Positions 1-64,000 of a DNA stretch of 64,000 nt are shown here, one piece after another. This DNA comes from Bifidobacterium pullorum DSM 20433 (GTDB lineage: Bacteria; Actinomycetota; Actinomycetes; Actinomycetales; Bifidobacteriaceae), in the NCBI RefSeq assembly GCF_000771405.1, contig NZ_JDUI01000001.1:124001-188000 (forward strand), read 5' to 3'. A program made the translations under genes and the position numbers. How positions within the stretch are numbered: the first letter of the stretch is position 1; the number at the start of each line of letters is the position of its first letter. The notes below the pieces were generated by a model, which saw nothing but the letters and a program-made list of their open reading frames with translations, ran no database searches and was not told the DNA's origin.

Positions 1-104
1 ATCAGCCCGATGAGCCAATCCAATGCACGGGCCTGATACTCGCCCAGGTCCAGGCCTTTGAACCGCCGCCCGATGTGCCAGTCCGATGTGTGGAGCACTC
101 GCAT
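1..104 (-). CDS. sbcD: Exonuclease SbcD, N-terminal fragment (runs off left edge)
   Basis: Only the first 34 codons are in the window, read leftwards from an ATG at 104. The peptide begins MRVLHTSDWHIG, the metal-binding motif (D8, H10) of the Mre11/SbcD nuclease family. SbcD forms with SbcC an ATP-dependent complex that trims DNA hairpins and double-strand ends. A purine-rich Shine-Dalgarno (GGAAAGGAAGG on the minus strand) lies just upstream at about 109-120. The gene is divergent from the macrodomain gene at 229, and the two share a short intergenic region with an 18-bp palindrome. The rest of the gene, and probably sbcC, lies beyond the edge. Confidence 0.85.
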   Translation of the reverse strand, partial: MRVLHTSDWHIGRRFKGLDLGEYQARALDWLIGL

Positions 105-154
105 GGCAACCTTCCTTTCCGTCGCTGCCCCCATTCTTCCACGCCCTTTCAGCG

Positions 155-172
155 ACGGTAGATATCTACCGT
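155..172. promoter_or_regulatory. 18-bp perfect palindrome, probable operator
   Basis: ACGGTAGATATCTACCGT is a perfect palindrome centred between sbcD and the macrodomain gene. A -10-like TACAAT lies at 177-182, and the -35 region of that promoter would fall at the left edge of the palindrome. A repressor bound here would cover the promoter. The cognate regulator is not identifiable from the window. Confidence 0.5.
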
Positions 173-228
173 TTACTACAATGGGCCGTGTCGGATATGG
201 CCGCATCATAAGCAAAGGAGCGTGGACC

Positions 229-732
229 ATGGCCTTGGAAATCGTGCGCGGCGACATCACCACCATGGCGGTGGACGTCATCGTGAACGCGGCGAATCCA
301 CAACTGCAGATGGGAGGCGGCGTATGCGGCGCCATCTTCCGCGCCGCCGGAGCCCGTCGCTTGCAGGAGGCCTGCGATCGGCTCGCGCCCATCGCCACCG
401 GCAAAGCCGTCATCACCGACGGGTTCGGCCTGCCCGCGCGCCACATCATCCACACGCCCGGCCCCGTGTGGCGCGGCGGCACACGCGGCGAGGAAGGCAA
501 GCTGCGCGCCTGCTATCGCAACAGCCTGACATTGGCCGCCGAACACGGCTGCGCCAGCATCGCCTTCCCGTTGATCTCCGGCGGCATCTACGGATATCCC
601 GTCGAGGACGCAATCCGCATCGCCATCGAGGAGATGCGCACGTTCCTTATGGACCCCGAGCACGCCGACATGACCGTCATCCTGGCGTTGTTCGACGAGG
701 CCACCTATCGCATCGCCCAGCGGTGCCAATAA
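229..732 (+). CDS. Macro-domain protein (ADP-ribose binding or hydrolysing)
   Basis: This 167-aa protein is essentially one macrodomain. The adenosine/ribose loop reads VNAANPQLQMGGGVCGAIFRAAG, seen here as the VNAAN motif followed by the GGGV turn, and the second phosphate loop is the SGGIYGYP segment. Family members remove ADP-ribose from proteins or hydrolyse O-acetyl-ADP-ribose in the cytoplasm. The start is the ATG at 229 because AAAGGAG lies 8 nt upstream; a longer open frame back to 58 has no ribosome site and crosses the promoter. The nitrilase-family gene follows after 26 nt in the same direction and is probably co-transcribed. Confidence 0.85.
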   Translation: MALEIVRGDITTMAVDVIVNAANPQLQMGGGVCGAIFRAAGARRLQEACDRLAPIATGKAVITDGFGLPARHIIHTPGPVWRGGTRGEEGKLRACYRNSLTLAAEHGCASIAFPLISGGIYGYPVEDAIRIAIEEMRTFLMDPEHADMTVILALFDEATYRIAQRCQ

Positions 733-758
733 GACCATAGCCCCAAAGGAGTCACGCT

Positions 759-1673
759 ATGCCGCGAGTATTGACCATCGCTCTGCTGCAGATCAGCCCG
801 ACCGGCACGCTGGCCGGCAATCTGGCCAAAGGCATCCAGACCTGCCGCCGCGCCGCGGAGCTTGGGGCGGATATCGCCCTGTTCCCGGAGATGTGGAGCA
901 ACGGGTACGCGTTGCACGGCCGACCCGTCGAGGATTGGACATCCGAGGCGATTGACACGGACGGCGACTTCATCGGCGCATTCGGCAAGCTGGCCCGCGA
1001 GCTGAACATGGCGATCGGCGTGACGCTTCTGGAACGGCACGAAGGCGGCCCGCGCAATGCCCTGGTGCTGTTCGACCGGTTCGGCGAGCGCCGGCTCGGC
1101 TACGCCAAGGTGCACACCTGCGACTTCGATGTGGAACGCCATCTGACTCCGGGGCACGAGTTCCCCGTGTGCACACTCGACACCGCCGCCGGCCCCGTGC
1201 ACGTCGGCGCGATGATCTGCTTCGATCGAGAGTTCCCGGAAACCGCCCGAATCCTCATGCTCAACGGCGCGGAGCTCATCCTGGTGCCCAACGCCTGCCC
1301 GATGGAGATCAACCGTCTGTCACAGCTGAGGGCGCGCGCCTATGAGAACATGACCGCGATCGCAACCTGCAACTATCCGGATTCCGTGCCGGGATGCAAC
1401 GGCAATTCCACCGTGTTCGACGGCGTCGCCTACCTGCCCGACGGCCCCGGCGAGGATGGCTCGAGGGATATGCGCTTGCTGCAGACCGACGGCGCCGAAG
1501 GCGTGTTCGTCGCCGAGCTCGATCTGGACCAGCTGCGGGACTATCGGGAACATGAGGTGCAGGGCAACGCCTATCGGCATCCGGAACTCTACGGGATGCT
1601 GTGCAGCGGGGCGGTCGAGCCGCCGTTCGTCAGGCCGGACCGGCGCGTCGTCCCCATGCCGGAACGCGGTTAG
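759..1673 (+). CDS. Carbon-nitrogen hydrolase (nitrilase superfamily amidase)
   Basis: This 304-aa cytoplasmic hydrolase of the nitrilase superfamily carries the Glu-Lys-Cys triad: E44 in LFPEMWSNGY, K117 in YAKVHTCDFD and C154 in GAMICFDREFPE. Members cleave carbon-nitrogen bonds of amides or N-carbamoyl compounds. The sequence does not settle the substrate; N-carbamoylputrescine or omega-amides are the usual possibilities. Start ATG at 759 has AAAGGAG at 745-751. It sits directly behind the macrodomain gene. Its stop codon overlaps in antiparallel fashion with the stop of the convergent glycerate kinase gene (1670-1673), leaving no intergenic terminator. Confidence 0.87.
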   Translation: MPRVLTIALLQISPTGTLAGNLAKGIQTCRRAAELGADIALFPEMWSNGYALHGRPVEDWTSEAIDTDGDFIGAFGKLARELNMAIGVTLLERHEGGPRNALVLFDRFGERRLGYAKVHTCDFDVERHLTPGHEFPVCTLDTAAGPVHVGAMICFDREFPETARILMLNGAELILVPNACPMEINRLSQLRARAYENMTAIATCNYPDSVPGCNGNSTVFDGVAYLPDGPGEDGSRDMRLLQTDGAEGVFVAELDLDQLRDYREHEVQGNAYRHPELYGMLCSGAVEPPFVRPDRRVVPMPERG

Positions 1674-2800
1674 GAGGCTAGCAGGCGCATCACCTGTTCG
1701 GCGGTGCGCTCCAGGTTCCGCGAGGCGCCGGCAAGTGCCTCCTGCAGGGATACGGCTCCGGGTTGGATACCGAACATGGCGGTGAAACCCAAGGCATTCA
1801 GTTGTTCCGCGCCCTCCCCGATGCTGCCGGCGAGTGCGATGACACGGCATGCGGGAGCCGCCTCATGCACCGCGCGCGCCACACCCATCGGCGTCTTGCC
1901 GTATTGCGTTTGTCCGTCGATGCGTCCTTCACCGGTGAAACAGTAGTCGGCGCCGACCGCCCGCTCCTTGAGCCCGACGGTTTCGATGACAAGGTCGATG
2001 CCGGAACGCATGGTGGCGTCCGCGAACGCGAGGAACCCGGCGCCGAGTCCGCCCGCCGCACCCGCTCCGGGGATTGCGTCCACGCTGCGACCGGTATCGC
2101 GACGGATGACCTCCGCATAGTGGTTCAAGGCCCGGTCGAGTTGTTCGACCATGGCGGGCGTCGCGCCTTTCTGCGGCCCGAAGACCGCCGATGCGCCGTC
2201 GGGGCCGGTCAGCGGGTTGGTGACGTCGCTGGCCAAGACGATCGGCGTGCGCGCGATACGCGAGTCGAGGCCGGTGCAATCGATGCGGTCGAGGTCGGCG
2301 AGCGCCGCTCCCCCGCCCGGCAGGTTGCAACCATCGGCGTCGAACAACCGAACACCGAGAGCCTGGGCCATGCCTGCGCCGCCATCATTGGTGGCGCTGC
2401 CGCCGAGTCCGACGATGATGCGTTCCGCGCCGCGGCCGAGTGCGTCGAGAATCAGTTCGCCGACGCCGCGCGTGGTGGCGCGCAACGGGTCGGGCGTGGT
2501 GCCGACGAGATGCAGTCCCGCGGCTTCGGCCATCTCGATGACGGCCGTCGCGCCATCGCCGAGGATGCCGTATGTGGCGGCGACCGATTCGCCCAATGGT
2601 CCGGTGACGCGGGTCGAGATCAGGCGGCCGCCGGTGGCGTCGACCAGGGCGCGGACCGTGCCTTCGCCGCCATCCGCCATGGGGATGGGGATGATGTCGG
2701 CGTCGGGAGTCACGCGCCGCACGCCGCGTTCGATGGCGTCCGCGGCCTGCCGCGCAGTCAGGCTGCCTTTGAACGAGTCGGGGGCGATGATGATCTTCAT
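1670..2800 (-). CDS. glxK: Glycerate kinase
   Basis: The 376-aa protein belongs to the GarK/GlxK glycerate 2-kinase family and phosphorylates glycerate with ATP to feed lower glycolysis. The N-terminus MKIIIAPDSFKGSLTA and the segments PMADGGEGT, GLGGSATNDGG and FTGEGRIDGQT are the family signatures; the length is typical. The start is placed at the ATG at 2800 because MKIIIAPDSFKGS is the normal amino terminus. GGAGG lies upstream, slightly further away than usual, with an out-of-frame ATG between. It is convergent with the nitrilase-family gene and divergent from the GNAT gene at 2926. Confidence 0.92.
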   Translation of the reverse strand: MKIIIAPDSFKGSLTARQAADAIERGVRRVTPDADIIPIPMADGGEGTVRALVDATGGRLISTRVTGPLGESVAATYGILGDGATAVIEMAEAAGLHLVGTTPDPLRATTRGVGELILDALGRGAERIIVGLGGSATNDGGAGMAQALGVRLFDADGCNLPGGGAALADLDRIDCTGLDSRIARTPIVLASDVTNPLTGPDGASAVFGPQKGATPAMVEQLDRALNHYAEVIRRDTGRSVDAIPGAGAAGGLGAGFLAFADATMRSGIDLVIETVGLKERAVGADYCFTGEGRIDGQTQYGKTPMGVARAVHEAAPACRVIALAGSIGEGAEQLNALGFTAMFGIQPGAVSLQEALAGASRNLERTAEQVMRLLAS

Positions 2801-2925
2801 GGGATTCCATGCTCCTCCTGCGACGCGACAGCTACGGCATTGCGGCTCAACGGTTCCGGGAATGGAGTCGGCTATCCGCTGATACCATCGAAGAGCACGA
2901 ATCGGACCATGGATGGGAGTTGATG

Positions 2926-3504
2926 ATGATCGTTCGCACCGCATCGGTGGATGAGCTGCCGCAGATTGAGGCGATGTACACCGCTATCGTGGATGCGATG
3001 CAGAACACGCCGTTGGACGTGTGGTGGCAGATGGGATCGCATCCCTCGCACGAGATGCTGTTGGACGCCGCATCCGACGGAAACCTGCTGGTGGCGGTTG
3101 ACGAAGAAAGCGACAAACACAACGTGGCTGACGTTGGAGACGGTGCCACGGAAACAGCCAATCCAGTGCTGGGCGCCTGCATTCTCAACGGAGTTCAAGG
3201 CGTGGATTATGGAATCATCGATTGGGATGTGCAGTGCGATGATGCGGAGGTCAACGTGCTGCATCTGCTGGGGGTTTCACCCGCCGCGCGCGGCCGCGGC
3301 GTGGGACGTGCAATCATCGACAAGGCCGCCGCGATGGCGATGGAACGCGGTATGAAGTCACTGAGGCTCGACACATTCGATAACAATGCGCCGGCCATCG
3401 CGCTGTACCGCTCCTGCGGGTTCACCGACCATGGCGTATATGAGGTCCATGTGGGTCGCGGGCTGATTCATGCCTCGCATCTTATGGAGATGGATCTGCG
3501 ATAG
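2926..3504 (+). CDS. GNAT-family N-acetyltransferase
   Basis: This 192-aa protein is a single GNAT domain. The acetyl-CoA pyrophosphate loop is VSPAARGRGVGRAII, and the C-terminal strand-helix is NAPAIALYRSCGF, typical of Rim-like acetyltransferases. The substrate is unknown. The start is taken as the second ATG of a doublet (2923/2926), since GGGAG at 2915-2919 gives 6-nt spacing. The gene is monocistronic and is the last ordinary chromosomal-looking gene before the accessory region begins at about 3.5 kb. Confidence 0.85.
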   Translation: MIVRTASVDELPQIEAMYTAIVDAMQNTPLDVWWQMGSHPSHEMLLDAASDGNLLVAVDEESDKHNVADVGDGATETANPVLGACILNGVQGVDYGIIDWDVQCDDAEVNVLHLLGVSPAARGRGVGRAIIDKAAAMAMERGMKSLRLDTFDNNAPAIALYRSCGFTDHGVYEVHVGRGLIHASHLMEMDLR

Positions 3505-3597
3505 ATTCACACACGTTGTGCAATATTCTGCGCGATATGTCGTGCCAGTACCATTGCTTAGTCCAAGGCTGCGCATCCGAATTGTGTGCCGACTTCG

Positions 3598-3617
3598 ATA
3601 TAGCAGTTATGCTATAT
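3598..3617. promoter_or_regulatory. Inverted-repeat operator of the toxin-antitoxin operon
   Basis: ATATAGCA (3598-3605), GTTA, TGCTATAT (3610-3617): perfect 8-bp arms ending 8 nt before the antitoxin ATG. No Shine-Dalgarno is visible between it and the ATG, so the message may be leaderless or nearly so. The XRE domain of the antitoxin is the obvious candidate to bind this site. Confidence 0.6.
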
Positions 3618-3624
3618 TCGATAC

Positions 3625-4122
3625 ATGGCGATGATTGACGATTTGAGGCAGGAGCGCATTCGCCGCGGGCTGAGTCAGGCGGCGGTCTCGCATGCGATGG
3701 GTACCACGCAATCGGCCGTGTCGCGCGCAGAACATGGCGGAAATCCAACGCAGGATTTCCTACAGCGGTATCAGAAAGCTCTGGATACCTATCCCAGTTC
3801 CAGCACGCTGGACATCGAAACCATCCGACTGCTGGTCAAAGATATTGCCCGGCGTAACGACGTCGCCGAATTGTATGCGTATGGATCGTTTGTGCAAGGC
3901 TGCCCCCGGCCAGATTCCGACATCGACCTGTTATACCGCAAGAACGCCGGTACTGAACACGGCCTATTCGAAACCGCGCACCTTAAGGACGAACTGGAAT
4001 CGGCACTTGGCAGGACCGTGTCGCTGCTCTCCTTCGACGCACTGGAACACAAGGCCGCTCACAGCCGAGCCAGCAAGCGATTCCTGGAACACATCCGCCC
4101 CGATCTGGTGCGTGTAGCATGA
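3625..4122 (+). CDS. XRE HTH - minimal nucleotidyltransferase (MNT) fusion, antitoxin
   Basis: This 165-aa protein has two parts. Residues 5-55 are a Cro/C1-type helix-turn-helix (RRGLSQAAVSHAMGTTQSAVSRAE). Residues 75-160 are a minimal nucleotidyltransferase with the GSX10DXD signature (G87-S88, D99 and D101). In type VII MntA/HepT systems the MNT protein neutralises the HEPN toxin by AMPylating a tyrosine next to its active site. Many MntA proteins lack a DNA-binding domain, so the fused XRE part is expected to autoregulate through the palindrome at 3598-3617. The stop overlaps the toxin start by 4 nt (ATGA), the usual coupling in such pairs. Confidence 0.85.
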   Translation: MAMIDDLRQERIRRGLSQAAVSHAMGTTQSAVSRAEHGGNPTQDFLQRYQKALDTYPSSSTLDIETIRLLVKDIARRNDVAELYAYGSFVQGCPRPDSDIDLLYRKNAGTEHGLFETAHLKDELESALGRTVSLLSFDALEHKAAHSRASKRFLEHIRPDLVRVA

Positions 4123-4487
4123 ACGCTCAACCCCACACCGATCAACGATTCCGCGACGAAACCACGTTGCTGCGCTTGGTGGAGCATCTTGGTTTTGCGG
4201 TCCAAGATGCAGCCAAGGCACCATCTGCAGCCGATCTGGAAGACAACAGGCCGCTGCTGAACTCAGTGGCCATGGAGCTTATCCAAGCCCAGGAAGCAGC
4301 GAACCAACTTTCCGATGCGTTCATCTCCGAAATACCCGACCTACCCTGGCCGCAGCTGCGCGGATTACGCAACATCATCGTCCATGAATATGACGCCATC
4401 GACGCCGACGAGCTCTATCGCACCGTCACCGTCGATGTCCCACATCTCATCGAATTGCTGCAACCGATTGTTAACGCTATCGAATAA
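4119..4487 (+). CDS. HEPN-domain RNase toxin (HepT-like, DUF86)
   Basis: This 122-aa helical protein carries the HEPN RX4HXY motif near its end: R84, H89 and Y91 in the segment RNIIVHEY. In HepT toxins Arg and His form a metal-independent RNase site, and the Tyr is the target modified by the MNT antitoxin. Translation is coupled to the upstream antitoxin through an ATGA overlap. All three motif residues are intact and the length is normal, so the pair looks functional. It forms the left edge of the defence island. Confidence 0.85.
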   Translation: MNAQPHTDQRFRDETTLLRLVEHLGFAVQDAAKAPSAADLEDNRPLLNSVAMELIQAQEAANQLSDAFISEIPDLPWPQLRGLRNIIVHEYDAIDADELYRTVTVDVPHLIELLQPIVNAIE

Positions 4488-4655
4488 TCCACGAGTCTCT
4501 ACGCCATTACTCGCCTCTAAGGCTGAGCGCAAACGGTAAGGAACATCCGCAGATGGAAAAACAGCAATCCGCGCACAGTTCAGCCAGCCACACTATTAAA
4601 CAGTCATCTTCTACCCACGGCGCAAGGAGCATGCTTCCAATCAAACGCCTTATTT

Positions 4656-5645
4656 TCATTCCTTCATTCTTTCAAGTAAATCCTTCGATTCCTCGGTCAA
4701 CGACCCATCTTCGGCAAGCATCGGGGTGTCCACCACAGTCTTGATGGAAATCGCAGTGGACACGACCGTACCGATGACGCCTTTGCTTTCGTCCGAATAC
4801 ACGGAATAGTCCTCGCCTTCGGTCGCGATGATGTCCTCCATCCGGCGGATCAGCGGCAGGAAATATGCATCGAGCCTGGTAAGCAAAGCATATAGCATAT
4901 ACGTACGTCGGCGAATGGCGATACATTGTTCGGCACCGGCCTCCATCTCCTCGCAATATTGGTCGGTCTGTGCGGCATATGCTTTGGCGTTCTCCAGATT
5001 CTTACCCGCTTTGGCTCCTACGATCATGCCCATGACAAGCAGCGCAGGCCCCGTCACCAACCCACCGAGTACCGCCATGCCGCCCGCGATTCCCATGCCG
5101 CCGGCGGCAAGCGATCCACCTCCGAAGAACGCCAGAGTGGCGTTCGAGGCGGCGACGCCGCTGAGAGTGCTGATGGCCGTGCCTGTTGATGCGGTCGCGA
5201 GCGCGGAAGCGGCGCTATATGCGCCGAATGCGGTCAATGCACCGCCCGCGACGCCGGTCACGCCTCCCTGCAACATCGATGAAGCGAATCCGTTCATCTT
5301 CTTCAATTCGTCGAAATCAGCCTGTTCCGCATGAAACCGCTTGGCCTCGAACAAACCTTCGGTCTCGGAGAATTCGACGTTCTTCAATCGCGTGAACGCA
5401 CCGAGAAAACGGCCGATATTCCCTTCAAGGATGACGAGTTTTTCTCTACCGAGCTCCTCCATGGCATTGTTGCATTGTTTACGAAGCTCCTCCAGTCTTG
5501 ACGCCGCCAGTTCGGAACGAGTTTTTGAATCGTCGTTGAGCTTTTTCGCCTTGCCATGGTCGCTCACCCCCTTAACGAACATCCCCGTGCCCGACATGGC
5601 GGATACGACTGCGGCTCCGATGAACAGCGGCACGAACACTGGCAT
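4656..5645 (-). CDS. Glycine-rich membrane-type protein of unknown function (gene 3 of cluster)
   Basis: The 329-aa product has an N-terminal hydrophobic segment (about residues 5-27). A charged, probably coiled-coil region follows (about 30-115), then a long Gly/Ala-rich stretch (about 120-215) with repeated small-xxx-small spacing like a glycine zipper. A charged helical domain with clustered arginines and aromatics (about 240-275) precedes an acidic C-terminus. I do not recognise a named family. The middle resembles pore-forming or membrane-inserting helical hairpins, but that is inference. It is the last of three minus-strand genes (8160 down to 4656); GGAGAGGAAA precedes the ATG. Confidence 0.7.
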   Translation of the reverse strand: MPVFVPLFIGAAVVSAMSGTGMFVKGVSDHGKAKKLNDDSKTRSELAASRLEELRKQCNNAMEELGREKLVILEGNIGRFLGAFTRLKNVEFSETEGLFEAKRFHAEQADFDELKKMNGFASSMLQGGVTGVAGGALTAFGAYSAASALATASTGTAISTLSGVAASNATLAFFGGGSLAAGGMGIAGGMAVLGGLVTGPALLVMGMIVGAKAGKNLENAKAYAAQTDQYCEEMEAGAEQCIAIRRRTYMLYALLTRLDAYFLPLIRRMEDIIATEGEDYSVYSDESKGVIGTVVSTAISIKTVVDTPMLAEDGSLTEESKDLLERMKE

Positions 5646-5708
5646 GATAGTTTCCTCTCCCCTGACGGTTCTTTTTGTATGCTGTACGTTCTCTCCGAGA
5701 CCTGTGCG

Positions 5709-6566
5709 TCACTTCTTGCCGAATAACCCGCCGAAGACGTTCTTGGCGGCGCCCAGCGCGTTCTTGGCCTGTTTCTGTACCTCATCGCCAATGGGATTAA
5801 GCGCTCCCTCGATGGCATGGCCCGCCGAATTCAGAGCGGAACCGGCCTGTTCAAGCACCGGCTTCGCCGCGCTGCCCGCGGTATCCGCAACGTTCGCGGC
5901 CTGTTCCTGAACCCAATTGGCCGCGGGCGCGATTCCCCCCTCGATCTTTTCCTTCGCATGGTCGATAATATCCTTCTCCGGCATTTTAGCCTTGCCCGGC
6001 TTCGGTGCCAGTTCGTCACCGATAAGCTGTTCAGCCGCGCGTTGGATCGCCGCACACCGCTTATTCATTTCGTCGATGATGGGCTTGATCTCCGCATATG
6101 TGCCGTTGGAGGATTCCAAGTATCTTTTCTCATTAAGCACCGCGGAAGCGCTACGCATCAACTGTTCCATCTCTTGGAATACGTCCCTGTCGACCCCGCA
6201 ATGCCGGGCGACGTGACGAATCATCTTCAACTCGTCTTCCGAAGCGCCGCCGTCCGCAAACGAGATGGAAAGCATATTCCACACCAGCAGTCGAGAACTC
6301 ACCGCATCCTGAGCGTCCGTATCAACGGCGTGCAACGCATCGTCGACCGCTTCCACGAGCATTTCGAATCGATCCGTGGACAACGACGCCTGATTGACCG
6401 TGTTCCGGCACCCGTCCACCAGTTCTTCCCGGTAATTCCCGAACATCTGAGGATCGATGTCATTACCGATCGCGTCGAACATGTCGCGTTCCTCGTCGGT
6501 GACATGCTCGTCGACGGCAATCAGATAGTAATACGATGACAGCGCGTCTTTCGTCGAAACAAACAT
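5709..6566 (-). CDS. TerB-like protein with amphipathic C-terminal tail (gene 2 of cluster)
   Basis: In this 285-aa protein residues 1-125 resemble the TerB/DjlA-type all-helical domain: acidic segments VDEHVTDEER and SFADGGASEDELKMIRHVA, each resembling half of a duplicated metal-binding unit. A charged linker (about 165-200) leads to a C-terminal tail of alternating Ala/Gly and polar residues that reads as repeated amphipathic helices and ends in GGLFGKK. TerB domains occur in stress and phage-defence modules near membranes. AGGAGGAG lies upstream of the ATG. The gene starts 13 nt after the 526-aa gene stops, so the two are an operon. Confidence 0.7.
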   Translation of the reverse strand: MFVSTKDALSSYYYLIAVDEHVTDEERDMFDAIGNDIDPQMFGNYREELVDGCRNTVNQASLSTDRFEMLVEAVDDALHAVDTDAQDAVSSRLLVWNMLSISFADGGASEDELKMIRHVARHCGVDRDVFQEMEQLMRSASAVLNEKRYLESSNGTYAEIKPIIDEMNKRCAAIQRAAEQLIGDELAPKPGKAKMPEKDIIDHAKEKIEGGIAPAANWVQEQAANVADTAGSAAKPVLEQAGSALNSAGHAIEGALNPIGDEVQKQAKNALGAAKNVFGGLFGKK

Positions 6567-6579
6567 CGTCGCTCTCCTC

Positions 6580-8160
6580 CTATAGTTTCAGGCTCTCATC
6601 GGATGCCATCAGATCATTGAATTCGCTCATACTGCGGAATTGCGGTTTGCGTCCCAACACTTCGCAGATCTCGGCATTGCCTGCGATATAGCCGTCAGGA
6701 TCCTGATTGATAATCGCTTGGTCCATCGCCGCGAATCCGGCTTCGAATGATGTATAGCAGCGCTCGAAATACTGCTTGGCGAGCGTGTCCATTTCCACGC
6801 GATACCGACGAATTGCCTCAATCGCTTCCGCGCATTCCTTTTCCATGCGGATGCGATCCTCACGGGCGAGCTCATATTCCTCAAGCGCCATGGACAATTC
6901 TCGATACACGGCGAGAGCGGCCGAATATCCCACCGTGCTGCCGGCGACGGAAAGCGCCATCGTCGCCATCGTCCCCATACCCGCACCGGAGGCGGCCGCC
7001 GCTGCCGCTGCGGCACCCATCAGGCTGCCAATCTGACCGACGCCTTTCTCCCCCAGTTCCTCCACGCACTGGGCCGGCGTGATCTTACCTTGGCATAGAC
7101 GCACAACGCTTTTCCCTACTTCGACACCCGCCGAAGCCATGCCGGAGACGACGTTGGTTTGAGAGACATACCGCACATACTCACTCGCCGAATTCTGCAT
7201 GGCACCTTTGACCGCGGAACCGGCAAACGCCGTCACATATCCCATCGCAGCAGCGATGCCGACTGTTTTCCCGACTTTGCCTGCCGCTTCCTGCAAGTCC
7301 TCTTCGCCCTTAACATAAGCGACGAATTCTCGCACCAGGGACATGGCACCAGTCACAGCGGCCACGTTCAATGCCTGCTGGACGCCGGCCTTGTGAGCGA
7401 CACCGATCACATCCTTGACAGTGGCCCACTTGGGATGCTGGACGGCCTCCATAGCCTCACGGCGGGTCAGACCGCTTTTGCGAAGCTTGCTTTTGATGGT
7501 CCGCAGCTTGTCGATTTTGCCCTGAATCTCGGCCTTCTTATTCGGCGAGGCATTCTCCAACAGATCGTTCAGTTCATCCAACCGTTGATCGATAAGACCT
7601 GGAGTGCCGTTACCCCCTATGAGTGCAGCGTAATCGTCATCGGCGATGTCTACAACAACGTCTCCTTCAAAGTAACGCTGATACTCTTTGCTTTGCAATT
7701 TTCGCAGCAGATCCTTGTGAGATGAACCCACGAATTTCATCTGCTCGGCACCACCAGAAACCGTCTCGCCTTTGGCATCAACCTTGTTGATATCCACAAG
7801 CCAATCATTGGCCACGCCCGTTCGATCATCTTCGCGTATGTATCGTTCGTTGTCCCCATTGATAATAGCGCCGGCGTTTCGCCGTGCCACAGATTTGATT
7901 TCGGCCGCAAAGCCGGCTTGCTGTTTAAGCTGAATATTCCGATACCGTCCAGCGGCTTCCTTCTGCTCAACGATGGTTCTCAATGCACCGTGAGTATTCG
8001 ACACTTCATGGTTCCGACCCGCGTATGCAGCATAATGTTCGCGGGCGGCACTGCCAAAAAGCCGAACAATTTTATCGGTTTCCCCGTGCAATGCAGCATT
8101 GGCCATTTCGCCATCCAAGTTCCGTTTCTTCACCGGCGATTGAGTCTCATCTTCCGACAT
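6580..8160 (-). CDS. Large protein with central glycine-zipper helices, unknown function (gene 1 of cluster)
   Basis: In this 526-aa protein residues 1-120 are charged and helical. Residues 120-190 form a compact segment (WLVDINKVDAKGE and QMKFVGSSHKDLL). Residues 195-255 form a charged coiled coil. Residues 265-345 and 375-420 contain two Ala/Gly-rich hydrophobic stretches, and the C-terminus is a highly charged helix ending with a KPQFRSMSEF segment. It has no Walker motif and no recognisable catalytic triad. I recall similar full-length hypothetical proteins in Firmicutes and Proteobacteria but cannot name the family. It is the first gene of the three-gene cluster; its function is unknown. 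Confidence 0.7.
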   Translation of the reverse strand: MSEDETQSPVKKRNLDGEMANAALHGETDKIVRLFGSAAREHYAAYAGRNHEVSNTHGALRTIVEQKEAAGRYRNIQLKQQAGFAAEIKSVARRNAGAIINGDNERYIREDDRTGVANDWLVDINKVDAKGETVSGGAEQMKFVGSSHKDLLRKLQSKEYQRYFEGDVVVDIADDDYAALIGGNGTPGLIDQRLDELNDLLENASPNKKAEIQGKIDKLRTIKSKLRKSGLTRREAMEAVQHPKWATVKDVIGVAHKAGVQQALNVAAVTGAMSLVREFVAYVKGEEDLQEAAGKVGKTVGIAAAMGYVTAFAGSAVKGAMQNSASEYVRYVSQTNVVSGMASAGVEVGKSVVRLCQGKITPAQCVEELGEKGVGQIGSLMGAAAAAAAASGAGMGTMATMALSVAGSTVGYSAALAVYRELSMALEEYELAREDRIRMEKECAEAIEAIRRYRVEMDTLAKQYFERCYTSFEAGFAAMDQAIINQDPDGYIAGNAEICEVLGRKPQFRSMSEFNDLMASDESLKL

Positions 8161-8239
8161 ATTCAGCCCTTCATCTGAACTTCCGTTGTGCCCTAATTCA
8201 AAGAATAGCCCATGTCTCTTTGCAAGAATGTACTCCTAG

Positions 8240-8797
8240 CTACGACGTCGCCATACCCGTCAAATGACGGAACAGTTCAGGGTCCAAAGGTTTGGCCAGA
8301 CGCAGGTTGGCGACGGCGAGGTTCACCGTTGCGCCGCCATCTCCTTCGGTCTTCCGCGTAATGGTATGCAAGTCGTTGACTGCGGCGACGTGTCCGACGT
8401 AGTAGTACTTCGCCTCGTCGGATTCCTCCTTGCGCATCACGAACAACGGAATGAAGTGGTCCTCCTGCCAGGCTTCCGTGCCATAGCCGTATTTCATCCA
8501 CTGGAACTCCGGCGAATCCTCGGTGCGGTTGTTCTTGCTGAAATACCGCATCTCCTGCAACCCAAGGAACCGGTCGTCATACTGACTGTTCGCGTACTTG
8601 ACAAAGATCGGCATGGTACCGGATGCCTTATGGCAGAAGTATCCGCCGACGTTCTGCCCGTTCATCTCGTCGGACCAGCCCAGTAGCCGCATGACATCCG
8701 CCAGCTTGTACTTCTGTTCATACAGGAATCCGCGATCGAAAACCCGACGTCCCACCCGAGCGCGCTCGAACATGATAACGCCCGGTTTGTTGCGCAC
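8240..8797 (-). pseudogene. Orphan DUF3427-type C-terminal domain of a lost helicase
   Basis: This 185-aa open frame matches what I know of the DUF3427 domain that ends many superfamily II defence helicases: a YEQKYKLADVMRLLGW start, a TMPIFVKYANSQ core and a YYYVGHVAAVND end. No helicase motifs precede it. Upstream the frame continues only about 10 codons (to about 8826) and then runs into insertion-sequence debris. The first methionine is therefore probably not a genuine start, and the piece is best read as the 3' end of a helicase gene whose front was lost by IS insertion and deletion. Confidence 0.6.
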
Positions 8798-8891
8798 TTT
8801 GGTTGAGGCCTGAATGAAGGGACATGGTCCGTCGCCGGGGTACGATTTCAGTCGCCAAACATAAAACCGCTATGGAAAGAGGCGACGAACC

Positions 8892-8990
8892 ATGTCGAAC
8901 CAGATTCTACAGGTCGACGAGAACATGCTCGAGACGAAGCTGGACCGTCTCGTGTCCCGGAAGGTCGAGGAGCTGTTGAACGCGATGCTG
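8892..8990 (+). pseudogene. Transposase N-terminal fragment (IS256-like)
   Basis: Thirty-three codons beginning MSNQILQVDENMLETKLDRL read like the amino terminus of a mutator/IS256-type transposase, with GGCGACGAACC just before the ATG. Homology stops abruptly at about 8990-9000, where the sequence becomes the truncated IS3 element in the opposite orientation. The family assignment rests on a short stretch and is tentative. Confidence 0.4.
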
Positions 8991-8997
8991 GGCGCGA

Positions 8998-9620
8998 TAC
9001 CGCGGCAAGGAGACCATCGACTTCAGCGAATACCTCGGCCTCAGCCGGTCGACCGGCATCGTCTTCTCCCTGTTCGACAGGCGCCGCAGGTCGGCGCCCG
9101 GGTCTTTTTTTACGGCCCCGAACCGCCTCCCGCATCAACGCGTTCCCCCAACTCCAGCTCCCGTATCCGCCAACGCAGCACATCCGGGTCATCGCCCAGC
9201 AGTTCGTGCTCGGTTCCGGCCTGAGGCATGGCGTCCCTCCGTTCCGGTCTCCGGCGCCGCCATTCCGCCGGCGCGGTACAGTCTCATCCAATGATGCACC
9301 GCGCCGGTGCCGGCGCCAAGTTCTGCGGCCGCCTGCTTCCGCTGCATGCCGGACAGGCACAGCCCCACCGCGCGACGCCGCGTCCCCAACGGTACGGGAG
9401 GCTTGGGAACGACGTCGGCATACCGTGGATCGGCATGCAGCCACCGCTCCAGGCACTGCCTGGTCGGATACCCCAGATGCTCCACAACCTGCTTCGTGGA
9501 CATCGACGTCGTGAAATACAGCTCCACCGCCCGCTCGCGCTCCTCGCGACCGGACACGGCAACAATCCTTCCGCTCAGTCTCCAAGAAAACGTCCGCAGC
9601 CCCATGATTCTCTTGGATTC
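8998..9620 (-). pseudogene. Degraded IS3-family (IS150-like) OrfA plus truncated OrfB
   Basis: On the minus strand an IS3-type OrfA is visible, with helix-turn-helix units STKQVVEHLGYPTRQCLERW and [18 protein letters not shown], then the leucine-zipper segment [16 protein letters not shown]. Reading the whole of it needs at least two frame changes, one at a run of G (about 9146-9150). An A7 run (T7 at 9105-9111) has the form of the IS3 programmed -1 slippage site and leads into an OrfB start ([18 protein letters not shown]). OrfB stops after about 35 codons where it abuts the IS256-like piece. The element is dead. Confidence 0.6.
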
Positions 9621-9704
9621 GTTACCCTTTCCACGCATGTGCGACATGTTGAGACATCGCTGTTCCTTCACCAAAACGTCCGACACCAGCGTCACCTCCA
9701 TACG

Positions 9705-10364
9705 TCACACTTCTTTGAATATCTTCTTGAAGATAAGCTGCGTCATCACTTCGTCGAGCTGTTTCGCCGTATGTTCTGATTCAATCAATGCTCCAAGTTC
9801 AATGTTTCCCTGCTGCCCGTGGTATGAAAGGTTCGCGGAGGTTATCAGCGTCTGCCTCATATCCACGGAGATGACCTTGGCATGCAGAGCCGCCATCTTG
9901 TCTTCCGCATTGCTGTAGTCGTATATCTGAAGGAAGCGCCCCTTGTAGTGGAGCAGCTTGTCGACATCCGGCTGCTTCTCGACGTTGTTGATGAAGAACT
10001 TGACGAACACGCCTTTCTGGCTCTTGTCGATGATGGTGTCCGTCAATTCGGAGAAATATGAGGAAAGGGAGTATCCGGTTATCAGGATGTTCCTTTTCGC
10101 TCCTTCGAGCATTGACTGGACAACTGTCATCGTCGGCTTTGCATTGATTCTGAACGACGGCGGCGCGGTCACGACAAGAGAGACCTTCTCAGTGTTTTCC
10201 GTGGTCAGAGCAGCACAGATTGTCGCAGCTATTTCCTCGCAATCTACCGATGACAGGCCTGGGTATTGCCGGTGCAGGATGTCTGTGGCATTGTTGGTAC
10301 CGTTGGCTGCATCTGCCTTTATGGTATTCAGCAGTATTTCTCTTTTTAAATCTCCACCTGACAC
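9705..10364 (-). CDS. drmC: DrmC-like phospholipase D-domain protein (DISARM)
   Basis: This 219-aa protein has one PLD/HKD-type active site (H161, K163 and D168, followed by the ITSANLS segment with S176 and N178). DrmC is the PLD-family member of the DISARM core drmABC, and its position as last gene after drmB matches known loci. PLD proteins in this setting are thought to act on DNA or RNA backbones; the exact role of DrmC is not settled. Its start overlaps the 3' end of drmB by 19 nt. The GTG at 10364 is the only early start, without a strong ribosome site, so coupled translation is likely. Confidence 0.8.
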   Translation of the reverse strand: MSGGDLKREILLNTIKADAANGTNNATDILHRQYPGLSSVDCEEIAATICAALTTENTEKVSLVVTAPPSFRINAKPTMTVVQSMLEGAKRNILITGYSLSSYFSELTDTIIDKSQKGVFVKFFINNVEKQPDVDKLLHYKGRFLQIYDYSNAEDKMAALHAKVISVDMRQTLITSANLSYHGQQGNIELGALIESEHTAKQLDEVMTQLIFKKIFKEV

Positions 10365-12115
10365 AGCTCATTCACCAGCTCTCTGAAATACGATGTCTCT
10401 TCGCGTCCCGAAAGAGGAACCACGAGCCCCCGGTCAAGCATTCGATTCCCGTTCTCACATGCGGTTTCTGAAATCATGCAGCACGAATGGCATGCCGCGC
10501 CGTTGGAGTTCTTCCCGGCCGGGAGCGTGTTCATGCATTCCGGGTCGTTCGTGCATACAAGTGCCTCCTGGAACGCTTCCCTCATGAGGCTTGTCATCTG
10601 TTCTGCCGTACCGAGTTCCACGAGACCTCCGAGAGAGCCTTCCTTGTCGGAGCTTCCTGTATAGAGCAGAACGCCTGCCATCTTGTCGTCGAAGTATATT
10701 CTCTCCCTTATTGCTGAAGAGGAGTATCCCGACGACATGGCCATCTGCTTGATGAGAAGATGGGAGAAGGTATGCATGAGGACATAGACGGCGTTGCGAC
10801 CCGCCTTTATCGTCCATCCCTTTGATTCACAGTACTCCCTGTAGGAGGCGGCATATTTCTCTGAAATTTCTCTGGTCTTCGGCTCGGTCAGCCACTTTGC
10901 AAGCGTCTGCCTGTTGAATTCGATGAAGATTCCTTCGCCGTTTACCTCCACTGCAGGAAGCCATCGTTCATCCCTGCCTTTTGTCAGGTAGACGATATTC
11001 GGCTGTTCATCCGCATCCGGATCAGGAGCGTCAACCCGTGTGAAACCAAGAAGCACTCGCACCTCGCGCAGTCTTGTTACGCGGATGATCCGCTTGAAGT
11101 AGTGCTTGAAGTATTCGGGAAGAGCATCTTCCTCTGCTTTGAAATGCTTCTTGTTGGACTGATAGGTCGGATCATTGTGATGCGTGATGGCCTCATATTC
11201 CATCCGCTTGATTTCAGTGAATTCCTTGATGTTTTTCATGCGCCGCTCATAGGCAGCATCGAATTCATCACATGCATAATCAGAAAAATATTCTTCATAA
11301 ATCTGTTGAAGGCCTTCTTCTTCGCTGCGTCCGAATCTCACGGCCATCTTTTTCGCCTGTTCGATATCGCGAAGATGCTCATCTATCAGGTTGTACAGGG
11401 GGTTGATCCATGGCGGAATAGAAATGGCGCTTCTCGTCACGGCAAAATACACATTTGATGCACCGCGCTGAGACGGAATGACCGGTTTCTCGCAGTGTTC
11501 ACGTCTGGTGTGTGGTCTGAACGGATGCATGCCGCTGCACGACAGTCCCTCGAAGTTCCGGGCCTGCGTGGCTCCGCTCATGCTTCTTCTCGCACCGCAG
11601 GAGCACTCCACCCGCATATCTGACAGCGTGGATGTGTTTCCTGTTGAGTACATCCTCATTTCCCCTTTGCAGTCTGTATCTCCGCGATGAACCCACCAGC
11701 TCCAGGGGAAATCAGACATGTGTCCGTTTTCGCAAATTGTGATGAAACGGGCAGGATAAGCACGCCAGTGGCAGTCAGGGCAGTTAACGCTAAACTTCAG
11801 ATACTTGTCGAGATCATCGTTGATGATCCCTCTTGCATCAAAAAGCCTCCCGCACTTTGAGCAGACATGCCAGTAAGGAAAAGTCACAACCGGTATGTCA
11901 TGAGCAAAGGATGTCCTCGGCATATAGAAGGCATCCACATTCAGATAGGACGCAAGCCGTCCGTCTATGATTTTCTTTCCCCTGTCCTTCCAGTACGGGA
12001 TATCCAGAATGGTCACAGAGTCTTTCACTGCATCCACGACTGCCCCCGGTCCAAAAGTCGTGATGATTTGATTCGGGCGCAGCTCGCCAAGTTTGTTAAT
12101 GTCGTATCCGGCCAT
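10346..12115 (-). CDS. drmB: DrmB-like DUF1998 protein (DISARM)
   Basis: The 589-aa protein has an N-terminal zinc-ribbon-like region (C85, C88, C112 and C115 in HVCSKCGR and VNCPDCHW). A long helical middle leads to the DUF1998 region with LMHTFSHLLIKQMAMSSGYSSS and a terminal Cys-rich GAACHSCCM motif. DrmB is the helicase-associated DUF1998 partner of DrmA in DISARM; the DrmAB complex binds DNA and is thought to be autoinhibited until it meets phage DNA. The ATG at 12115 (MAGYDINKLG) has GGAGGAATG before it and lies 1 nt after the drmA stop. Confidence 0.87.
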   Translation of the reverse strand: MAGYDINKLGELRPNQIITTFGPGAVVDAVKDSVTILDIPYWKDRGKKIIDGRLASYLNVDAFYMPRTSFAHDIPVVTFPYWHVCSKCGRLFDARGIINDDLDKYLKFSVNCPDCHWRAYPARFITICENGHMSDFPWSWWVHRGDTDCKGEMRMYSTGNTSTLSDMRVECSCGARRSMSGATQARNFEGLSCSGMHPFRPHTRREHCEKPVIPSQRGASNVYFAVTRSAISIPPWINPLYNLIDEHLRDIEQAKKMAVRFGRSEEEGLQQIYEEYFSDYACDEFDAAYERRMKNIKEFTEIKRMEYEAITHHNDPTYQSNKKHFKAEEDALPEYFKHYFKRIIRVTRLREVRVLLGFTRVDAPDPDADEQPNIVYLTKGRDERWLPAVEVNGEGIFIEFNRQTLAKWLTEPKTREISEKYAASYREYCESKGWTIKAGRNAVYVLMHTFSHLLIKQMAMSSGYSSSAIRERIYFDDKMAGVLLYTGSSDKEGSLGGLVELGTAEQMTSLMREAFQEALVCTNDPECMNTLPAGKNSNGAACHSCCMISETACENGNRMLDRGLVVPLSGREETSYFRELVNELCQVEI

Positions 12116-12116
12116 A

Positions 12117-15100
12117 TCATTCCTCCGTGTAATAGTACATATTTGCAGCGCTTTCCACGTCACGCATTGACCGCAGGGTAGGCTTCTCATTCTCGATATG
12201 AGGCTGCTCATATCCGTTCATAAGCCTGTTGTACTTTTCCGTTCTCACAACGTAATAGCGAAGAGGCTTGTCCTGTGATGCCAGCAACTTCCATTCGTCG
12301 ATGAATTTGTCAATCTCTTCGCTCGCATCAGCTATTGCGGAAGGCTTGACGATTTTTACCCGTTCAAGAATCATTTCCTTCACTGCATCGATTTGATTCT
12401 GTGACAGAGAATTTATTGCCACAGCATCCTTGTTATCAGCCATTTCCGGGTACAGAAGCCTTATCGCAGAAATGACAAGTGCATGCAGAACACGGTCGCG
12501 CGCCCTTGCAGAGAACGGAGTGGCCGTTGTTCCTTCCACGAATCTGTAGAGCTGTGCGTGGTATCCGGTGAAATTCTCGTAATGAGACAAGTCGCGCGGC
12601 CGGTATGCGTTGTACAGCGTCACGACAAGACCCGGATGAGCACGCCCGATACGGCTTGTCGCCTGGATGTATTCGGAGTTCTGTTTTGGCTGACCCGACA
12701 CGACCATAAGACCAAGACGATCCACATCCATGCCGACCGCAATCATATTCGTTGCAACTGCCGTGTCCATATGATCCTTTGCGGTATAGGGCAGCTCAAG
12801 CTGGTTGAGTTTTTCTGGTATTTTCCAGGACGACATACGCGATGTTATCTCATCGTTCTTATTCAGATATCTGAGCTTTTCGAGATGGTACCTCTTCCGA
12901 ATGCGCTTTATTCTGGCGGGAATATCATCCTGCAGAAGGCGTACCGCACCACCGAGTTCACGTATGCTGTTGAAATATCCGATCAGGGTGTAGTACGGAT
13001 CGATGACATCCTTGTATTCATCCTGCAGGGAATATGTATAGACCGCTTGCAGAATAATGGCATAAGTTCTCAGCAAGGCTGTTTTCACAGACTGCCCGGG
13101 GGCACAGATTCCGACATACTTTCTGAACGGGTCTTCCTCAACCGGAATCTCGCGTATGAAGAAGCTGTCGCCGATCTCAAAGCCGTTCGGCGGGAACTGC
13201 TTCGTTGTCTTTCTGGCATACAGGCACTTCGCTTGGTTGTCTGCATTCTTGATTGTGGCCGTGGAGACCACGTACTTCGGTTTGATTCCATCATGCGTGC
13301 ACATGTCCTCGATGATGGTCTCATACGCACCATAGACGGTCCCAAGAGGCCCTGTGATCAGATGAAGCTCATCCTGAATGATAAGCTCCGGTGGGAGAAA
13401 CGGCTTCACCTGCGTAATCTCTGCAGCAGGAAGACCGGATGTCCTCCTGTGTTTCGGATGTTGTTCTGCACCAATCGCAACATATCCGTCACGGCTGCAC
13501 TTGCGATCAATTCTTCCGAACAGAGCGTTTGTGCTCACGTCCCACGGCAGTCTCGCGAACTTGTCGACTGTTGACAGGATGATGGTCGGGCATTTAGCGT
13601 AGATTTCCTCGTCCACCAGGTATACCGGAATCGGGATGCGTTCCCCGGTCTTTGGGTATTTATAGAACATGCAGTGTTCGTCCGAGCAGTAGATTTCCAC
13701 GGACTTCCTGTCCGGGTCAATATAAAACTCTTCCTCTGTAAGCTTCTTGCCGCAGAACGGACAGGTAAGAAGCTGCTTATAAAGCAGTTTCTTCTGATTT
13801 CCTGCCTGGTAAGGTCTTTCCGGATTTTCCTTCAGATCATCAAATCTGTTCGGAGTCACACTGCCTCCGACCCAGAAACCGATGCTGATGGGTTCCGTAC
13901 CGTACTTCGGATAATTCTTCTGTCTTACAAGCTCGGCGGCAACGACCATTTTCGTGATGCGGTCACGCTGCTGCGTTGTCAGAAGACGAAGTGTGTACCG
14001 GAGGATGATGGTCACCCCGCCGTCACGGTTATATTTGTCAGATTCGGAAGCACGAAGGCGTCTGTTGGCGATGGTAAAGGCCATGAGTCCGAGATAGGCC
14101 TCCGTCTTTCCACCGCCGGTCGGGAAGTAAAGCAGGTCGACGACGTCCCGCTCCGGATCTTCCGGGTGGACGATTCCCTTCAGATTCATCAGGATAAAGG
14201 CTATCTGGAACGGCCTCCAGGCGAATTCATTCTTTGGATTCATAGGATTAGTAAAATCCTTGAAATTGCATTCAATGCCCTTACCGTGCTTCTTCGAATA
14301 GTTCTTTATGCTGTTCTGCATAAAGATGATGCTATTCATGAAAATGAACGCCTCGAATGCGATGTCGTCCGTCTCGATGATCTGAATGCCTTCCCGTATT
14401 CTTCGCAATGCGTCCCGACAGTGTCCGATGACGGTATTCCCGATACTCTCCGCGAACCTCGGATCATTCATCCGAAAGCTTCCTGCGAGCGTGTCGTCAA
14501 TCCACTGTTCATATGAATCGGCGAGCGTGTTCAGCCTCAGTATGGTTTCTGATTTCCTGCCCTTTGCCGCCATCTGCCATGTTGAAAAGTATGTGGGTGA
14601 GAATCCTTTGAGAGCGGCACTGACGCCTGGATACTCGTATTCCGGGATAAATGCGGATTCCACATAGTCCGTACGGCCGTTCCCGGTCTTACCCCATACG
14701 GCGGCACAACCTCTGCCACGTCCCATGATCGGTCGCTGCTCGAAATAGAACTCGTCAGTTGCAAGAACATGCCTGCAGATGTGTTCCGCGATGAAGACCG
14801 CAGAGCCATCCTCGGCATGGGCCTTGATTCCGACCTGAAACATCAGGCCCTCGATGTCACTTGAGGGATTGCTCCGCTTGTTCACGACATAGGCGGTGAC
14901 GAGGGAATACCCGTTCTTCAACGGAATGCGGGATACATGGACGTGAACGTTCGAATCCTTTATGAGCGGGTAGTCCTTTGTACGTCCGAAGTCGCTGAAC
15001 TTCACATGCACGGTTTCGCTCTCGGGGATTCTCTTGTAGATCGGGCGACTGCGTTCCTTTTCTTCCTTGTCAATGTACTTTTCAGTTGATTTCGTATAAT

Positions 15101-15446
15101 CGCCCCAGGTTACATCTAGGCAGATGCCGTCGAGGCTGTTTTCCACATAGAAGCTGATGCCGATGGATGACGGAAGCTGGAATTTCGTAGTGGATATCGG
15201 CTCGTTGTCGTCATCCTCACCAGCAGTGAAGTCCTCGTTCTTTTCGTAGTCGACGTCCGCTTCGATTTCCTGTTCGTTCTCGTCCGGCACATTCTCGTCG
15301 CGCTGCGGCTCGAGCATGCCGACGATATAGGCATAGCGTGGATTCTCGTCCAGAACCTCCTCCGGAGAAAGCGGACCGATCAGATCGGTTCTGATTGCGT
15401 CTATGATTTTCCACCGGACCTCGGCGTACTTGAATCTGTCAGGCAT
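12117..15446 (-). CDS. drmA: DrmA-like superfamily II helicase (DISARM)
   Basis: The 1109-aa helicase has an acidic N-terminal extension (about residues 45-85), Walker A FPTGGGKT (441-448), and a four-cysteine insert (C562, C565, C587, C592). The DELH Walker B motif is at 692-695 and the motif VI segment is QATSRIGRAHPG. This matches DrmA, the large DISARM helicase that pairs with DrmB. All helicase motifs are intact. The start overlaps the stop of the type III Res gene by one base (TAATG) with AGGAGG upstream, so translation is coupled. Base composition is clearly more A+T-rich than the flanking chromosome, consistent with horizontal acquisition. Confidence 0.88.
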   Translation of the reverse strand: MPDRFKYAEVRWKIIDAIRTDLIGPLSPEEVLDENPRYAYIVGMLEPQRDENVPDENEQEIEADVDYEKNEDFTAGEDDDNEPISTTKFQLPSSIGISFYVENSLDGICLDVTWGDYTKSTEKYIDKEEKERSRPIYKRIPESETVHVKFSDFGRTKDYPLIKDSNVHVHVSRIPLKNGYSLVTAYVVNKRSNPSSDIEGLMFQVGIKAHAEDGSAVFIAEHICRHVLATDEFYFEQRPIMGRGRGCAAVWGKTGNGRTDYVESAFIPEYEYPGVSAALKGFSPTYFSTWQMAAKGRKSETILRLNTLADSYEQWIDDTLAGSFRMNDPRFAESIGNTVIGHCRDALRRIREGIQIIETDDIAFEAFIFMNSIIFMQNSIKNYSKKHGKGIECNFKDFTNPMNPKNEFAWRPFQIAFILMNLKGIVHPEDPERDVVDLLYFPTGGGKTEAYLGLMAFTIANRRLRASESDKYNRDGGVTIILRYTLRLLTTQQRDRITKMVVAAELVRQKNYPKYGTEPISIGFWVGGSVTPNRFDDLKENPERPYQAGNQKKLLYKQLLTCPFCGKKLTEEEFYIDPDRKSVEIYCSDEHCMFYKYPKTGERIPIPVYLVDEEIYAKCPTIILSTVDKFARLPWDVSTNALFGRIDRKCSRDGYVAIGAEQHPKHRRTSGLPAAEITQVKPFLPPELIIQDELHLITGPLGTVYGAYETIIEDMCTHDGIKPKYVVSTATIKNADNQAKCLYARKTTKQFPPNGFEIGDSFFIREIPVEEDPFRKYVGICAPGQSVKTALLRTYAIILQAVYTYSLQDEYKDVIDPYYTLIGYFNSIRELGGAVRLLQDDIPARIKRIRKRYHLEKLRYLNKNDEITSRMSSWKIPEKLNQLELPYTAKDHMDTAVATNMIAVGMDVDRLGLMVVSGQPKQNSEYIQATSRIGRAHPGLVVTLYNAYRPRDLSHYENFTGYHAQLYRFVEGTTATPFSARARDRVLHALVISAIRLLYPEMADNKDAVAINSLSQNQIDAVKEMILERVKIVKPSAIADASEEIDKFIDEWKLLASQDKPLRYYVVRTEKYNRLMNGYEQPHIENEKPTLRSMRDVESAANMYYYTEE

Positions 15447-18103
15447 TAGTCCTCCTCCTTTATCGGATGAGCTGTTCCGAGCGTGTATTTGCAGGTGTTT
15501 CCGGGATGAATGTTGTCATCGGAGATGAGCCGGTACTCCCATGTCTTGTGGTCGGGATCGGCCGTTGTGGCGAAAGTGCACCACCTGATGCCTTCGCGCG
15601 CCTTGGAAACAACCTCTTCGTTGTTCACTTCATTGAGCGCCTTGACCTCGACCATGTATTTCCCGGTCGTCGTCTCCACGAGAAAATCAGGGTTGTACTG
15701 CTGACCGGCTTTCCAGAACAGGCCGAGCTGGTTCAGCGGCGGCTTGATCCAGCGAATCACGTCCGGATCCTCCTCCAAGATGATGGAGAAGAGCCTCTCC
15801 GTGTCACTGTCGAAGGCATTCGCCGGATAGTACGACTTCTTGTAGCCTGTGAAGAGATACTTCTTTATGTTGCTCTTGTCCGTGAACGGCTTGTCGTAGC
15901 GCACCTGTCCGTCCTTCTTCACGCTCTTGACGAACTTGCGGAAGACGATGAGATCCTTCTGGACGATGTGGACGTCCTGCGTCTTTCTGTCCATGTGTGC
16001 GTAAATCTGTTTTTTGATATCGTTCACAATCAACCCGGCATAGCGGCGGACGATTTTCTTCTTTTCCTCCTCGTCTCCGGGTATCTGAGCAAGGTACTGT
16101 TCCACAACGTCGATGATGAAGTCGGCGTCGTCGTAGGAAAGCTCGCTGATGGAATCGAGCAGCATGCATGCCAGAGTGTTCCTGGCATCCTCGACCTCGA
16201 GCGCCTGCGCGTCCACAACCGTCAGAAGGTGCTGGTTGATTGCATCGAAGCGCTCGATCTTTGCTGTGGCAACCTCGAAGTCCTGTATGGTCCGCTTCAC
16301 TTCAAAGCGGTTGAACTTCACCTCGGAAGTCGTCTGTACGAGGATCTTCGGCACAGATATGGCTTTCGCCGAGTATTCCGTAACCGTCTTCGTGAATTCC
16401 TCCTGCGTCATCGGGCGCTTGCCGGTCTGCGTATCCGGTGTCGTCGAGACAGTGTCAGTACCGGAGCTCTGTGGTCCGGGAGTTTCCCCGGTCTGCATGG
16501 CTTCCGGTGCTACGTCAAAAAGACTTAGCTGGTTGGGATTATCGGACTTCCTGTTCTTCTGCTGCGAGGCCATGAAGTTCTTGACGTATGCCTGATAGAT
16601 TTCAAGCTGTGTCTGCGGATTGCGCACCTGGTCAAAGGACTTGATCCCGGCGGATGTGATGGCCTCGTCGACGAACGAAAGCTGTCCCTCCTCGAAGGTG
16701 CTCGATATGTCCACGGACTCCGAGTCCTCAACACCGGACTTGTCCAGATCACGATAGCGGAAGATGTCACTGTTCCTGATTTCATCAACAAGCTCCCGGT
16801 AGTGGTCGTGCGCCACGATATCGAGCGTGTCCAGATCCTCGTTGCCGGTCTGCTCACCGAACGGGAGACGCAGGCCGCGCCCGATGGTCTGCATGGCGAG
16901 GATGTCGCTCTTAGCGGCGTTGAGCGGGATGATGGTGAACAGGTTGTTGACATCCCAGCCTTCCTTCAGCTTGTAGACGTGCAGAACGATTTCTATCGGG
17001 TTTGCCGCGCTCTCGATGGAGAGAAGAAGCCGGACGTTCTTCTCAGATTCCTCGCCGGTCTGCTTCGAGTGGATCTCGATAACTTTTCCCTTGTACTTTC
17101 CATTCATGAAATCATCGCTGTCTATCAGAGCGCGGATTTTCTTCGCATGATCCGTGTCCTTGCAGGCTATAAGTACGATCGGTTTCACATAGTCGAGCTC
17201 ATTGTTGGCGCAGTATTCCCGAAGAACGGTCTTCCGGTGCTCGTGCAGTGTGAGTCCGTCGCGGATCTTCATCTCCTCAATATCGTCCTGACTGTATCCG
17301 GCGATGTTGGAGCGTCCCATGACAACCGGAATCTTCAGATATCCTTCGGCGGCTCCTCGCGCCACGTCATACGAGTAGATGACGTTCGACAGAGACTTCG
17401 GCGTGGCCGTGAATTCCAGTCCGAGAATCGGCCGCAGATAGTTGATTGCCTTCATGGACGCAGGAGCATAATAATGGTGTGCCTCGTCCATGCAGATGAC
17501 GAGGTCGTCGAACTGCGCGAGCACGTCTGCGAAGGATGCGCCGAGCGTCTCCTTGAACTTGTGGAAGTTGAACTGCGTGTCGGTCTTGCTGTTAAAGATC
17601 TTCCCGATGTTGAAGATGAAAAGCTGGATCTCCGACGCATGGTCGACGAACAAGGTGCCGTTCTTATACTTGACCGGGTACTGGTCGTAGTTCTCGCCAT
17701 CCCAGACGAGCGGCCTGCCCATCTCAGCCTCAAGCCCCTTGAAGATGTACTTCGGATGTGCAGGATTGGATTCCTTGCGCAGCTTATCGTAGATGGTATT
17801 TCCGGGCGCGAGGATGAAGAAGTGCTTATATCCCTTCGTCTTGTACAGATAGTAGATGCAGGCTCCCATCAGGCGTGTCTTGCCGATACCTGTGGCCATG
17901 GCGTAGCAGAATGACGGGAAGTGGAACTTCGACCGAACCTTCCTGTTGTTCTCACTGTATTCGGACGCAGCGGCCTCCACAGTTTCCTTGCCGTCACGTT
18001 TGTAGTCGCAGTGCGTGCTGATAGCATCGAGATAAGAGAGAGCTTCCTCCTGCGGCATCCTCAGGCTCATGGCGTATTTGATTTTCGATACTGTTCCCGA
18101 CAT
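15446..18103 (-). CDS. Type III restriction-type helicase/endonuclease (Res)
   Basis: The 885-aa protein has a superfamily II helicase core with Walker A ATGIGKT (70-76) and DEAH (206-209), a motif VI QTIGRGLRLPFG, and a C-terminal PD-(D/E)XK nuclease. The catalytic residues D806 (NPDFLVE), E819 and K821 (VEVKA) are present. This is the architecture of the Res subunit of type III restriction enzymes. It is inserted between a Mod-like methylase (start and stop adjacent at 18103/18104) and drmA. It could form a classical Mod/Res pair or act as the nuclease arm of the DISARM complex. I do not recall Res as part of the described DISARM types. Confidence 0.85.
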   Translation of the reverse strand: MSGTVSKIKYAMSLRMPQEEALSYLDAISTHCDYKRDGKETVEAAASEYSENNRKVRSKFHFPSFCYAMATGIGKTRLMGACIYYLYKTKGYKHFFILAPGNTIYDKLRKESNPAHPKYIFKGLEAEMGRPLVWDGENYDQYPVKYKNGTLFVDHASEIQLFIFNIGKIFNSKTDTQFNFHKFKETLGASFADVLAQFDDLVICMDEAHHYYAPASMKAINYLRPILGLEFTATPKSLSNVIYSYDVARGAAEGYLKIPVVMGRSNIAGYSQDDIEEMKIRDGLTLHEHRKTVLREYCANNELDYVKPIVLIACKDTDHAKKIRALIDSDDFMNGKYKGKVIEIHSKQTGEESEKNVRLLLSIESAANPIEIVLHVYKLKEGWDVNNLFTIIPLNAAKSDILAMQTIGRGLRLPFGEQTGNEDLDTLDIVAHDHYRELVDEIRNSDIFRYRDLDKSGVEDSESVDISSTFEEGQLSFVDEAITSAGIKSFDQVRNPQTQLEIYQAYVKNFMASQQKNRKSDNPNQLSLFDVAPEAMQTGETPGPQSSGTDTVSTTPDTQTGKRPMTQEEFTKTVTEYSAKAISVPKILVQTTSEVKFNRFEVKRTIQDFEVATAKIERFDAINQHLLTVVDAQALEVEDARNTLACMLLDSISELSYDDADFIIDVVEQYLAQIPGDEEEKKKIVRRYAGLIVNDIKKQIYAHMDRKTQDVHIVQKDLIVFRKFVKSVKKDGQVRYDKPFTDKSNIKKYLFTGYKKSYYPANAFDSDTERLFSIILEEDPDVIRWIKPPLNQLGLFWKAGQQYNPDFLVETTTGKYMVEVKALNEVNNEEVVSKAREGIRWCTFATTADPDHKTWEYRLISDDNIHPGNTCKYTLGTAHPIKEED

Positions 18104-19723
18104 TTACCGCACCTCGCTTTCAAAATTGCACTTGTCCAGGAGATCCTTCGGAATCTTCTTCACCTCGATGTTGTCCGGCAGAATCATGTCCGACTGGATC
18201 TTCGTCGCGTAAATCAGGAGAGACTGCCCCTCGTCGAGGTGCTGTGACAAAGAGCGGATGTATTCCGCGTTCACGAACTCCGTGGTCACATGGATGAACC
18301 GCTTCTCCGACGAATGGCCGTGGAAGACGTCCTGTGGCTTGTACTTGAAGCCTTCGATCTTGCAGATCGCCTCACACAGCATCTCGAACGTGTAGGTCGG
18401 GTTGATCTGGTAGACCGGCAGCTTGTCGTTCTTCACGAGCAGGCTCGGCGCAAGCTCATAGAAGTGGTATCCGCCGCCACCCTCCCAGTTCACAGCCTTG
18501 GAGATGCCACTTGTATCTGTATCATCAATAACAGAGTCTAACCTTTTCTTACAGTGCGTATAGGCCTGCTCACCCATTTCAATCCCAATCCATCTGCGGT
18601 TCATTTTATGAGCGACTGCAGCTGTTGTCCCTGATCCAAGGAATGAATCAAGAACCCAGTCGCTCTCATCAGTACTCAATTCAAGAATTCTTTTTATGAG
18701 GTGTTCTGGTTTTTTTGCCTTTGGAAAATTCACATTTCCTTCATTATGTAAATTATTCGAAAGAATATCATCCCAAAGCGTTGTTAATGGTTCAGCTGTA
18801 GTCAATTGTCCATCAATAACTTTCATCTTGTCTTTGTAAAACAGGAGGCGTTCCCCATTAACAAAAAACATATCTGGCGCGTTATCTCTTTGCAAATAAA
18901 AGATTTCACCAGGGCTACCTTTTGATTCCTGCACTACATTCTGAATCTCTTTTCCGACACTTTTTAAATCAGGTCTTGCAGTACGCACAACGGACTCAGC
19001 ATGACTCTCAACAAATTCATCAACAAGCGAGGGATTCTGCTTCGCAATTTTACGTGCTCCCTTTACATCAACCTTTTGATCAGATGCAAAGGCTTCCATT
19101 AACGTGCAGAATCTCCAATTATGATAGTCTTCAGTTGCATTAACAATGAATTTACCATATCGGTTATCTCTTCCACGTTTTATAAAAACTCTGTTTGGAT
19201 TCCAATAATCTTTATTCTTTGAATATATCAGAATAAAGTTTGTAGTTGTGACGCATCCGGGGTTAATTGCCTTGTGACCTGTTGCCGCTCCCTGCTTAAA
19301 TGTAATTAAATAAAGTCGGTTCTTTCTTTCAAATATTTCATCCATGACCAGCGTCAGGTATGGTAAATACGAATCGTCAATGTGAACAAAAATGGTGCCA
19401 TCATCTCTTAATAACTCATGAAGAAGAACCAGTCTTTTTCTCATCAAATTCAGCCAGATTGACATTTCCAGATTATCGTCATAGTTCTCGAAAGCCTGGC
19501 CGGTGTTAAAAGGCGGATCGATGTATATGCACTTGATCTTCCCAGCAAAGTCCTGTTGCAGCGCCTGAAGTGCAATCAGGTTGTCTCCGTGAATCAGCAT
19601 GTTCTCACTGTCTGGATCGCCGTAGGATTTCTCCGGATCCTCAAGGAGTATGCGCGGTTCGACTGGCTTCTCCTCATCGTATTTGCCGACCCATGTCAAC
19701 TCGAGTTTTCCTTTTTTCTGCAT
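18104..19723 (-). CDS. Type III Mod-like adenine-specific DNA methyltransferase
   Basis: This 539-aa methylase is of the beta class: motif IV DPPF at 69-72 precedes the SAM-binding motif I FLGSGTT at 361-367. That order is usual for type III Mod proteins, which make N6-methyladenine. The recognition domain lies between, and its specificity cannot be read from sequence. In this operon it occupies the slot of DrmMI, the adenine methylase of class 1 DISARM. TAGGAG lies before the ATG and overlaps the stop of the helicase gene upstream. The central third (about 18.5-19.3 kb) is especially A+T-rich, as is common for exchanged target-recognition domains. Confidence 0.87.
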   Translation of the reverse strand: MQKKGKLELTWVGKYDEEKPVEPRILLEDPEKSYGDPDSENMLIHGDNLIALQALQQDFAGKIKCIYIDPPFNTGQAFENYDDNLEMSIWLNLMRKRLVLLHELLRDDGTIFVHIDDSYLPYLTLVMDEIFERKNRLYLITFKQGAATGHKAINPGCVTTTNFILIYSKNKDYWNPNRVFIKRGRDNRYGKFIVNATEDYHNWRFCTLMEAFASDQKVDVKGARKIAKQNPSLVDEFVESHAESVVRTARPDLKSVGKEIQNVVQESKGSPGEIFYLQRDNAPDMFFVNGERLLFYKDKMKVIDGQLTTAEPLTTLWDDILSNNLHNEGNVNFPKAKKPEHLIKRILELSTDESDWVLDSFLGSGTTAAVAHKMNRRWIGIEMGEQAYTHCKKRLDSVIDDTDTSGISKAVNWEGGGGYHFYELAPSLLVKNDKLPVYQINPTYTFEMLCEAICKIEGFKYKPQDVFHGHSSEKRFIHVTTEFVNAEYIRSLSQHLDEGQSLLIYATKIQSDMILPDNIEVKKIPKDLLDKCNFESEVR

Positions 19724-19734
19724 GACTATATCTC

Positions 19735-22371
19735 CTAAAACTTCAGTACGACGCTGATCAGAAGGATGGGGTTGTCAATCTCAAGGCTGGCGTTGAACGT
19801 CTTGATTTCCTGGTCGCCCTCGGCTCTGAACCTGGTGTCACGTTCGTGGAATGACGCCTGGAAGGCCCCGAGCTTCTTTTCCTTTTGCTCCGCCTTTTTC
19901 CTGATGTCTATCTTTTCGTAGAAATTGTTCGAGGCTCTTTCCTGTTCACGGAGTTCCTCGATTTCCGCGCTCATCTCTTGGTACTGCACGACAAGCTGTT
20001 CGTTCTGGATGCGTATCCAGTTCTCGATCTTGCGCCGGTTGTATTCCCGTACCGGTTCCGACTGTCTGTCGAGCTTGTCCAGCATCTCTGAGACGAGGTT
20101 TTGGTACGTTCTCTGGAACAGAGCGTTTTCCTCATCCGTCGGCGTGAAGTATCGCACATTGGAGTCGTCGATTTTCTCCAGTTCCGGCACAAGGTCGTCC
20201 TCTTCGAAGTCGACATACCTGCCCTCGTGGTCGCACATAAGAAGCACGGGGAAGAGGATGTCCGCATTGTTGCACATCGCACCGAGGAACAGGTATCCTC
20301 GTGCCCCGATGTTCTGTTCACCCCAGCCGTCGACTTTCCAGTACTGGACATCCCTGAACACCTCCGACTGCGCGACTTTGCTCCAATAGTCGACCTGCTG
20401 TAGGTAGCGGTCGATGTCCTTCTTCGTGCCTTCGAGTGCCTGCTTCTTTGCGCCGCTGCTTTCCGTGACTAAGATGTCGCGGAGTTTCTGCGTCTTCTTG
20501 TCGCGCTTCGCATCCAGCTTTCTGTTCAGCTTGTTGAACTCTTTCTTGAATTCAGCAGCTGTGTCGCATCGCTGATAGATGTCCAACACCGTCTTCTCGA
20601 AGCTCGTGCCGGATTCCAGAGCTCCGATTGCAATGTCGGAAGCTCCGAATACACCCTCGAAAAGCTTGAACTTCTCCGAGAGTATCTCGTAGACACGCTT
20701 GTCAGCCTCGTTCTGCGTGTTCAGCAGGTTGATGGCGACCACGTCGTTCTGCTGCCCGTAGCGATGGCAGCGGCCGATTCGCTGCTCGATCTTCATCGGG
20801 TTCCACGGCAGGTCGTAGTTGATGACTGTGTTGCAAAACTGCAGGTTCAGGCCTTCCGAGCCGGCGTCGGTGCATATGAGTATCTTCGCATTCTCTTTAA
20901 AATAGTCGACGATGGCGTGCTTGTATTCGACGCTTCTCCCGTAGTTCGCGTTTCCATAGTTCTTCGCCTGCCATGCTTGGTATATTTCCTTCGACATGGC
21001 ATCGTCGAATCCTCCGTTAAACAGGAGGATGTCTTCCTCACTGTACCCGGATTTCCTGAGTTCTTCGGCGATGTATTTCTGTGTCCGTTTCGACTCAGTG
21101 AACACAACGGCTTTCTGCGCAATGCCGTGATCCCGCTGGTATGAGAAGCAGATCTCAAGCGCCTGCCTCAACGCAGTGACCTTGGAGTTCGTCTGGATGC
21201 GTTTTGCCACATCGATGATGGCGTTGACCTCGTCCAGCTCCGCCTGGATGTATGCCTTCTGCGTCGCGGTGCCCTCGTTCTCGGTTTCCTCGAAGCCGGA
21301 TTCGTCAATCTCGTCCTCGACGAAGCTCCAGAACAGGTCGAAGCCCTCCTGTGCGTCAGCAGACTTCGTGCCCTCATACAGCTTCTCGAGCCGCTTCTTC
21401 AGCACCTCAAAGGTATCAATAAGGGCGAAGCTGGATGAAGCCATGAGCTTGCGGATGACCAGGATGATCAGCGCCCGGTTGGATGTCGGAATGGAATACA
21501 GGACATCCCGCTTGAGGAACAGGTTGACCCGCTCGTAAAGATCAATCTCGTCCCGTGACAGTTCGAAGTCGACGGTCTTGCAGATCCTCTTCACGAAATG
21601 CATGTAGTCCGCCACATCTTTTCGCAGCGTCCTGTACAGCACCGGCATGAGTTCCCGCTTGAGGTCGTCGTAATTCTCATCCTTTATGTAACGCTGCCGG
21701 AACACCTGCTCCGAACCGAAGATTCGCGGATCAATGAAGGAGATAAGCCCGTACAGGTCCATGAGTGAGTTCTGCAGAGGTGTTGCTGTCAGGAGAATCT
21801 TCGGTATCCCGCCGGAAAGCTCGTACAGCCGCTTTGCACGCTTCGTACCGCTCAGGTTGCGCAGGTTGTGCGCCTCATCGATGATGAGGAAGTCCCATTT
21901 CACATCAGGGAATCGTTTCATCAGCTTCGACGAGTAATCGTAGGAGGTGATGACAATCCGGACACTCTGCCTGTCAGCGAGCTCCTTATGCCAGTCCTCC
22001 GCATCATGTTCGACCGTGAGTCTGTCGAGAATCACGGATTTCAGGTCGAACTTGTCCTCGAGCTCCAGCTCCCACTGCTTGCGGAGAGACGCAGGGAGCG
22101 CAATCAGAACTTTCTTCGCTCCGGACTCCAGCATGTAGCGCAGGACGAGCCCCGCCTCGATCGTCTTGCCGAGTCCGACCTCGTCAGCAAGCACCATGCC
22201 GCCCGTCTTCATCGCGTCGATGGCAGCGCAGAATGCATTGATCTGGTGAGGATTCGGATCGATATGAGATTCGGACGGAAGGAGGAAATGGAATGGTGAT
22301 TTCCCCAGCTCCATGCGTTTGAACCTGCCGTACTGCCCGAGAAGCAGGTTTCTGCTTTCACTGCTGTCCAT
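19735..22371 (-). CDS. drmD: SNF2-family helicase (DrmD-like)
   Basis: The 878-aa SNF2/RapA-type ATPase has Walker A GLGKT (66-70) and DEAH (165-168). The C-terminal RecA lobe carries SEGLNLQFCNTVINYDLPWNP and motif VI QRIGRCHRYGQ. A long charged coiled-coil region follows (about residues 600-840). DrmD is the SNF2 helicase of class 1 DISARM, and its position next to the adenine methylase and upstream of drmAB fits. Its start overlaps the end of the cytosine methylase gene by 14 nt, so the two are translationally linked. Confidence 0.82.
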   Translation of the reverse strand: MDSSESRNLLLGQYGRFKRMELGKSPFHFLLPSESHIDPNPHQINAFCAAIDAMKTGGMVLADEVGLGKTIEAGLVLRYMLESGAKKVLIALPASLRKQWELELEDKFDLKSVILDRLTVEHDAEDWHKELADRQSVRIVITSYDYSSKLMKRFPDVKWDFLIIDEAHNLRNLSGTKRAKRLYELSGGIPKILLTATPLQNSLMDLYGLISFIDPRIFGSEQVFRQRYIKDENYDDLKRELMPVLYRTLRKDVADYMHFVKRICKTVDFELSRDEIDLYERVNLFLKRDVLYSIPTSNRALIILVIRKLMASSSFALIDTFEVLKKRLEKLYEGTKSADAQEGFDLFWSFVEDEIDESGFEETENEGTATQKAYIQAELDEVNAIIDVAKRIQTNSKVTALRQALEICFSYQRDHGIAQKAVVFTESKRTQKYIAEELRKSGYSEEDILLFNGGFDDAMSKEIYQAWQAKNYGNANYGRSVEYKHAIVDYFKENAKILICTDAGSEGLNLQFCNTVINYDLPWNPMKIEQRIGRCHRYGQQNDVVAINLLNTQNEADKRVYEILSEKFKLFEGVFGASDIAIGALESGTSFEKTVLDIYQRCDTAAEFKKEFNKLNRKLDAKRDKKTQKLRDILVTESSGAKKQALEGTKKDIDRYLQQVDYWSKVAQSEVFRDVQYWKVDGWGEQNIGARGYLFLGAMCNNADILFPVLLMCDHEGRYVDFEEDDLVPELEKIDDSNVRYFTPTDEENALFQRTYQNLVSEMLDKLDRQSEPVREYNRRKIENWIRIQNEQLVVQYQEMSAEIEELREQERASNNFYEKIDIRKKAEQKEKKLGAFQASFHERDTRFRAEGDQEIKTFNASLEIDNPILLISVVLKF

Positions 22372-23647
22372 CTGTATCTTCCCAGTGAAGCTGTGCGAAG
22401 ATTCCCTCGGCGATACCTCTTGCCATCAAAGGAGGTACGGCGTTACCGATCTGCACGAACTGCGATGTGCGCGGTCCCTCAAAGTAGTAGCTGTCCGGGA
22501 ATGACTGTATGCGCGCCGCTTCCCGCACCGTGATAGAGCGGTGCTGCCGGATGTCAGGATGGATGAAGTAGTGACCGTCCTTGGAAAGGTGTGCCAGTAT
22601 CGTGTGACAGCAGTGTTCGTCTCCTTCGACCACCTTGAAACGGTCAGTGAAGGAATATCGGTTTTTGTGTGTCTTGAGTTCCTCCGGCAAGTCGTTGTAG
22701 TTTAGCCTCTTGTGCCCGTCATTCCACAGTTCTATGGCTCTCTCGTATATCTTTACGTCACGCTCGATGTTCGGCCGAGAGTTCTGGAGAGTAAGGACAT
22801 CATCTTTCGTCCGGATGCCAGTTTCTGTCACATAACTACTTGGCTTCTTCTTCGAGTACGTGTTTTCGCTCTCACCGGGATGGAGCTCTGGAAGATCTGT
22901 AAACAGATCATTCACCACGGCATCCGTTTCCTTCCTGATGAAGTCCGGGTATGCAAGACCGCTGTTCTTCAGCCAACCGACGATAATCATCCTACGTCTG
23001 TTCTGAAGCACACCGAAGGTCTGTGCGTTCTGCTCATGACACTCGATTTCGTATCCGACACGCTTGAGGTACTTTTGTAGGTTTTTCCAGATGACTCCCC
23101 CCTGTGCGGACTCGATACCAATCACGTTCTCGAAAACAAACATACGCGGCTGATATTTCTTGAGGAAGCGTGCATAGAGCTTATACAGGTAATTTCGCGG
23201 ATCATCCTTCATCGGAACTTCCATGTGACTGCTCTGAGCTCTGCCGACAAGGGAGTATGCCTGACACGGCGGCCCGCCGACAATCACATCTACCTTTTCG
23301 ATTCCGCGTATTTTCATGATGCCATCGATAGTCCCGAAAACAGCAAGGAGAGTTTCATCGGACAGCGTCTCATTGATAACTGTTTTTGTGATGGAAGATG
23401 GAATCTGCTTCATGAACTCGTCACGGCTGGTCTTCCCGGAGAGGTATTCCCTGTAAAGGGCGAGGTTACCCGTGTTCTTCAGATAGTAGTATGCGCTACG
23501 GGTTTCAAGTGTCTTTGCGGCATACTTATTCATCTCGACATGTGCAACCGGCTGAAAGCCTGCCTGCAGGAACCCCTCTGACAGGCCTCCCGCTCCAGCG
23601 AAGAGGTCTATGAAATTATAGCTGCTCTGTTCATCCGCTTGCGGCAT
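22358..23647 (-). CDS. drmMII: C5-cytosine DNA methyltransferase (DrmMII/Dcm-like)
   Basis: The 429-aa protein has the C5-methylase motifs in order: motif I FIDLFAGAGGLSEGF (about 12-26), motif IV GGPPCQAYS with catalytic C128, motif VI FENV, motif VIII QNRRRM, and motif X QIGNAVPP near the end. It methylates cytosine at an unknown sequence to mark host DNA. In class 2 DISARM the methylase DrmMII is of this type. Here it is the first gene of an operon that also has an adenine methylase, which is unusual. The ATG at 23647 follows AGAGGAAG, and a good promoter lies at 23681-23709. Confidence 0.85.
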   Translation of the reverse strand: MPQADEQSSYNFIDLFAGAGGLSEGFLQAGFQPVAHVEMNKYAAKTLETRSAYYYLKNTGNLALYREYLSGKTSRDEFMKQIPSSITKTVINETLSDETLLAVFGTIDGIMKIRGIEKVDVIVGGPPCQAYSLVGRAQSSHMEVPMKDDPRNYLYKLYARFLKKYQPRMFVFENVIGIESAQGGVIWKNLQKYLKRVGYEIECHEQNAQTFGVLQNRRRMIIVGWLKNSGLAYPDFIRKETDAVVNDLFTDLPELHPGESENTYSKKKPSSYVTETGIRTKDDVLTLQNSRPNIERDVKIYERAIELWNDGHKRLNYNDLPEELKTHKNRYSFTDRFKVVEGDEHCCHTILAHLSKDGHYFIHPDIRQHRSITVREAARIQSFPDSYYFEGPRTSQFVQIGNAVPPLMARGIAEGIFAQLHWEDTDGQQ

Positions 23648-23680
23648 ACATCTTCCTCTTCCTTACAATCGTTTTCCCAT

Positions 23681-23709
23681 ACCATACTATGGACAGGACC
23701 GGGCCTCAA
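23681..23709 (-). promoter_or_regulatory. Promoter of the DISARM-type operon
   Basis: On the minus strand TTGAGG (23704-23709), a 17-nt spacer and TATGGT (23681-23686) form a sigma70-like promoter about 35 nt upstream of the cytosine methylase ATG. No operator-like palindrome was noticed beside it. The ISL3 element begins about 70 bp further upstream, so the insertion has not removed the promoter. Confidence 0.5.
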
Positions 23710-23776
23710 TCGGCTCTGCCGATCATGCTCCACGCTACAAAACGAACCATAATGCGTCCTATATCCCATCTTATCT

Positions 23777-25174
23777 GGCTCTTGTGTTGTTTTCGTGGGT
23801 GGTGGCTCGTCGTTGAGCCGTTGAATACGAAGGTGTGAGGGGCGCTTCCTGTAGGTTTGTTTTTCGACCAAGAATACAACCGAGGAAAGCGCCTTGGTTG
23901 AAGAGCATATTCAAGCGATTGCCGAACGTCAAAGACATGATGGTCGAGGACGTGTCGTTGGACGACTCCCCGCTACGCGACGCGCCCGTCCTGGTGGCGC
24001 GCGTCAGGTGCGGGAAGGGAGCGTTGCGCTGCTCGCGCTGCGGGCGAAAGGCCCCGAGATACGACAACGGCGGGGGCGGGCGAAGCTGGCGGCACCAGGA
24101 CTTCGGTTGCTTCCGCGTCGAGCTTTCCGGCCCGGTCCCGCGAGTGGAATGCCGTCCGCACGGCGTGGTGGTCTCCCGGGTGCCGTGGGCCGAGCCGGGC
24201 AGCCGGTTCACCCGCGACTTCGAATCCGAGTGCGCATGGCTGATGACGGTCGCCGGCCAGAAGACCGTGAGCGGTTTCCCGCATATCGCGTGGAGGACCG
24301 CCGGCGACATCGCCAGACGGGTCGCCGGCCGGCTGGAGTCCTCGATGCCGTGCATGTTCGACGGGTTGCACGCGATCGGTGTGGACGAGACCAGCCGCAG
24401 GAAGGGCCACGCGTACATCACCGTCATCGTCGACCACGGGCGCGGACGCGTGATCCGGGCGCACGACGGGCACGGCAGACAGGTCCTCGACCTGTTCTTC
24501 CGACAACTGACGCCGGAGCGGCGCGCGTCGATCCGGATCGTGACCGGCGACGGGGCCGGATGGATCGACTCGTCCGTGGCCGAGCACCGCCCGAACGCCG
24601 AACGCGTGCTCGACTCGTTCCACATCGTCTCCTGGATGACCGACGCGCTCGACCGGGTCGGGAAACGGTTGTGGAACCAGGCCAGGCGCGACGGGAACAA
24701 AACGGCGACCGAGGCGATGCGCGGCGTCGAATACGCCGTGCCCAGGAACCCCGGCGACCTGACCGAACGCCAATCCACGGACCTCGCCACACTCGCCGAC
24801 GCGGATCCCAAGGCCAGCCCTACCGCTCGTGGCAGCTCAGGGAACTCCTGCGCACGCTCCTGCGCCAGCCCGTCGAACGGGCCGAAGCGGAACTCAAACG
24901 ATGGATCGGCCGGGCGTCACGCTGCCGCATCCCCGAGATCGTCGAACCATGCGGGAAGATCCGCAGACGCCGCGACGACATCCTCACAACCATCAGGCTC
25001 GGCTGTTCCAACGCCGGGATCGAAGCGTTCAACAACAAGATCAAGGTCACCATCCGCATGGCCTACGGCTCCCGCGACACGGACAACCTCATCGCCATGA
25101 TCAAACTCAGATGCTCAGGACCACCCATCCACCTGCCAACACCCATCCTCTAACCCACGAAAACAGCAGAAGCC
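23777..25174 (+). mobile_element. ISL3-family insertion sequence
   Basis: The element is bounded by imperfect inverted repeats that begin GGCT and end in GTTTTCGTGGGT on the inner side. Left copy is about 23777-23800 and right copy about 25153-25174; the inner 20 positions match at 18. It contains one transposase gene in the plus direction. The flanking octamers agree at only 5 of 8 positions, so there is no clean target duplication and one end may have rearranged. It marks the right edge of the defence island. Confidence 0.75.
23898..25153 (+). pseudogene. ISL3-family transposase, frameshifted
   Basis: The reading frame starts near a TTG at 23898 (LKSIFKRLPNVKDMMVEDV). It has the zinc-binding CSRCGRKAPRYD region, the helix-turn-helix, and the DDE domain (GVDETSRRKGHAYITVI, VTGDGAGWI). 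At about 24811-24813 one G appears missing (AAGGCC where AAGGGCC restores the frame), and the rest continues in another frame as QPYRSWQLRELLR through NNKIKVTIRMAYG, including the final catalytic Glu region (CSNAGIEAFNNK). Without ribosomal frameshifting the transposase would lose its last catalytic residue, so the copy is probably immobile. Confidence 0.75.
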
Positions 25175-25270
25175 TCGTAAATAACTCCATATAACGCTAT
25201 CCACAGATCGTAACCGCGGAAACGTATATCCTTGATATACATACATGCTTGCCGTCGAGCGGAGGTCATC

Positions 25271-25876
25271 ATGGATACCAGTGCATTCTCGTGGACACGC
25301 GAGCCGAAGGACTACGTCATCGGCAACGATCGCATCGAGATCACCACCGCGCCGCACACGGACCTGTGGCAGCGCACCTATTACCATTTCCGCAACGACA
25401 ACGCCCCGGTCCTGCAGATGGAGACCGCTGAGCGGTATTTCAGCTTTGTGGTGAAAACCGATTTCTCCGGAAGCCATCACCGTTTCGACCAGTGCGGCGT
25501 GGTGATGTATCTCGATAGCGAGAACTGGCTGAAGGGTTCCATCGAATACGAGAATGACGAGTTCCAGCACTTGGGCAGCGTGGTGACGAACAACGGCTAC
25601 TCCGACTGGGCGACCACGGCCATTCCCGCCACCATCAAGTCCATGTGGTACCGGTTCAGCCGTCGCGAGGACGACTACTGCATCGAATGTTCGCAGGACG
25701 GCGTCAACTTCTCGCAGATGCGTATCTGCCATATGGCCAAGGGCGACGACACCATCCGGTTCGGCATCTACGCCTGTTCGCCGGAGGATTCCTCCTTCAC
25801 CGCGGTGTTCACGGACATGCGGATGATGGAATGTCAGTGGCGGGCGCACGACGGGCAGCAGCCCGACGACGAGTGA
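25271..25876 (+). CDS. DUF1349 domain protein (concanavalin-like fold)
   Basis: This 201-aa cytoplasmic protein matches the DUF1349 family, a concanavalin A-like beta-sandwich (segments TDLWQRTYYHF, DQCGVVMYLDSENWLKGSIEYE and IRFGIYACSPE are typical). Members are often called regulators of enolase, but sugar binding is more likely from the fold; no function is established. The ATG at 25271 has GGAGG 6 nt upstream; an earlier ATG at 25232 has none. It stands alone between the ISL3 element and a strong hairpin terminator. Confidence 0.8.
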   Translation: MDTSAFSWTREPKDYVIGNDRIEITTAPHTDLWQRTYYHFRNDNAPVLQMETAERYFSFVVKTDFSGSHHRFDQCGVVMYLDSENWLKGSIEYENDEFQHLGSVVTNNGYSDWATTAIPATIKSMWYRFSRREDDYCIECSQDGVNFSQMRICHMAKGDDTIRFGIYACSPEDSSFTAVFTDMRMMECQWRAHDGQQPDDE

Positions 25877-25918
25877 TTCCCGGTCCGTGACCGCGATCGC
25901 GTGCACGGACCGGGAATC
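25875..25918. terminator. Hairpin terminator between convergent genes
   Basis: A perfect 15-bp stem (GATTCCCGGTCCGTG at 25875-25889, CACGGACCGGGAATC at 25904-25918) has a 14-nt loop that itself contains CGCGATCGCG. It begins at the stop of the DUF1349 gene and ends just after the arsC-arsR gene, so it can serve both strands. There is no T-run on either side. Confidence 0.65.
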
Positions 25919-25935
25919 ACCGATGTTCGGGGAGA

Positions 25936-26646
25936 TCATATGTTGTCGCCGTTGCTTGCATGTCCGCCCCGACCCAAAGCGGTAACGGACTCTCCCAAGG
26001 CCACAAGCCGGTCGGCGTCGATCCGGTAGTACATCCAACGACCGTCCCGTCGCTGATGAACCAGTCCGGCGTCGACCAGCACCTTCATGTGGTGGCTGAG
26101 CGTGCTTTGGCTGACGTGGAGTCGGTCGAGCAGCTTGCATGCGCACAGTTCTTCTTCATGGGCAAGCGCACGGACGACGGTCAGCCGCGTCTCGTCGGCG
26201 AGCGCGCGCAACGCGGACACGTCGGGCCGGTCGAGGCGCTGCTCGTCCGCCGCGCGGATTCTGTCCGCAAGGTCGTCGACATTGCGTGCAATGGCGTCGA
26301 TGCAGGCGTCATATGCCGCGTCCTCTTTGCCTGTCGGGTCATCGAGCCCCCAGTCCTCGCGATGCTGGCATGGCAGCGCGGGGCAGCTCACGCCGCACCC
26401 CATCGTCACCACGATGTCGGGTCTAGGGATCTCGTCAAGCGCTTTGCTCCGCAGCATGGAGACGTCGATTCCGCGTTTGGCCAGCAGCCGTAGCGCGTCC
26501 GGGTTCGGCGCGGCGAGTGGATCGGTGCCCGCCGAGTACGGCTCGATGACGTCGGATGCACGCATACGCGCGACGGCCTCCGCGATCTGGCTGCGGCACG
26601 CGTTATGCGTGCAGATGAATGCGACGCGTACTTTGCCGGCGTTCAC
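25936..26646 (-). CDS. ArsC-ArsR fusion: arsenate reductase joined to metalloregulator
   Basis: The 236-aa protein joins two domains. Residues 5-130 are a low-molecular-weight-phosphatase-type arsenate reductase with P-loop CTHNACR (C12 to R18) and cysteines C84, C88 and C93 for the disulfide relay. Residues 140-225 are an ArsR winged helix with metal-site ELCACKLL (C168, C170) and recognition helix SQSTLSHHMKVL. It would reduce arsenate and repress the operon until arsenite binds. It starts with GTG overlapping the stop of the upstream redox gene (GTGA), so it is the last gene of a three-gene cassette. Confidence 0.85.
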   Translation of the reverse strand: MNAGKVRVAFICTHNACRSQIAEAVARMRASDVIEPYSAGTDPLAAPNPDALRLLAKRGIDVSMLRSKALDEIPRPDIVVTMGCGVSCPALPCQHREDWGLDDPTGKEDAAYDACIDAIARNVDDLADRIRAADEQRLDRPDVSALRALADETRLTVVRALAHEEELCACKLLDRLHVSQSTLSHHMKVLVDAGLVHQRRDGRWMYYRIDADRLVALGESVTALGRGGHASNGDNI

Positions 26647-26924
26647 GACCGTTCCCCGATGAGGGTGCGTATCTCATCGGCCGTGAGGACCTTGCCCGCG
26701 CTGACGACCGTGCCGTCCATGACAAGGGCTGGCGTCGTCATCACTCCGGCTTCGGCGATCCGGGCCATATCGGTCACGTAGTCGACCTGGTCGGCGCCGA
26801 GGGCTTCGGTCGCGGCCTCGTACAGCGCGTGGCATTTCCGGCAGCCGGTGCCCATCACCTGCACGCGGGCGTTTCCGTTTCCGCCGATGTCCCGCTTCTT
26901 TGTGGTTGTGCCGAACAGTCCCAT
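26643..26924 (-). CDS. Small thioredoxin-like redox protein (TM0996/MTH895 type)
   Basis: This 93-aa protein has the thioredoxin-like fold with a CRKC active site (C28, C31) in GTGCRKCHALYEA and the MTTPALVMDG cis-proline region. Small redox-active disulfide proteins of this type often sit beside DUF318 permeases and arsenic genes. It could donate electrons to the ArsC domain encoded next, or deliver thiol-bound metal; this is inference. The ATG at 26924 follows AAAGGAG. Its stop overlaps the GTG of the arsC-arsR fusion gene. Confidence 0.82.
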   Translation of the reverse strand: MGLFGTTTKKRDIGGNGNARVQVMGTGCRKCHALYEAATEALGADQVDYVTDMARIAEAGVMTTPALVMDGTVVSAGKVLTADEIRTLIGERS

Positions 26925-26980
26925 GATGGTGGCTCCTTTCGTTGTGTTCGGTTGTTCCTGCCGACGCCCGTGACCCTCCG

Positions 26981-27982
26981 TTACAGGATGGGTTGCAGGA
27001 CGTTGAACGCATACCCGCACGCCACGATGCCGATCAGGCAGATCCCGACGAATATGCCAAGCAGTTTTGGTTTGACGACGCGGGCGAGCATGATGAGGCT
27101 TGGTACGGACAGCACCGTCACGCTCATCATGAACGACAGCACGGTGCCGAGCGCGGCGCCTTTCGCCAGCAGCGATTCGGCGATCGGGATGACGCCGAAG
27201 ACATCGGCGTAGATGGGTGCGCCCGCCACTGTTGCCAGTATGACGGCGAAGGGGTTCCCGTCGCCGAGTACCGGTTCGATGACCTCCTGGGGGATCCAGT
27301 TGTGCACGAGGCTGCCGATGCCGACGCCCACGAGGATGTAAGGGAAGACCTTGCGGAAGGTCGATGCGGTCTCGCCGGCGGCGTAGAGCGCACGTTCACG
27401 GGGTGTGCGTCTCATGTCCTCTTCGGCGTCCACCGACTCCCCTCGCACGAAGTCCATGACCTGATCATCCATGCCAAGTCGTTGAATCAGTGCGCCGCCC
27501 GCGATTGCGACCACCAATCCGAACACTGTATAAAGCACGGCCACGTCAGGCCCGAACGCACTCGTGATCAGCACCAGGCTGCCGAGGTCGACCATCGGTG
27601 AGGAAATCAGGAAGCTGAACGTCACGCCGAGCGGCAGTCCGGCGCGGGTGAATCCGATGAACAACGGAATGGAGCTGCAGCTGCAGAACGGCGTCACCGT
27701 GCCCAGCAACGCCCCGACCGCATTGCCCTGGATGCCGCGGAAACGGCTGAGGATCCGCCGGCTGCGTTCGGGAGGGAAATAGCTTTGGATGTAGCTGATG
27801 ACGAAGATCATCGTCACCAGCAGGATGACGATCTTGATCGTGTCATAGATGAAGAAGTGGAGCGTACCACCCCAGGAGGATTGGGGGTCGATGCCGAAGC
27901 ACGCGAGCATCGAGGCGACGAGGTCGCTCAGCCACTGCATTTTCAGCAGCTGGTCAAGGATGAACGAGCCGATTTCCTGCAT
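26981..27982 (-). CDS. DUF318/ArsP-family permease
   Basis: The 333-aa integral membrane protein has about eight to ten hydrophobic segments. The conserved loop is GTVTPFCSCSSIPLF, whose paired cysteines mark the ArsP_1/DUF318 (YraQ, SO_0444-like) permeases that export organoarsenicals or other thiophilic metals. It is the first gene of the cassette with the redox protein and the ArsC-ArsR fusion. An ArsR-type palindrome lies 57-78 nt upstream. The metal is not certain: arsenic is favoured by the neighbours, but Cu or Zn are possible for this family. Confidence 0.82.
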   Translation of the reverse strand: MQEIGSFILDQLLKMQWLSDLVASMLACFGIDPQSSWGGTLHFFIYDTIKIVILLVTMIFVISYIQSYFPPERSRRILSRFRGIQGNAVGALLGTVTPFCSCSSIPLFIGFTRAGLPLGVTFSFLISSPMVDLGSLVLITSAFGPDVAVLYTVFGLVVAIAGGALIQRLGMDDQVMDFVRGESVDAEEDMRRTPRERALYAAGETASTFRKVFPYILVGVGIGSLVHNWIPQEVIEPVLGDGNPFAVILATVAGAPIYADVFGVIPIAESLLAKGAALGTVLSFMMSVTVLSVPSLIMLARVVKPKLLGIFVGICLIGIVACGYAFNVLQPIL

Positions 27983-28002
27983 GATCCACCTCAGATCTCA
28001 GA

Positions 28003-28060
28003 TCGATATCGGTCGATATGACACATCGCCATTATATATCGACATATATCGATATGTCGA
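28003..28060. promoter_or_regulatory. Operator/promoter region of the metal cassette
   Basis: TCGACATAT (28039-28047) and ATATGTCGA (28052-28060) form 9-bp arms around ATCG. Two further TCGATAT half sites lie at 28003-28009 and 28013-28019, between this palindrome and the permease ATG. The A+T-rich palindromes within the expected promoter fit binding by the ArsR domain of the fusion protein. Confidence 0.6.
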
Positions 28061-28102
28061 GCCGGCGCGCCCAATGCATCGCACGAGATCAGGCGATCCC
28101 GG

Positions 28103-28204
28103 TCACATCGACTTTCCGCGATACCACGTCTCGCCGAACAGCCCTTCATCCACATGTCCGATGGTCCGTCCGTGCCGGTCGACCACGCGGGTATTGCATG
28201 TCAC
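28103..28204 (-). CDS. Possible small ORF or gene remnant (33 aa)
   Basis: A 33-codon frame starts with GTG overlapping the stop of the upstream GNAT gene (GTGA) and contains VVDRHGRTIGHVDEGLFGE, which looks protein-like rather than random. No Shine-Dalgarno is visible. It could be a coupled small protein or the tail of a lost gene; no family was recognised. Confidence 0.25.
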   Translation of the reverse strand: MTCNTRVVDRHGRTIGHVDEGLFGETWYRGKSM

Positions 28205-28836
28205 TGCCGCATGGAGGCGTCGTACAGGTAATACGCCATGGATCGACCATGGGCGTGGGCGACGTGCGTGATACGGCGATTCAGCCCCCGACGCTCATAG
28301 AAGCCCACGTTGCAGTCCGTATTGGTGTAGAGGAAATACCGACGTACGTCGGCGGCGCGGAATTCCCGTTCCATGTGGCCGAGCAGCCGTGCGCCGATGC
28401 CGGTCCCCTGCAGTGACGGATCGAGGATGAGCAGGATCACCTCGCCCTGATACGTCCGACCCTGACGGCGGGCGTCCGCGGACAGCATCATGCCCTCCAC
28501 GCCCAGCTTGACGAGCTCCGATGCGCTTCGGCGCCCCTCGGCGCTGCGCAGCAGGCGCAGCATGGACCGGCATGCCGTAATGTGGTGCCGGTTGATCGGC
28601 AACGGCCTGGTGTCCCCGCCGTCGATGCGGGCCAGGCATACGCCCGCCGGCCGGCCGTCGCATTCGACGGCCACGGCAGCGGTGGCACGTGCCATGCAGA
28701 ATTCAAGGTCGGCGCGGGCGGCGACGGTCTGCGTTCCGGGATCACCCTCCGCATACCAGACACGGCGCAACAGATCGGCCAGCACATCGGCGTCGACTCG
28801 CTTCATCGTCCGTAAACGCACAACATTCGACGGCAC
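28201..28836 (-). CDS. GNAT-family N-acetyltransferase
   Basis: This 211-aa protein has an N-terminal helix pair (VDADVLADLLRRVWYAEG), an insertion around residues 85-125, and the acetyl-CoA loop PSLQGTGIGARLLGHME. The final strand FLYTNTDCNVGFYERRGL is typical of GNAT proteins. The start is placed at GTG 28836 because GGGGAGGG lies 7 nt upstream and the frame then begins with a normal first strand (VVRLRTMKRVDAD); ATGs further upstream lack a ribosome site. Substrate unknown. The tandem with a second GNAT gene just upstream suggests one transcript. Confidence 0.8.
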   Translation of the reverse strand: MPSNVVRLRTMKRVDADVLADLLRRVWYAEGDPGTQTVAARADLEFCMARATAAVAVECDGRPAGVCLARIDGGDTRPLPINRHHITACRSMLRLLRSAEGRRSASELVKLGVEGMMLSADARRQGRTYQGEVILLILDPSLQGTGIGARLLGHMEREFRAADVRRYFLYTNTDCNVGFYERRGLNRRITHVAHAHGRSMAYYLYDASMRQ

Positions 28837-28888
28837 GCAGGCTCCCTCCCCTGGAATCATCACACGACGACCGACCTCGTGCGGAAGA

Positions 28889-29332
28889 TTACAGTTCTCG
28901 TCGAAGAACAATCATATCCACCAGACGAACCCCGCATTCGATAATCGGATGATCGTAATGATCCGTGAAGAAATGCTCGATTCTATGGGAGCGAACGAAA
29001 CCGCACTTCTCATAGAACGGTATCGTCAGAGGGCTGTCGCCCGTGCCGACCTGCAGTACGGAATATCGCCCCTTATACGTTCGCGCCACAAAATCGAGCA
29101 AGGCCCTCCCGTATCCGAGCCCGTGACATTCCGGAACGACGGCGATGTTTTTGATCTCCAGAACGCCATCGCCCTCATCCGTTACCACGCATTCGGCTTT
29201 CACGCCATTATCGTCAAGCACATACATGACGCCACGCTCAAGATATCGGCCCACCATGCTCTCCTGTTCATCGGCGAGCAGCAGCAATGGAAGGAAACGC
29301 TTCCTATCACCGGTTATCTTTCTGATTTCCAT
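28889..29332 (-). CDS. GNAT-family N-acetyltransferase
   Basis: The 147-aa single-domain acetyltransferase has the acetyl-CoA loop VVPECHGLGYGRALLDFV and the final IPFYEKCGFVRSHRIEHFF segment. An NH2-terminal LLLLADEQESMVGRYLERG helix and VMYVLDDNGVKAECVV strands match small GNATs of Firmicutes and Actinobacteria (YjaB/YkkB-like). Substrate unknown. Its 3' end lies close to the start of the second GNAT gene on the same strand. The 470-bp gene-free stretch with repeats lies upstream of it. Confidence 0.8.
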   Translation of the reverse strand: MEIRKITGDRKRFLPLLLLADEQESMVGRYLERGVMYVLDDNGVKAECVVTDEGDGVLEIKNIAVVPECHGLGYGRALLDFVARTYKGRYSVLQVGTGDSPLTIPFYEKCGFVRSHRIEHFFTDHYDHPIIECGVRLVDMIVLRREL

Positions 29333-29408
29333 AGCGGTTCACCATCTCACGGACACATTCGATCAACAATCCATCATACGGTTCGCCAATCTCAGCCAGG
29401 ACACGACT

Positions 29409-29549
29409 CAGTGGGCGGATTATGCGTTCAGTGGGCGGGTCATCATGGACGGCCAAAGTCCGAAGGCTCAGCAATCAAGACATTCCGCCGATTAGGTGAC
29501 GGCGCATGTCGTCAACCACCCGCCCACTGAAGCGTGAACCCGCCCACTG
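29409..29549. repeat. Four copies of TCAGTGGGCGG, two direct then two inverted
   Basis: CAGTGGGCGG occurs at 29409-29418 and 29429-29438, and its complement CCGCCCACTG at 29520-29529 and 29540-29549. Within each pair the copies start exactly 20 bp apart, two helical turns. Three of the four share the longer TTCAGTGGGCGG. The gene-free stretch 29333-29804 otherwise holds only this array and the weaker repeat that follows. Confidence 0.75.
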
Positions 29550-29595
29550 AAGACCTCAGTGTCCGACAGCAGCCGGTGGGGAATGCCCGATAATA

Positions 29596-29770
29596 CAAGG
29601 ATGCATTCGGCAGGAAACAGCTGACGTGATACGAACGGAAATGTCCGTCAGCGCAAGGATGTCCTCGGCGGGGAAAGCATCCGGCACGATACGAGTAGGA
29701 ATGTCCGCCAATGCGAGAATGCCCCGCAGCGCCGCCCTCACACATGCAGCGCGATACGATGGAAATACCA
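29596..29770. repeat. Degenerate tandem repeat of about 58-60 bp
   Basis: Three diverged units begin at 29596, 29654 and about 29714. They share CAAGGATG-type starts, a GATACGA segment and AATGTCCG-type ends. An open minus-strand frame across them (81 codons) is probably a by-product. The last unit runs into the upstream region of the gene at 29805. Confidence 0.45.
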
Positions 29771-29804
29771 CCATGGCGTCAATGATTCGGCGAAGGAGCA
29801 TGAC

Positions 29805-30344
29805 ATGGCCAAGCTGCGCAAGATGCTGGGCGATCCCACCGGGCCGCGGGCCAAGGCGCTGATGGCGCTGATCGATACGCAGAGCGCCTCCACGTTGGGT
29901 CGTTGGGCTGCCGCATACGCCGAGGAACGGTATCTGCCGATACTAAGCCGCCGCCGCTCAGGACAGTCCGTGGACGACCGGTTCGCCACGGCCATCAAGC
30001 AGGCGATCGCCTGTGCCGACGGCAACGCCACGCTGAAGGACGCCAAGCCCGCATTGAGAGCGGCGCTGGCCGCCGCCCGCGAGACAGGTGACGCCGACCC
30101 GGTGGCGCAGGCCGCCGCCCGTGCCATCAGCACGGCCTGCGGTGTGATTCAGACGCCGACGAATGCCCTTGGCTTCGCCTTCTATGGCGCGGCGGCCGCG
30201 GCGTACGACCAGGCCGGGCTATCCGCCGACTCGGCGGAGTACGAGCGTCTGGCGGATATGGAATTCGATCGGATCATCGCGTCATTGCGGCATGCGGCCG
30301 TTGATGATGAGCCAAACCCTGTCAAGGTGCGGTGGAACTGCTGA
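29805..30344 (+). CDS. Putative immunity protein (Imm5-like)
   Basis: This 179-aa all-helical, alanine-rich protein resembles the putative immunity proteins of polymorphic toxin systems (Imm5 type). Features are an early RWAAAYAEERYLPIL, a central AIKQAIACADG and the ALRAALAAARETGDADPVAQAAARA helix. No toxin gene is adjacent, so it would be an orphan immunity gene or have another role. GGAG lies 7 nt before the ATG (GAAGGAGCATGACATG). The family call is from memory of the pattern and is moderate. Confidence 0.5.
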   Translation: MAKLRKMLGDPTGPRAKALMALIDTQSASTLGRWAAAYAEERYLPILSRRRSGQSVDDRFATAIKQAIACADGNATLKDAKPALRAALAAARETGDADPVAQAAARAISTACGVIQTPTNALGFAFYGAAAAAYDQAGLSADSAEYERLADMEFDRIIASLRHAAVDDEPNPVKVRWNC

Positions 30345-30395
30345 GCCGAGGTTGGCGACGCCACTAACGCAGATAACCGCGCGGGTGCACGACGC

Positions 30396-30635
30396 TTACA
30401 GCAACGCCGTCAATTCCAGCAACGCCGGGCCGGCGATGACGCCGCCAACCAGCGTCAGCAGCATGCCCAAGAACATCATCGGACGGGCCGGCCCCTCCGA
30501 CCAGCCCTGCTGATGACGGAGCGTCCGCACGCCATACGCAATGCCGGCCACGCCGAATGACGCCAACCCCATCAGCAGCATCGGACCGCCCAACACCAGC
30601 AGTCCCATTTGAGAGAACAGATTGAGATCCAACAT
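30396..30635 (-). CDS. Small two-helix membrane protein
   Basis: The 79-aa protein has two hydrophobic segments (about residues 8-33 and 54-77) joined by a positively charged loop VRTLRHQQGWSEGPARP. I do not recognise a family. The start is taken as the ATG at 30635, 8 nt behind AAGGA; a nearby ATG at 30641 is too close to that site, and the frame open to 30770 has no better signal. The gene stands alone, convergent with the immunity-like gene. Confidence 0.55.
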   Translation of the reverse strand: MLDLNLFSQMGLLVLGGPMLLMGLASFGVAGIAYGVRTLRHQQGWSEGPARPMMFLGMLLTLVGGVIAGPALLELTALL

Positions 30636-31021
30636 GGTCATGTTCCTTTCCTGGTCGTCGATGAGTCCGAATCGTTGTTGTATGACTTCAGCATCCCGCA
30701 TATCGCGCCGATTCTCATTCATGCGTCGGAATGACCTTTCATATTCCGGCTTGACGTACCGCCACGTCACTCATCCTTAAGGATTACGGGTATCCCCCAT
30801 CGCCCCGGTCCGCTCCGTTAGACCAAATTCGCACGTTCCATCACGAAACAGCACACGCAATTCACAAATGCCCCGACCAAACAACACATTATTCAAACAC
30901 GACACGAATGAACATCACTCGTGTTTCGTTTTCAAAAAAATAACACGATTTTTTGCGGCCTGAAATTCCGCGGAAAACGCGCGTCCAAAGCTCCCGATAA
31001 CGCAAACAATCGCATGTTCAC

Positions 31022-31052
31022 TTGATTTTCCCCGTCACGAAGGTGCTATTGT
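31022..31052 (+). promoter_or_regulatory. Probable promoter of the 31184 gene
   Basis: TTGATT (31022-31027) and an extended -10 (TG at 31044-31045, TATTGT at 31047-31052) precede an unusually long leader of about 125 nt. The rest of the gene-free stretch 30771-31183 contains A+T-rich DNA with AAACACGA (30895-30902) mirrored by TCGTGTTT (30919-30926). Confidence 0.45.
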
Positions 31053-31111
31053 TAAACACGTAAGCCATACGGCGGACACCACAGACTTCTTGTGAAGTTC
31101 ACAACATAAAA

Positions 31112-31138
31112 TGTTCGTTTCACCCGACGAAACGAACA
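31112..31138 (+). promoter_or_regulatory. Inverted repeat in the 5' leader
   Basis: TGTTCGTTTC (31112-31121), a 7-nt spacer and GAAACGAACA (31129-31138) form perfect 10-bp arms, 46 nt before the start codon of the gene at 31184. It could be an RNA hairpin in the leader or a protein-binding site. Confidence 0.5.
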
Positions 31139-31183
31139 CAACACCAGTCATCGCGGCGACGCGATGACAGAAAGGCAAGAACC

Positions 31184-31606
31184 ATGGCAGACGATAAGAA
31201 GGTCATCACCGTCAACCTCTCGATGTTCGGTCAGGACGCCGCCGCCAAGACCGCGGCCGCCAACAAGGTGGCCAAGGAGCTGGGCATCAGCGACGAGGCC
31301 CTGGCTCAGGTCGAGGACTTCAAGCAGCAGCTCACCCTGCATGACGCCTGGGATCTGCCGTTCATGGGCTACGTGAACGAGGATGGCTATGGCTACGCCT
31401 ATGTGCCGGACGCCGCCATCTGCACCGTGCCCTACTGGGACGCGCATCAGGCGTTCCTGGATCTGCCGTACGACGTGCAGACCGCGTTCGCGATTCGCAT
31501 GCTCTTCACGCACCGTCCGGTCGACCGCTATGGTGCCGACATGTTCCTGCACTATCAGCGCGGCATCAACGTCAAGTGGGAGGGCGAAGGCGCCAACGAG
31601 TACTGA
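31184..31606 (+). CDS. Conserved small acidic protein of unknown function
   Basis: This 140-aa soluble acidic protein has no signal peptide or membrane segment. It begins with a Lys/Asp-rich strand and an alanine-rich helix (AAAKTAAANKVAKELGI); the second half is rich in Tyr, Trp and Asp (GYVNEDGYGYAYVPDAA, YWDAHQAFLDLP). I do not recognise a domain. A clear ribosome site (GAAAGG), a long leader with an inverted repeat, an extended -10 promoter and a very strong terminator suggest a well-expressed monocistronic gene. Confidence 0.75.
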   Translation: MADDKKVITVNLSMFGQDAAAKTAAANKVAKELGISDEALAQVEDFKQQLTLHDAWDLPFMGYVNEDGYGYAYVPDAAICTVPYWDAHQAFLDLPYDVQTAFAIRMLFTHRPVDRYGADMFLHYQRGINVKWEGEGANEY

Positions 31607-31640
31607 TCTCAACGCCAGGGGCTGAGAGAGCAGAGAGATA

Positions 31641-31700
31641 GGTAAGGGCTGGTTTCCGACGCAATGGCGCATCGGAAACCAGCCCTTACCTCGTCTTTGT
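31641..31700 (+). terminator. Strong rho-independent terminator
   Basis: The 19-bp perfect stem runs from 31641-31659 (GGTAAGGGCTGGTTTCCGA) to 31672-31690, with a 12-nt loop, followed by the T-rich TCGTCTTTGTC. It lies 35 nt after the stop of the preceding gene. Confidence 0.85.
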
Positions 31701-31812
31701 CTACATCCACCACAGACGCCCCATTCGGGAGGGAAAGTCACCGCACGGACTCCCGTACCTCGCGGGCTCCGCCGTGTCATGCAGAGGCATCGGCGTCACG
31801 GGTGCGATGACG

Positions 31813-33309
31813 TCAGAGGGAGGTACGGGACACCCGCGCCCGCAGGCGGAAGGCCATGGCCAGGCAGACCACGGACAGGGCGCAGATGACGGTCATGACG
31901 GCGAAGGTCCAGGCACCGCCGACCGCGGTGGCGTGCATGAACGCGGGCGTCCCCTCTTCGCCGGCACCGGCCTGCGCCACCGACAGGATGGTGGAGAACA
32001 ACGCGGTGCCGGCCGCACCGCCGAACTGCATGGAGGTCTGGAACACGGCGTTGCCGTCTGGGGTGAACGCCGGAGGCACCTCGCGCAGCGCGCTGGTCAT
32101 GATATTCGAGAATTCGAGCGCGTAGCTCAGTCCGAAGATGAAGTACAGCCCCGCCAGCAACGCCGGAGTCAGATGCATCGAACACACGAGCAGCAGCACC
32201 GTGGCGACCGTCGCCACCACGAAGGCGGTCAGAATCGGTCGGGTCGGACCGAATTTGTCATAGAGCATGCCGCCGATCGGAGCGCAGAAGGCTCCGATCA
32301 GCGCACCCGGCAACACCAGCGCGCCGGCCACGAACGCGTCGGTGCCCAGCGACAGCTGCGCCAGATTGGTGATCACATAGCCGAAGCCGATGCCCACCAT
32401 CGGCAGGATCGCATACGGCAGCAGGTGCAGCAGCACAATGCGGTTGCGCAGGAATCCCAATCGGATCAGCGGCGAGAACGACTTCCGAGACGACCATCCG
32501 AAGAACAGCAGCGAGCCGACGCCCACCACCAGGCTCACCACGGCGATCAGCGCGGGCATCATCACCTCGCCGCCGCTGACGGCCGCGCCGACCGCCACGC
32601 CGGCCTGGTTGAGGAACATGATCAGACCGCACAGCGCCAGCACAATCGACACGAACTGCAACGGGTTGAGCACGGCGGCCTCGGTCGGATGCTTCTGCTG
32701 GATGCACTTCAGGCCAACCGGCAGCGAGATCAGCAGGATGATCGGGATCACGATGACGAAAATCGCCCGCCACGGCAGCACGCTGGTCACCGCCCCGCCG
32801 ACGGTCGGGCCGATGGCCGGCGCCACGGTGATCACCAGTGAGCCGACGCCCATCAGCCGGCCCACCTTGGAGCGCGGCGACTGTTCCAGGATGATGTTCA
32901 TCATCAGCGGCGTGGCCATGCCCGAACCGACGCCCTGGATCACGCGCGCGGCGAGGATCAGCGGGAACGCCTGCGCCACGATCATGATCAGCGAGCCCAG
33001 CACAGCCAGCACCACTGCGGCCATAAAAATCGTCTTGTTCCTGAACCGTCGCTTGATGAACGACGACAGCGGCATGGTGGCCGCCACGGCCAGCAGGTAG
33101 ATGGTGGTGATCCACTGCACGGTGGCGGTGTCCACGTTGAATTCCCGCATCAGCTGCGGGAACAGCACGGTCATCACCGTTTCAGTCAGGATGCCGATGA
33201 AGGCCAGCGACCCGACCGCCACGATGGCGCCGATCAGCTTCATCGGAATGCGTTCGTCGGCCGCCGCTCCCCCAGCGGTGGTCGCTGCTGTTGTCTCACA
33301 CGTCTCCAC
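31813..33309 (-). CDS. MFS multidrug exporter, DHA2 (EmrB/QacA) family
   Basis: The 498-aa transporter has about 14 hydrophobic segments. Features are the TVMTVLFPQLMREF helix 1, the cytoplasmic loop SSFIKRRFRNKTIF, and motif C AARVIQGVGSGMATPLMMN with the VAPAIGPTVGGAV segment characteristic of drug:H+ antiporters. It probably expels hydrophobic drugs or bile-like compounds. The start is GTG at 33309, 6 nt behind GAGGAG. No regulator gene adjoins it. Confidence 0.87.
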   Translation of the reverse strand: METCETTAATTAGGAAADERIPMKLIGAIVAVGSLAFIGILTETVMTVLFPQLMREFNVDTATVQWITTIYLLAVAATMPLSSFIKRRFRNKTIFMAAVVLAVLGSLIMIVAQAFPLILAARVIQGVGSGMATPLMMNIILEQSPRSKVGRLMGVGSLVITVAPAIGPTVGGAVTSVLPWRAIFVIVIPIILLISLPVGLKCIQQKHPTEAAVLNPLQFVSIVLALCGLIMFLNQAGVAVGAAVSGGEVMMPALIAVVSLVVGVGSLLFFGWSSRKSFSPLIRLGFLRNRIVLLHLLPYAILPMVGIGFGYVITNLAQLSLGTDAFVAGALVLPGALIGAFCAPIGGMLYDKFGPTRPILTAFVVATVATVLLLVCSMHLTPALLAGLYFIFGLSYALEFSNIMTSALREVPPAFTPDGNAVFQTSMQFGGAAGTALFSTILSVAQAGAGEEGTPAFMHATAVGGAWTFAVMTVICALSVVCLAMAFRLRARVSRTSL

Positions 33310-33406
33310 GGTTTCACTCCTCTTATCTTGTCTCCCGCTCCCGGCGGGCCGACATATGAGTGTAATCGACCGCAGGACTATGTTTCATATGCTGGAATAT
33401 AGAAAT

Positions 33407-33435
33407 GGACGGCCGCCGTGGCCGGCAAGCCGTCC
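33407..33435 (-). terminator. Possible terminator of the glutaredoxin gene
   Basis: GGACGGC (33407-33413) pairs with GCCGTCC (33429-33435). On the minus strand the stem is followed by ATTTCTATATT, giving a modest terminator between the redox gene and the MFS gene. Confidence 0.45.
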
Positions 33436-33555
33436 GTTTCCGCCTACACGGATGCACAGCACCCGCACAACTAAAACGTCACCGTCCAAAAAACGGTTCA
33501 TACCCGTGGACATGTTCACGGAAGACACGGGCGAGCAGGCAACCCGCATCGCATG

Positions 33556-33810
33556 CTATTCGATAAGGCCCAGTTCCTTGAGTTTATTGGTCAGCTGCGG
33601 ATTCGTGGGTTCCACAAACACGGTGCCATCCTCGAACAGCAGCACCGGGATGTGCTTCTGGCCGCTGATCTGCTCGGCCCACTCGGCCGCACCCTCCTCG
33701 GATTCGATGTCATGGTGGTTGTAGACCACATGGTAGCGGTCCAGCACCTGCTTGGCGCGACGGCAATCACCGCACCATTCCGCACCGTAGAATTCGATTG
33801 TCGATGCCAT
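33556..33810 (-). CDS. Glutaredoxin-like protein (mycoredoxin/NrdH type)
   Basis: The 84-aa thioredoxin-fold protein has the active site WCGDC (C12 and C15 in YGAEWCGDCRRAK) and the cis-proline segment HIPVLLFEDGT. Actinobacterial mycoredoxins and NrdH-like proteins reduce mixed disulfides using low-molecular-weight thiols or thioredoxin reductase; CGDC is unusual compared with CPWC or CVQC. The ATG at 33810 follows AAGGAGGA. It stands alone, so its partner is unknown. Confidence 0.78.
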   Translation of the reverse strand: MASTIEFYGAEWCGDCRRAKQVLDRYHVVYNHHDIESEEGAAEWAEQISGQKHIPVLLFEDGTVFVEPTNPQLTNKLKELGLIE

Positions 33811-34007
33811 AGCTCCTCCTTGTCTCATGACGCATGCCCTGACACACCTATCATGGCGATGCATGCCATTCGTCACATGTCGTCCATCGTTCCGCCCCGG
33901 CGGTCAAACCCGCCATCGGCGGCGTTCCCGTTCATCGTACCCGCCGCCGGCCCCTTTGCAGCCACGTCACGCTGCCGGCGTAGCCATCAGCGGAGCGGCC
34001 CGCAGGG

Positions 34008-34745
34008 TCAGGAACGCGCCGCATCCACGAACGCCTTGAAGATCATGCGGCTGCGCGCATCGACCTTGTGCAGGAATTCAGGATGCCACTGCACACCCCA
34101 GCAGAACCGCGATTCGGGGCGATACAGCGCCTCGATCACGCCATCGTCGGCCTTGGCCATCACGGCCAGTTCGTCCGCCACCTCACGCACCGCCTGATGA
34201 TGGTAGCTGTTGACCGCGATGCGACGCCCCTCCCCCGCAGCCTCCATCAGGTCGGCGAGCGGTGTGCCGGGGACCAGATCGACCTCGTGCCCGAGCAGGT
34301 CGTACGGCGGGTTCGGCATGTGGTGCTCCACGTCGCTGGGCAGTTCGGTGGGCAGGTCGTGCCACATCGTGCCGCCGAGCACAGCGTTCAGGATCTGGAC
34401 GCCGCGGCAGATGCCGAGCATCGGGGTGTCCGTGGCGATGATTTCGGGGATCAGCAGCGCCTCCATGCGGTCGAGTTCCGGGCTCAGTTCCGGATTCATC
34501 GCCAGATACTCGGGCGACGCGCTCTCGCCATACATCTCCGGGGCCACATCCTGCCCGCCTGTGACCAGGATGCCGTCGCACAGTCTGACCAGCTGACGGA
34601 TTGTGGCCGGATCCTCGGTCAACGGCAGCATGACGGGCGTGCCGCCCGCCTCCGTGATGCCGTCCATGTATCCGGGCAGCATCCACAGGCTCTCCAGCTT
34701 GTAGTCCATCAGCGGCACCACGCCGATCAGGGGTCGGTTGTTCAT
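34008..34745 (-). CDS. Class I glutamine amidotransferase-like hydrolase (PuuD type)
   Basis: The 245-aa enzyme has a glutaminase-like triad: nucleophile C113 in LGICRGVQILN, with His and Glu in WGVQWHPEF near residue 222. TGGQDVAPEMYGE near 62-74 and the NSYHHQAVREV segment mark the gamma-glutamyl-GABA hydrolase (PuuD) subgroup of class I amidotransferases, which cleave gamma-glutamyl amide bonds. The rest of a putrescine pathway is not next to it. It starts 1 nt after the rarA stop with AAGGAG upstream, so it is co-translated with rarA. Confidence 0.83.
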   Translation of the reverse strand: MNNRPLIGVVPLMDYKLESLWMLPGYMDGITEAGGTPVMLPLTEDPATIRQLVRLCDGILVTGGQDVAPEMYGESASPEYLAMNPELSPELDRMEALLIPEIIATDTPMLGICRGVQILNAVLGGTMWHDLPTELPSDVEHHMPNPPYDLLGHEVDLVPGTPLADLMEAAGEGRRIAVNSYHHQAVREVADELAVMAKADDGVIEALYRPESRFCWGVQWHPEFLHKVDARSRMIFKAFVDAARS

Positions 34746-34746
34746 G

Positions 34747-36147
34747 TCACTCCTTATCAGTTCCGGGCTTCGGCCGTTCGGCATGCAGGATGGCGCGGAT
34801 GCGGTCCAGCCGCGGCTTCACCTCATGCTCATAGCCACGATCATTCGGATGATAATATTCGCGGCCCACCAGTTCGTCCGGCATGTACTGCTGCGTCGCC
34901 ACGGCACCCGGCCAGTCGTGCGCGTACCGGTAGCCCTCATGGTTGCCCCAGTCCTTCATCAGCTTGGTCGGCGCGTTGCGCAGATGCAACGGCACCTCGC
35001 CGATGCGACCGGCATCCACGTCGGCGAGCGCCTGGTCGATGGCCAGGTAGCTGGCGTTCGACTTGGGCGCGGTGGCCACGGCCACGGTGGCCTCCGCCAG
35101 GATGATGCGTGCCTCGGGCATGCCGATCATGGCCACGGCCTGCGCGGCGGCGACCGTGACCTCCAGGATCTGCGGGGCGGCCATGCCGACCTCCTCGGCG
35201 GCGGCGATCATGATGCGCCGGGCGATGAACCGGGGGTCCTCCCCCGCACGGATCATACGGGCCAGGTAATGCAACGCGGCGTCGACGTCTGAGCCGCGCA
35301 TCGATTTGATGAACGCGGAGATGACGTCGTAGTGGTCGTCGCCGCCCTTGTCGTACCGTACGGTGGCCACGTCCATGACCTGGCTGACGACCTCGGGGGT
35401 GATGATCGGGCGGCGTGCGCCCTTCTTTCGCGCCGTGTCGCCGGTCATCGCCCCGGCGGCGGCCTCCAGGATGGTCAGGGTCTTGCGTGCGTCGCCGCCG
35501 GCCATGCGCACGATCTCGTCGATGGCCTCGTCGGTGGCCCTGACCTCGCCTTTGAGCCCGCGCGGATCATTGAGCGCCCGTTCGATGAGGGTTTTGAGGT
35601 CCTCTGGTTCAAGGGATTCGAGTTTGACGACCACGGATCGGCTGAGCAGCGGTTTGATGACGGAAAAGCTGGGGTTTTCGGTAGTGGCGGCGATGAACGT
35701 GACATCACGGTTCTCCACGCTGGGCAACAATGCGTCCTGCTGGGATTTGGAGAAGCGGTGCACCTCGTCGATAAACAGCACCGTCTCCTTGCCTTCGGCG
35801 ACGAGACGCCGGTGCGCGCGGTCGAGCACGGCGCGCACATCCTTGACGCCGGAGGTCACCGCCGACAATTCCTCGAAGACGCGGCCGGATTGTTTGGCCA
35901 CGATGTAGGCCAGCGTGGTCTTGCCCACGCCGGGAGGGCCGAACAGGATGATCGAACTGGGCGCGGTCAGCGAGCCCTTGGATGCGGGGTTCGCCAGACG
36001 GCGCAGCGGCGAGCCGGGCCCCAGCACATGGTCCTGCCCTACCACCTCGTCGAGCGTGGCGGGGCGCATGCGCACGGCGAGCGGACGGGTCACATCCTCG
36101 GGCGCGTCGGTCGCGGCGAACAGGTCGGCGTCATCGGTCATAGCCAT
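34747..36147 (-). CDS. rarA: Replication-associated recombination protein A (RarA/MgsA)
   Basis: The 466-aa AAA+ ATPase of the clamp-loader clade has Walker A GPPGVGKT (about 70-77), Walker B FIDEVHRF (about 125-132), sensor 1 AATTENPSF, and the C-terminal MgsA region (AIIM-like ANDPRFIARRIM equivalent at GEDPRFIARRIMIA). RarA works at stalled replication forks. Start may be ATG 36147 or the second ATG at 36141; a -10-like TACACT directly before them suggests a leaderless message beginning at the second ATG. A LexA-type box lies 16 nt upstream. Confidence 0.88.
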   Translation of the reverse strand: MAMTDDADLFAATDAPEDVTRPLAVRMRPATLDEVVGQDHVLGPGSPLRRLANPASKGSLTAPSSIILFGPPGVGKTTLAYIVAKQSGRVFEELSAVTSGVKDVRAVLDRAHRRLVAEGKETVLFIDEVHRFSKSQQDALLPSVENRDVTFIAATTENPSFSVIKPLLSRSVVVKLESLEPEDLKTLIERALNDPRGLKGEVRATDEAIDEIVRMAGGDARKTLTILEAAAGAMTGDTARKKGARRPIITPEVVSQVMDVATVRYDKGGDDHYDVISAFIKSMRGSDVDAALHYLARMIRAGEDPRFIARRIMIAAAEEVGMAAPQILEVTVAAAQAVAMIGMPEARIILAEATVAVATAPKSNASYLAIDQALADVDAGRIGEVPLHLRNAPTKLMKDWGNHEGYRYAHDWPGAVATQQYMPDELVGREYYHPNDRGYEHEVKPRLDRIRAILHAERPKPGTDKE

Positions 36148-36162
36148 CAGTGTACTCGCATC

Positions 36163-36182
36163 ATTCGAACTGTTGTTCGAAT
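36163..36182. promoter_or_regulatory. LexA/SOS box upstream of rarA
   Basis: ATTCGAACTGTTGTTCGAAT is a perfect palindrome that contains CGAAC-N4-GTTCG, the actinobacterial and Gram-positive SOS consensus. It overlaps the expected -35 region of the rarA promoter. This places rarA and the co-translated amidotransferase gene under DNA-damage control. Confidence 0.8.
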
Positions 36183-36198
36183 ACGTGTCGGCGGCGCG

Positions 36199-38844
36199 TC
36201 AGTCGCCCACGCGGTAATCATGGAAGACCACCTCGCCGGATTCCTGCGTGGCGTCCAGGTCCACAACGCCCTCGATGGCCCAATCGCGGTCGCCGTCGGA
36301 GTCGTCGATGATCTGCCGCACCTTCCAGGTGTGCTCGTCGCGCTCATGCGAGTCGTCCAGCATGAACAGCTCGGCGGAACGAGCCTGCGCGTCGGTGTTC
36401 ACGTATTCGTGCGCGTCGTAGTAGTCGTCGAGCGCGTCCTCCCACTCGTGCACGCCGTAGCCCCAGTCCTTGTCGAGCGCGCCGAGCTCCTCGGGGCGGT
36501 CCAGGTCCATGAGCTGCACGCGGCGGAACATCGCGTTACGCACCAGCACCGTCAGTCCGCGGCGATCCTCCACCACGGCGTCCCTGGCACCCGGGGCGGC
36601 CGCATTGAGGGCGGCGGTCTCCGCATCGGCCGCGGCGCCCGCGTTCTCCCATTCGTCGACCAGACTGGAGTCGATCGAGCGGACGACCACGCGCAGCCAG
36701 GCGATGATGTCGCGCAGCTGCTCGTCGCGTTTCTCGAACGGCACGGTGCGGGACAACGCGCGGTACGCGTCCGACAGGTACCGCAGCAGCGTGCCCTCGG
36801 AGCGGGCGATGTTGTAGCGCGCGATGTATCCGGTGAAGTCGGAGGCGGTCTCCACCATGTCGCGCACCACCGACTTGGGGCTCAGCCAGTAGTCGTTGGC
36901 CCACGGCACGTCGTGCCGGTACTGGCGGAACGCGGCGTCGAGCAGGTCCTCAAGCGGTTTCGGGTAGGTGACCTCGGCCAGACGCTCCATGCGTTCGTCG
37001 TAGTCCAGCCCCTCGTCCTTCATCGCGGCCATGGCCGCGTCACGCGCCTGACGCTCCTGGGCGCGCAGCACCTGCTTGGGGTCCTCCAGCGTGGCCTCCA
37101 CCATGGAGATCACGTCGAGCGCGTAGCTTTCGGATTCGGGGTCGAGCAGTTCGAGCGCGGCGAGCAGGAACGGGCTCAGCGGCTGGTCGAGCGCGAAATC
37201 CTCGGGCACGTCCACGGTGGTGAAGTAGTCCTTGCCGCCGTCGTCGCGGTCCTCGGTCTCGATGACGCCGGAGTCGAACAGCGTGGCGAAGATCTCGTCG
37301 GCGCGCCCATGCAGCTGCTCCTTCTGTTCGGCGGTCTGCTGCGAGTCGTCGATGAGCCGGTCCACGCGACGGCGCGCGTCACCGCCCTGCGCCACCTCGT
37401 TGAGCACCATCGAGTGGGTGATCCGCAGATGCGGCACCAGCGTTTCGGGCGCGGCGTCGATGAGCTTGTCGAACGTGTTCTCGTTCCACGTCACGAACCC
37501 TTCGGGCGCCTTCTTTCGCTTAATCTTCTTGAGCTTCTTCGGGTCGTTGCCGGCCTTGGCGACGGCGCGCGCGTTCTCGATCTCGAACTCGGGGGCTTCG
37601 GCCACCACCAGGCCTTCGGTATCGAAGCCCATGCGGCCTGCGCGCCCGGCGATCTGGTGGAATTCGCGGGCGCGCAGGCGGCGCATCCGGGAACCGTCGA
37701 ACTTGGTGAGCGCCGTGAGCACCACCGAATGAATCGGCACGTTGATGCCGACGCCGAGCGTGTCCGTGCCGCAGATGACCGGCAGCAGCCCCTGTTGGGC
37801 GAGTTGTTCGACCAGACGGCGGTAGCGCGGCAGCATGCCGGCATGGTGGATGCCGACGCCGGTTTTCAGCAGCCGCTGCAGGATCTTGCCGAATGCGGTG
37901 GTGAAGCGCGTGCCCTTCATCGCCTCGGCGATGGCCTCGCGCTGTTCGCGGCTGGAGACGCCGGTGGAGGCGAGCGCCTGCGCGGTGGCCAGCGCCGCAT
38001 CCTGGGAGAAGTGGACGACGTAGATCGGGGTCTCGTGCCGGTTGAACAGCAGTTCGACGGTGTGTTCGAGCGGTTTGTCGGTGTATTCGTAGGACAGCGG
38101 GACCGGGCGGGGCGCGTCGGCGATGATGTCGACGTCGGTGTCGGTCATGTCCTCGAGTTTGTCGGCGATGGCGTCGACGTTGCCGAGGGTGGCGCTCATC
38201 AGCAGGAACTGGGTGCGCGGCAGGGTCAGCAGCGGCACCTGCCAGGCCCAGCCGCGTTCGGGATCGCCGTAGTAGTGGAATTCGTCCATGGCCACGCAAC
38301 CGACATCGGCGTGGCGGCCTTCGCGCAGCGCCTGGTTGGCCAGGATTTCGGCCGTGCAGCAGATGATCGGCGCGTCCGCGTTGATGTGCGTGTCGCCGGT
38401 GATCATGCCCACGTAGTCGCGGCCGAACACGTCGACCAAGTCGAAGAACTTTTCGGAGACCAGCGCCTTGATCGGCGCGGTGTAGTAGGAGCGTCTCCCG
38501 GTGCACAGCGCGGCGAAGTGCATGGCGAGCGCCACCAGGGATTTGCCGGAGCCGGTCGGGGTGTTCAGAATCACGTGGTCGCCCGCGAGCAGGTCCATGA
38601 TAGCCTCCTCCTGGTGCGGCCACGGCTGGATGCCCTTGACGTCCTCGACCCATCCGAAGAAGCGTTCATAGATCTCATCGGTGTCGATGCTGCGGTCGCC
38701 GTCGTACCAGTCGGGCGCCAACGCCCCCAACGACCCGTAGGCCCGTTCCGCCGAGTCTCCGGTCGACTGCACGTGCATTCCCTGTTCCTGCATCTGTCCC
38801 TGCATCCATCCCTGTCCGTCTGTCATATCCTCGAGTCTATCCAT
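36199..38844 (-). CDS. Ski2-like DEAD/DEAH-box RNA helicase with DUF3516 C-terminus
   Basis: The 881-aa helicase has motif I TPTGSGKSL (about 97-105), motif II DEFH (about 189-192), motif III SATLGN and motif VI HQIAGRAGRMGFD. A long C-terminal region (about 480-881) corresponds to the DUF3516 domain of actinobacterial Ski2-type helicases. DEFH replaces the usual DEVH. Likely role is RNA unwinding in decay or ribosome-associated processing. It could start at ATG 38844 or the seventh codon methionine. It ends 16 nt upstream of the LexA box of rarA. Confidence 0.85.
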   Translation of the reverse strand: MDRLEDMTDGQGWMQGQMQEQGMHVQSTGDSAERAYGSLGALAPDWYDGDRSIDTDEIYERFFGWVEDVKGIQPWPHQEEAIMDLLAGDHVILNTPTGSGKSLVALAMHFAALCTGRRSYYTAPIKALVSEKFFDLVDVFGRDYVGMITGDTHINADAPIICCTAEILANQALREGRHADVGCVAMDEFHYYGDPERGWAWQVPLLTLPRTQFLLMSATLGNVDAIADKLEDMTDTDVDIIADAPRPVPLSYEYTDKPLEHTVELLFNRHETPIYVVHFSQDAALATAQALASTGVSSREQREAIAEAMKGTRFTTAFGKILQRLLKTGVGIHHAGMLPRYRRLVEQLAQQGLLPVICGTDTLGVGINVPIHSVVLTALTKFDGSRMRRLRAREFHQIAGRAGRMGFDTEGLVVAEAPEFEIENARAVAKAGNDPKKLKKIKRKKAPEGFVTWNENTFDKLIDAAPETLVPHLRITHSMVLNEVAQGGDARRRVDRLIDDSQQTAEQKEQLHGRADEIFATLFDSGVIETEDRDDGGKDYFTTVDVPEDFALDQPLSPFLLAALELLDPESESYALDVISMVEATLEDPKQVLRAQERQARDAAMAAMKDEGLDYDERMERLAEVTYPKPLEDLLDAAFRQYRHDVPWANDYWLSPKSVVRDMVETASDFTGYIARYNIARSEGTLLRYLSDAYRALSRTVPFEKRDEQLRDIIAWLRVVVRSIDSSLVDEWENAGAAADAETAALNAAAPGARDAVVEDRRGLTVLVRNAMFRRVQLMDLDRPEELGALDKDWGYGVHEWEDALDDYYDAHEYVNTDAQARSAELFMLDDSHERDEHTWKVRQIIDDSDGDRDWAIEGVVDLDATQESGEVVFHDYRVGD

Positions 38845-39059
38845 CGGCTTCTACCGGCAAACTCATCACGCCTCACCAAACCCACCACTGCCAGGCAAAA
38901 CCACCACCAGACAACCCCGCCACCAGACAAACACCGCACGTTCCCCTTCTAGTCGGCCGTTACACACCTTCTCAGAGTGGGCGTTTCTCAGTGCGCAACT
39001 GTCTTTGATCGACCGGCCCTGTTTTTGAAGTTGACCAAGAGGATGTTTGTATCTCTTAC

Positions 39060-39344
39060 TCACCTTTTACTGGACTATGGTCAAGTACTTGACGTCGGTC
39101 AAGCAAAAAGTGAGCACAGACACCCACACGGTGACAACGCAAGCGTCATCGGTGGACGTCGGTCAAGCAAAAGCGAGTACAGATATACCCGCGGCGCAAA
39201 ACACCCACCGGACGCAAAAACACTCACCGGACGCAAGAACACCCATCGGACGCAAGAACACCCATCGGACGCAAGAACACCCATCGGAGCGCGAGGACAT
39301 TATCCACTTGACGTCGGTCAAGCAAAATGTGAGCACAGACGCAC
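39060..39344. repeat. Repeat array built on CTTGAC-N4-GTCAAG palindromes
   Basis: The gene-free stretch 38845-39671 holds several copies of a motif: (C/G)TTGAC or GTGGAC, GTCG, GTCAAG, then CAAAA and a GTGAG-ACAGA-like tail. Clear copies start at 39088, 39152 and 39307, and the 18-mer GACGTCGGTCAAGCAAAA recurs three times. A further copy in opposite orientation lies at 39060-39087, and a weaker one (TTGGTCAAATAAG) near 39378. Spacings are irregular (64 and 155 bp), so it is not a CRISPR array. Confidence 0.7.
39200..39294. repeat. 19-bp minisatellite, five units
   Basis: Units of AACACCCATCGGACGCAAG start at 39200, 39219, 39238, 39257 and 39276. Units three and four are identical; the first two have C for T at the CACC position plus one or two other changes, and the last degenerates. 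It lies between copies of the GTCAAG palindrome repeat. Confidence 0.85.
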
Positions 39345-39671
39345 CCAGCAACTATCGCCATCACGAAAGCCGCTACGTTGGTCAAATAAGCAGTGATTGC
39401 GAACACATCCCAGCCGCCGTAAGTCCTGTCCAAGCAACAATTATCGCCGAGACCATCACCGTGCAGACACACCCGCACCCATCGTGGCGTTGATCGGCTG
39501 GTTCGACGCCGAGACCAGCACCGTGCCAGACACACCCGCACCAGTATCCCGCCTTCGCATACAGCCCCGTCATTCCCACGATCGACGCCCGATCAATTCG
39601 TTGAGTATCGACGCCCGTGCCTCCGACACGCTTGAAAGCGAATCCGACGACGTTGCCATTACAGTCAATGT

Positions 39672-40583
39672 ATGGGGAACAGCGCACAGATTATCGAAGA
39701 AATGTTGGCGGCGAGGGGATGGACCGCCTACGAACTCGCGCAGAATACCGGTTTGGATCAGGCCACGATTTCCAAGGTTCGAGCGGGAAAACGGGATATC
39801 TCCTATAACCGATTATCCAATGCTTTGGAACAGGCCGGATTCCAACTCAAACTTGTGCCGCATCCGCGGCAAGCGACCTTGCAAAGGAAAACCTTGACAG
39901 AAATCACTCCGCAATGTGAAACGCACTCCGACCCCTCGCTGAGCGATGGCGAAGTTCCTGAAACACTGTTGGAGTTACCGTATTGTTGCAATCTGCCCGA
40001 TTCATCCGGAGCAGATAACGGCAGCCTCGTTTCGCAGTCCGATTCAGATCCGTCCGTGATGCAAACAGCTACGTCAAAGAGTCATGACAATCCGCGTGAT
40101 CTTTTGCATCGCCTGTTTGCCATCATGCATGATCCGCCCAACGAGCATGACACCGAAGACGGCAGTCTGTGGAATCAGTTGAAAACCCCAATATGGTTAT
40201 TGGGAGAACAGTATGTGCAACGGGACGAACGAATCGGCTTCCTTCGCGCATTGTACAGGGTGGAAGATACTCGCTGGCGCGCTTTCTTAGCTGGTCTTTA
40301 CGTGTATTTGGGGTGGACCGATGATCCGATGCACACAGATCGTCCCGGATGGGAGCAGTCACAAACGACATGTCGGCTCAAAACCATGTGGACACCTCTT
40401 CCCACACACTCTTTTGAACCGGTTCCCGAGCTATCCGACTGGCTATCCGGCAACGCCACAAGACGACCCACCAGAGAACCGAGCGTCTGGCTACCCAAGC
40501 AACAGCTACGTATTCCCAAGTGGACGTTGATTCCAGGATTCCTGCAATTCAACGTACTGATTCCCCGCAACCAACTACCATGA
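39672..40583 (+). CDS. XRE-family regulator with unknown C-terminal domain
   Basis: In this 303-aa protein residues 5-65 are a Cro/C1 helix-turn-helix (RGWTAYELAQNTGLDQATISKVRAGKRDISYNRL). A low-complexity linker rich in Ser, Asp and Thr follows (about 70-155), then a C-terminal domain of about 140 residues with LLHRLFAIMHDPPNEHD, a Trp-rich middle and RWRAFLAGLYVYLGW. I do not recognise this part. No ribosome site precedes the ATG, so the message may be leaderless. The 28-bp inverted copies at 39060 and 40749 bracket the gene. Confidence 0.7.
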   Translation: MGNSAQIIEEMLAARGWTAYELAQNTGLDQATISKVRAGKRDISYNRLSNALEQAGFQLKLVPHPRQATLQRKTLTEITPQCETHSDPSLSDGEVPETLLELPYCCNLPDSSGADNGSLVSQSDSDPSVMQTATSKSHDNPRDLLHRLFAIMHDPPNEHDTEDGSLWNQLKTPIWLLGEQYVQRDERIGFLRALYRVEDTRWRAFLAGLYVYLGWTDDPMHTDRPGWEQSQTTCRLKTMWTPLPTHSFEPVPELSDWLSGNATRRPTREPSVWLPKQQLRIPKWTLIPGFLQFNVLIPRNQLP

Positions 40584-40747
40584 GAGGCGATCATGTCCTG
40601 CACCGGCAGACACCCGAGCACGGTTCAGGCTGCGCGCATAACCAGAAAACATCCACAACGCAACCCAGCAAACGACAGGAATCACATAGCCAAGGGACCG
40701 CATAGCCACCTCCAGAAACCATCCACAACCTAGCCCGACAAACGCCA

Positions 40748-40769
40748 TTACTTGACCATAGTCAAGTAA
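40748..40769. promoter_or_regulatory. 22-bp perfect palindrome, MarR-type operator-like
   Basis: TTACTTGAC, CATA, GTCAAGTAA: 9-bp perfect arms. With the following AAAAGGTGA it matches, at 27 of 28 positions and in inverted orientation, the segment at 39060-39087. Nothing else was recognised in the gene-free stretch 40584-40915. Confidence 0.65.
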
Positions 40770-40915
40770 AAGGTGACTGCTGCGATAAAGGCTAGGCTAC
40801 CCGCATACCTGAAACAATCACATACCGGCGGTCACATAACGACAGCTCTATAGAGCACAAGAACTATGGAGAATCACGACAACAGACGGTCCGGCGCCAG
40901 CGATGCGACCATAAA

Positions 40916-41941
40916 CTATTCAGCTTCGAGACGGCGGCGCACGGCGTCGGGATCGACCTCGAGCGGCGGCCAGGTCAGGTTCATGTTCTTCAGCGTGGTG
41001 CGCAGCAGCTCGGAGACCACGGCCCGCGAATACCAGCGGTTATCGGCGGGGACCAGATACCAGGGGGCGGCGGGCGTCGACGTCCTCTCGAACACCTCCT
41101 GCCAGGCCGCCATGTAATCGTCCCAGCGTTCGCGGGCGTCCAGATCGCTCTCGTCGAACTTCCAGAACTTGGTCGGATCCTCCAAACGCCCCAGGAAATG
41201 CCGCTTCTGTTCGTCGCGGCCCACCACCAGGAAGATCTTCAGAACCGTGCATCCATCGGTCGTCAGATCCCGTTCGAACCGGTTGATCTCGTCATACCTG
41301 GCACGCCACACCTCCTCGGGATAGGTGCCGTAGACATGCGGCATGACGATATCCTCATAATGCGAGCGATCGAACACCGCGATCCACCCGTTCTGCGGCA
41401 GCTCGCGCCTGATGCGCCACAGGAAGTCGTGCTTCAGCTCCTCCTCGCTGGGTTTGCCGAATCCGTGGTAGTGGATGCCCATCGGGTCGCCCTGGCGGAA
41501 CACATGGCGCACGATGCCGCCCTTGCCGGAGGCGTCCATGCCCTGCAGCACGATGAGCAGCCGACGCCGTACGCCCTTGACGCCATTGGCATACAGCAGT
41601 TTCTGGAAGCGTGCGATCTCGCTGGAGCTGATGTCGATGAACCGTTCGCCGTCCTCGCGGTCGCCTTCGAATCCGGGGGTGTCCGTGGTGTCGATCCCGT
41701 CCACGCGCACACCTTTGTGGAACATGAGCCGCTGCGCCGGCGGCAGCGACCACACCATGCTCAGCAGGTCGCTGGATTTGGCGGCGCGGGCCATGCGTTC
41801 GGAGAGCGTGCCGCTGTTGTCGATGCTGCTGACGCTGTCGAGCGCCGTATCCAACGCCCTGTCGATGAGACGCCGGTCGCGTCCCTCCTTGCGTTCCTTG
41901 CCGTTCCTGATATCTTTGGCGTCCTTGCTGTCCTTGCCCAT
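40916..41941 (-). CDS. ppk2: Polyphosphate kinase 2 family protein
   Basis: The 341-aa protein carries the PPK2 core: Walker A GMDASGKGG (134-142), the lid region YHGFGKPSEEELKHDFLWR, and Walker B VFDRSHYEDI. PPK2 enzymes transfer phosphate from polyphosphate to AMP, ADP or GDP. The first about 70 residues are highly charged and partly Lys/Arg-rich, longer than the minimal PPK2 core. It is a single gene; the amino-acid transporter operon ends about 185 bp upstream with its own terminator. Confidence 0.88.
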   Translation of the reverse strand: MGKDSKDAKDIRNGKERKEGRDRRLIDRALDTALDSVSSIDNSGTLSERMARAAKSSDLLSMVWSLPPAQRLMFHKGVRVDGIDTTDTPGFEGDREDGERFIDISSSEIARFQKLLYANGVKGVRRRLLIVLQGMDASGKGGIVRHVFRQGDPMGIHYHGFGKPSEEELKHDFLWRIRRELPQNGWIAVFDRSHYEDIVMPHVYGTYPEEVWRARYDEINRFERDLTTDGCTVLKIFLVVGRDEQKRHFLGRLEDPTKFWKFDESDLDARERWDDYMAAWQEVFERTSTPAAPWYLVPADNRWYSRAVVSELLRTTLKNMNLTWPPLEVDPDAVRRRLEAE

Positions 41942-41995
41942 AGGACCAGTCTATCCGTGTCCCCGCCAGCCGCGGAATCCACGGGGGTGTGAAAA

Positions 41996-42041
41996 ACGCC
42001 TGCCATATGGGATGGCGGGCGCCATTCCACACGGCAGGCGT
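41996..42041 (-). terminator. Terminator of the amino-acid ABC operon
   Basis: ACGCCTGCC (41996-42004) pairs with GGCAGGCGT (42033-42041), with inner ATGG/CCAT pairing. On the minus strand the stem is followed by TTTTTC, so it ends the gluABCD transcript. Confidence 0.7.
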
Positions 42042-42125
42042 AACTGAAGGCACACCCGATGACGGCACGTCGGAGGGCGGTTACCGCCCACAGACATCAG
42101 TCAACGGGAACCAAGCAGATGCGTG

Positions 42126-43280
42126 TCACTCCCCCTTGGCCGATTTGCCGGACGTTCCGGAATCGGATCCCTTGGCATCCTTCGGCTTGGCCTTGAACAG
42201 TTCGGGGAACTCCATGGTCTGCGGATCGACCTGGCTTTCGGGGTGCGTCTCGTCGTACCCCTGCATGTACCGGGTGCGACGCCACTGACGGATCGAGGCG
42301 TTCGAGCCGCGATGGTGCACATGGTACTGGCGGGGTCCGGCACCGGCGGTGAACATCTTCTCGTCCACCTCCTTGGCCACGGCGATCTGGTTGACGTTCG
42401 AGGGGTCCATGATCGCGATCGGCGCCACAGCCTCCACCTCGGTCGGCGCGGCCGTGCGCTGGCGCATCCGCTCCGGCAGCCATTCGGCCAGTCGGGACAG
42501 CAGCCAGCAGAACACGAAGTAGATCACCGCGGCCACGACCAGCGTCTGCAGGATGTTGAAGTACATCGAGCCCAGACGGCGCGACTCCTGCAACAGATCG
42601 GTGTACATGATGATCGAACCGAGCGCGGTGTCCTTCAGCACCACGACCAGCTGGGTCACGGCGGCGGGCAGCATGGCGAACACGGCCTGCGGCACCTCGA
42701 TCTGCATCAGCGACTGCGTTTCGGTCAGACCCAGCGCCAGGGAGGCCTCACGCTGACCGCTGGGCAGATTGCCGACGCCGGAACGCACCAGCTCGGCGAC
42801 GACCGAGCCGTTGTACAGCACCAACGCGAGCACCACGGCCCAGTACGACGAGTTGCCGATGCCCAGGAACGCGAAGCCGCGCCAGAAGAAGATCATCAGC
42901 AGCAGCACGGGCACCGCGCGGCAGAATTCCACGACCACGGCGGAGATGCCCCGCAGCACCGGGTTCGGCAGCAGTCGGCCGATACCGAAGACCAGGCCGA
43001 ACGCCACGGCGCCGATGACGGCCAGAATCGACGCCTGCAGCGTCATCCACAGGCCGGGCAGGTAGAAGTCGGTCCAAGCCTCGGGTTCGAGCGCCGGCTT
43101 CCACAGCTCCCAGCTCAACTGGTTCTCGCCGTCCGGCGGTGCCGCCAGCCGCATGAGGATGAGCACCAGCACCACGGCAAACACCACGGCCGCAACGATG
43201 TTGGCGATGCGGATCGTCCGCAGGCCCTTGGGACCGGGCTGGTCGAACAGCACCGAGCTTTCGTTCTTCTTGGATGCCAT
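42126..43280 (-). CDS. gluD: Glutamate/amino-acid ABC transporter permease (GluD-like)
   Basis: This 384-aa inner-membrane permease is of the HisMQ type: five or more helices, with the ATPase-contact EAA-like loop SGQREASLALGLTETQSLMQIEVPQA. The start is ATG 43280, 8 nt after GGAGG, in the series that begins at gluC. It is longer than usual because a charged, poorly conserved cytoplasmic tail of about 100 residues follows the last helix. It is the last gene of the operon and forms the membrane channel with GluC. Confidence 0.87.
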   Translation of the reverse strand: MASKKNESSVLFDQPGPKGLRTIRIANIVAAVVFAVVLVLILMRLAAPPDGENQLSWELWKPALEPEAWTDFYLPGLWMTLQASILAVIGAVAFGLVFGIGRLLPNPVLRGISAVVVEFCRAVPVLLLMIFFWRGFAFLGIGNSSYWAVVLALVLYNGSVVAELVRSGVGNLPSGQREASLALGLTETQSLMQIEVPQAVFAMLPAAVTQLVVVLKDTALGSIIMYTDLLQESRRLGSMYFNILQTLVVAAVIYFVFCWLLSRLAEWLPERMRQRTAAPTEVEAVAPIAIMDPSNVNQIAVAKEVDEKMFTAGAGPRQYHVHHRGSNASIRQWRRTRYMQGYDETHPESQVDPQTMEFPELFKAKPKDAKGSDSGTSGKSAKGE

Positions 43281-43285
43281 GGCGG

Positions 43286-43963
43286 TCACCTCCTCACCGC
43301 GAGCTTGTTGGACAGGTACGTGGTCAGCACGCCGATCGGGATGATCAGGATCACGTATCCGATGGCGAAGATCAGGAAGATCTCGATGATCGCATCGGCG
43401 TGGAACTCGATCATCTCGCTCATCAGCGACGAGGTCTCGGTGGAGACGGACGCCGCCGCGGCCACCGTGGAGTTCTTCAGCAGCGCGATCAGCGTGTTGC
43501 CGAGCGGCGCCACCGATCCGCGGAACGCCTGCGGCAGGATGATCAGCCCGGCCGACTGCATGAAGTTCAGACCGAGGGCGCGGGCGGCCTCGGCCTGGCC
43601 GAGCGGCACGGTGTTGATGCCGGAGCGCAGCGCCTCGCACACGAACGCGGCCGTGTACAGCGACAGGCCGGTCACGGCGAGCCAGAAGAAGTTCGTGGCG
43701 AACGTGTCGGAGAACGTGAGCTTCAACTGCGCGTATGCGCCGAGCACCATGAACACCATGATGATCGTCAGCGGCATGTTCTTGAACAATTCCACATAGC
43801 CGCCGGCCACCGCGCGCAGCGATGAGATCGGCGAGATGCGCATCATGACAAGCACGACGCCGAGCACCAGCGAGAACAGGGCCGACCACAGGGTCAGCTC
43901 GATGTTCACCAGGAACGCGCCCAATACGTCGTATTCGCTGAACAGGGCAAGGAAGTTATCCAT
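43286..43963 (-). CDS. gluC: Glutamate/amino-acid ABC transporter permease (GluC-like)
   Basis: The 225-aa permease of the polar amino-acid (HisMQ) family has hydrophobic helices separated by the ATPase-contact loop LGQAEAARALGLNFMQSAGLIILPQAFR. It pairs with GluD in the membrane and with the GluA ATPase. Length is normal. It begins 1 nt after the gluB stop and precedes gluD by 5 nt, so all are on one transcript. Confidence 0.88.
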   Translation of the reverse strand: MDNFLALFSEYDVLGAFLVNIELTLWSALFSLVLGVVLVMMRISPISSLRAVAGGYVELFKNMPLTIIMVFMVLGAYAQLKLTFSDTFATNFFWLAVTGLSLYTAAFVCEALRSGINTVPLGQAEAARALGLNFMQSAGLIILPQAFRGSVAPLGNTLIALLKNSTVAAAASVSTETSSLMSEMIEFHADAIIEIFLIFAIGYVILIIPIGVLTTYLSNKLAVRR

Positions 43964-43964
43964 C

Positions 43965-44783
43965 TCACTCCCCCTCCGTCGGCGTCGGCGGATTGTACTC
44001 GGAATCCGGCTGATAGTCGGTGCCCGCGGTGTTCACCTCGATGGCACGGTCCCAGGAGCCGTCCTCGATCATCTTCTCGATCGCGTCGTTGATCTGCGCG
44101 GCGAAGTCGGACCGGCCCTTCTTGATGCCGACGCCATAGTACTCCTGCGTGAACGGCTTGCCGACTACCTTGAGCTGGCCGCGCGCCGCGGAGGCCAGGC
44201 CGGCCAGGATGATGTCGTCGGTGGTCACCGCGTCGACGATGCCGGAGAACAGCGCCGTGGCGCATTCGGCGTAGCCGGGCTGCTCCATCAGCTGCACCTC
44301 GTCGGCGAACTTCTCCTTGACGGTCACGGCGGAGGTCGATCCGGTCACCGAGCACAGGCGCTTGCCGTTGAGATCCTCGGGACCGTTGATCTCGGTCTCG
44401 TCGTCGCGCACGAGCAGGTCCTGTCCGGCCACGAAGTACGGGCCGGCGAAGTCCACGACCGCCTTGCGCGAATCGGTGATCGAATAGGTGGCGAGGATCA
44501 TGTCAACGTCGCCGTTCTGCAGCATGGCCTCACGCTGCGCGGACGGCGCCTCCTTCCAGATGATCTCGTCGCGGGTGTAGCCGAGCTCCTCGGCGATGTA
44601 GGTGGCCACGTCCACGTCGAACCCGACGTAGGTGCCGGACTTCTTGAATCCCAGACCCGGCTGGTCGAACTTGATGCCGATGCGGATCTTGCCCTCCTCG
44701 CTCGAGCCGCAGCTGGCGAGCGAGACCGCGCAGGCCAGGGCGCACGCGGCGGCGAGCGCACGTGTGATGATGTGCTTCTTCAT
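43965..44783 (-). CDS. gluB: Amino-acid ABC transporter substrate-binding lipoprotein (GluB-like)
   Basis: This 272-aa secreted binding protein has a lipoprotein signal peptide with lipobox LASC (cysteine at about residue 25). The SBP_bac_3 fold follows: VGFDVDVATYIAEELG, MLQNGDVDMILATYSITDSRKAVVDFAGPYF and LNGKRLCSVTGSTSAV. Glutamate, glutamine, aspartate or asparagine are likely ligands. It lies between the ATPase and permease genes, the order seen in gluABCD of Actinobacteria. Confidence 0.9.
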   Translation of the reverse strand: MKKHIITRALAAACALACAVSLASCGSSEEGKIRIGIKFDQPGLGFKKSGTYVGFDVDVATYIAEELGYTRDEIIWKEAPSAQREAMLQNGDVDMILATYSITDSRKAVVDFAGPYFVAGQDLLVRDDETEINGPEDLNGKRLCSVTGSTSAVTVKEKFADEVQLMEQPGYAECATALFSGIVDAVTTDDIILAGLASAARGQLKVVGKPFTQEYYGVGIKKGRSDFAAQINDAIEKMIEDGSWDRAIEVNTAGTDYQPDSEYNPPTPTEGE

Positions 44784-44797
44784 ACGCGCCTCCGCCG

Positions 44798-45607
<810 letters not shown>

Positions 45608-45677
45608 AAGGGCCCATTATACCGAGGTGTCGATACGAGCCGCCCGCCGCCGTCCGTGGAACAGACCCCGCATACGC

Positions 45678-45705
45678 GGGAACCCCGGCCAAAACCGGGG
45701 TTCCC
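45678..45705. terminator. Hairpin between aspS and gluA
   Basis: GGGAACCCCGG (45678-45688) and CCGGGGTTCCC (45695-45705) form an 11-bp stem around CCAAAA. It lies just downstream of aspS on the minus strand. No T-run follows, so it may be a stable 3' end rather than a classical terminator. Confidence 0.55.
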
Positions 45706-45728
45706 CACGCTATATCGCACGCCGTGCG

Positions 45729-47528
45729 TCAGTCCTCGTCCTCATCCGGATCGTAGTCGACGCCGGTTTCGGCGCGCTGCTCGTCCGTGATCGGGGCGGG
45801 GGCGCCGGTGAGCGGGTCGCGGCCGCCGCCGGCCTTCGGGAAGGCGATGACGTCGCGGATCGTATCGGTGCCGGCCAGGATGGAGGCGGTGCGGTCCCAG
45901 CCCAGGGCGATGCCCGCGTGCGGCGGGGCGCCGTACTTGAATGCCTCGAGCAGGAAGCCGAACTTCTCGTCGGCCTCCTCCTTGGAGATGCCGAGCACGT
46001 CGAGGACGCGGTCCTGGATGTCGTCGCGGTGGATACGGACGGAACCGCCACCCATCTCCTCGCCGTTGCAGACGATGTCGTAGGAGTCGCTCATCGCGTG
46101 TTCCGGATCCTGGTCGAACGTGTCGATCCAATCGGCGGACGGCATCGTGAACGGGTGATGCATCGAGGTCCACTTGGAGTGGCCGACCGCCACATCGTCA
46201 TCATCCTCGTCCTCGGTGGACTTGAACAGCGGGAAGTCCACCACCCAGGTAAAGGCGAAGTCGTCGGGCTTGAGCAGGCCGGCGCGGTCGGCGAGCTCCA
46301 CGCGCACGGCACCCAGCAGGTTCTGGGAGGAGGTGCGCGGACCGGCGGCGAAGAACACGGCGTCGCCGTCCTCGGCGCCGACGGCCTGCTTCAGGCCGGC
46401 GCGCTCGGCTTCAGACAGGTTCTTGGCCACGGGGCCCTTGAGCTCGCCGTCCTCGGCGAACACCACGTAGGCCAGGCCCTTGGCGCCGCGCTGCTTGGCC
46501 CAGTCCTGCCATGCATCGAACTGACGGCGCGGCGTGGCGGCGCCGCCCTTGAAGAGCACGGCACCCACGTACGGGGCCTGGAACACGCGGAACGGCGTGT
46601 CCTTGAAGTACTCGGTGAGCTCGATCAGCTCGTTGCCGAAGCGCAGGTCGGGCTTGTCGGTGCCGTACTTGTCCATCGCCTCCTGCCAGGTGATGCGCTG
46701 GATCGGCAGCTTGACCTCGTAGCCGGCGGCCTTCCAGATCGCGGCGATGACCTTTTCGGCCATGGCAATCACGTCCTCCTGGTCCACGAACGCCATCTCC
46801 ATGTCGAGCTGGGTGAACTCGGGCTGACGGTCGGCGCGGAAGTCCTCGTCACGGTAGCAGCGGGCGATCTGGTAGTAGCGCTCGACGCCGGAGACCATGA
46901 GCAGCTGCTTGAGCAGCTGCGGGGACTGCGGCAGCGCATACCAGGAGCCGGGCACCAGACGGGCGGGCACCAGGAAGTCGCGGGCGCCCTCCGGCGTGGA
47001 CTTGATCATCGTCGGGGTCTCGACCTCGGTGAAGCCCATCTCGTCGAGGGCCTGGCGGGCGGCCTTGGCCATGTCGGAACGCAGCTTGATGTTGCGCTGC
47101 ATGGAGGGGCGACGCAGATCCAGGTAACGGTACTTCAGGCGCACGTCCTCGCCCGGCAGCTTGTTCTCGGACTCGTTCTCGAGCGCGGTGGAGACCTGGA
47201 ACGGCAGGGCGTCGGACTTGGCCAGGATCTCGATGGACTTGGCCACGACCTCGATCCGGCCGGTGGCCAGATGCTCGTTCTCGTTGCCTTCCGGGCGCAG
47301 GCGCACGGTGCCGTTCACGCGGATCACGAACTCGCTCCTGAGCGGACGGGCCATCTCCTCGTCATTGATGACCACCTGGACGAGCCCCGAGCTGTCGCGC
47401 AGGTCGACGAAGGCCACGCCGCCGTGGTCGCGGCGACGGTCGACCCAACCGGCGAGCGTCACCTGCTCGCCTACCAGGGCCTCGGTGACTTCGGTGGCGT
47501 GATGTGTTCTATAAGCCGTCTGGCTCAT
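45729..47528 (-). CDS. aspS: Aspartyl-tRNA synthetase
   Basis: The 599-aa class IIb synthetase has an N-terminal OB-fold ([23 protein letters not shown]), motif 1 near [12 protein letters not shown], and motif 2 [19 protein letters not shown]. The bacterial GAD insertion domain (about 285-430) and motif 3 IALGWDR near the end are present. The start is ATG 47528, whose ATGA overlaps the stop of hisS; the long open frame beyond it belongs to hisS. Whether it is discriminating or also charges tRNA-Asn cannot be told here. Confidence 0.93.
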
Positions 47529-48928
47529 GCTGCTTCCACTCCTTGAATCTCCACGGTTTGCCGGGCAACCAGCGTATCCGGCTCCCACGACTTGGCGTCC
47601 GCCGGTTCCTGAGCGCCCGACACGATGTTCTTGACCTCGTCCACGGCGTTCGGATCGGCGCGGTCCGCCGGGAACCACACGTACGGGATGCCGAGCTTGT
47701 CGGCGTACTTGATCTGCTTGCCCAGCTTGGCCGCGGTGGGGGCCACGTCGGTGGCGATGCCGCGGGCGCGCAGCTGGTTGGCGATCTCGTTGGATACGGC
47801 GCGGTCCTCCTCGTTCCACACAGCCACGAGCACCGCCGCCGGGGAGACGCGGGAGGCCTTGGCGCCCGCCCGGTGCAGCATATAGGAGACCAGTCGCGAC
47901 AGTCCGATCGACAGACCCACGCCCGGATACTTGCGGTTGCCCTGCGAGGCGAGATTGTCGTAGCGGCCGCCTGAGCAGATCGAACCGAGGTCGGCGGCGC
48001 CGTCGAGGAAGGTCTCGTATACGGAGCCGGTGTAGTAATCTAGGCCGCGCGCGATCTTCAGGTCGGCGATCACCGAACCCGGGCGGATACGGGCCGCCTC
48101 GTCCACGATCATGGCCAGCGTGTCCAGGCCCTGACGGGCGAGCGCGTATGCCTCGGAGCCAAGGTCGATGCCGTGCGCGGCGCACAACGCGTCGAACCGT
48201 TCAGCGAGCTCCCTGCCGTCGGAGGCGGTGAGGTTGGCCAATTCCAGACAGGCGGCGGCCTGTGCCTCGCTGGCGCCGCATTCGGCGGTCAGCAGCTTGG
48301 ACACCTCATCGGCGCCGATCTTGTCGAGCTTGTCGATCTCACGCAGCACGCCTTCGATGTCGGTCAGTCCCAGACCGCGGTAGAAGCCTTCGGACAGCTT
48401 GCGGTTGTTCGCGTGCACGGTGGCCTTCGGCAGTCCGAACTCACGCAGACGCTCCAGCGCGGAGACCATGACCAACGGCAGCTCGACCTCATAGTGGTCG
48501 GGCAGTTCCCCGTTGCCAATCACGTCGATGTCGGCCTGCACGAACTCGCGGAAGCGCCCCTCCTGGGGACGTTCGCCACGCCATACTTTCTGGATCTGCC
48601 ACCGCTTGAACGGGAAGGCCAGATCGCCCGAATGCTCGACCACATACCGGCTCAGCGGCACGGTCAGGTCGAAGTGCAGACCAAGACGGTCTTCGACCGG
48701 GGTGTCGTTCTCCTGACCGACCTCCTGCAGACGGCTCAGCAGGTAGATCTCCTTGCTGGTCTCGCCTTTCTTCAACAGACTGGAGCCCTGTTCCACCGCG
48801 CGTGTCTCGATGCCGATGAAACCGTTGAGCTCGAAAACCCTACGGAGCGTGTCGATGACACGCTGCTCCACAACACGTTCAGAGGGGAGCCACTCTGGAA
48901 ATCCTGATATAGATGCGCCTTTTGCCAC
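47525..48928 (-). CDS. hisS: Histidyl-tRNA synthetase
   Basis: The 467-aa class II synthetase has motif 1 region [23 protein letters not shown], motif 2 [25 protein letters not shown], the histidine signature [13 protein letters not shown] and motif 3 [12 protein letters not shown], with the C-terminal anticodon-binding domain ([20 protein letters not shown]). It starts with GTG at 48928. A TATTAT box ends 8 nt before that GTG and no ribosome site is visible, which suggests a leaderless transcript. Its stop overlaps aspS by 4 nt. Confidence 0.93.
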
Positions 48929-48935
48929 GGTTCCC

Positions 48936-48942
48936 TATAATA
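48936..48942. promoter_or_regulatory. Overlapping -10 boxes for hisS and the DUF349 gene
   Basis: TATAAT at 48936-48941 reads rightwards toward the DUF349 gene, and TATTAT (complement of 48937-48942) reads leftwards to hisS. The leftward box is 8 nt from the hisS start. The -35 boxes on both sides are weak. Confidence 0.4.
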
Positions 48943-49020
48943 CATAGAGGTTAGGGAAAATGACCGGTCGTTTCCGGCTGTTTTCCCGCCCTCACTCACG
49001 ACAAGCCTAAGGAGCTGGCC

Positions 49021-50508
49021 ATGGCCGACGAGAATGTCACCACACCCGAGAACACCACCGACGTCACCGAGCAGGCAACGACGCCCGCGCCCGAGGAAAC
49101 AGCCGCGGTCGAACAGGCGGCCGCAGCCGCGGAGACAGTGGTTGAGCAAGCCCCATCGGCCCCGACCCCGGCCTCGATGCCGAAGCCGCATGCGCCCTCC
49201 CCCGCCGCGTTCGCCAGGAAGACGCCGCAGCATCACGCGCCCAAGCAGTCGACCGTCACCTATTCGGAAACCGATATCACCGCCGCCGAAGCGTTCGGCC
49301 GGGTGGATGACAACGGCACCGTGTTCGTGCGCGAAGGCGAGACCGAGCGCGAGGTCGGCCAGTTCCCGGACGCCTCCAAGGAGGAGGCGCTGGCGCTGTA
49401 CGCCCGCCGGTATCTGGATCTGAAGGCCAAGCTGGACCTGTTCGCCAACAGGCTCAAGTCCTCCAACGTCAAGAACCGCGAAATCGACGACACGCTCAAG
49501 ACGCTGACCGAAGAGACCGCCGAGCCGGCCGTGGTGGGCGACATCGCCGCGATCAAGGCGCAGTTCGAGGCGCTGAAGACCGAGGCGGCTACCAAGAAGG
49601 CCTCGATAGCCGAGGCCCGCAAGGCCGCCATGGCCAAGGCCGTGGCCGAGCGCACCGCGATCGTCGAAAAGGCCGAGGCGCTGGCCGCATCGTTGGGAGA
49701 CAACACGAACTGGCGTTCGACCGCGGACAAGTTCCGCGCCCTGTTCGAGCAGTGGCAGGAGCATCAGCGCACCACCATCCGCATCGACAAGGCGGATGCG
49801 GACGCGCTGTGGAAGCGCTTCTCCCAGGCGCGCACCACGTTCAACCAGTCCCGCCGCAAGTGGGCGCAGGCCCGCGACAACGAACGCAACCATGCCCGTG
49901 AAGCCAAGGAGGCGATCATCGCCGAGGCCAACGAGATCAAGAACTCGACGGCCTGGGGCGAGACCTCCCGTAAGTTCAACGAGCTGATGGATCGTTGGAA
50001 GCAGGCCGGACGCGCCGGACGCAACGAGGACGACGCCTTGTGGGCGCGTTTCCGCGAGGCCGCCGACACCTTCTTCAACGCGCGTCAGGCCGACCGCGAC
50101 CAGATCAACTCCACCGAGAAGGAGAATCTGGCCAAGAAGGAGGATCTGCTCAAGCAGGCCGAGGCCCTGGTGCCTGTCGCCGATGAGGCGGCCGCCAAGA
50201 AGGCGCGTCAGGCGCTGGCCGCCATCCAGGAGCAGTGGGATCAGATCGGCTATGTGCCGCGCGAGGCGATGCACCGCATCGAGTCCCGTCTGGACGCCGT
50301 CGATCGTCAGATCAAGTCCGTCGAGGATGCCGCCTGGAAGCAGACCGACCCGGAGGCCGACGCCCGCAAGTCCAGCTTCGAGGTGCAGCTGACCGCGCAG
50401 CTCGCCGAACTGGACGAGAAGATCGCCGCCGAGTCCGATCCGAAGAAGAAGGCCGCGCTCGAAGCGGAGAAGGCCACCAAGGAGCAGTGGCTCAACGCGA
50501 TCCGCTGA
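49021..50508 (+). CDS. DUF349 coiled-coil protein
   Basis: The 495-aa acidic, helical protein has an Ala/Pro/Glu-rich disordered start (1-75). A short ordered part around YSETDITAAEAFGRVDDNGTVFVREGE follows, then DUF349 repeats rich in Trp-containing helices (ALWKRFSQARTTFNQSRRKW; DALWARFREAADTFFNARQADRDQI; QWDQIGYVPREAMHRIESRL). DUF349 proteins are common in Actinobacteria and Bacteroidetes; a general role in stress or chromosome condition is suspected, not proved. AAGGAG lies 7 nt before the ATG, and a terminator follows the gene. Confidence 0.85.
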   Translation: MADENVTTPENTTDVTEQATTPAPEETAAVEQAAAAAETVVEQAPSAPTPASMPKPHAPSPAAFARKTPQHHAPKQSTVTYSETDITAAEAFGRVDDNGTVFVREGETEREVGQFPDASKEEALALYARRYLDLKAKLDLFANRLKSSNVKNREIDDTLKTLTEETAEPAVVGDIAAIKAQFEALKTEAATKKASIAEARKAAMAKAVAERTAIVEKAEALAASLGDNTNWRSTADKFRALFEQWQEHQRTTIRIDKADADALWKRFSQARTTFNQSRRKWAQARDNERNHAREAKEAIIAEANEIKNSTAWGETSRKFNELMDRWKQAGRAGRNEDDALWARFREAADTFFNARQADRDQINSTEKENLAKKEDLLKQAEALVPVADEAAAKKARQALAAIQEQWDQIGYVPREAMHRIESRLDAVDRQIKSVEDAAWKQTDPEADARKSSFEVQLTAQLAELDEKIAAESDPKKKAALEAEKATKEQWLNAIR

Positions 50509-50531
50509 ACTGGTTCCGATCGGTTTCCACT

Positions 50532-50563
50532 GGTGCGTCTCCCCTCGGGGACGCACCTTGTTC
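50532..50563 (+). terminator. Rho-independent terminator after the DUF349 gene
   Basis: GGTGCGTC (50532-50539) pairs with GACGCACC (50550-50557), with CCCC/GGGG inner pairing, followed by TTGTTC. Confidence 0.7.
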
Positions 50564-50630
50564 ATATCGGGCGACGAATCGTCATCCTCCGGCCCGGCCG
50601 CTCACGTTCCGGTCGCCCACGGTATACGAA

Positions 50631-50672
50631 CGGCCCGGTCGTCCATGGCTGAATCCATGGATGACCGGGCCG
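50631..50672 (-). terminator. Long hairpin downstream of clpC
   Basis: The arms at 50631-50648 and 50655-50672 pair over 18 positions with one wobble, around a 6-nt loop. The hairpin lies 28 bp after the clpC stop; the transcribed tail is not T-rich on either strand. Confidence 0.55.
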
Positions 50673-50699
50673 CCATATGCTTTCTGACGCCGTACGGCG

Positions 50700-53240
<2,541 letters not shown>

Positions 53241-53357
53241 GCTTGTCCTTCCCATTGTGATAGTCCACATCACTCTACCGATTCGAGGTGACGTTTATTG
53301 CACGCCCGCCCCGAATTGCGCTGTGGACGCAAAACCTTCCACGACTGTGCCCGGTGT

Positions 53358-54554
53358 CTAGGCCTGCGCGTCGCCCGTCACGTCGGTTCCGGATTCCGCC
53401 GCCGTTTCGGCCGCCACCGGTTCGGTGTCCTCGGCGTACGTGGCGTCCGCGGCCGTTTCGACATCGCCGGCGGCCCCGGTATCGGCGGGAGCGCCGCCGC
53501 TCAGATCGATGGTCTCCTCGACCTGCGGATGCCCGGTCAGCGTATCCTGGTCATCCTGCTCGTCGATCTCATCCTCGGCGGTCACGTTAGCGTCGATGTC
53601 CTCGTCGGTGGCCTCGTCCTCATCCCGATCGTTGATCCGCTCGATGAGTTCGACCTCGGGACTCTCCTCGCGCGGGGCGTGGGCGATGATGTCGATGTGC
53701 AGATCGTCGAACGCCGGCTTGGACTGCACCCACAGATGCGTGGGCTCCGGCGGTTCGATCTCCGAATGTTCGCCGCAGCCGTGATCCAGCGAGACGACGC
53801 GTCCGTCATCCGGACTCCACTTGTTCGCGCACACGCCGAACATCAGGTTCAGTTCGCCCTTGAGCGGCACGAAGAATCCACACGTCGCGCAGGTGTGGCC
53901 CCCGGCCGTCTTCGTGGACAGCGACTTGGGACCGCGCGGCCCCTCATACCACCGTTTGGCGGTCTGGGAACGACCCAACGGGCTCATCACATGCCTGCGA
54001 GACAGGTCGAACTCCTCCACCGCGGCATCGATGTCGGTCTGCTCCTGCGTGGCGTCGCCGTCGGCGGTCGCCGCCTCCGCGTCGGTGTCCGCACCGTGCG
54101 CCGTCGTGCTCCCGCCGTCCACGGCGGCGGTCCGTGCCGCGGCGTCCCCGCCGTCCGGCGAGGCATCGGGCTCGGTCTGCGGTTCGGTGCGGCGGAATCC
54201 GTCCTCAAGCCGGGGATCGTCGGGCTCGGTGCCGATCGAATCGGTGACCGACAGATCCGTCGGTTCCAGACGGTCCTTCCACGGCACCCATTCCGGAGGG
54301 CGCAACGCCTCATCCGTCGGCACCAGGGACGACTCGTTCACCGTCCACCTGTCGAGTTCCTCGTCGTGGAACAGCGTCACCGACCACTGCCATCCTTCAT
54401 AGCCGCGGTAATCGGCGACGAAACGGAAGTCGGTCACGCCGTCGCCCAACGCAATGGCATCCACGAAGTCCCCGACCTGATCCGGGTCATCGGCCATCGC
54501 TCGGGCGACACTGCGGGCAATCGTCTGCGGGTCCAGCATCGAATCGGGCATCAT
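53358..54554 (-). CDS. DUF3027 protein
   Basis: This 398-aa actinobacterial protein has a folded N-terminal part (SVARAMADDPDQVGDFVDAIALGDGVTDFRF; GYEGWQWSVTLFHDEELDRWTVNESSLVPTDEALRPPEWVPW). A low-complexity acidic linker follows (about 105-185). A zinc-ribbon-like block has CATCGFFVPLKGELNLMFGVCANKWSPDDGRVVSLDHGCGEHSE, followed by an acidic tail. DUF3027 has no assigned function. It is co-directional with the cold-shock gene, 9 nt after its stop, as commonly seen in Actinobacteria. Confidence 0.85.
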   Translation of the reverse strand: MMPDSMLDPQTIARSVARAMADDPDQVGDFVDAIALGDGVTDFRFVADYRGYEGWQWSVTLFHDEELDRWTVNESSLVPTDEALRPPEWVPWKDRLEPTDLSVTDSIGTEPDDPRLEDGFRRTEPQTEPDASPDGGDAAARTAAVDGGSTTAHGADTDAEAATADGDATQEQTDIDAAVEEFDLSRRHVMSPLGRSQTAKRWYEGPRGPKSLSTKTAGGHTCATCGFFVPLKGELNLMFGVCANKWSPDDGRVVSLDHGCGEHSEIEPPEPTHLWVQSKPAFDDLHIDIIAHAPREESPEVELIERINDRDEDEATDEDIDANVTAEDEIDEQDDQDTLTGHPQVEETIDLSGGAPADTGAAGDVETAADATYAEDTEPVAAETAAESGTDVTGDAQA

Positions 54555-54563
54555 CCCTCAGTC

Positions 54564-54953
54564 CTAGTCCTGTACGTCGAAATTGTCGGCCACGGCGCGC
54601 AGCAGCGTCGCCAGCTTCTTGCTCTCGGCCGCGGAGGGATAGTGGTGGCGGCGCAGACCGTTGCCCGCCGCATCCAGTAGCTTGATCAGATCCTCCACGA
54701 TGGCGGCCATGTCGTCCGGCTTCGGACGCGTCGCCTTGACCATCGAGGGCGCGGAGGCGATCAGGTGGACGTTCATCGCCTGCGGGCCGCGGCGCCCGTC
54801 GACCACGGAATACTCCACGCGGGCACCCTTCCGCAGGGTCGTCACGCCGTCCGGCAACGCCGAAGCCGACATGAACACATCGTCACCCTCCTCATTGATG
54901 ATGAAGCCGTATCCCTTCTTCGCATCGAACCAACGCACACGTCCGCTTGGCAT
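54564..54953 (-). CDS. Cold-shock domain protein with C-terminal extension
   Basis: In this 129-aa protein residues 1-65 are a cold-shock domain with RNP1 GYGFI and a divergent RNP2 DVFMSAS (standard is VFVHFS). A C-terminal helical extension of about 60 residues continues. The extended form is typical of actinobacterial CspB-type proteins that bind single-stranded RNA. It precedes the DUF3027 gene on the same strand. Confidence 0.88.
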   Translation of the reverse strand: MPSGRVRWFDAKKGYGFIINEEGDDVFMSASALPDGVTTLRKGARVEYSVVDGRRGPQAMNVHLIASAPSMVKATRPKPDDMAAIVEDLIKLLDAAGNGLRRHHYPSAAESKKLATLLRAVADNFDVQD

Positions 54954-55072
54954 CTGACACCTCGTCTCTTCATATCCTCGTGCGGCGGACCCTGGTGTCC
55001 GCGCATTTCAAGCCGACCCCCTATTCTACCGCACGCCATGCCTATCCGCCTGACGGCGTAACCCGGACCGGT

Positions 55073-56938
55073 CTATCGGTTGGCCTTGGGGCTCTTGGAT
55101 GCGAACAGCGTCTTGCCCGCCTTGGCGTTCCGCGAGGTTTTGCCGCCCTTTGCGGACCTGCCGTCCTGAGTCTGCACCGCGGGGATCTCGACCGGCGCGA
55201 TGGGCAGCACCACCACGATGGTCAGGCCGCCGCCATCCGTCTCGCAGGCGCAGATGAAACCATGATGCGCCTTGATCACCGATTCCACGATCGCCATGCC
55301 CAGGCCCGTGCCGCCCTTCTGCCGCGCGCGCGAGGGGTCGGCGGTGTAGAACCGTTCGAAGATCCGCTCACGGGATTCGGCGGGCACGCCGGGACCGTGA
55401 TCGCTGAACCGCACCACGGCGTATCGCATGCCGACGTTGATCGACTGTCCCACGTCCACCGCGTCCAGGAAATGCCGCAGGGACTGTTCGGTGGGCGGCA
55501 TGCGCCCCAGCGAATCGTCGCCGATCGAGGCGATGACCTCGCCCATCGACACCTCCACGGGGGAATCCACCGGCGTATACCGGTGGATGTTGCCGACGAT
55601 GTTCGTCACCACCTGGCGCAACCGAGACCCGTCGCCGTTCAGGCTGATCGCCGGAAGGTCGCCCTGTTCGAACGCCAGCCGCGCGGCCTCCTCGCCGTTG
55701 CGGGGTACGAAACGTACAACGCCGCAGGTGATGCCGCGATCCGGGTCGAGAGCGTGCAGGTCGTCGGCCGCGTCCCGCACGATGGAGGTCAGGTGCACCT
55801 GCTGGCTGATATCGATGCCTCGACCCTCGTCCAGACGGGCCAGCGACAGCAGATCCTCCACCAGCACCGTCATACGGGAGCTTGAGGCCTCGATGTGGGC
55901 GATGGATTCATCCGCCCGCTCCAACGCGCCGGGCATGTCCCGCTGCATCTTATACAGCTCGGCATATCCGTGGATGGCCGCCAGCGGCGTGCGCAGCTCA
56001 TGGCTGGCGTCGGAGACGAACCGTTTCATCTTATCGGTCGTGGATTGCTGTTCGCGGAAACTTCGCTCGATGCGGGCGAGCATGGCGTTCAGCGACGCCG
56101 ACAGCGAACCGATCTCCGTGTTCTCCGGAGTGGAGGGGATGCGCTGTTTCAGGTCCCCCGCCGCGATCTTGGCCGCGGTCTTCTCGATGCGTTTGAGCGG
56201 TGCGAGCGTGCCCTGAACCACCAGTGTGCCGATGACGCCGCCCAACAGGATGACCGCGATGCCGACCATGACGCAGTAGCGGGTCAGTCTTGAAACGGTG
56301 TCGATGGAATCGGCCAGCGGCAACCCGATGAAGATGATATAGGAGAAGACGTCGTTGCGCACCACCTTCATCGAGACCACGCGCCAAGGCGAGCGCGCCG
56401 TGGACAGCGTGGCCCGGCTGGGCAGCTCGCTTCCCAGATGGACGATGGATTGCGCGGTGAACGGTTCGCCGAACGTCACGTCACCCATCGTGCCGCTGGG
56501 AGGCAGCACGGGTTCGGACACCACATCCTGCGCGATGGTCGGTTTCAACGGCGTGGTCAGGATATTGGCGTCGGTGTCCCTGATCTGCAGGAAGAAGTCG
56601 GTCATGCCGGCCGAGTTGGTGTCGCTGTTGCGCAGCAGATCGATGTTCTGGAACACCAGGTTCGCCTGCTGGACGATCTGCGTATCCACCTTCTCCAGCA
56701 GATAGTTGCTGACCAGCTGGCGGATGGAGAACGAGATGCAGGCCACGCCGATGGTGAGCAGCACCAGCACGGTGGACACCAGCTTGGTGTTCAGCGAAAT
56801 CGCGTTCCACCGTGCCCGCACGACGCGTCTGACCGCCGATTCCTTGGCCGGACCGCCCTTGGATGTCTTGTTCGGCGGGACATCCGGGGACGCGGGTTCC
56901 GGTTGTGTGTCACGCCCCGCGTTCGCCGCCGCCATCAC
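55073..56938 (-). CDS. Sensor histidine kinase
   Basis: The 621-aa membrane kinase has two transmembrane segments (about 52-75 and 220-242) flanking an extracytoplasmic sensor domain (about 80-215). HAMP (240-295) and HisKA with phospho-acceptor H313 in SDASHELRTPLAAIHGY follow. HATPase_c (about 420-570) has the GTGLGMAIV G2 box, and a Lys-rich tail ends it. It starts with GTG (56938) or the next ATG, coupled to the response regulator by a GTGA overlap. The signal is unknown. It resembles the TcrY/MprB type. Confidence 0.9.
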   Translation of the reverse strand: MMAAANAGRDTQPEPASPDVPPNKTSKGGPAKESAVRRVVRARWNAISLNTKLVSTVLVLLTIGVACISFSIRQLVSNYLLEKVDTQIVQQANLVFQNIDLLRNSDTNSAGMTDFFLQIRDTDANILTTPLKPTIAQDVVSEPVLPPSGTMGDVTFGEPFTAQSIVHLGSELPSRATLSTARSPWRVVSMKVVRNDVFSYIIFIGLPLADSIDTVSRLTRYCVMVGIAVILLGGVIGTLVVQGTLAPLKRIEKTAAKIAAGDLKQRIPSTPENTEIGSLSASLNAMLARIERSFREQQSTTDKMKRFVSDASHELRTPLAAIHGYAELYKMQRDMPGALERADESIAHIEASSSRMTVLVEDLLSLARLDEGRGIDISQQVHLTSIVRDAADDLHALDPDRGITCGVVRFVPRNGEEAARLAFEQGDLPAISLNGDGSRLRQVVTNIVGNIHRYTPVDSPVEVSMGEVIASIGDDSLGRMPPTEQSLRHFLDAVDVGQSINVGMRYAVVRFSDHGPGVPAESRERIFERFYTADPSRARQKGGTGLGMAIVESVIKAHHGFICACETDGGGLTIVVVLPIAPVEIPAVQTQDGRSAKGGKTSRNAKAGKTLFASKSPKANR

Positions 56939-57678
56939 GCCCCCTGGCTGCCCTTGGGCGCGCGGATCATATAGCCAATTCCGCGCTTGGTCTCGATCAG
57001 CGGCGCCACCTTGTGTTCCTCGCCGTTCTCATCGGTGACCATGATGCCGTCGACCTTCTTGCGCAGGTAGGAGATGTAGGATTCGACGATGGCCGCGTCC
57101 CCGCCCCAGTCGTATTGCCAGACGTGGTCGAGGATCTGCGCCTTGGAGAGCACGCGGCCCTCGTTGTCCATCAGATACCGCAACAGCTTGTATTCGGTCG
57201 GGCTCAGGTCGATGGACTGGCCGGCGCGGGAGACGTCATGCGAGTCCTCGTTGATCTCCAGATCGCCGACGCGGATGATGGGATCATCCTCCACCTGTTC
57301 ACGGGTTCGACGCAAGATCGCGCGGATGCGGGCCACGACCTCCTCCAGGCTGAAGGGCTTGGTCACGTAATCGTCACCGCCCACGGTCAGGCCCATCACC
57401 TTGTCCTGCGTGTCGTCTCGCGCGGTCAGGAACAGCACGGGCGCGTCGATGCCCTCCTGACGGATGCGGCGGGTCACCGTGAAACCATCGATGTCAGGCA
57501 ACATGACGTCCAATACGATCAGATCCGGTTGGACCCGTTCAATGACCTCGATCGCCTCCGACCCGGAAGCGGCGGTCGCCACCTCGAATCCCGCGAAATG
57601 CAACGAGGCAACCAGCAGCTCACGAATGGACGGCTCGTCATCAACAACCACAATCGATGCTTCAATGGCTTTGCTCAT
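56935..57678 (-). CDS. OmpR-family response regulator
   Basis: The 247-aa protein has a receiver domain with acidic pair D13-D14, phospho-acceptor D57 (VLDVMLPD), T85 and K107. A winged-helix DNA-binding domain (DLSPTEYKLLRYLMDNEGRVLSKAQILDHVW; SYISYLRKKVD; GIGYMI) follows. An insertion around VTDENGEEHKVAP lies in the wing. It forms a two-component pair with the kinase encoded next, with a GTGA overlap. The target genes are not identifiable here. Confidence 0.92.
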   Translation of the reverse strand: MSKAIEASIVVVDDEPSIRELLVASLHFAGFEVATAASGSEAIEVIERVQPDLIVLDVMLPDIDGFTVTRRIRQEGIDAPVLFLTARDDTQDKVMGLTVGGDDYVTKPFSLEEVVARIRAILRRTREQVEDDPIIRVGDLEINEDSHDVSRAGQSIDLSPTEYKLLRYLMDNEGRVLSKAQILDHVWQYDWGGDAAIVESYISYLRKKVDGIMVTDENGEEHKVAPLIETKRGIGYMIRAPKGSQGA

Positions 57679-57735
57679 GGTGTCCAGCTTGACCCTCGTA
57701 TCTGTGCTTTTCCTGAATGTTCGCTGGTGGTTGGA

Positions 57736-59133
57736 CTATGCGCTGTGGCGGCCGCGCGGCTTCCTCCGCAGCGGCAACAGGCCACGGCGCCGTGGCTTCT
57801 TCGCGCCGGCATCCGCCGCGGCGTTCTCCGCCGATTCGGGCCCGGGCGCGGGCTCGGACTCCGGCTCAGCCGCGGCCTCCGGCTCGACGCTCTCCTCCTC
57901 CAGCTCAGTCCCGGCCTCGACCGGCTCGGTCTCAGCGGGCTCGGTCTCGACAGGCTCCGTCTCGGTCGTCTCCAGCACAACCGGTTCCAGTACAACCGGT
58001 TCCAGTCTGGCGATTCCCAACTCGGCTTCCTCGGGCCAGGCATCCGGCGACGACGGTACGGCTTCCACCGGTTCCGCTTCGTCCATCGGCTCGTCGGATT
58101 CCGTCGGGGATGGGAACGTCATCGCCCCGTCCGCATCATCCGATTCGATGTTCTCTTCCTGTGTCGCATCCTCCACCTGCGATTCGACGCCGTCCTCGAC
58201 CGAGGTGACGGCCATGCCCCAATCGACGCCGTCCTCGACCGAGTAGGCGGTGTCCCCGGTCGGCTCGACGGATGCCGATGTATCGAAGTCCGTTTCCGAT
58301 GTGTCAGAGTCGATTGCATCAGAGTCCGACTGCGATGTGTCAGAGTCCATTGTGTCGGAGTCCGACTGCGTGGCGGCGTCGGTCGCATCCGATTCCTCGG
58401 CCTCCTCCGTTGGCTCGTCGGGAACATTCCGCCTGCGGCGACGCACCACCAGTACGACGACCGCGGACAGCGCCGCGATGACGACGACGCCCGCCGCCAC
58501 CGAGCCGATCAGGATGGGCAGTCGCGACTTCTCCTCGCGCTCGATTTCGCCGATCCGTTCGACCATGGCGATCGCCGACCCGGACCAATCCGGCGTGTCG
58601 TTCTCAACCAACGGATCCAATGCGGCTTGGGACAATTCGTCCACGGTCTGCTGGCGCCGCAGCCACTCATCGGAGTTCGAGGACACGGCGACGACCAGAT
58701 TGCCGTCATGCGAGGCGACGGCCAGCAGCACCGTATTGGGACCCGGATCGGTGGATTCCAGCACGTCGCTGGCCCACTGATCGACGTCGTCCTCCCCCGC
58801 GCTGAACGAGGTCAGGTACAACAGCCGCACCGATACGCCGCTATCCTCATGCAGCTGGTCGATGGCGTCGTTCACCGCGCCGACGTTGGAACCCAGCAGG
58901 TTCTCGGTGTCCGTGATCGAGCTGCTCAGCATGCCGCTGTCCTCCACGGCGGCATCGTCGCCCTCCTCGTCCGCAAGCCCGACGGGAGTTATCCACAGCA
59001 TGGCGGCAAATACCGCGGCAAGCAGGCAAACCAGCCGCTTCGTAAGGGTTTGCGGCGTTGCGTCCGCTCTGCGGCACTTCAAACGTTCGACCACCATGCC
59101 CATATTCCCACCTGTGTTGTTCGAATCCGACAT
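57736..59133 (-). CDS. TPM-domain membrane protein with acidic repeat tail
   Basis: The protein is about 465 aa. A signal/anchor helix (LVCLLAAVFAAMLWITPVG) precedes an extracytoplasmic TPM-type domain (GSNVGAVNDAIDQLHEDSGVSVRLLYL; NTVLLAVASHDGNLVVAVSSN). A second transmembrane helix (ILIGSVAAGVVVIAALSAVVV) with an RRRRR stop-transfer follows. The long acidic tail is made of DSDT and EPVETEPAETEPVEA-type repeats. TPM proteins are linked to photosystem or envelope maintenance. Several ATGs compete; 59133 was used, but the ATG at 59097 has the better ribosome spacing. Confidence 0.75.
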   Translation of the reverse strand: MSDSNNTGGNMGMVVERLKCRRADATPQTLTKRLVCLLAAVFAAMLWITPVGLADEEGDDAAVEDSGMLSSSITDTENLLGSNVGAVNDAIDQLHEDSGVSVRLLYLTSFSAGEDDVDQWASDVLESTDPGPNTVLLAVASHDGNLVVAVSSNSDEWLRRQQTVDELSQAALDPLVENDTPDWSGSAIAMVERIGEIEREEKSRLPILIGSVAAGVVVIAALSAVVVLVVRRRRRNVPDEPTEEAEESDATDAATQSDSDTMDSDTSQSDSDAIDSDTSETDFDTSASVEPTGDTAYSVEDGVDWGMAVTSVEDGVESQVEDATQEENIESDDADGAMTFPSPTESDEPMDEAEPVEAVPSSPDAWPEEAELGIARLEPVVLEPVVLETTETEPVETEPAETEPVEAGTELEEESVEPEAAAEPESEPAPGPESAENAAADAGAKKPRRRGLLPLRRKPRGRHSA

Positions 59134-59214
59134 ACCCTCCACCATAGCGGGCGGTTGCGCCAAAGCCGTCCGCTGGCATCGCCCGACCACCTCAAACAAG
59201 GAAAGGAACGCATC

Positions 59215-59508
59215 ATGGCACAGTATCAAGTGGATTCGGACCGCATCCAATCCTCCGGCGCGGCGGTATCGGCATCGGTCGCCGCGATCAGACAGGCCAC
59301 CGACGGCATGGTCGCGAATCTCAACGCACTGCAGGACGCATGGCATGGTTCGGCGGCCACGCAGTTCGCCTCAGTCGTCGCGCAGTGGCATGCGGCGCAA
59401 CAGCAGATGGACGCCTCGCTTGAATCGATCCAGAACGCGCTGACCCAAGCCTCCATGCTCTACGCCGACGCCGAGATGCAGGCCTCGCGGCTGTTCGCGG
59501 CGGGATGA
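59215..59508 (+). CDS. WXG100-family (ESAT-6-like) protein
   Basis: This 97-aa helical hairpin protein has the WXG motif as W-H-G in LQDAWHGSAATQF, with the predicted helices on either side (YQVDSDRIQSSGAAVSASVAAIRQA; MDASLESIQNALTQASMLYADAEM). WXG100 proteins are substrates of type VII secretion. No EccC/EssC ATPase or membrane component lies in the window. The gene is divergent from the TPM gene; AAGGAAAGG lies before the ATG. It ends in a long hairpin shared with the groL side. Confidence 0.85.
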   Translation: MAQYQVDSDRIQSSGAAVSASVAAIRQATDGMVANLNALQDAWHGSAATQFASVVAQWHAAQQQMDASLESIQNALTQASMLYADAEMQASRLFAAG

Positions 59509-59548
59509 TCCCGGTGCCTGCTCCGGCAGGGGACGCTCCGGATAACGA

Positions 59549-59588
59549 CGGGAGGGATGGACACCGGTTTCGGCGTCCATCCCTCCCG
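59549..59588. terminator. Bidirectional hairpin between WXG100 gene and groL
   Basis: A 14-bp perfect stem (CGGGAGGGATGGAC at 59549-59562, GTCCATCCCTCCCG at 59575-59588) with a 12-nt loop lies between the two convergent genes. The flanking bases are TTACG on the right and TTATC on the minus side. Confidence 0.7.
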
Positions 59589-59639
59589 TTACGCTATGCC
59601 CCTCCCTTCAGGGAAGGACCCTGTCGCTCATTCCCGCGA

Positions 59640-61337
<1,698 letters not shown>

Positions 61338-61364
61338 TTATCACTCTCGGCCTCCGAGTGCTAA
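61338..61364. promoter_or_regulatory. CIRCE element 1 upstream of groL
   Basis: TTATCACTC, 9-nt spacer, GAGTGCTAA: matches the HrcA operator TTAGCACTC-N9-GAGTGCTAA with one mismatch in the left arm. Confidence 0.85.
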
Positions 61365-61372
61365 TTGGGACA

Positions 61373-61399
61373 TTAGCACTCTCGGGGCCCGAGTGCCAA
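61373..61399. promoter_or_regulatory. CIRCE element 2 overlapping the groL promoter
   Basis: TTAGCACTC, 9-nt spacer, GAGTGCCAA: one mismatch to the HrcA consensus, 8 bp from element 1. On the minus strand its arms contain TTGGCA and TGCTAATGT, which fit a -35 and an extended -10 box. Confidence 0.88.
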
Positions 61400-61436
61400 C
61401 ACCGCCACGTCAATTGCGCTGTTGGCTGCAAAAACA

Positions 61437-62132
61437 TCACTGCGCGGCGATGTACACCACCACGATCGGGTCGGATATCCCCGTCGTCTGCTCGACGGTC
61501 GCGATGCCCAGCGTATTGGCGACATCCTGTGCGGTGGCCATATCGGTCTCGTTCTGATACCACACCACGTTCACCGCCGGCAACGTGCCGCCGGAAGGAT
61601 TCGCGGCGACCACGTTCGTATAGCCGACCGATTGCAGCACACCCATCTGCTGGGCGGCATACCCGTTGACCCCGGTGGCGTTGACGACACGGACGCCGGT
61701 GCCGTAGTTCACGGTCTGCTCCGGCGCGGCCGGTTCGGCCCCATCCTGCGACTGGTCGTCCCCGTCCGGCTCATCCTGCGCGCCATCCGTCTGATCCGTC
61801 TGATCCGTCTGATCGGACTGGTCGGATTGGTCGGACTGATCGTCCTGTGAATCGGACGCGTCCTGATCGTCGGACTGCCCGTCGTCCCCGGCGTCGGCCT
61901 GCGACGTCTGCGACTGGTTCGACCACGGCAACTGCACCTTGGCCAGTTCTCCGGAGGCGATGCCCCACGCCAGCAGCCCCGCCAGCGCGGCGGCCACGAT
62001 CACGATGAGGAACGGCGCGACGCGCGCCACGACCGAACGACGACCGCGGTGCACACCCACGGGGCCGCTCGGCGGATTGTCGAAGGCATCCCGCGGATAC
62101 GACTGGTAGCTTTCCTTCTCGCTGTGCGCCAT
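61437..62132 (-). CDS. LytR_C-domain envelope protein
   Basis: The 231-aa protein has a short basic cytoplasmic part, one transmembrane helix (about 38-60: [25 protein letters not shown]), and an extracytoplasmic disordered linker made of Asp/Gln/Ser repeats ([15 protein letters not shown]-type). A C-terminal LytR_C domain follows ([29 protein letters not shown]). Such proteins act at the cell wall alongside LytR-CpsA-Psr enzymes. It is convergent to nothing and divergent from ung, and sits upstream of groL's regulatory sites. Confidence 0.83.
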
Positions 62133-62261
62133 CAGAGTTCCCTTTCACGTCTGGTTCCATGCACGAGTGTAGCCGTCGCCATCGCCAGCACGCCACAGGC
62201 AGGCGGCAGCGTATACCGGATATGCACAGGTTCATCGAACGAGACGCCTAGAGTGGGAGGC

Positions 62262-62996
62262 ATGAGCACCACACATGTCAAGCCTCTGTCGGAGCTGGTC
62301 GACCCCGGGTGGGCCGAAGCGCTGGCCGACGTCGAACCGGCCGTCCACGCCATGGGCGATTTCCTGCGGGGCGAGCTGGCCGCGGGCAGACGGTATCTGC
62401 CGGCGAGCCGCAACATCCTGCGAGCCTTCACCATTCCGTTCGACAGCATCAAGGTGCTGATCGTCGGGCAGGACCCCTATCCGACCCCCGGCCATCCGGT
62501 GGGGCTCAGCTTCTGCGTGGCGCCGGACGTCAGGCCGCTGCCCAAAAGCCTGGTCAACATCTATAAGGAGCTTGTCGACGACCTTGGCGTACCGATGCCG
62601 GCCAACGGCGACCTGACGCCCTGGACCGGGCAGGGGGTGATGCTGCTCAACAGGTGTCTGACCGTACAGGTCAACAGGCCCGACAGCCATCAAGGCAAGG
62701 GGTGGGAGCAGATCACCGACGCGGCGGTCCGCGCATTGAACGCCCGCACGGACGAACAGGGGCGCCCCAAGCCGCTGGTGGCGATCCTCTGGGGGCGCAA
62801 GGCGCAGACCCTCGCTCCCCTGCTGAACAACGCCTTCATCATCACCTCGCCCCATCCAAGCCCCCTATCGGCATCACGGGGATTCTTCGGGTCGAAACCG
62901 TTCTCCCGAACCAACGAGGCGCTGATCCGGATGGGGGCGAAACCGGTAGATTGGTCCCTTCCGGCCGCCGACCCTCCCAATCAGCGGTTACAATAA
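62262..62996 (+). CDS. ung: Uracil-DNA glycosylase
   Basis: The 244-aa family 1 UDG has motif [14 protein letters not shown] with catalytic D71 and motif [15 protein letters not shown], where the conserved His lies in the HPSPL stretch. It removes uracil from DNA. The ATG at 62262 follows GGGAGG directly. GQDPYP replaces the more common GQDPYH, the variant seen in many Actinobacteria. It is followed by a moxR gene in the same direction 40 nt later. Confidence 0.92.
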
Positions 62997-63036
62997 CTGA
63001 CCTGAGTGAGCACACAGCCGACCGGAAGAAACCATC

Positions 63037-64000
63037 ATGCCGATTTTCCCCACCCACGCCTCGTCATCAGCGCAACCCGCACTCCAGCAGCAGACGCCAA
63101 CGCCCCACCCGCTCAGCCGGGAGGACCTCGCCCGTGCACGTCAGCTCGCCGACCGCATCCGCGCACGCTTCGCCCAGACCCTGGTCGGGCAGGACAACCT
63201 GCGCGAATCCCTGATCGTCACCCTCGTCGCCGGGGGGCATATCCTCATCGAATCGGTGCCCGGCCTGGCCAAGACCACGGCCGCCCAGACGCTGGCCACA
63301 TCGGTGTCCGGTACGTTCAAACGCGTGCAGTGCACCCCCGACCTCATGCCCTCCGATCTGGTCGGCACGCAGGTGTTCGATTTCGCCTCCCAGCGTTTCA
63401 CCACGCAGATCGGCCCGATTCACGCGAACTTCGTACTGCTGGATGAGATCAACCGGTCCAATGCCAAAACCCAGTCGGCCATGCTCGAGGCCATGGCCGA
63501 AGGCGCGACCACCATCGGCGGCGAGCGCATCGCGCTGCCCCGACCGTTCATGGTCATCGCCACCCAGAATCCCGTCGAGGAGGAGGGTACGTTCAATCTG
63601 CCGGAGGCGCAGATGGACCGTTTCATGATGAAGGCCGTCATGACCTATCCCACGGCCGACGAGGAACGGCGCATGCTGGCGCTGCTCACCCGGCGCGGCT
63701 CCGATGTGGTCGATGTCAACGCGCTCAGCCATGACGTGCTGTCCATCAGCGACGTGGAGTTCCTGCGCGCCTCGGCGCGACGCGTGCACGTTGCCGACGC
63801 GGTCATGCGCTACGCGGTCGACCTGGCCGCCACCACCCGCGGCGCTGGCCCCCATCCGCTGCAGGGCCTCGACGCCCTGGTGCGTCTGGGCGCCAGCCCC
63901 CGCGCCTCGATCGCGCTGGTCCGCATCGGACAGGCGTATGCGCTGCTGTCCGGGCGCGACTACGTGGTGCCCGAGGACATCAAGGCATTCATCCACGAGG
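63037..64000 (+). CDS. moxR: MoxR-family AAA+ ATPase (runs off right edge)
   Basis: The 321 codons present show a Ser/Gln-rich start (1-25), then the MoxR AAA+ domain: Walker A-like ESVPGLAKTTAAQ, the segment CTPDLMPSDLVG, Walker B VLLDEINRS, and ATQNPVEEEGTFNLPEAQMDRF. The C-terminal lid with PSDV-like positions is only partly in view. MoxR ATPases act as chaperone-like activators, usually next to DUF58 and von Willebrand-domain genes, which would lie beyond the edge. The ATG at 63037 lies 40 nt after ung. Confidence 0.9.
   Translation, partial: MPIFPTHASSSAQPALQQQTPTPHPLSREDLARARQLADRIRARFAQTLVGQDNLRESLIVTLVAGGHILIESVPGLAKTTAAQTLATSVSGTFKRVQCTPDLMPSDLVGTQVFDFASQRFTTQIGPIHANFVLLDEINRSNAKTQSAMLEAMAEGATTIGGERIALPRPFMVIATQNPVEEEGTFNLPEAQMDRFMMKAVMTYPTADEERRMLALLTRRGSDVVDVNALSHDVLSISDVEFLRASARRVHVADAVMRYAVDLAATTRGAGPHPLQGLDALVRLGASPRASIALVRIGQAYALLSGRDYVVPEDIKAFIHE

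What the first reader, a model, noticed from the sequence alone, without database searches (positions are those of the whole stretch)
9705..23647. DISARM-type operon carrying both a C5-cytosine and an adenine methylase
Seven co-directional genes with start/stop overlaps or gaps of at most 11 nt: C5 methylase, SNF2 helicase, Mod-like N6-adenine methylase, Res, DrmA, DrmB, DrmC. In the described types, class 1 has DrmD with an adenine methylase, and class 2 has DrmE with the C5 methylase DrmMII. This locus combines class 1 helicase and both methylases, and DrmE is absent. As I recall, the class 1 methylase usually carries DUF1156, not seen here. This looks like a hybrid or third architecture.
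Basis: partly seen in the sequence, partly recalled or inferred. Interest (0 to 1): 0.85.

Follow-up and report, generated by a model that had tools for sequence, protein, structure and literature searches.

The report
DISARM operon with embedded type III restriction
A gut bacterium carries an anti-phage DISARM operon into which a complete helicase-plus-type III restriction cassette with an exchangeable DNA-recognition part has been built; this is a recurrent architecture that fits neither of the two catalogued DISARM types, though its core parts are known.

Summary
In detail: seven co-directional minus-strand genes, DrmMII, an SNF2 helicase, type III Mod, Res, DrmA, DrmB, DrmC, all with intact motifs. 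It is a genuine, recurrent architecture. The same order runs through 22 other genomes (Bacillota, Bifidobacterium, Spirochaetota), and four more match as far as the held DNA reaches.

It fits neither published PADLOC type: DrmE is absent, and the adenine methylase is not DrmMI but an EcoP15I-like Mod beside its own Res nuclease.

The helicase scores far above the DrmD_b cut-off but far below the class 1 DrmD cut-off. In trees it groups with SNF2 helicases of a cassette, SNF2-Mod-Res, found without any DISARM gene on plasmids and chromosomes. So this is a DISARM core (MII-A-B-C) carrying a helicase/type III R-M cassette.

Res, helicase and DrmA diverged together (r about 0.9). The Mod recognition domain has been exchanged freely (r about -0.04). 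Mod-Res is absent or decayed in at least three lineages that keep the rest.

Most likely it works as two-layer restriction: sequence-specific type III cutting plus DrmAB/DrmC processing, with both methylases marking self. That mechanism is inferred. Verdict: new variant of a known kind.

The parts
22358..23647 (-). DrmMII, C5-cytosine DNA methyltransferase (429 aa)
   Evidence: PDLC02649 DrmMII 557 bits, PF00145; GGPPCQ, ENV, GNAV invariant in 32 homologs
19735..22371 (-). SNF2-like helicase 'DrmD_b' (878 aa), helicase of the SNF2-Mod-Res cassette
   Evidence: NF038318 1524 bits, cut-off 950; tree groups it with DISARM-free cassette helicases, apart from class 1 DrmD
18104..19723 (-). Type III Mod, N6-adenine methyltransferase (539 aa)
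   Evidence: PDLC03636 479 bits; nearest solved chains 6k0w Mod and EcoP15I Mod 4zcf; DPPF and SFLGSGTT motifs; no DrmMI match
18661..19398 (-). Exchangeable target-recognition region of Mod
   Evidence: DNA similarity to B. thermophilum L005 and viral contig L160 breaks here; GC 37% against 50-54% in the other six genes; aa 125-325 about 20% identical between loci and uncorrelated with the rest
15446..18103 (-). Type III Res, ATP-dependent endonuclease (885 aa)
   Evidence: PDLC03648 410 bits, PF04851, EcoP15I Res 4zcf_C; Walker A, DEAHH and C-terminal PD...E-x-K conserved in 26 homologs
12117..15446 (-). DrmA helicase (1109 aa)
   Evidence: NF038325 1277 bits, cut-off 950; aligns with solved DrmA 7s9v from residue 142 on, trigger-loop region included
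10346..12115 (-). DrmB, DUF1998/MZB protein (about 589 aa; ORF opens at 12211)
   Evidence: NF038324 596 bits, cut-off 240; 7s9v_B from residue 40; zinc-binding cysteines invariant; start ATG 12115
9705..10364 (-). DrmC, PLD-family nuclease (219 aa)
   Evidence: PDLC02616 313 bits, PF13091, HAKVISVD (HxKx4D) motif conserved; NF038319 below cut-off
9585..9701 (-). 5' remnant of a vsr (T:G mismatch endonuclease) gene, cut by IS3-like DNA
   Evidence: first 39 aa 56% identical to the intact Vsr that follows drmC in L171

Best explanation
It is a DISARM operon of a third architecture: a DISARM core (DrmMII, DrmA, DrmB, DrmC) that has incorporated a complete SNF2 helicase-Mod-Res cassette, a kind of type III restriction-modification unit that also exists on its own. 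Shown from sequence: the seven-gene architecture, its recurrence, its modular origin, intact active-site motifs, co-divergence of cassette and core, exchange of the Mod recognition domain, and absence of Mod-Res in some lineages. Inferred: Mod methylates adenines at a short site set by its recognition domain, and Res with Mod cuts unmodified phage DNA in an ATP-dependent way. DrmMII adds m5C marks; DrmAB senses unmodified DNA with 5' single-stranded ends, unwinds it and, with DrmC, destroys it. The SNF2 helicase remodels or translocates on DNA for one or both layers; it stays when Mod-Res is lost, so it probably also serves the DISARM core. Exchange of the recognition domain would let the host change the targeted site while keeping the rest of the machine.
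For: Same seven-gene order in 22 other genomes, and four more (L026, L027, L029, L035) in order as far as the held flank reaches, plus two complete operons in IMG/VR contigs. SNF2-Mod-Res without M2/A/B/C in L152, L153, L155 and plasmids L164, L167, L168, L170. Helicase trees place the window with these cassettes, not with class 1 DrmD. Res, D, M2, A and B divergences correlate (r 0.84-0.98; Mantel Res~A r 0.90, p 0.0005), TRD does not (r -0.04, p 0.67). L007 and L014 share a 97% identical TRD with 81% identical D, while L021 and L031 share 98-99% Res and D but a 15% TRD. Mod-Res absent in L024, L030 and L034 and decayed in L006, with M2-D-A (and B-C where visible) kept. All motifs intact. The mechanism of each part follows EcoP15I (PMC4490356) and DrmAB (PMC9142583).
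Against: No phage or methylation assay. Physical contact between the Res/Mod and DrmAB layers is untested. DrmAB needs a 5' overhang of at least 7 nt (PMC9142583), whereas type III enzymes leave only short overhangs (own knowledge), so direct hand-over of ends is not established. Loss of Mod-Res in several lineages shows that the layers can part. Helicase and DrmAB trees have no true outgroup and some long branches.
Confidence: 0.65

Rival explanations
1. Nested but independent systems: an ordinary type III R-M unit happens to sit inside a DISARM operon and works separately, sharing only transcription.
For: SNF2-Mod-Res stands alone elsewhere; Mod-Res is missing in L024, L030, L034 and decayed in L006 while the rest stays.
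Against: Fixed position and order in every locus that has it; Mod-Res and Res-DrmA junctions abut or overlap; Res forms one clade in the DISARM context (homologs outside it at most 37% identical) and co-diverges with DrmA (r 0.90).
Confidence: 0.22
2. It is simply class 1 DISARM with a substituted adenine methylase, DrmD being the ordinary class 1 helicase.
For: NCBIfam and PADLOC both label the helicase DrmD; the DrmAB tree places the new clade nearest class 1.
Against: NF038317 class 1 DrmD 261 bits against a cut-off of 610; identity to class 1 DrmD 23-28%, to cassette helicases 39-44%; trees; no DrmMI; Res has no class 1 counterpart in PADLOC's definition.
Confidence: 0.07
3. The operon is decaying or silent cargo of a mobile element (low GC, flanking IS, vsr cut by an IS) and no longer defends.
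For: GC about 52% against 65% around it; ISL3 and IS3-like sequences on either side; vsr remnant.
Against: All seven frames open with catalytic motifs intact; only vsr, outside the seven, is broken.
Confidence: 0.06

Closest known systems
DISARM class 1 (PADLOC DISARM type I)
   Same: DrmA, DrmB, DrmC in the same order; an SNF2 helicase and an adenine methylase upstream of DrmA; no DrmE
   Different: helicase is DrmD_b, not class 1 DrmD; methylase is a type III Mod with separate Res, not MmeI-like DrmMI; adds DrmMII; DrmA lacks the N-terminal ~140 aa of the solved class 1 DrmA
DISARM class 2 (PADLOC DISARM type II)
   Same: DrmA, DrmB and a DrmMII of the same PADLOC model (PDLC02649), 51% identical in L148; some class 2 loci also have vsr beside DrmMII
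   Different: no DrmE and no NERD/UvrD helicase; has SNF2 helicase, Mod, Res and DrmC
Type III R-M (EcoP15I)
   Same: Mod with N6_N4_Mtase motifs and a central recognition domain; Res with helicase motor and C-terminal PD-(D/E)xK nuclease; adjacent genes
   Different: preceded by an SNF2 helicase and embedded in a DISARM operon; Res only weakly similar to EcoP15I (E 2e-7)
Stand-alone SNF2-Mod-Res cassette (no name found)
   Same: same three genes, same order in most, helicase 39-44% and Res 32-35% identical
   Different: no DISARM genes nearby; helicase C-terminus differs (match covers about residues 33-660)

Membership tests
DISARM (any) | DrmA helicase and DrmB DUF1998 protein, adjacent | tested here: met
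   NF038325 and NF038324 above cut-offs; solved DrmA/DrmB align over nearly full length
DISARM (any) | PLD nuclease DrmC after DrmB | tested here: met
   PDLC02616 over full length, HxKx4D present; NCBIfam DrmC_I below its cut-off
DISARM (any) | anti-phage activity | not testable with these tools
   needs infection assays
DISARM class 1 (PADLOC type I: A, B, C, D, MI; no E) | DrmD | tested here: inconclusive
   matches DrmD_b models (NF038318, PDLC02619) but not the class 1 DrmD model NF038317 (261 of 610 bits), and trees separate it from class 1 DrmD
DISARM class 1 (PADLOC type I: A, B, C, D, MI; no E) | DrmMI adenine methylase | tested here: not met
   no match to PDLC02643 in the genome at E 0.001; no DrmMI among the best 25 PADLOC families of Mod; other DrmMI models not run one by one
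DISARM class 1 (PADLOC type I: A, B, C, D, MI; no E) | DrmE absent | tested here: met
   PDLC02636 finds nothing in the genome
DISARM class 2 (PADLOC type II: A, B, C, E, MII) | DrmMII C5 methylase | tested here: met
   PDLC02649 557 bits
DISARM class 2 (PADLOC type II: A, B, C, E, MII) | DrmE | tested here: not met
   absent from this genome and from eight genomes checked that carry relatives of the operon
Type III restriction-modification | Mod (beta-type amino-methyltransferase) next to Res (SF2 motor plus PD-(D/E)xK) | tested here: met
Type III restriction-modification | ATP-dependent cutting between inversely oriented sites, hemi-methylation | not testable with these tools
   biochemistry required

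The most novel reading that the evidence does not exclude
SNF2-Mod-Res is an undescribed, widespread helicase-assisted type III defence cassette, and DISARM is a modular core that recruits such SNF2-plus-R-M cassettes (SNF2 + MmeI-like methylase in class 1, SNF2 + Mod + Res here). The two layers are functionally coupled: sequence-programmable type III cutting feeds sequence-blind DrmAB destruction.
Probability: 0.3. Interest if true: 0.78.

Novelty: new variant of a known kind. Interest (0 to 1): 0.58.

Why it matters
DISARM is described as two classes with one SNF2 helicase or DrmE and one methylase each. This locus shows a third, recurrent build in which a complete type III restriction cassette with its own helicase is wired between the DISARM methylase and the DrmABC core. 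It has travelled as a unit through at least three phyla and onto phage-like contigs. It makes two open questions testable. First, how does DISARM, whose DrmAB is largely sequence-blind, get sequence information? Here an exchangeable Mod recognition domain would supply it. Second, what does the SNF2 helicase do? It can be compared between the DISARM-bound and the free cassettes. It also shows that the name DrmD covers two distinct helicase lineages, which matters for defence-system annotation tools.

Tried and rejected
1) Mod as a DrmMI variant: rejected; no match to PDLC02643 in the genome, while true class 1 methylases score 1400-1700 bits.

2) DrmD_b as the ordinary class 1 DrmD: rejected on scores and trees, with the caveat of no true outgroup.

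3) Mod-Res as a recent chance insertion: rejected; Res forms one clade that co-diverges with D and DrmA.

4) Whether the five-gene form without Mod-Res is the ancestral state: not favoured. L024/L030 and L034 are nested inside clades whose other members carry Mod-Res, and L006 keeps a Res remnant, so secondary loss is simpler; the trees are not rooted, so this is not proved.

5) DrmE searches in Actinomycetota and in a clostridial sample gave no usable class 2 reference; Bacilli did (L148-L150).

6) The idea that Res-made ends are direct DrmAB substrates: kept only as a hypothesis, because DrmAB needs a 5' overhang of at least 7 nt.

7) Promoter and terminator scans were not above shuffled expectation for promoters (12 against 9.9 +/- 3.1) and only modestly for terminators: not used.

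Ofir et al. 2018, which defined the classes, is not held, so the class definitions rest on PADLOC and Bravo et al.

9) Structure prediction was not run: solved relatives for DrmA, DrmB, Mod and (weakly) Res answered the questions asked.
Full report
What is there. On the minus strand of the window, from 23647 down to 9705, seven genes run in one direction: DrmMII, an SNF2-type helicase, a type III Mod, a type III Res, DrmA, DrmB and DrmC. Profile searches give each an unambiguous family. Adjacent genes overlap or are separated by at most 11 nt, once DrmB is started at 12115 instead of the mechanical 12211. Catalytic motifs are intact and essentially invariant across homologs: PCQ of the C5 methylase, DEAH and Walker A of the helicases, DPP(F/Y) and FLGSGTT of Mod, Walker A, DEAH and the C-terminal PD...ExK of Res, HxKx4D of DrmC, and the DrmB cysteine pairs. 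The block has about 50-54% GC (44% in Mod) inside a chromosome of about 65%. Its DNA similarity to relatives begins at 23658 and ends near 9690-9753, with an ISL3 transposase upstream and IS3-like DNA downstream, so it was acquired as a unit. The host is a Bifidobacterium: a same-genus genome carries a helicase identical in sequence to that of B. thermophilum DSM 20210.

It recurs. A scan of one genome per species found 470 stretches encoding relatives of the helicase; the best were read. Among them, 22 genomes have all seven genes in the same order, and four more are in order as far as the held flank reaches. They come from Lachnospiraceae, Oscillospiraceae, Erysipelotrichaceae and other Clostridia, Bifidobacterium, and Treponema/Spirochaetia. 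In L008 the Mod and Res frames are interrupted. Two complete operons lie in IMG/VR viral contigs. Within the window's genus it is rare: 2 of 112 genomes pass the DrmD_b cut-off.

It is not class 1 and not class 2. PADLOC requires DrmA, B, C, D and MI without E for type I, and DrmA, B, C, E and MII for type II (PMC9252829). Here DrmE is absent and DrmMI is absent by the main model. Class 1 methylases fetched for comparison are MmeI-like proteins of 1340-1480 aa that match DrmMI at 1400-1700 bits. A class 2 operon fetched from Bacilli reads DrmE, NERD/UvrD-like helicase, DrmA, DrmB, DrmMII. Its DrmMII is 51% identical to the window's, and both best match the same PADLOC DrmMII model. In a DrmA+DrmB tree class 1, class 2 and this architecture form three separate groups, the new one lying nearer class 1 (quick method, some long branches).

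The helicase is the surprise. NCBIfam already holds a model DISARM_DrmD_b that fits it (1524 bits, cut-off 950), so the family has been noticed by curators. But against the class 1 DrmD model it scores 261 with a cut-off of 610. A search with the window's Res in Clostridia found stand-alone homologs of at most 37% identity. In three of these neighbourhoods (L152, L153, L155) a helicase 39-43% identical to DrmD_b stands directly before Mod and Res, with no DrmA, DrmB, DrmC or DrmMII. The same SNF2-Mod-Res group was found on plasmids of Paracoccus, Ketogulonicigenium, Sphingopyxis and Roseomonas. Looser versions, with extra genes, another order or more distant Mod and Res, occur in Rhizobium, Conchiformibius and a planctomycete. 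In trees the window's helicase and its relatives group with these cassette helicases and apart from class 1 DrmD (quick, with other SNF2 relatives in between; careful, 100/100 for the branch separating class 1). The reading is therefore that a DISARM core of DrmMII and DrmABC has taken up an SNF2-Mod-Res cassette. I found no paper in the held library that names this cassette or this architecture. One paper mentions an unspecified 'DISARM-RM hybrid cluster' in Fervidacidithiobacillus caldus (PMC12375680).

The parts have stayed together, except one. Across 23 loci the pairwise identities of M2, D, Res, A and B correlate at 0.84-0.98. Res against DrmA gives r 0.90, Mantel p 0.0005. Res in DISARM loci forms one clade. 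The exception is the middle of Mod, residues about 125-325, the expected target-recognition domain. Mean identity between loci there is 20%, while the flanks of Mod are conserved. Its identities do not correlate with DrmA (r -0.04, p 0.67), whereas those of the Mod flanks do (r 0.83). Near-identical operons carry unrelated domains (L021/L031: Res 98%, TRD 15%; window/L005: Res 96%, TRD 12%), and diverged operons share one (L007/L014: TRD 97%, D 81%). At DNA level similarity to L005 stops at 19398 and resumes at 18661, and that segment has 37% GC. Allelic exchange of Mod recognition domains is known for type III systems such as ModS of Streptococcus suis (found as PMC8125046); finding it inside a DISARM operon is the new point.

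Mod-Res is separable. L024 and L030 have M2-D-A-B-C; L034 has M2-D-A before its contig ends; B. indicum (L006) lacks Mod and keeps only a Res remnant. These lie inside clades that otherwise carry Mod-Res, which suggests loss. The helicase is kept in all of them, which suggests that it also serves the DISARM core.

How it most likely works. Established for relatives: type III Mod methylates one strand of an asymmetric site and Mod-Res cuts between inversely oriented unmodified sites using ATP (EcoP15I, PMC4490356). DrmAB is held off by a trigger loop and activated by 5' single-stranded ends, less so on m5C-methylated DNA (PMC9142583). The window DrmA aligns across the trigger-loop region (Serratia residues 176-232) but lacks the first ~140 residues of that protein. 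Bell et al. report an EVE-like domain at the N-terminus of class 1 DrmA (PMC12458937); I did not test that its absence here is the absence of that domain. Inferred for this locus: two layers, a sequence-programmable type III cut and a sequence-blind DrmAB/DrmC attack, with m6A and m5C as self marks and the SNF2 helicase as a DNA motor for one or both. Against a simple hand-over, DrmAB needs at least a 7-nt 5' overhang, longer than type III ends are known to be (own knowledge); resection would be required. The chief rival is that the two layers are nested but independent.

Surroundings. Directly after drmC lie the first 39 codons of a vsr gene cut by IS3-like DNA; the intact gene follows drmC in the close relative L171 and also in L030. 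Two Bacilli class 2 loci and two class 1 loci also have vsr next to or near a C5 methylase, which fits repair of deaminated m5C. The nearest relatives by helicase sequence (L004, L158, L160; 95%) lie beside phage replication genes (Sak4-like annealing protein, DNA helicase, Gam-like protein) and an ABC-3C pair. The operon is therefore at least partly carried by phage-like elements.

Verdict. New variant of a known kind; the functional coupling of the two layers is untested.

Noticed in passing
window 9585-9701 and 8848-9701: 5' remnant of a vsr mismatch endonuclease gene directly after drmC, cut by IS3-like sequence; intact vsr follows drmC in L171 and L030.
   Followed up: partly
L160/L004/L158 1-8700, L009 735-8426, L017 1779-5000: Close relatives of the operon lie beside temperate-phage replication genes (Sak4-like, helicase, Gam-like, phrog_2698); in all but L017 an ABC-3C pair (CTD11, DUF2326) stands just upstream of drmMII, suggesting phage-borne DISARM.
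   Followed up: partly
L152:3208-10492, L155:7982-15499, L164:8833-17255, L167:4321-11835, L168:2716-11661, L170:4439-11835: Stand-alone SNF2 helicase-Mod-Res cassettes without DISARM genes, mostly on plasmids; annotated only as SNF2-related protein, methyltransferase and DEAD/DEAH helicase.
   Followed up: partly
L027:12646-14418, L029:12620-14605, L026:12633-13208: Extra genes between the helicase and Mod in deep relatives: AAA_15/AAA_21 OLD-like ATPases (590 and 661 aa) and a 191-aa protein without Pfam match.
   Followed up: no
L157:9201-11369: A single 722-aa frame matches DrmD_b at its N-terminal side and Res over its C-terminal part: possible helicase-Res fusion.
   Followed up: no
window 23835-25153: ISL3-family transposase upstream of the operon, split between two frames (frameshifted).
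   Followed up: no
window 4656-8797: Low-GC minus-strand genes downstream of the operon: DUF3427 fragment (8240-8797), TerB-like protein (5709-6566) and two proteins (6580-8160, 4656-5645) without a significant Pfam match.
   Followed up: no
window 25936-27982: LMW phosphatase/ArsR fusion next to an ArsP-family permease: an arsenic-response pair beside the island.
   Followed up: no
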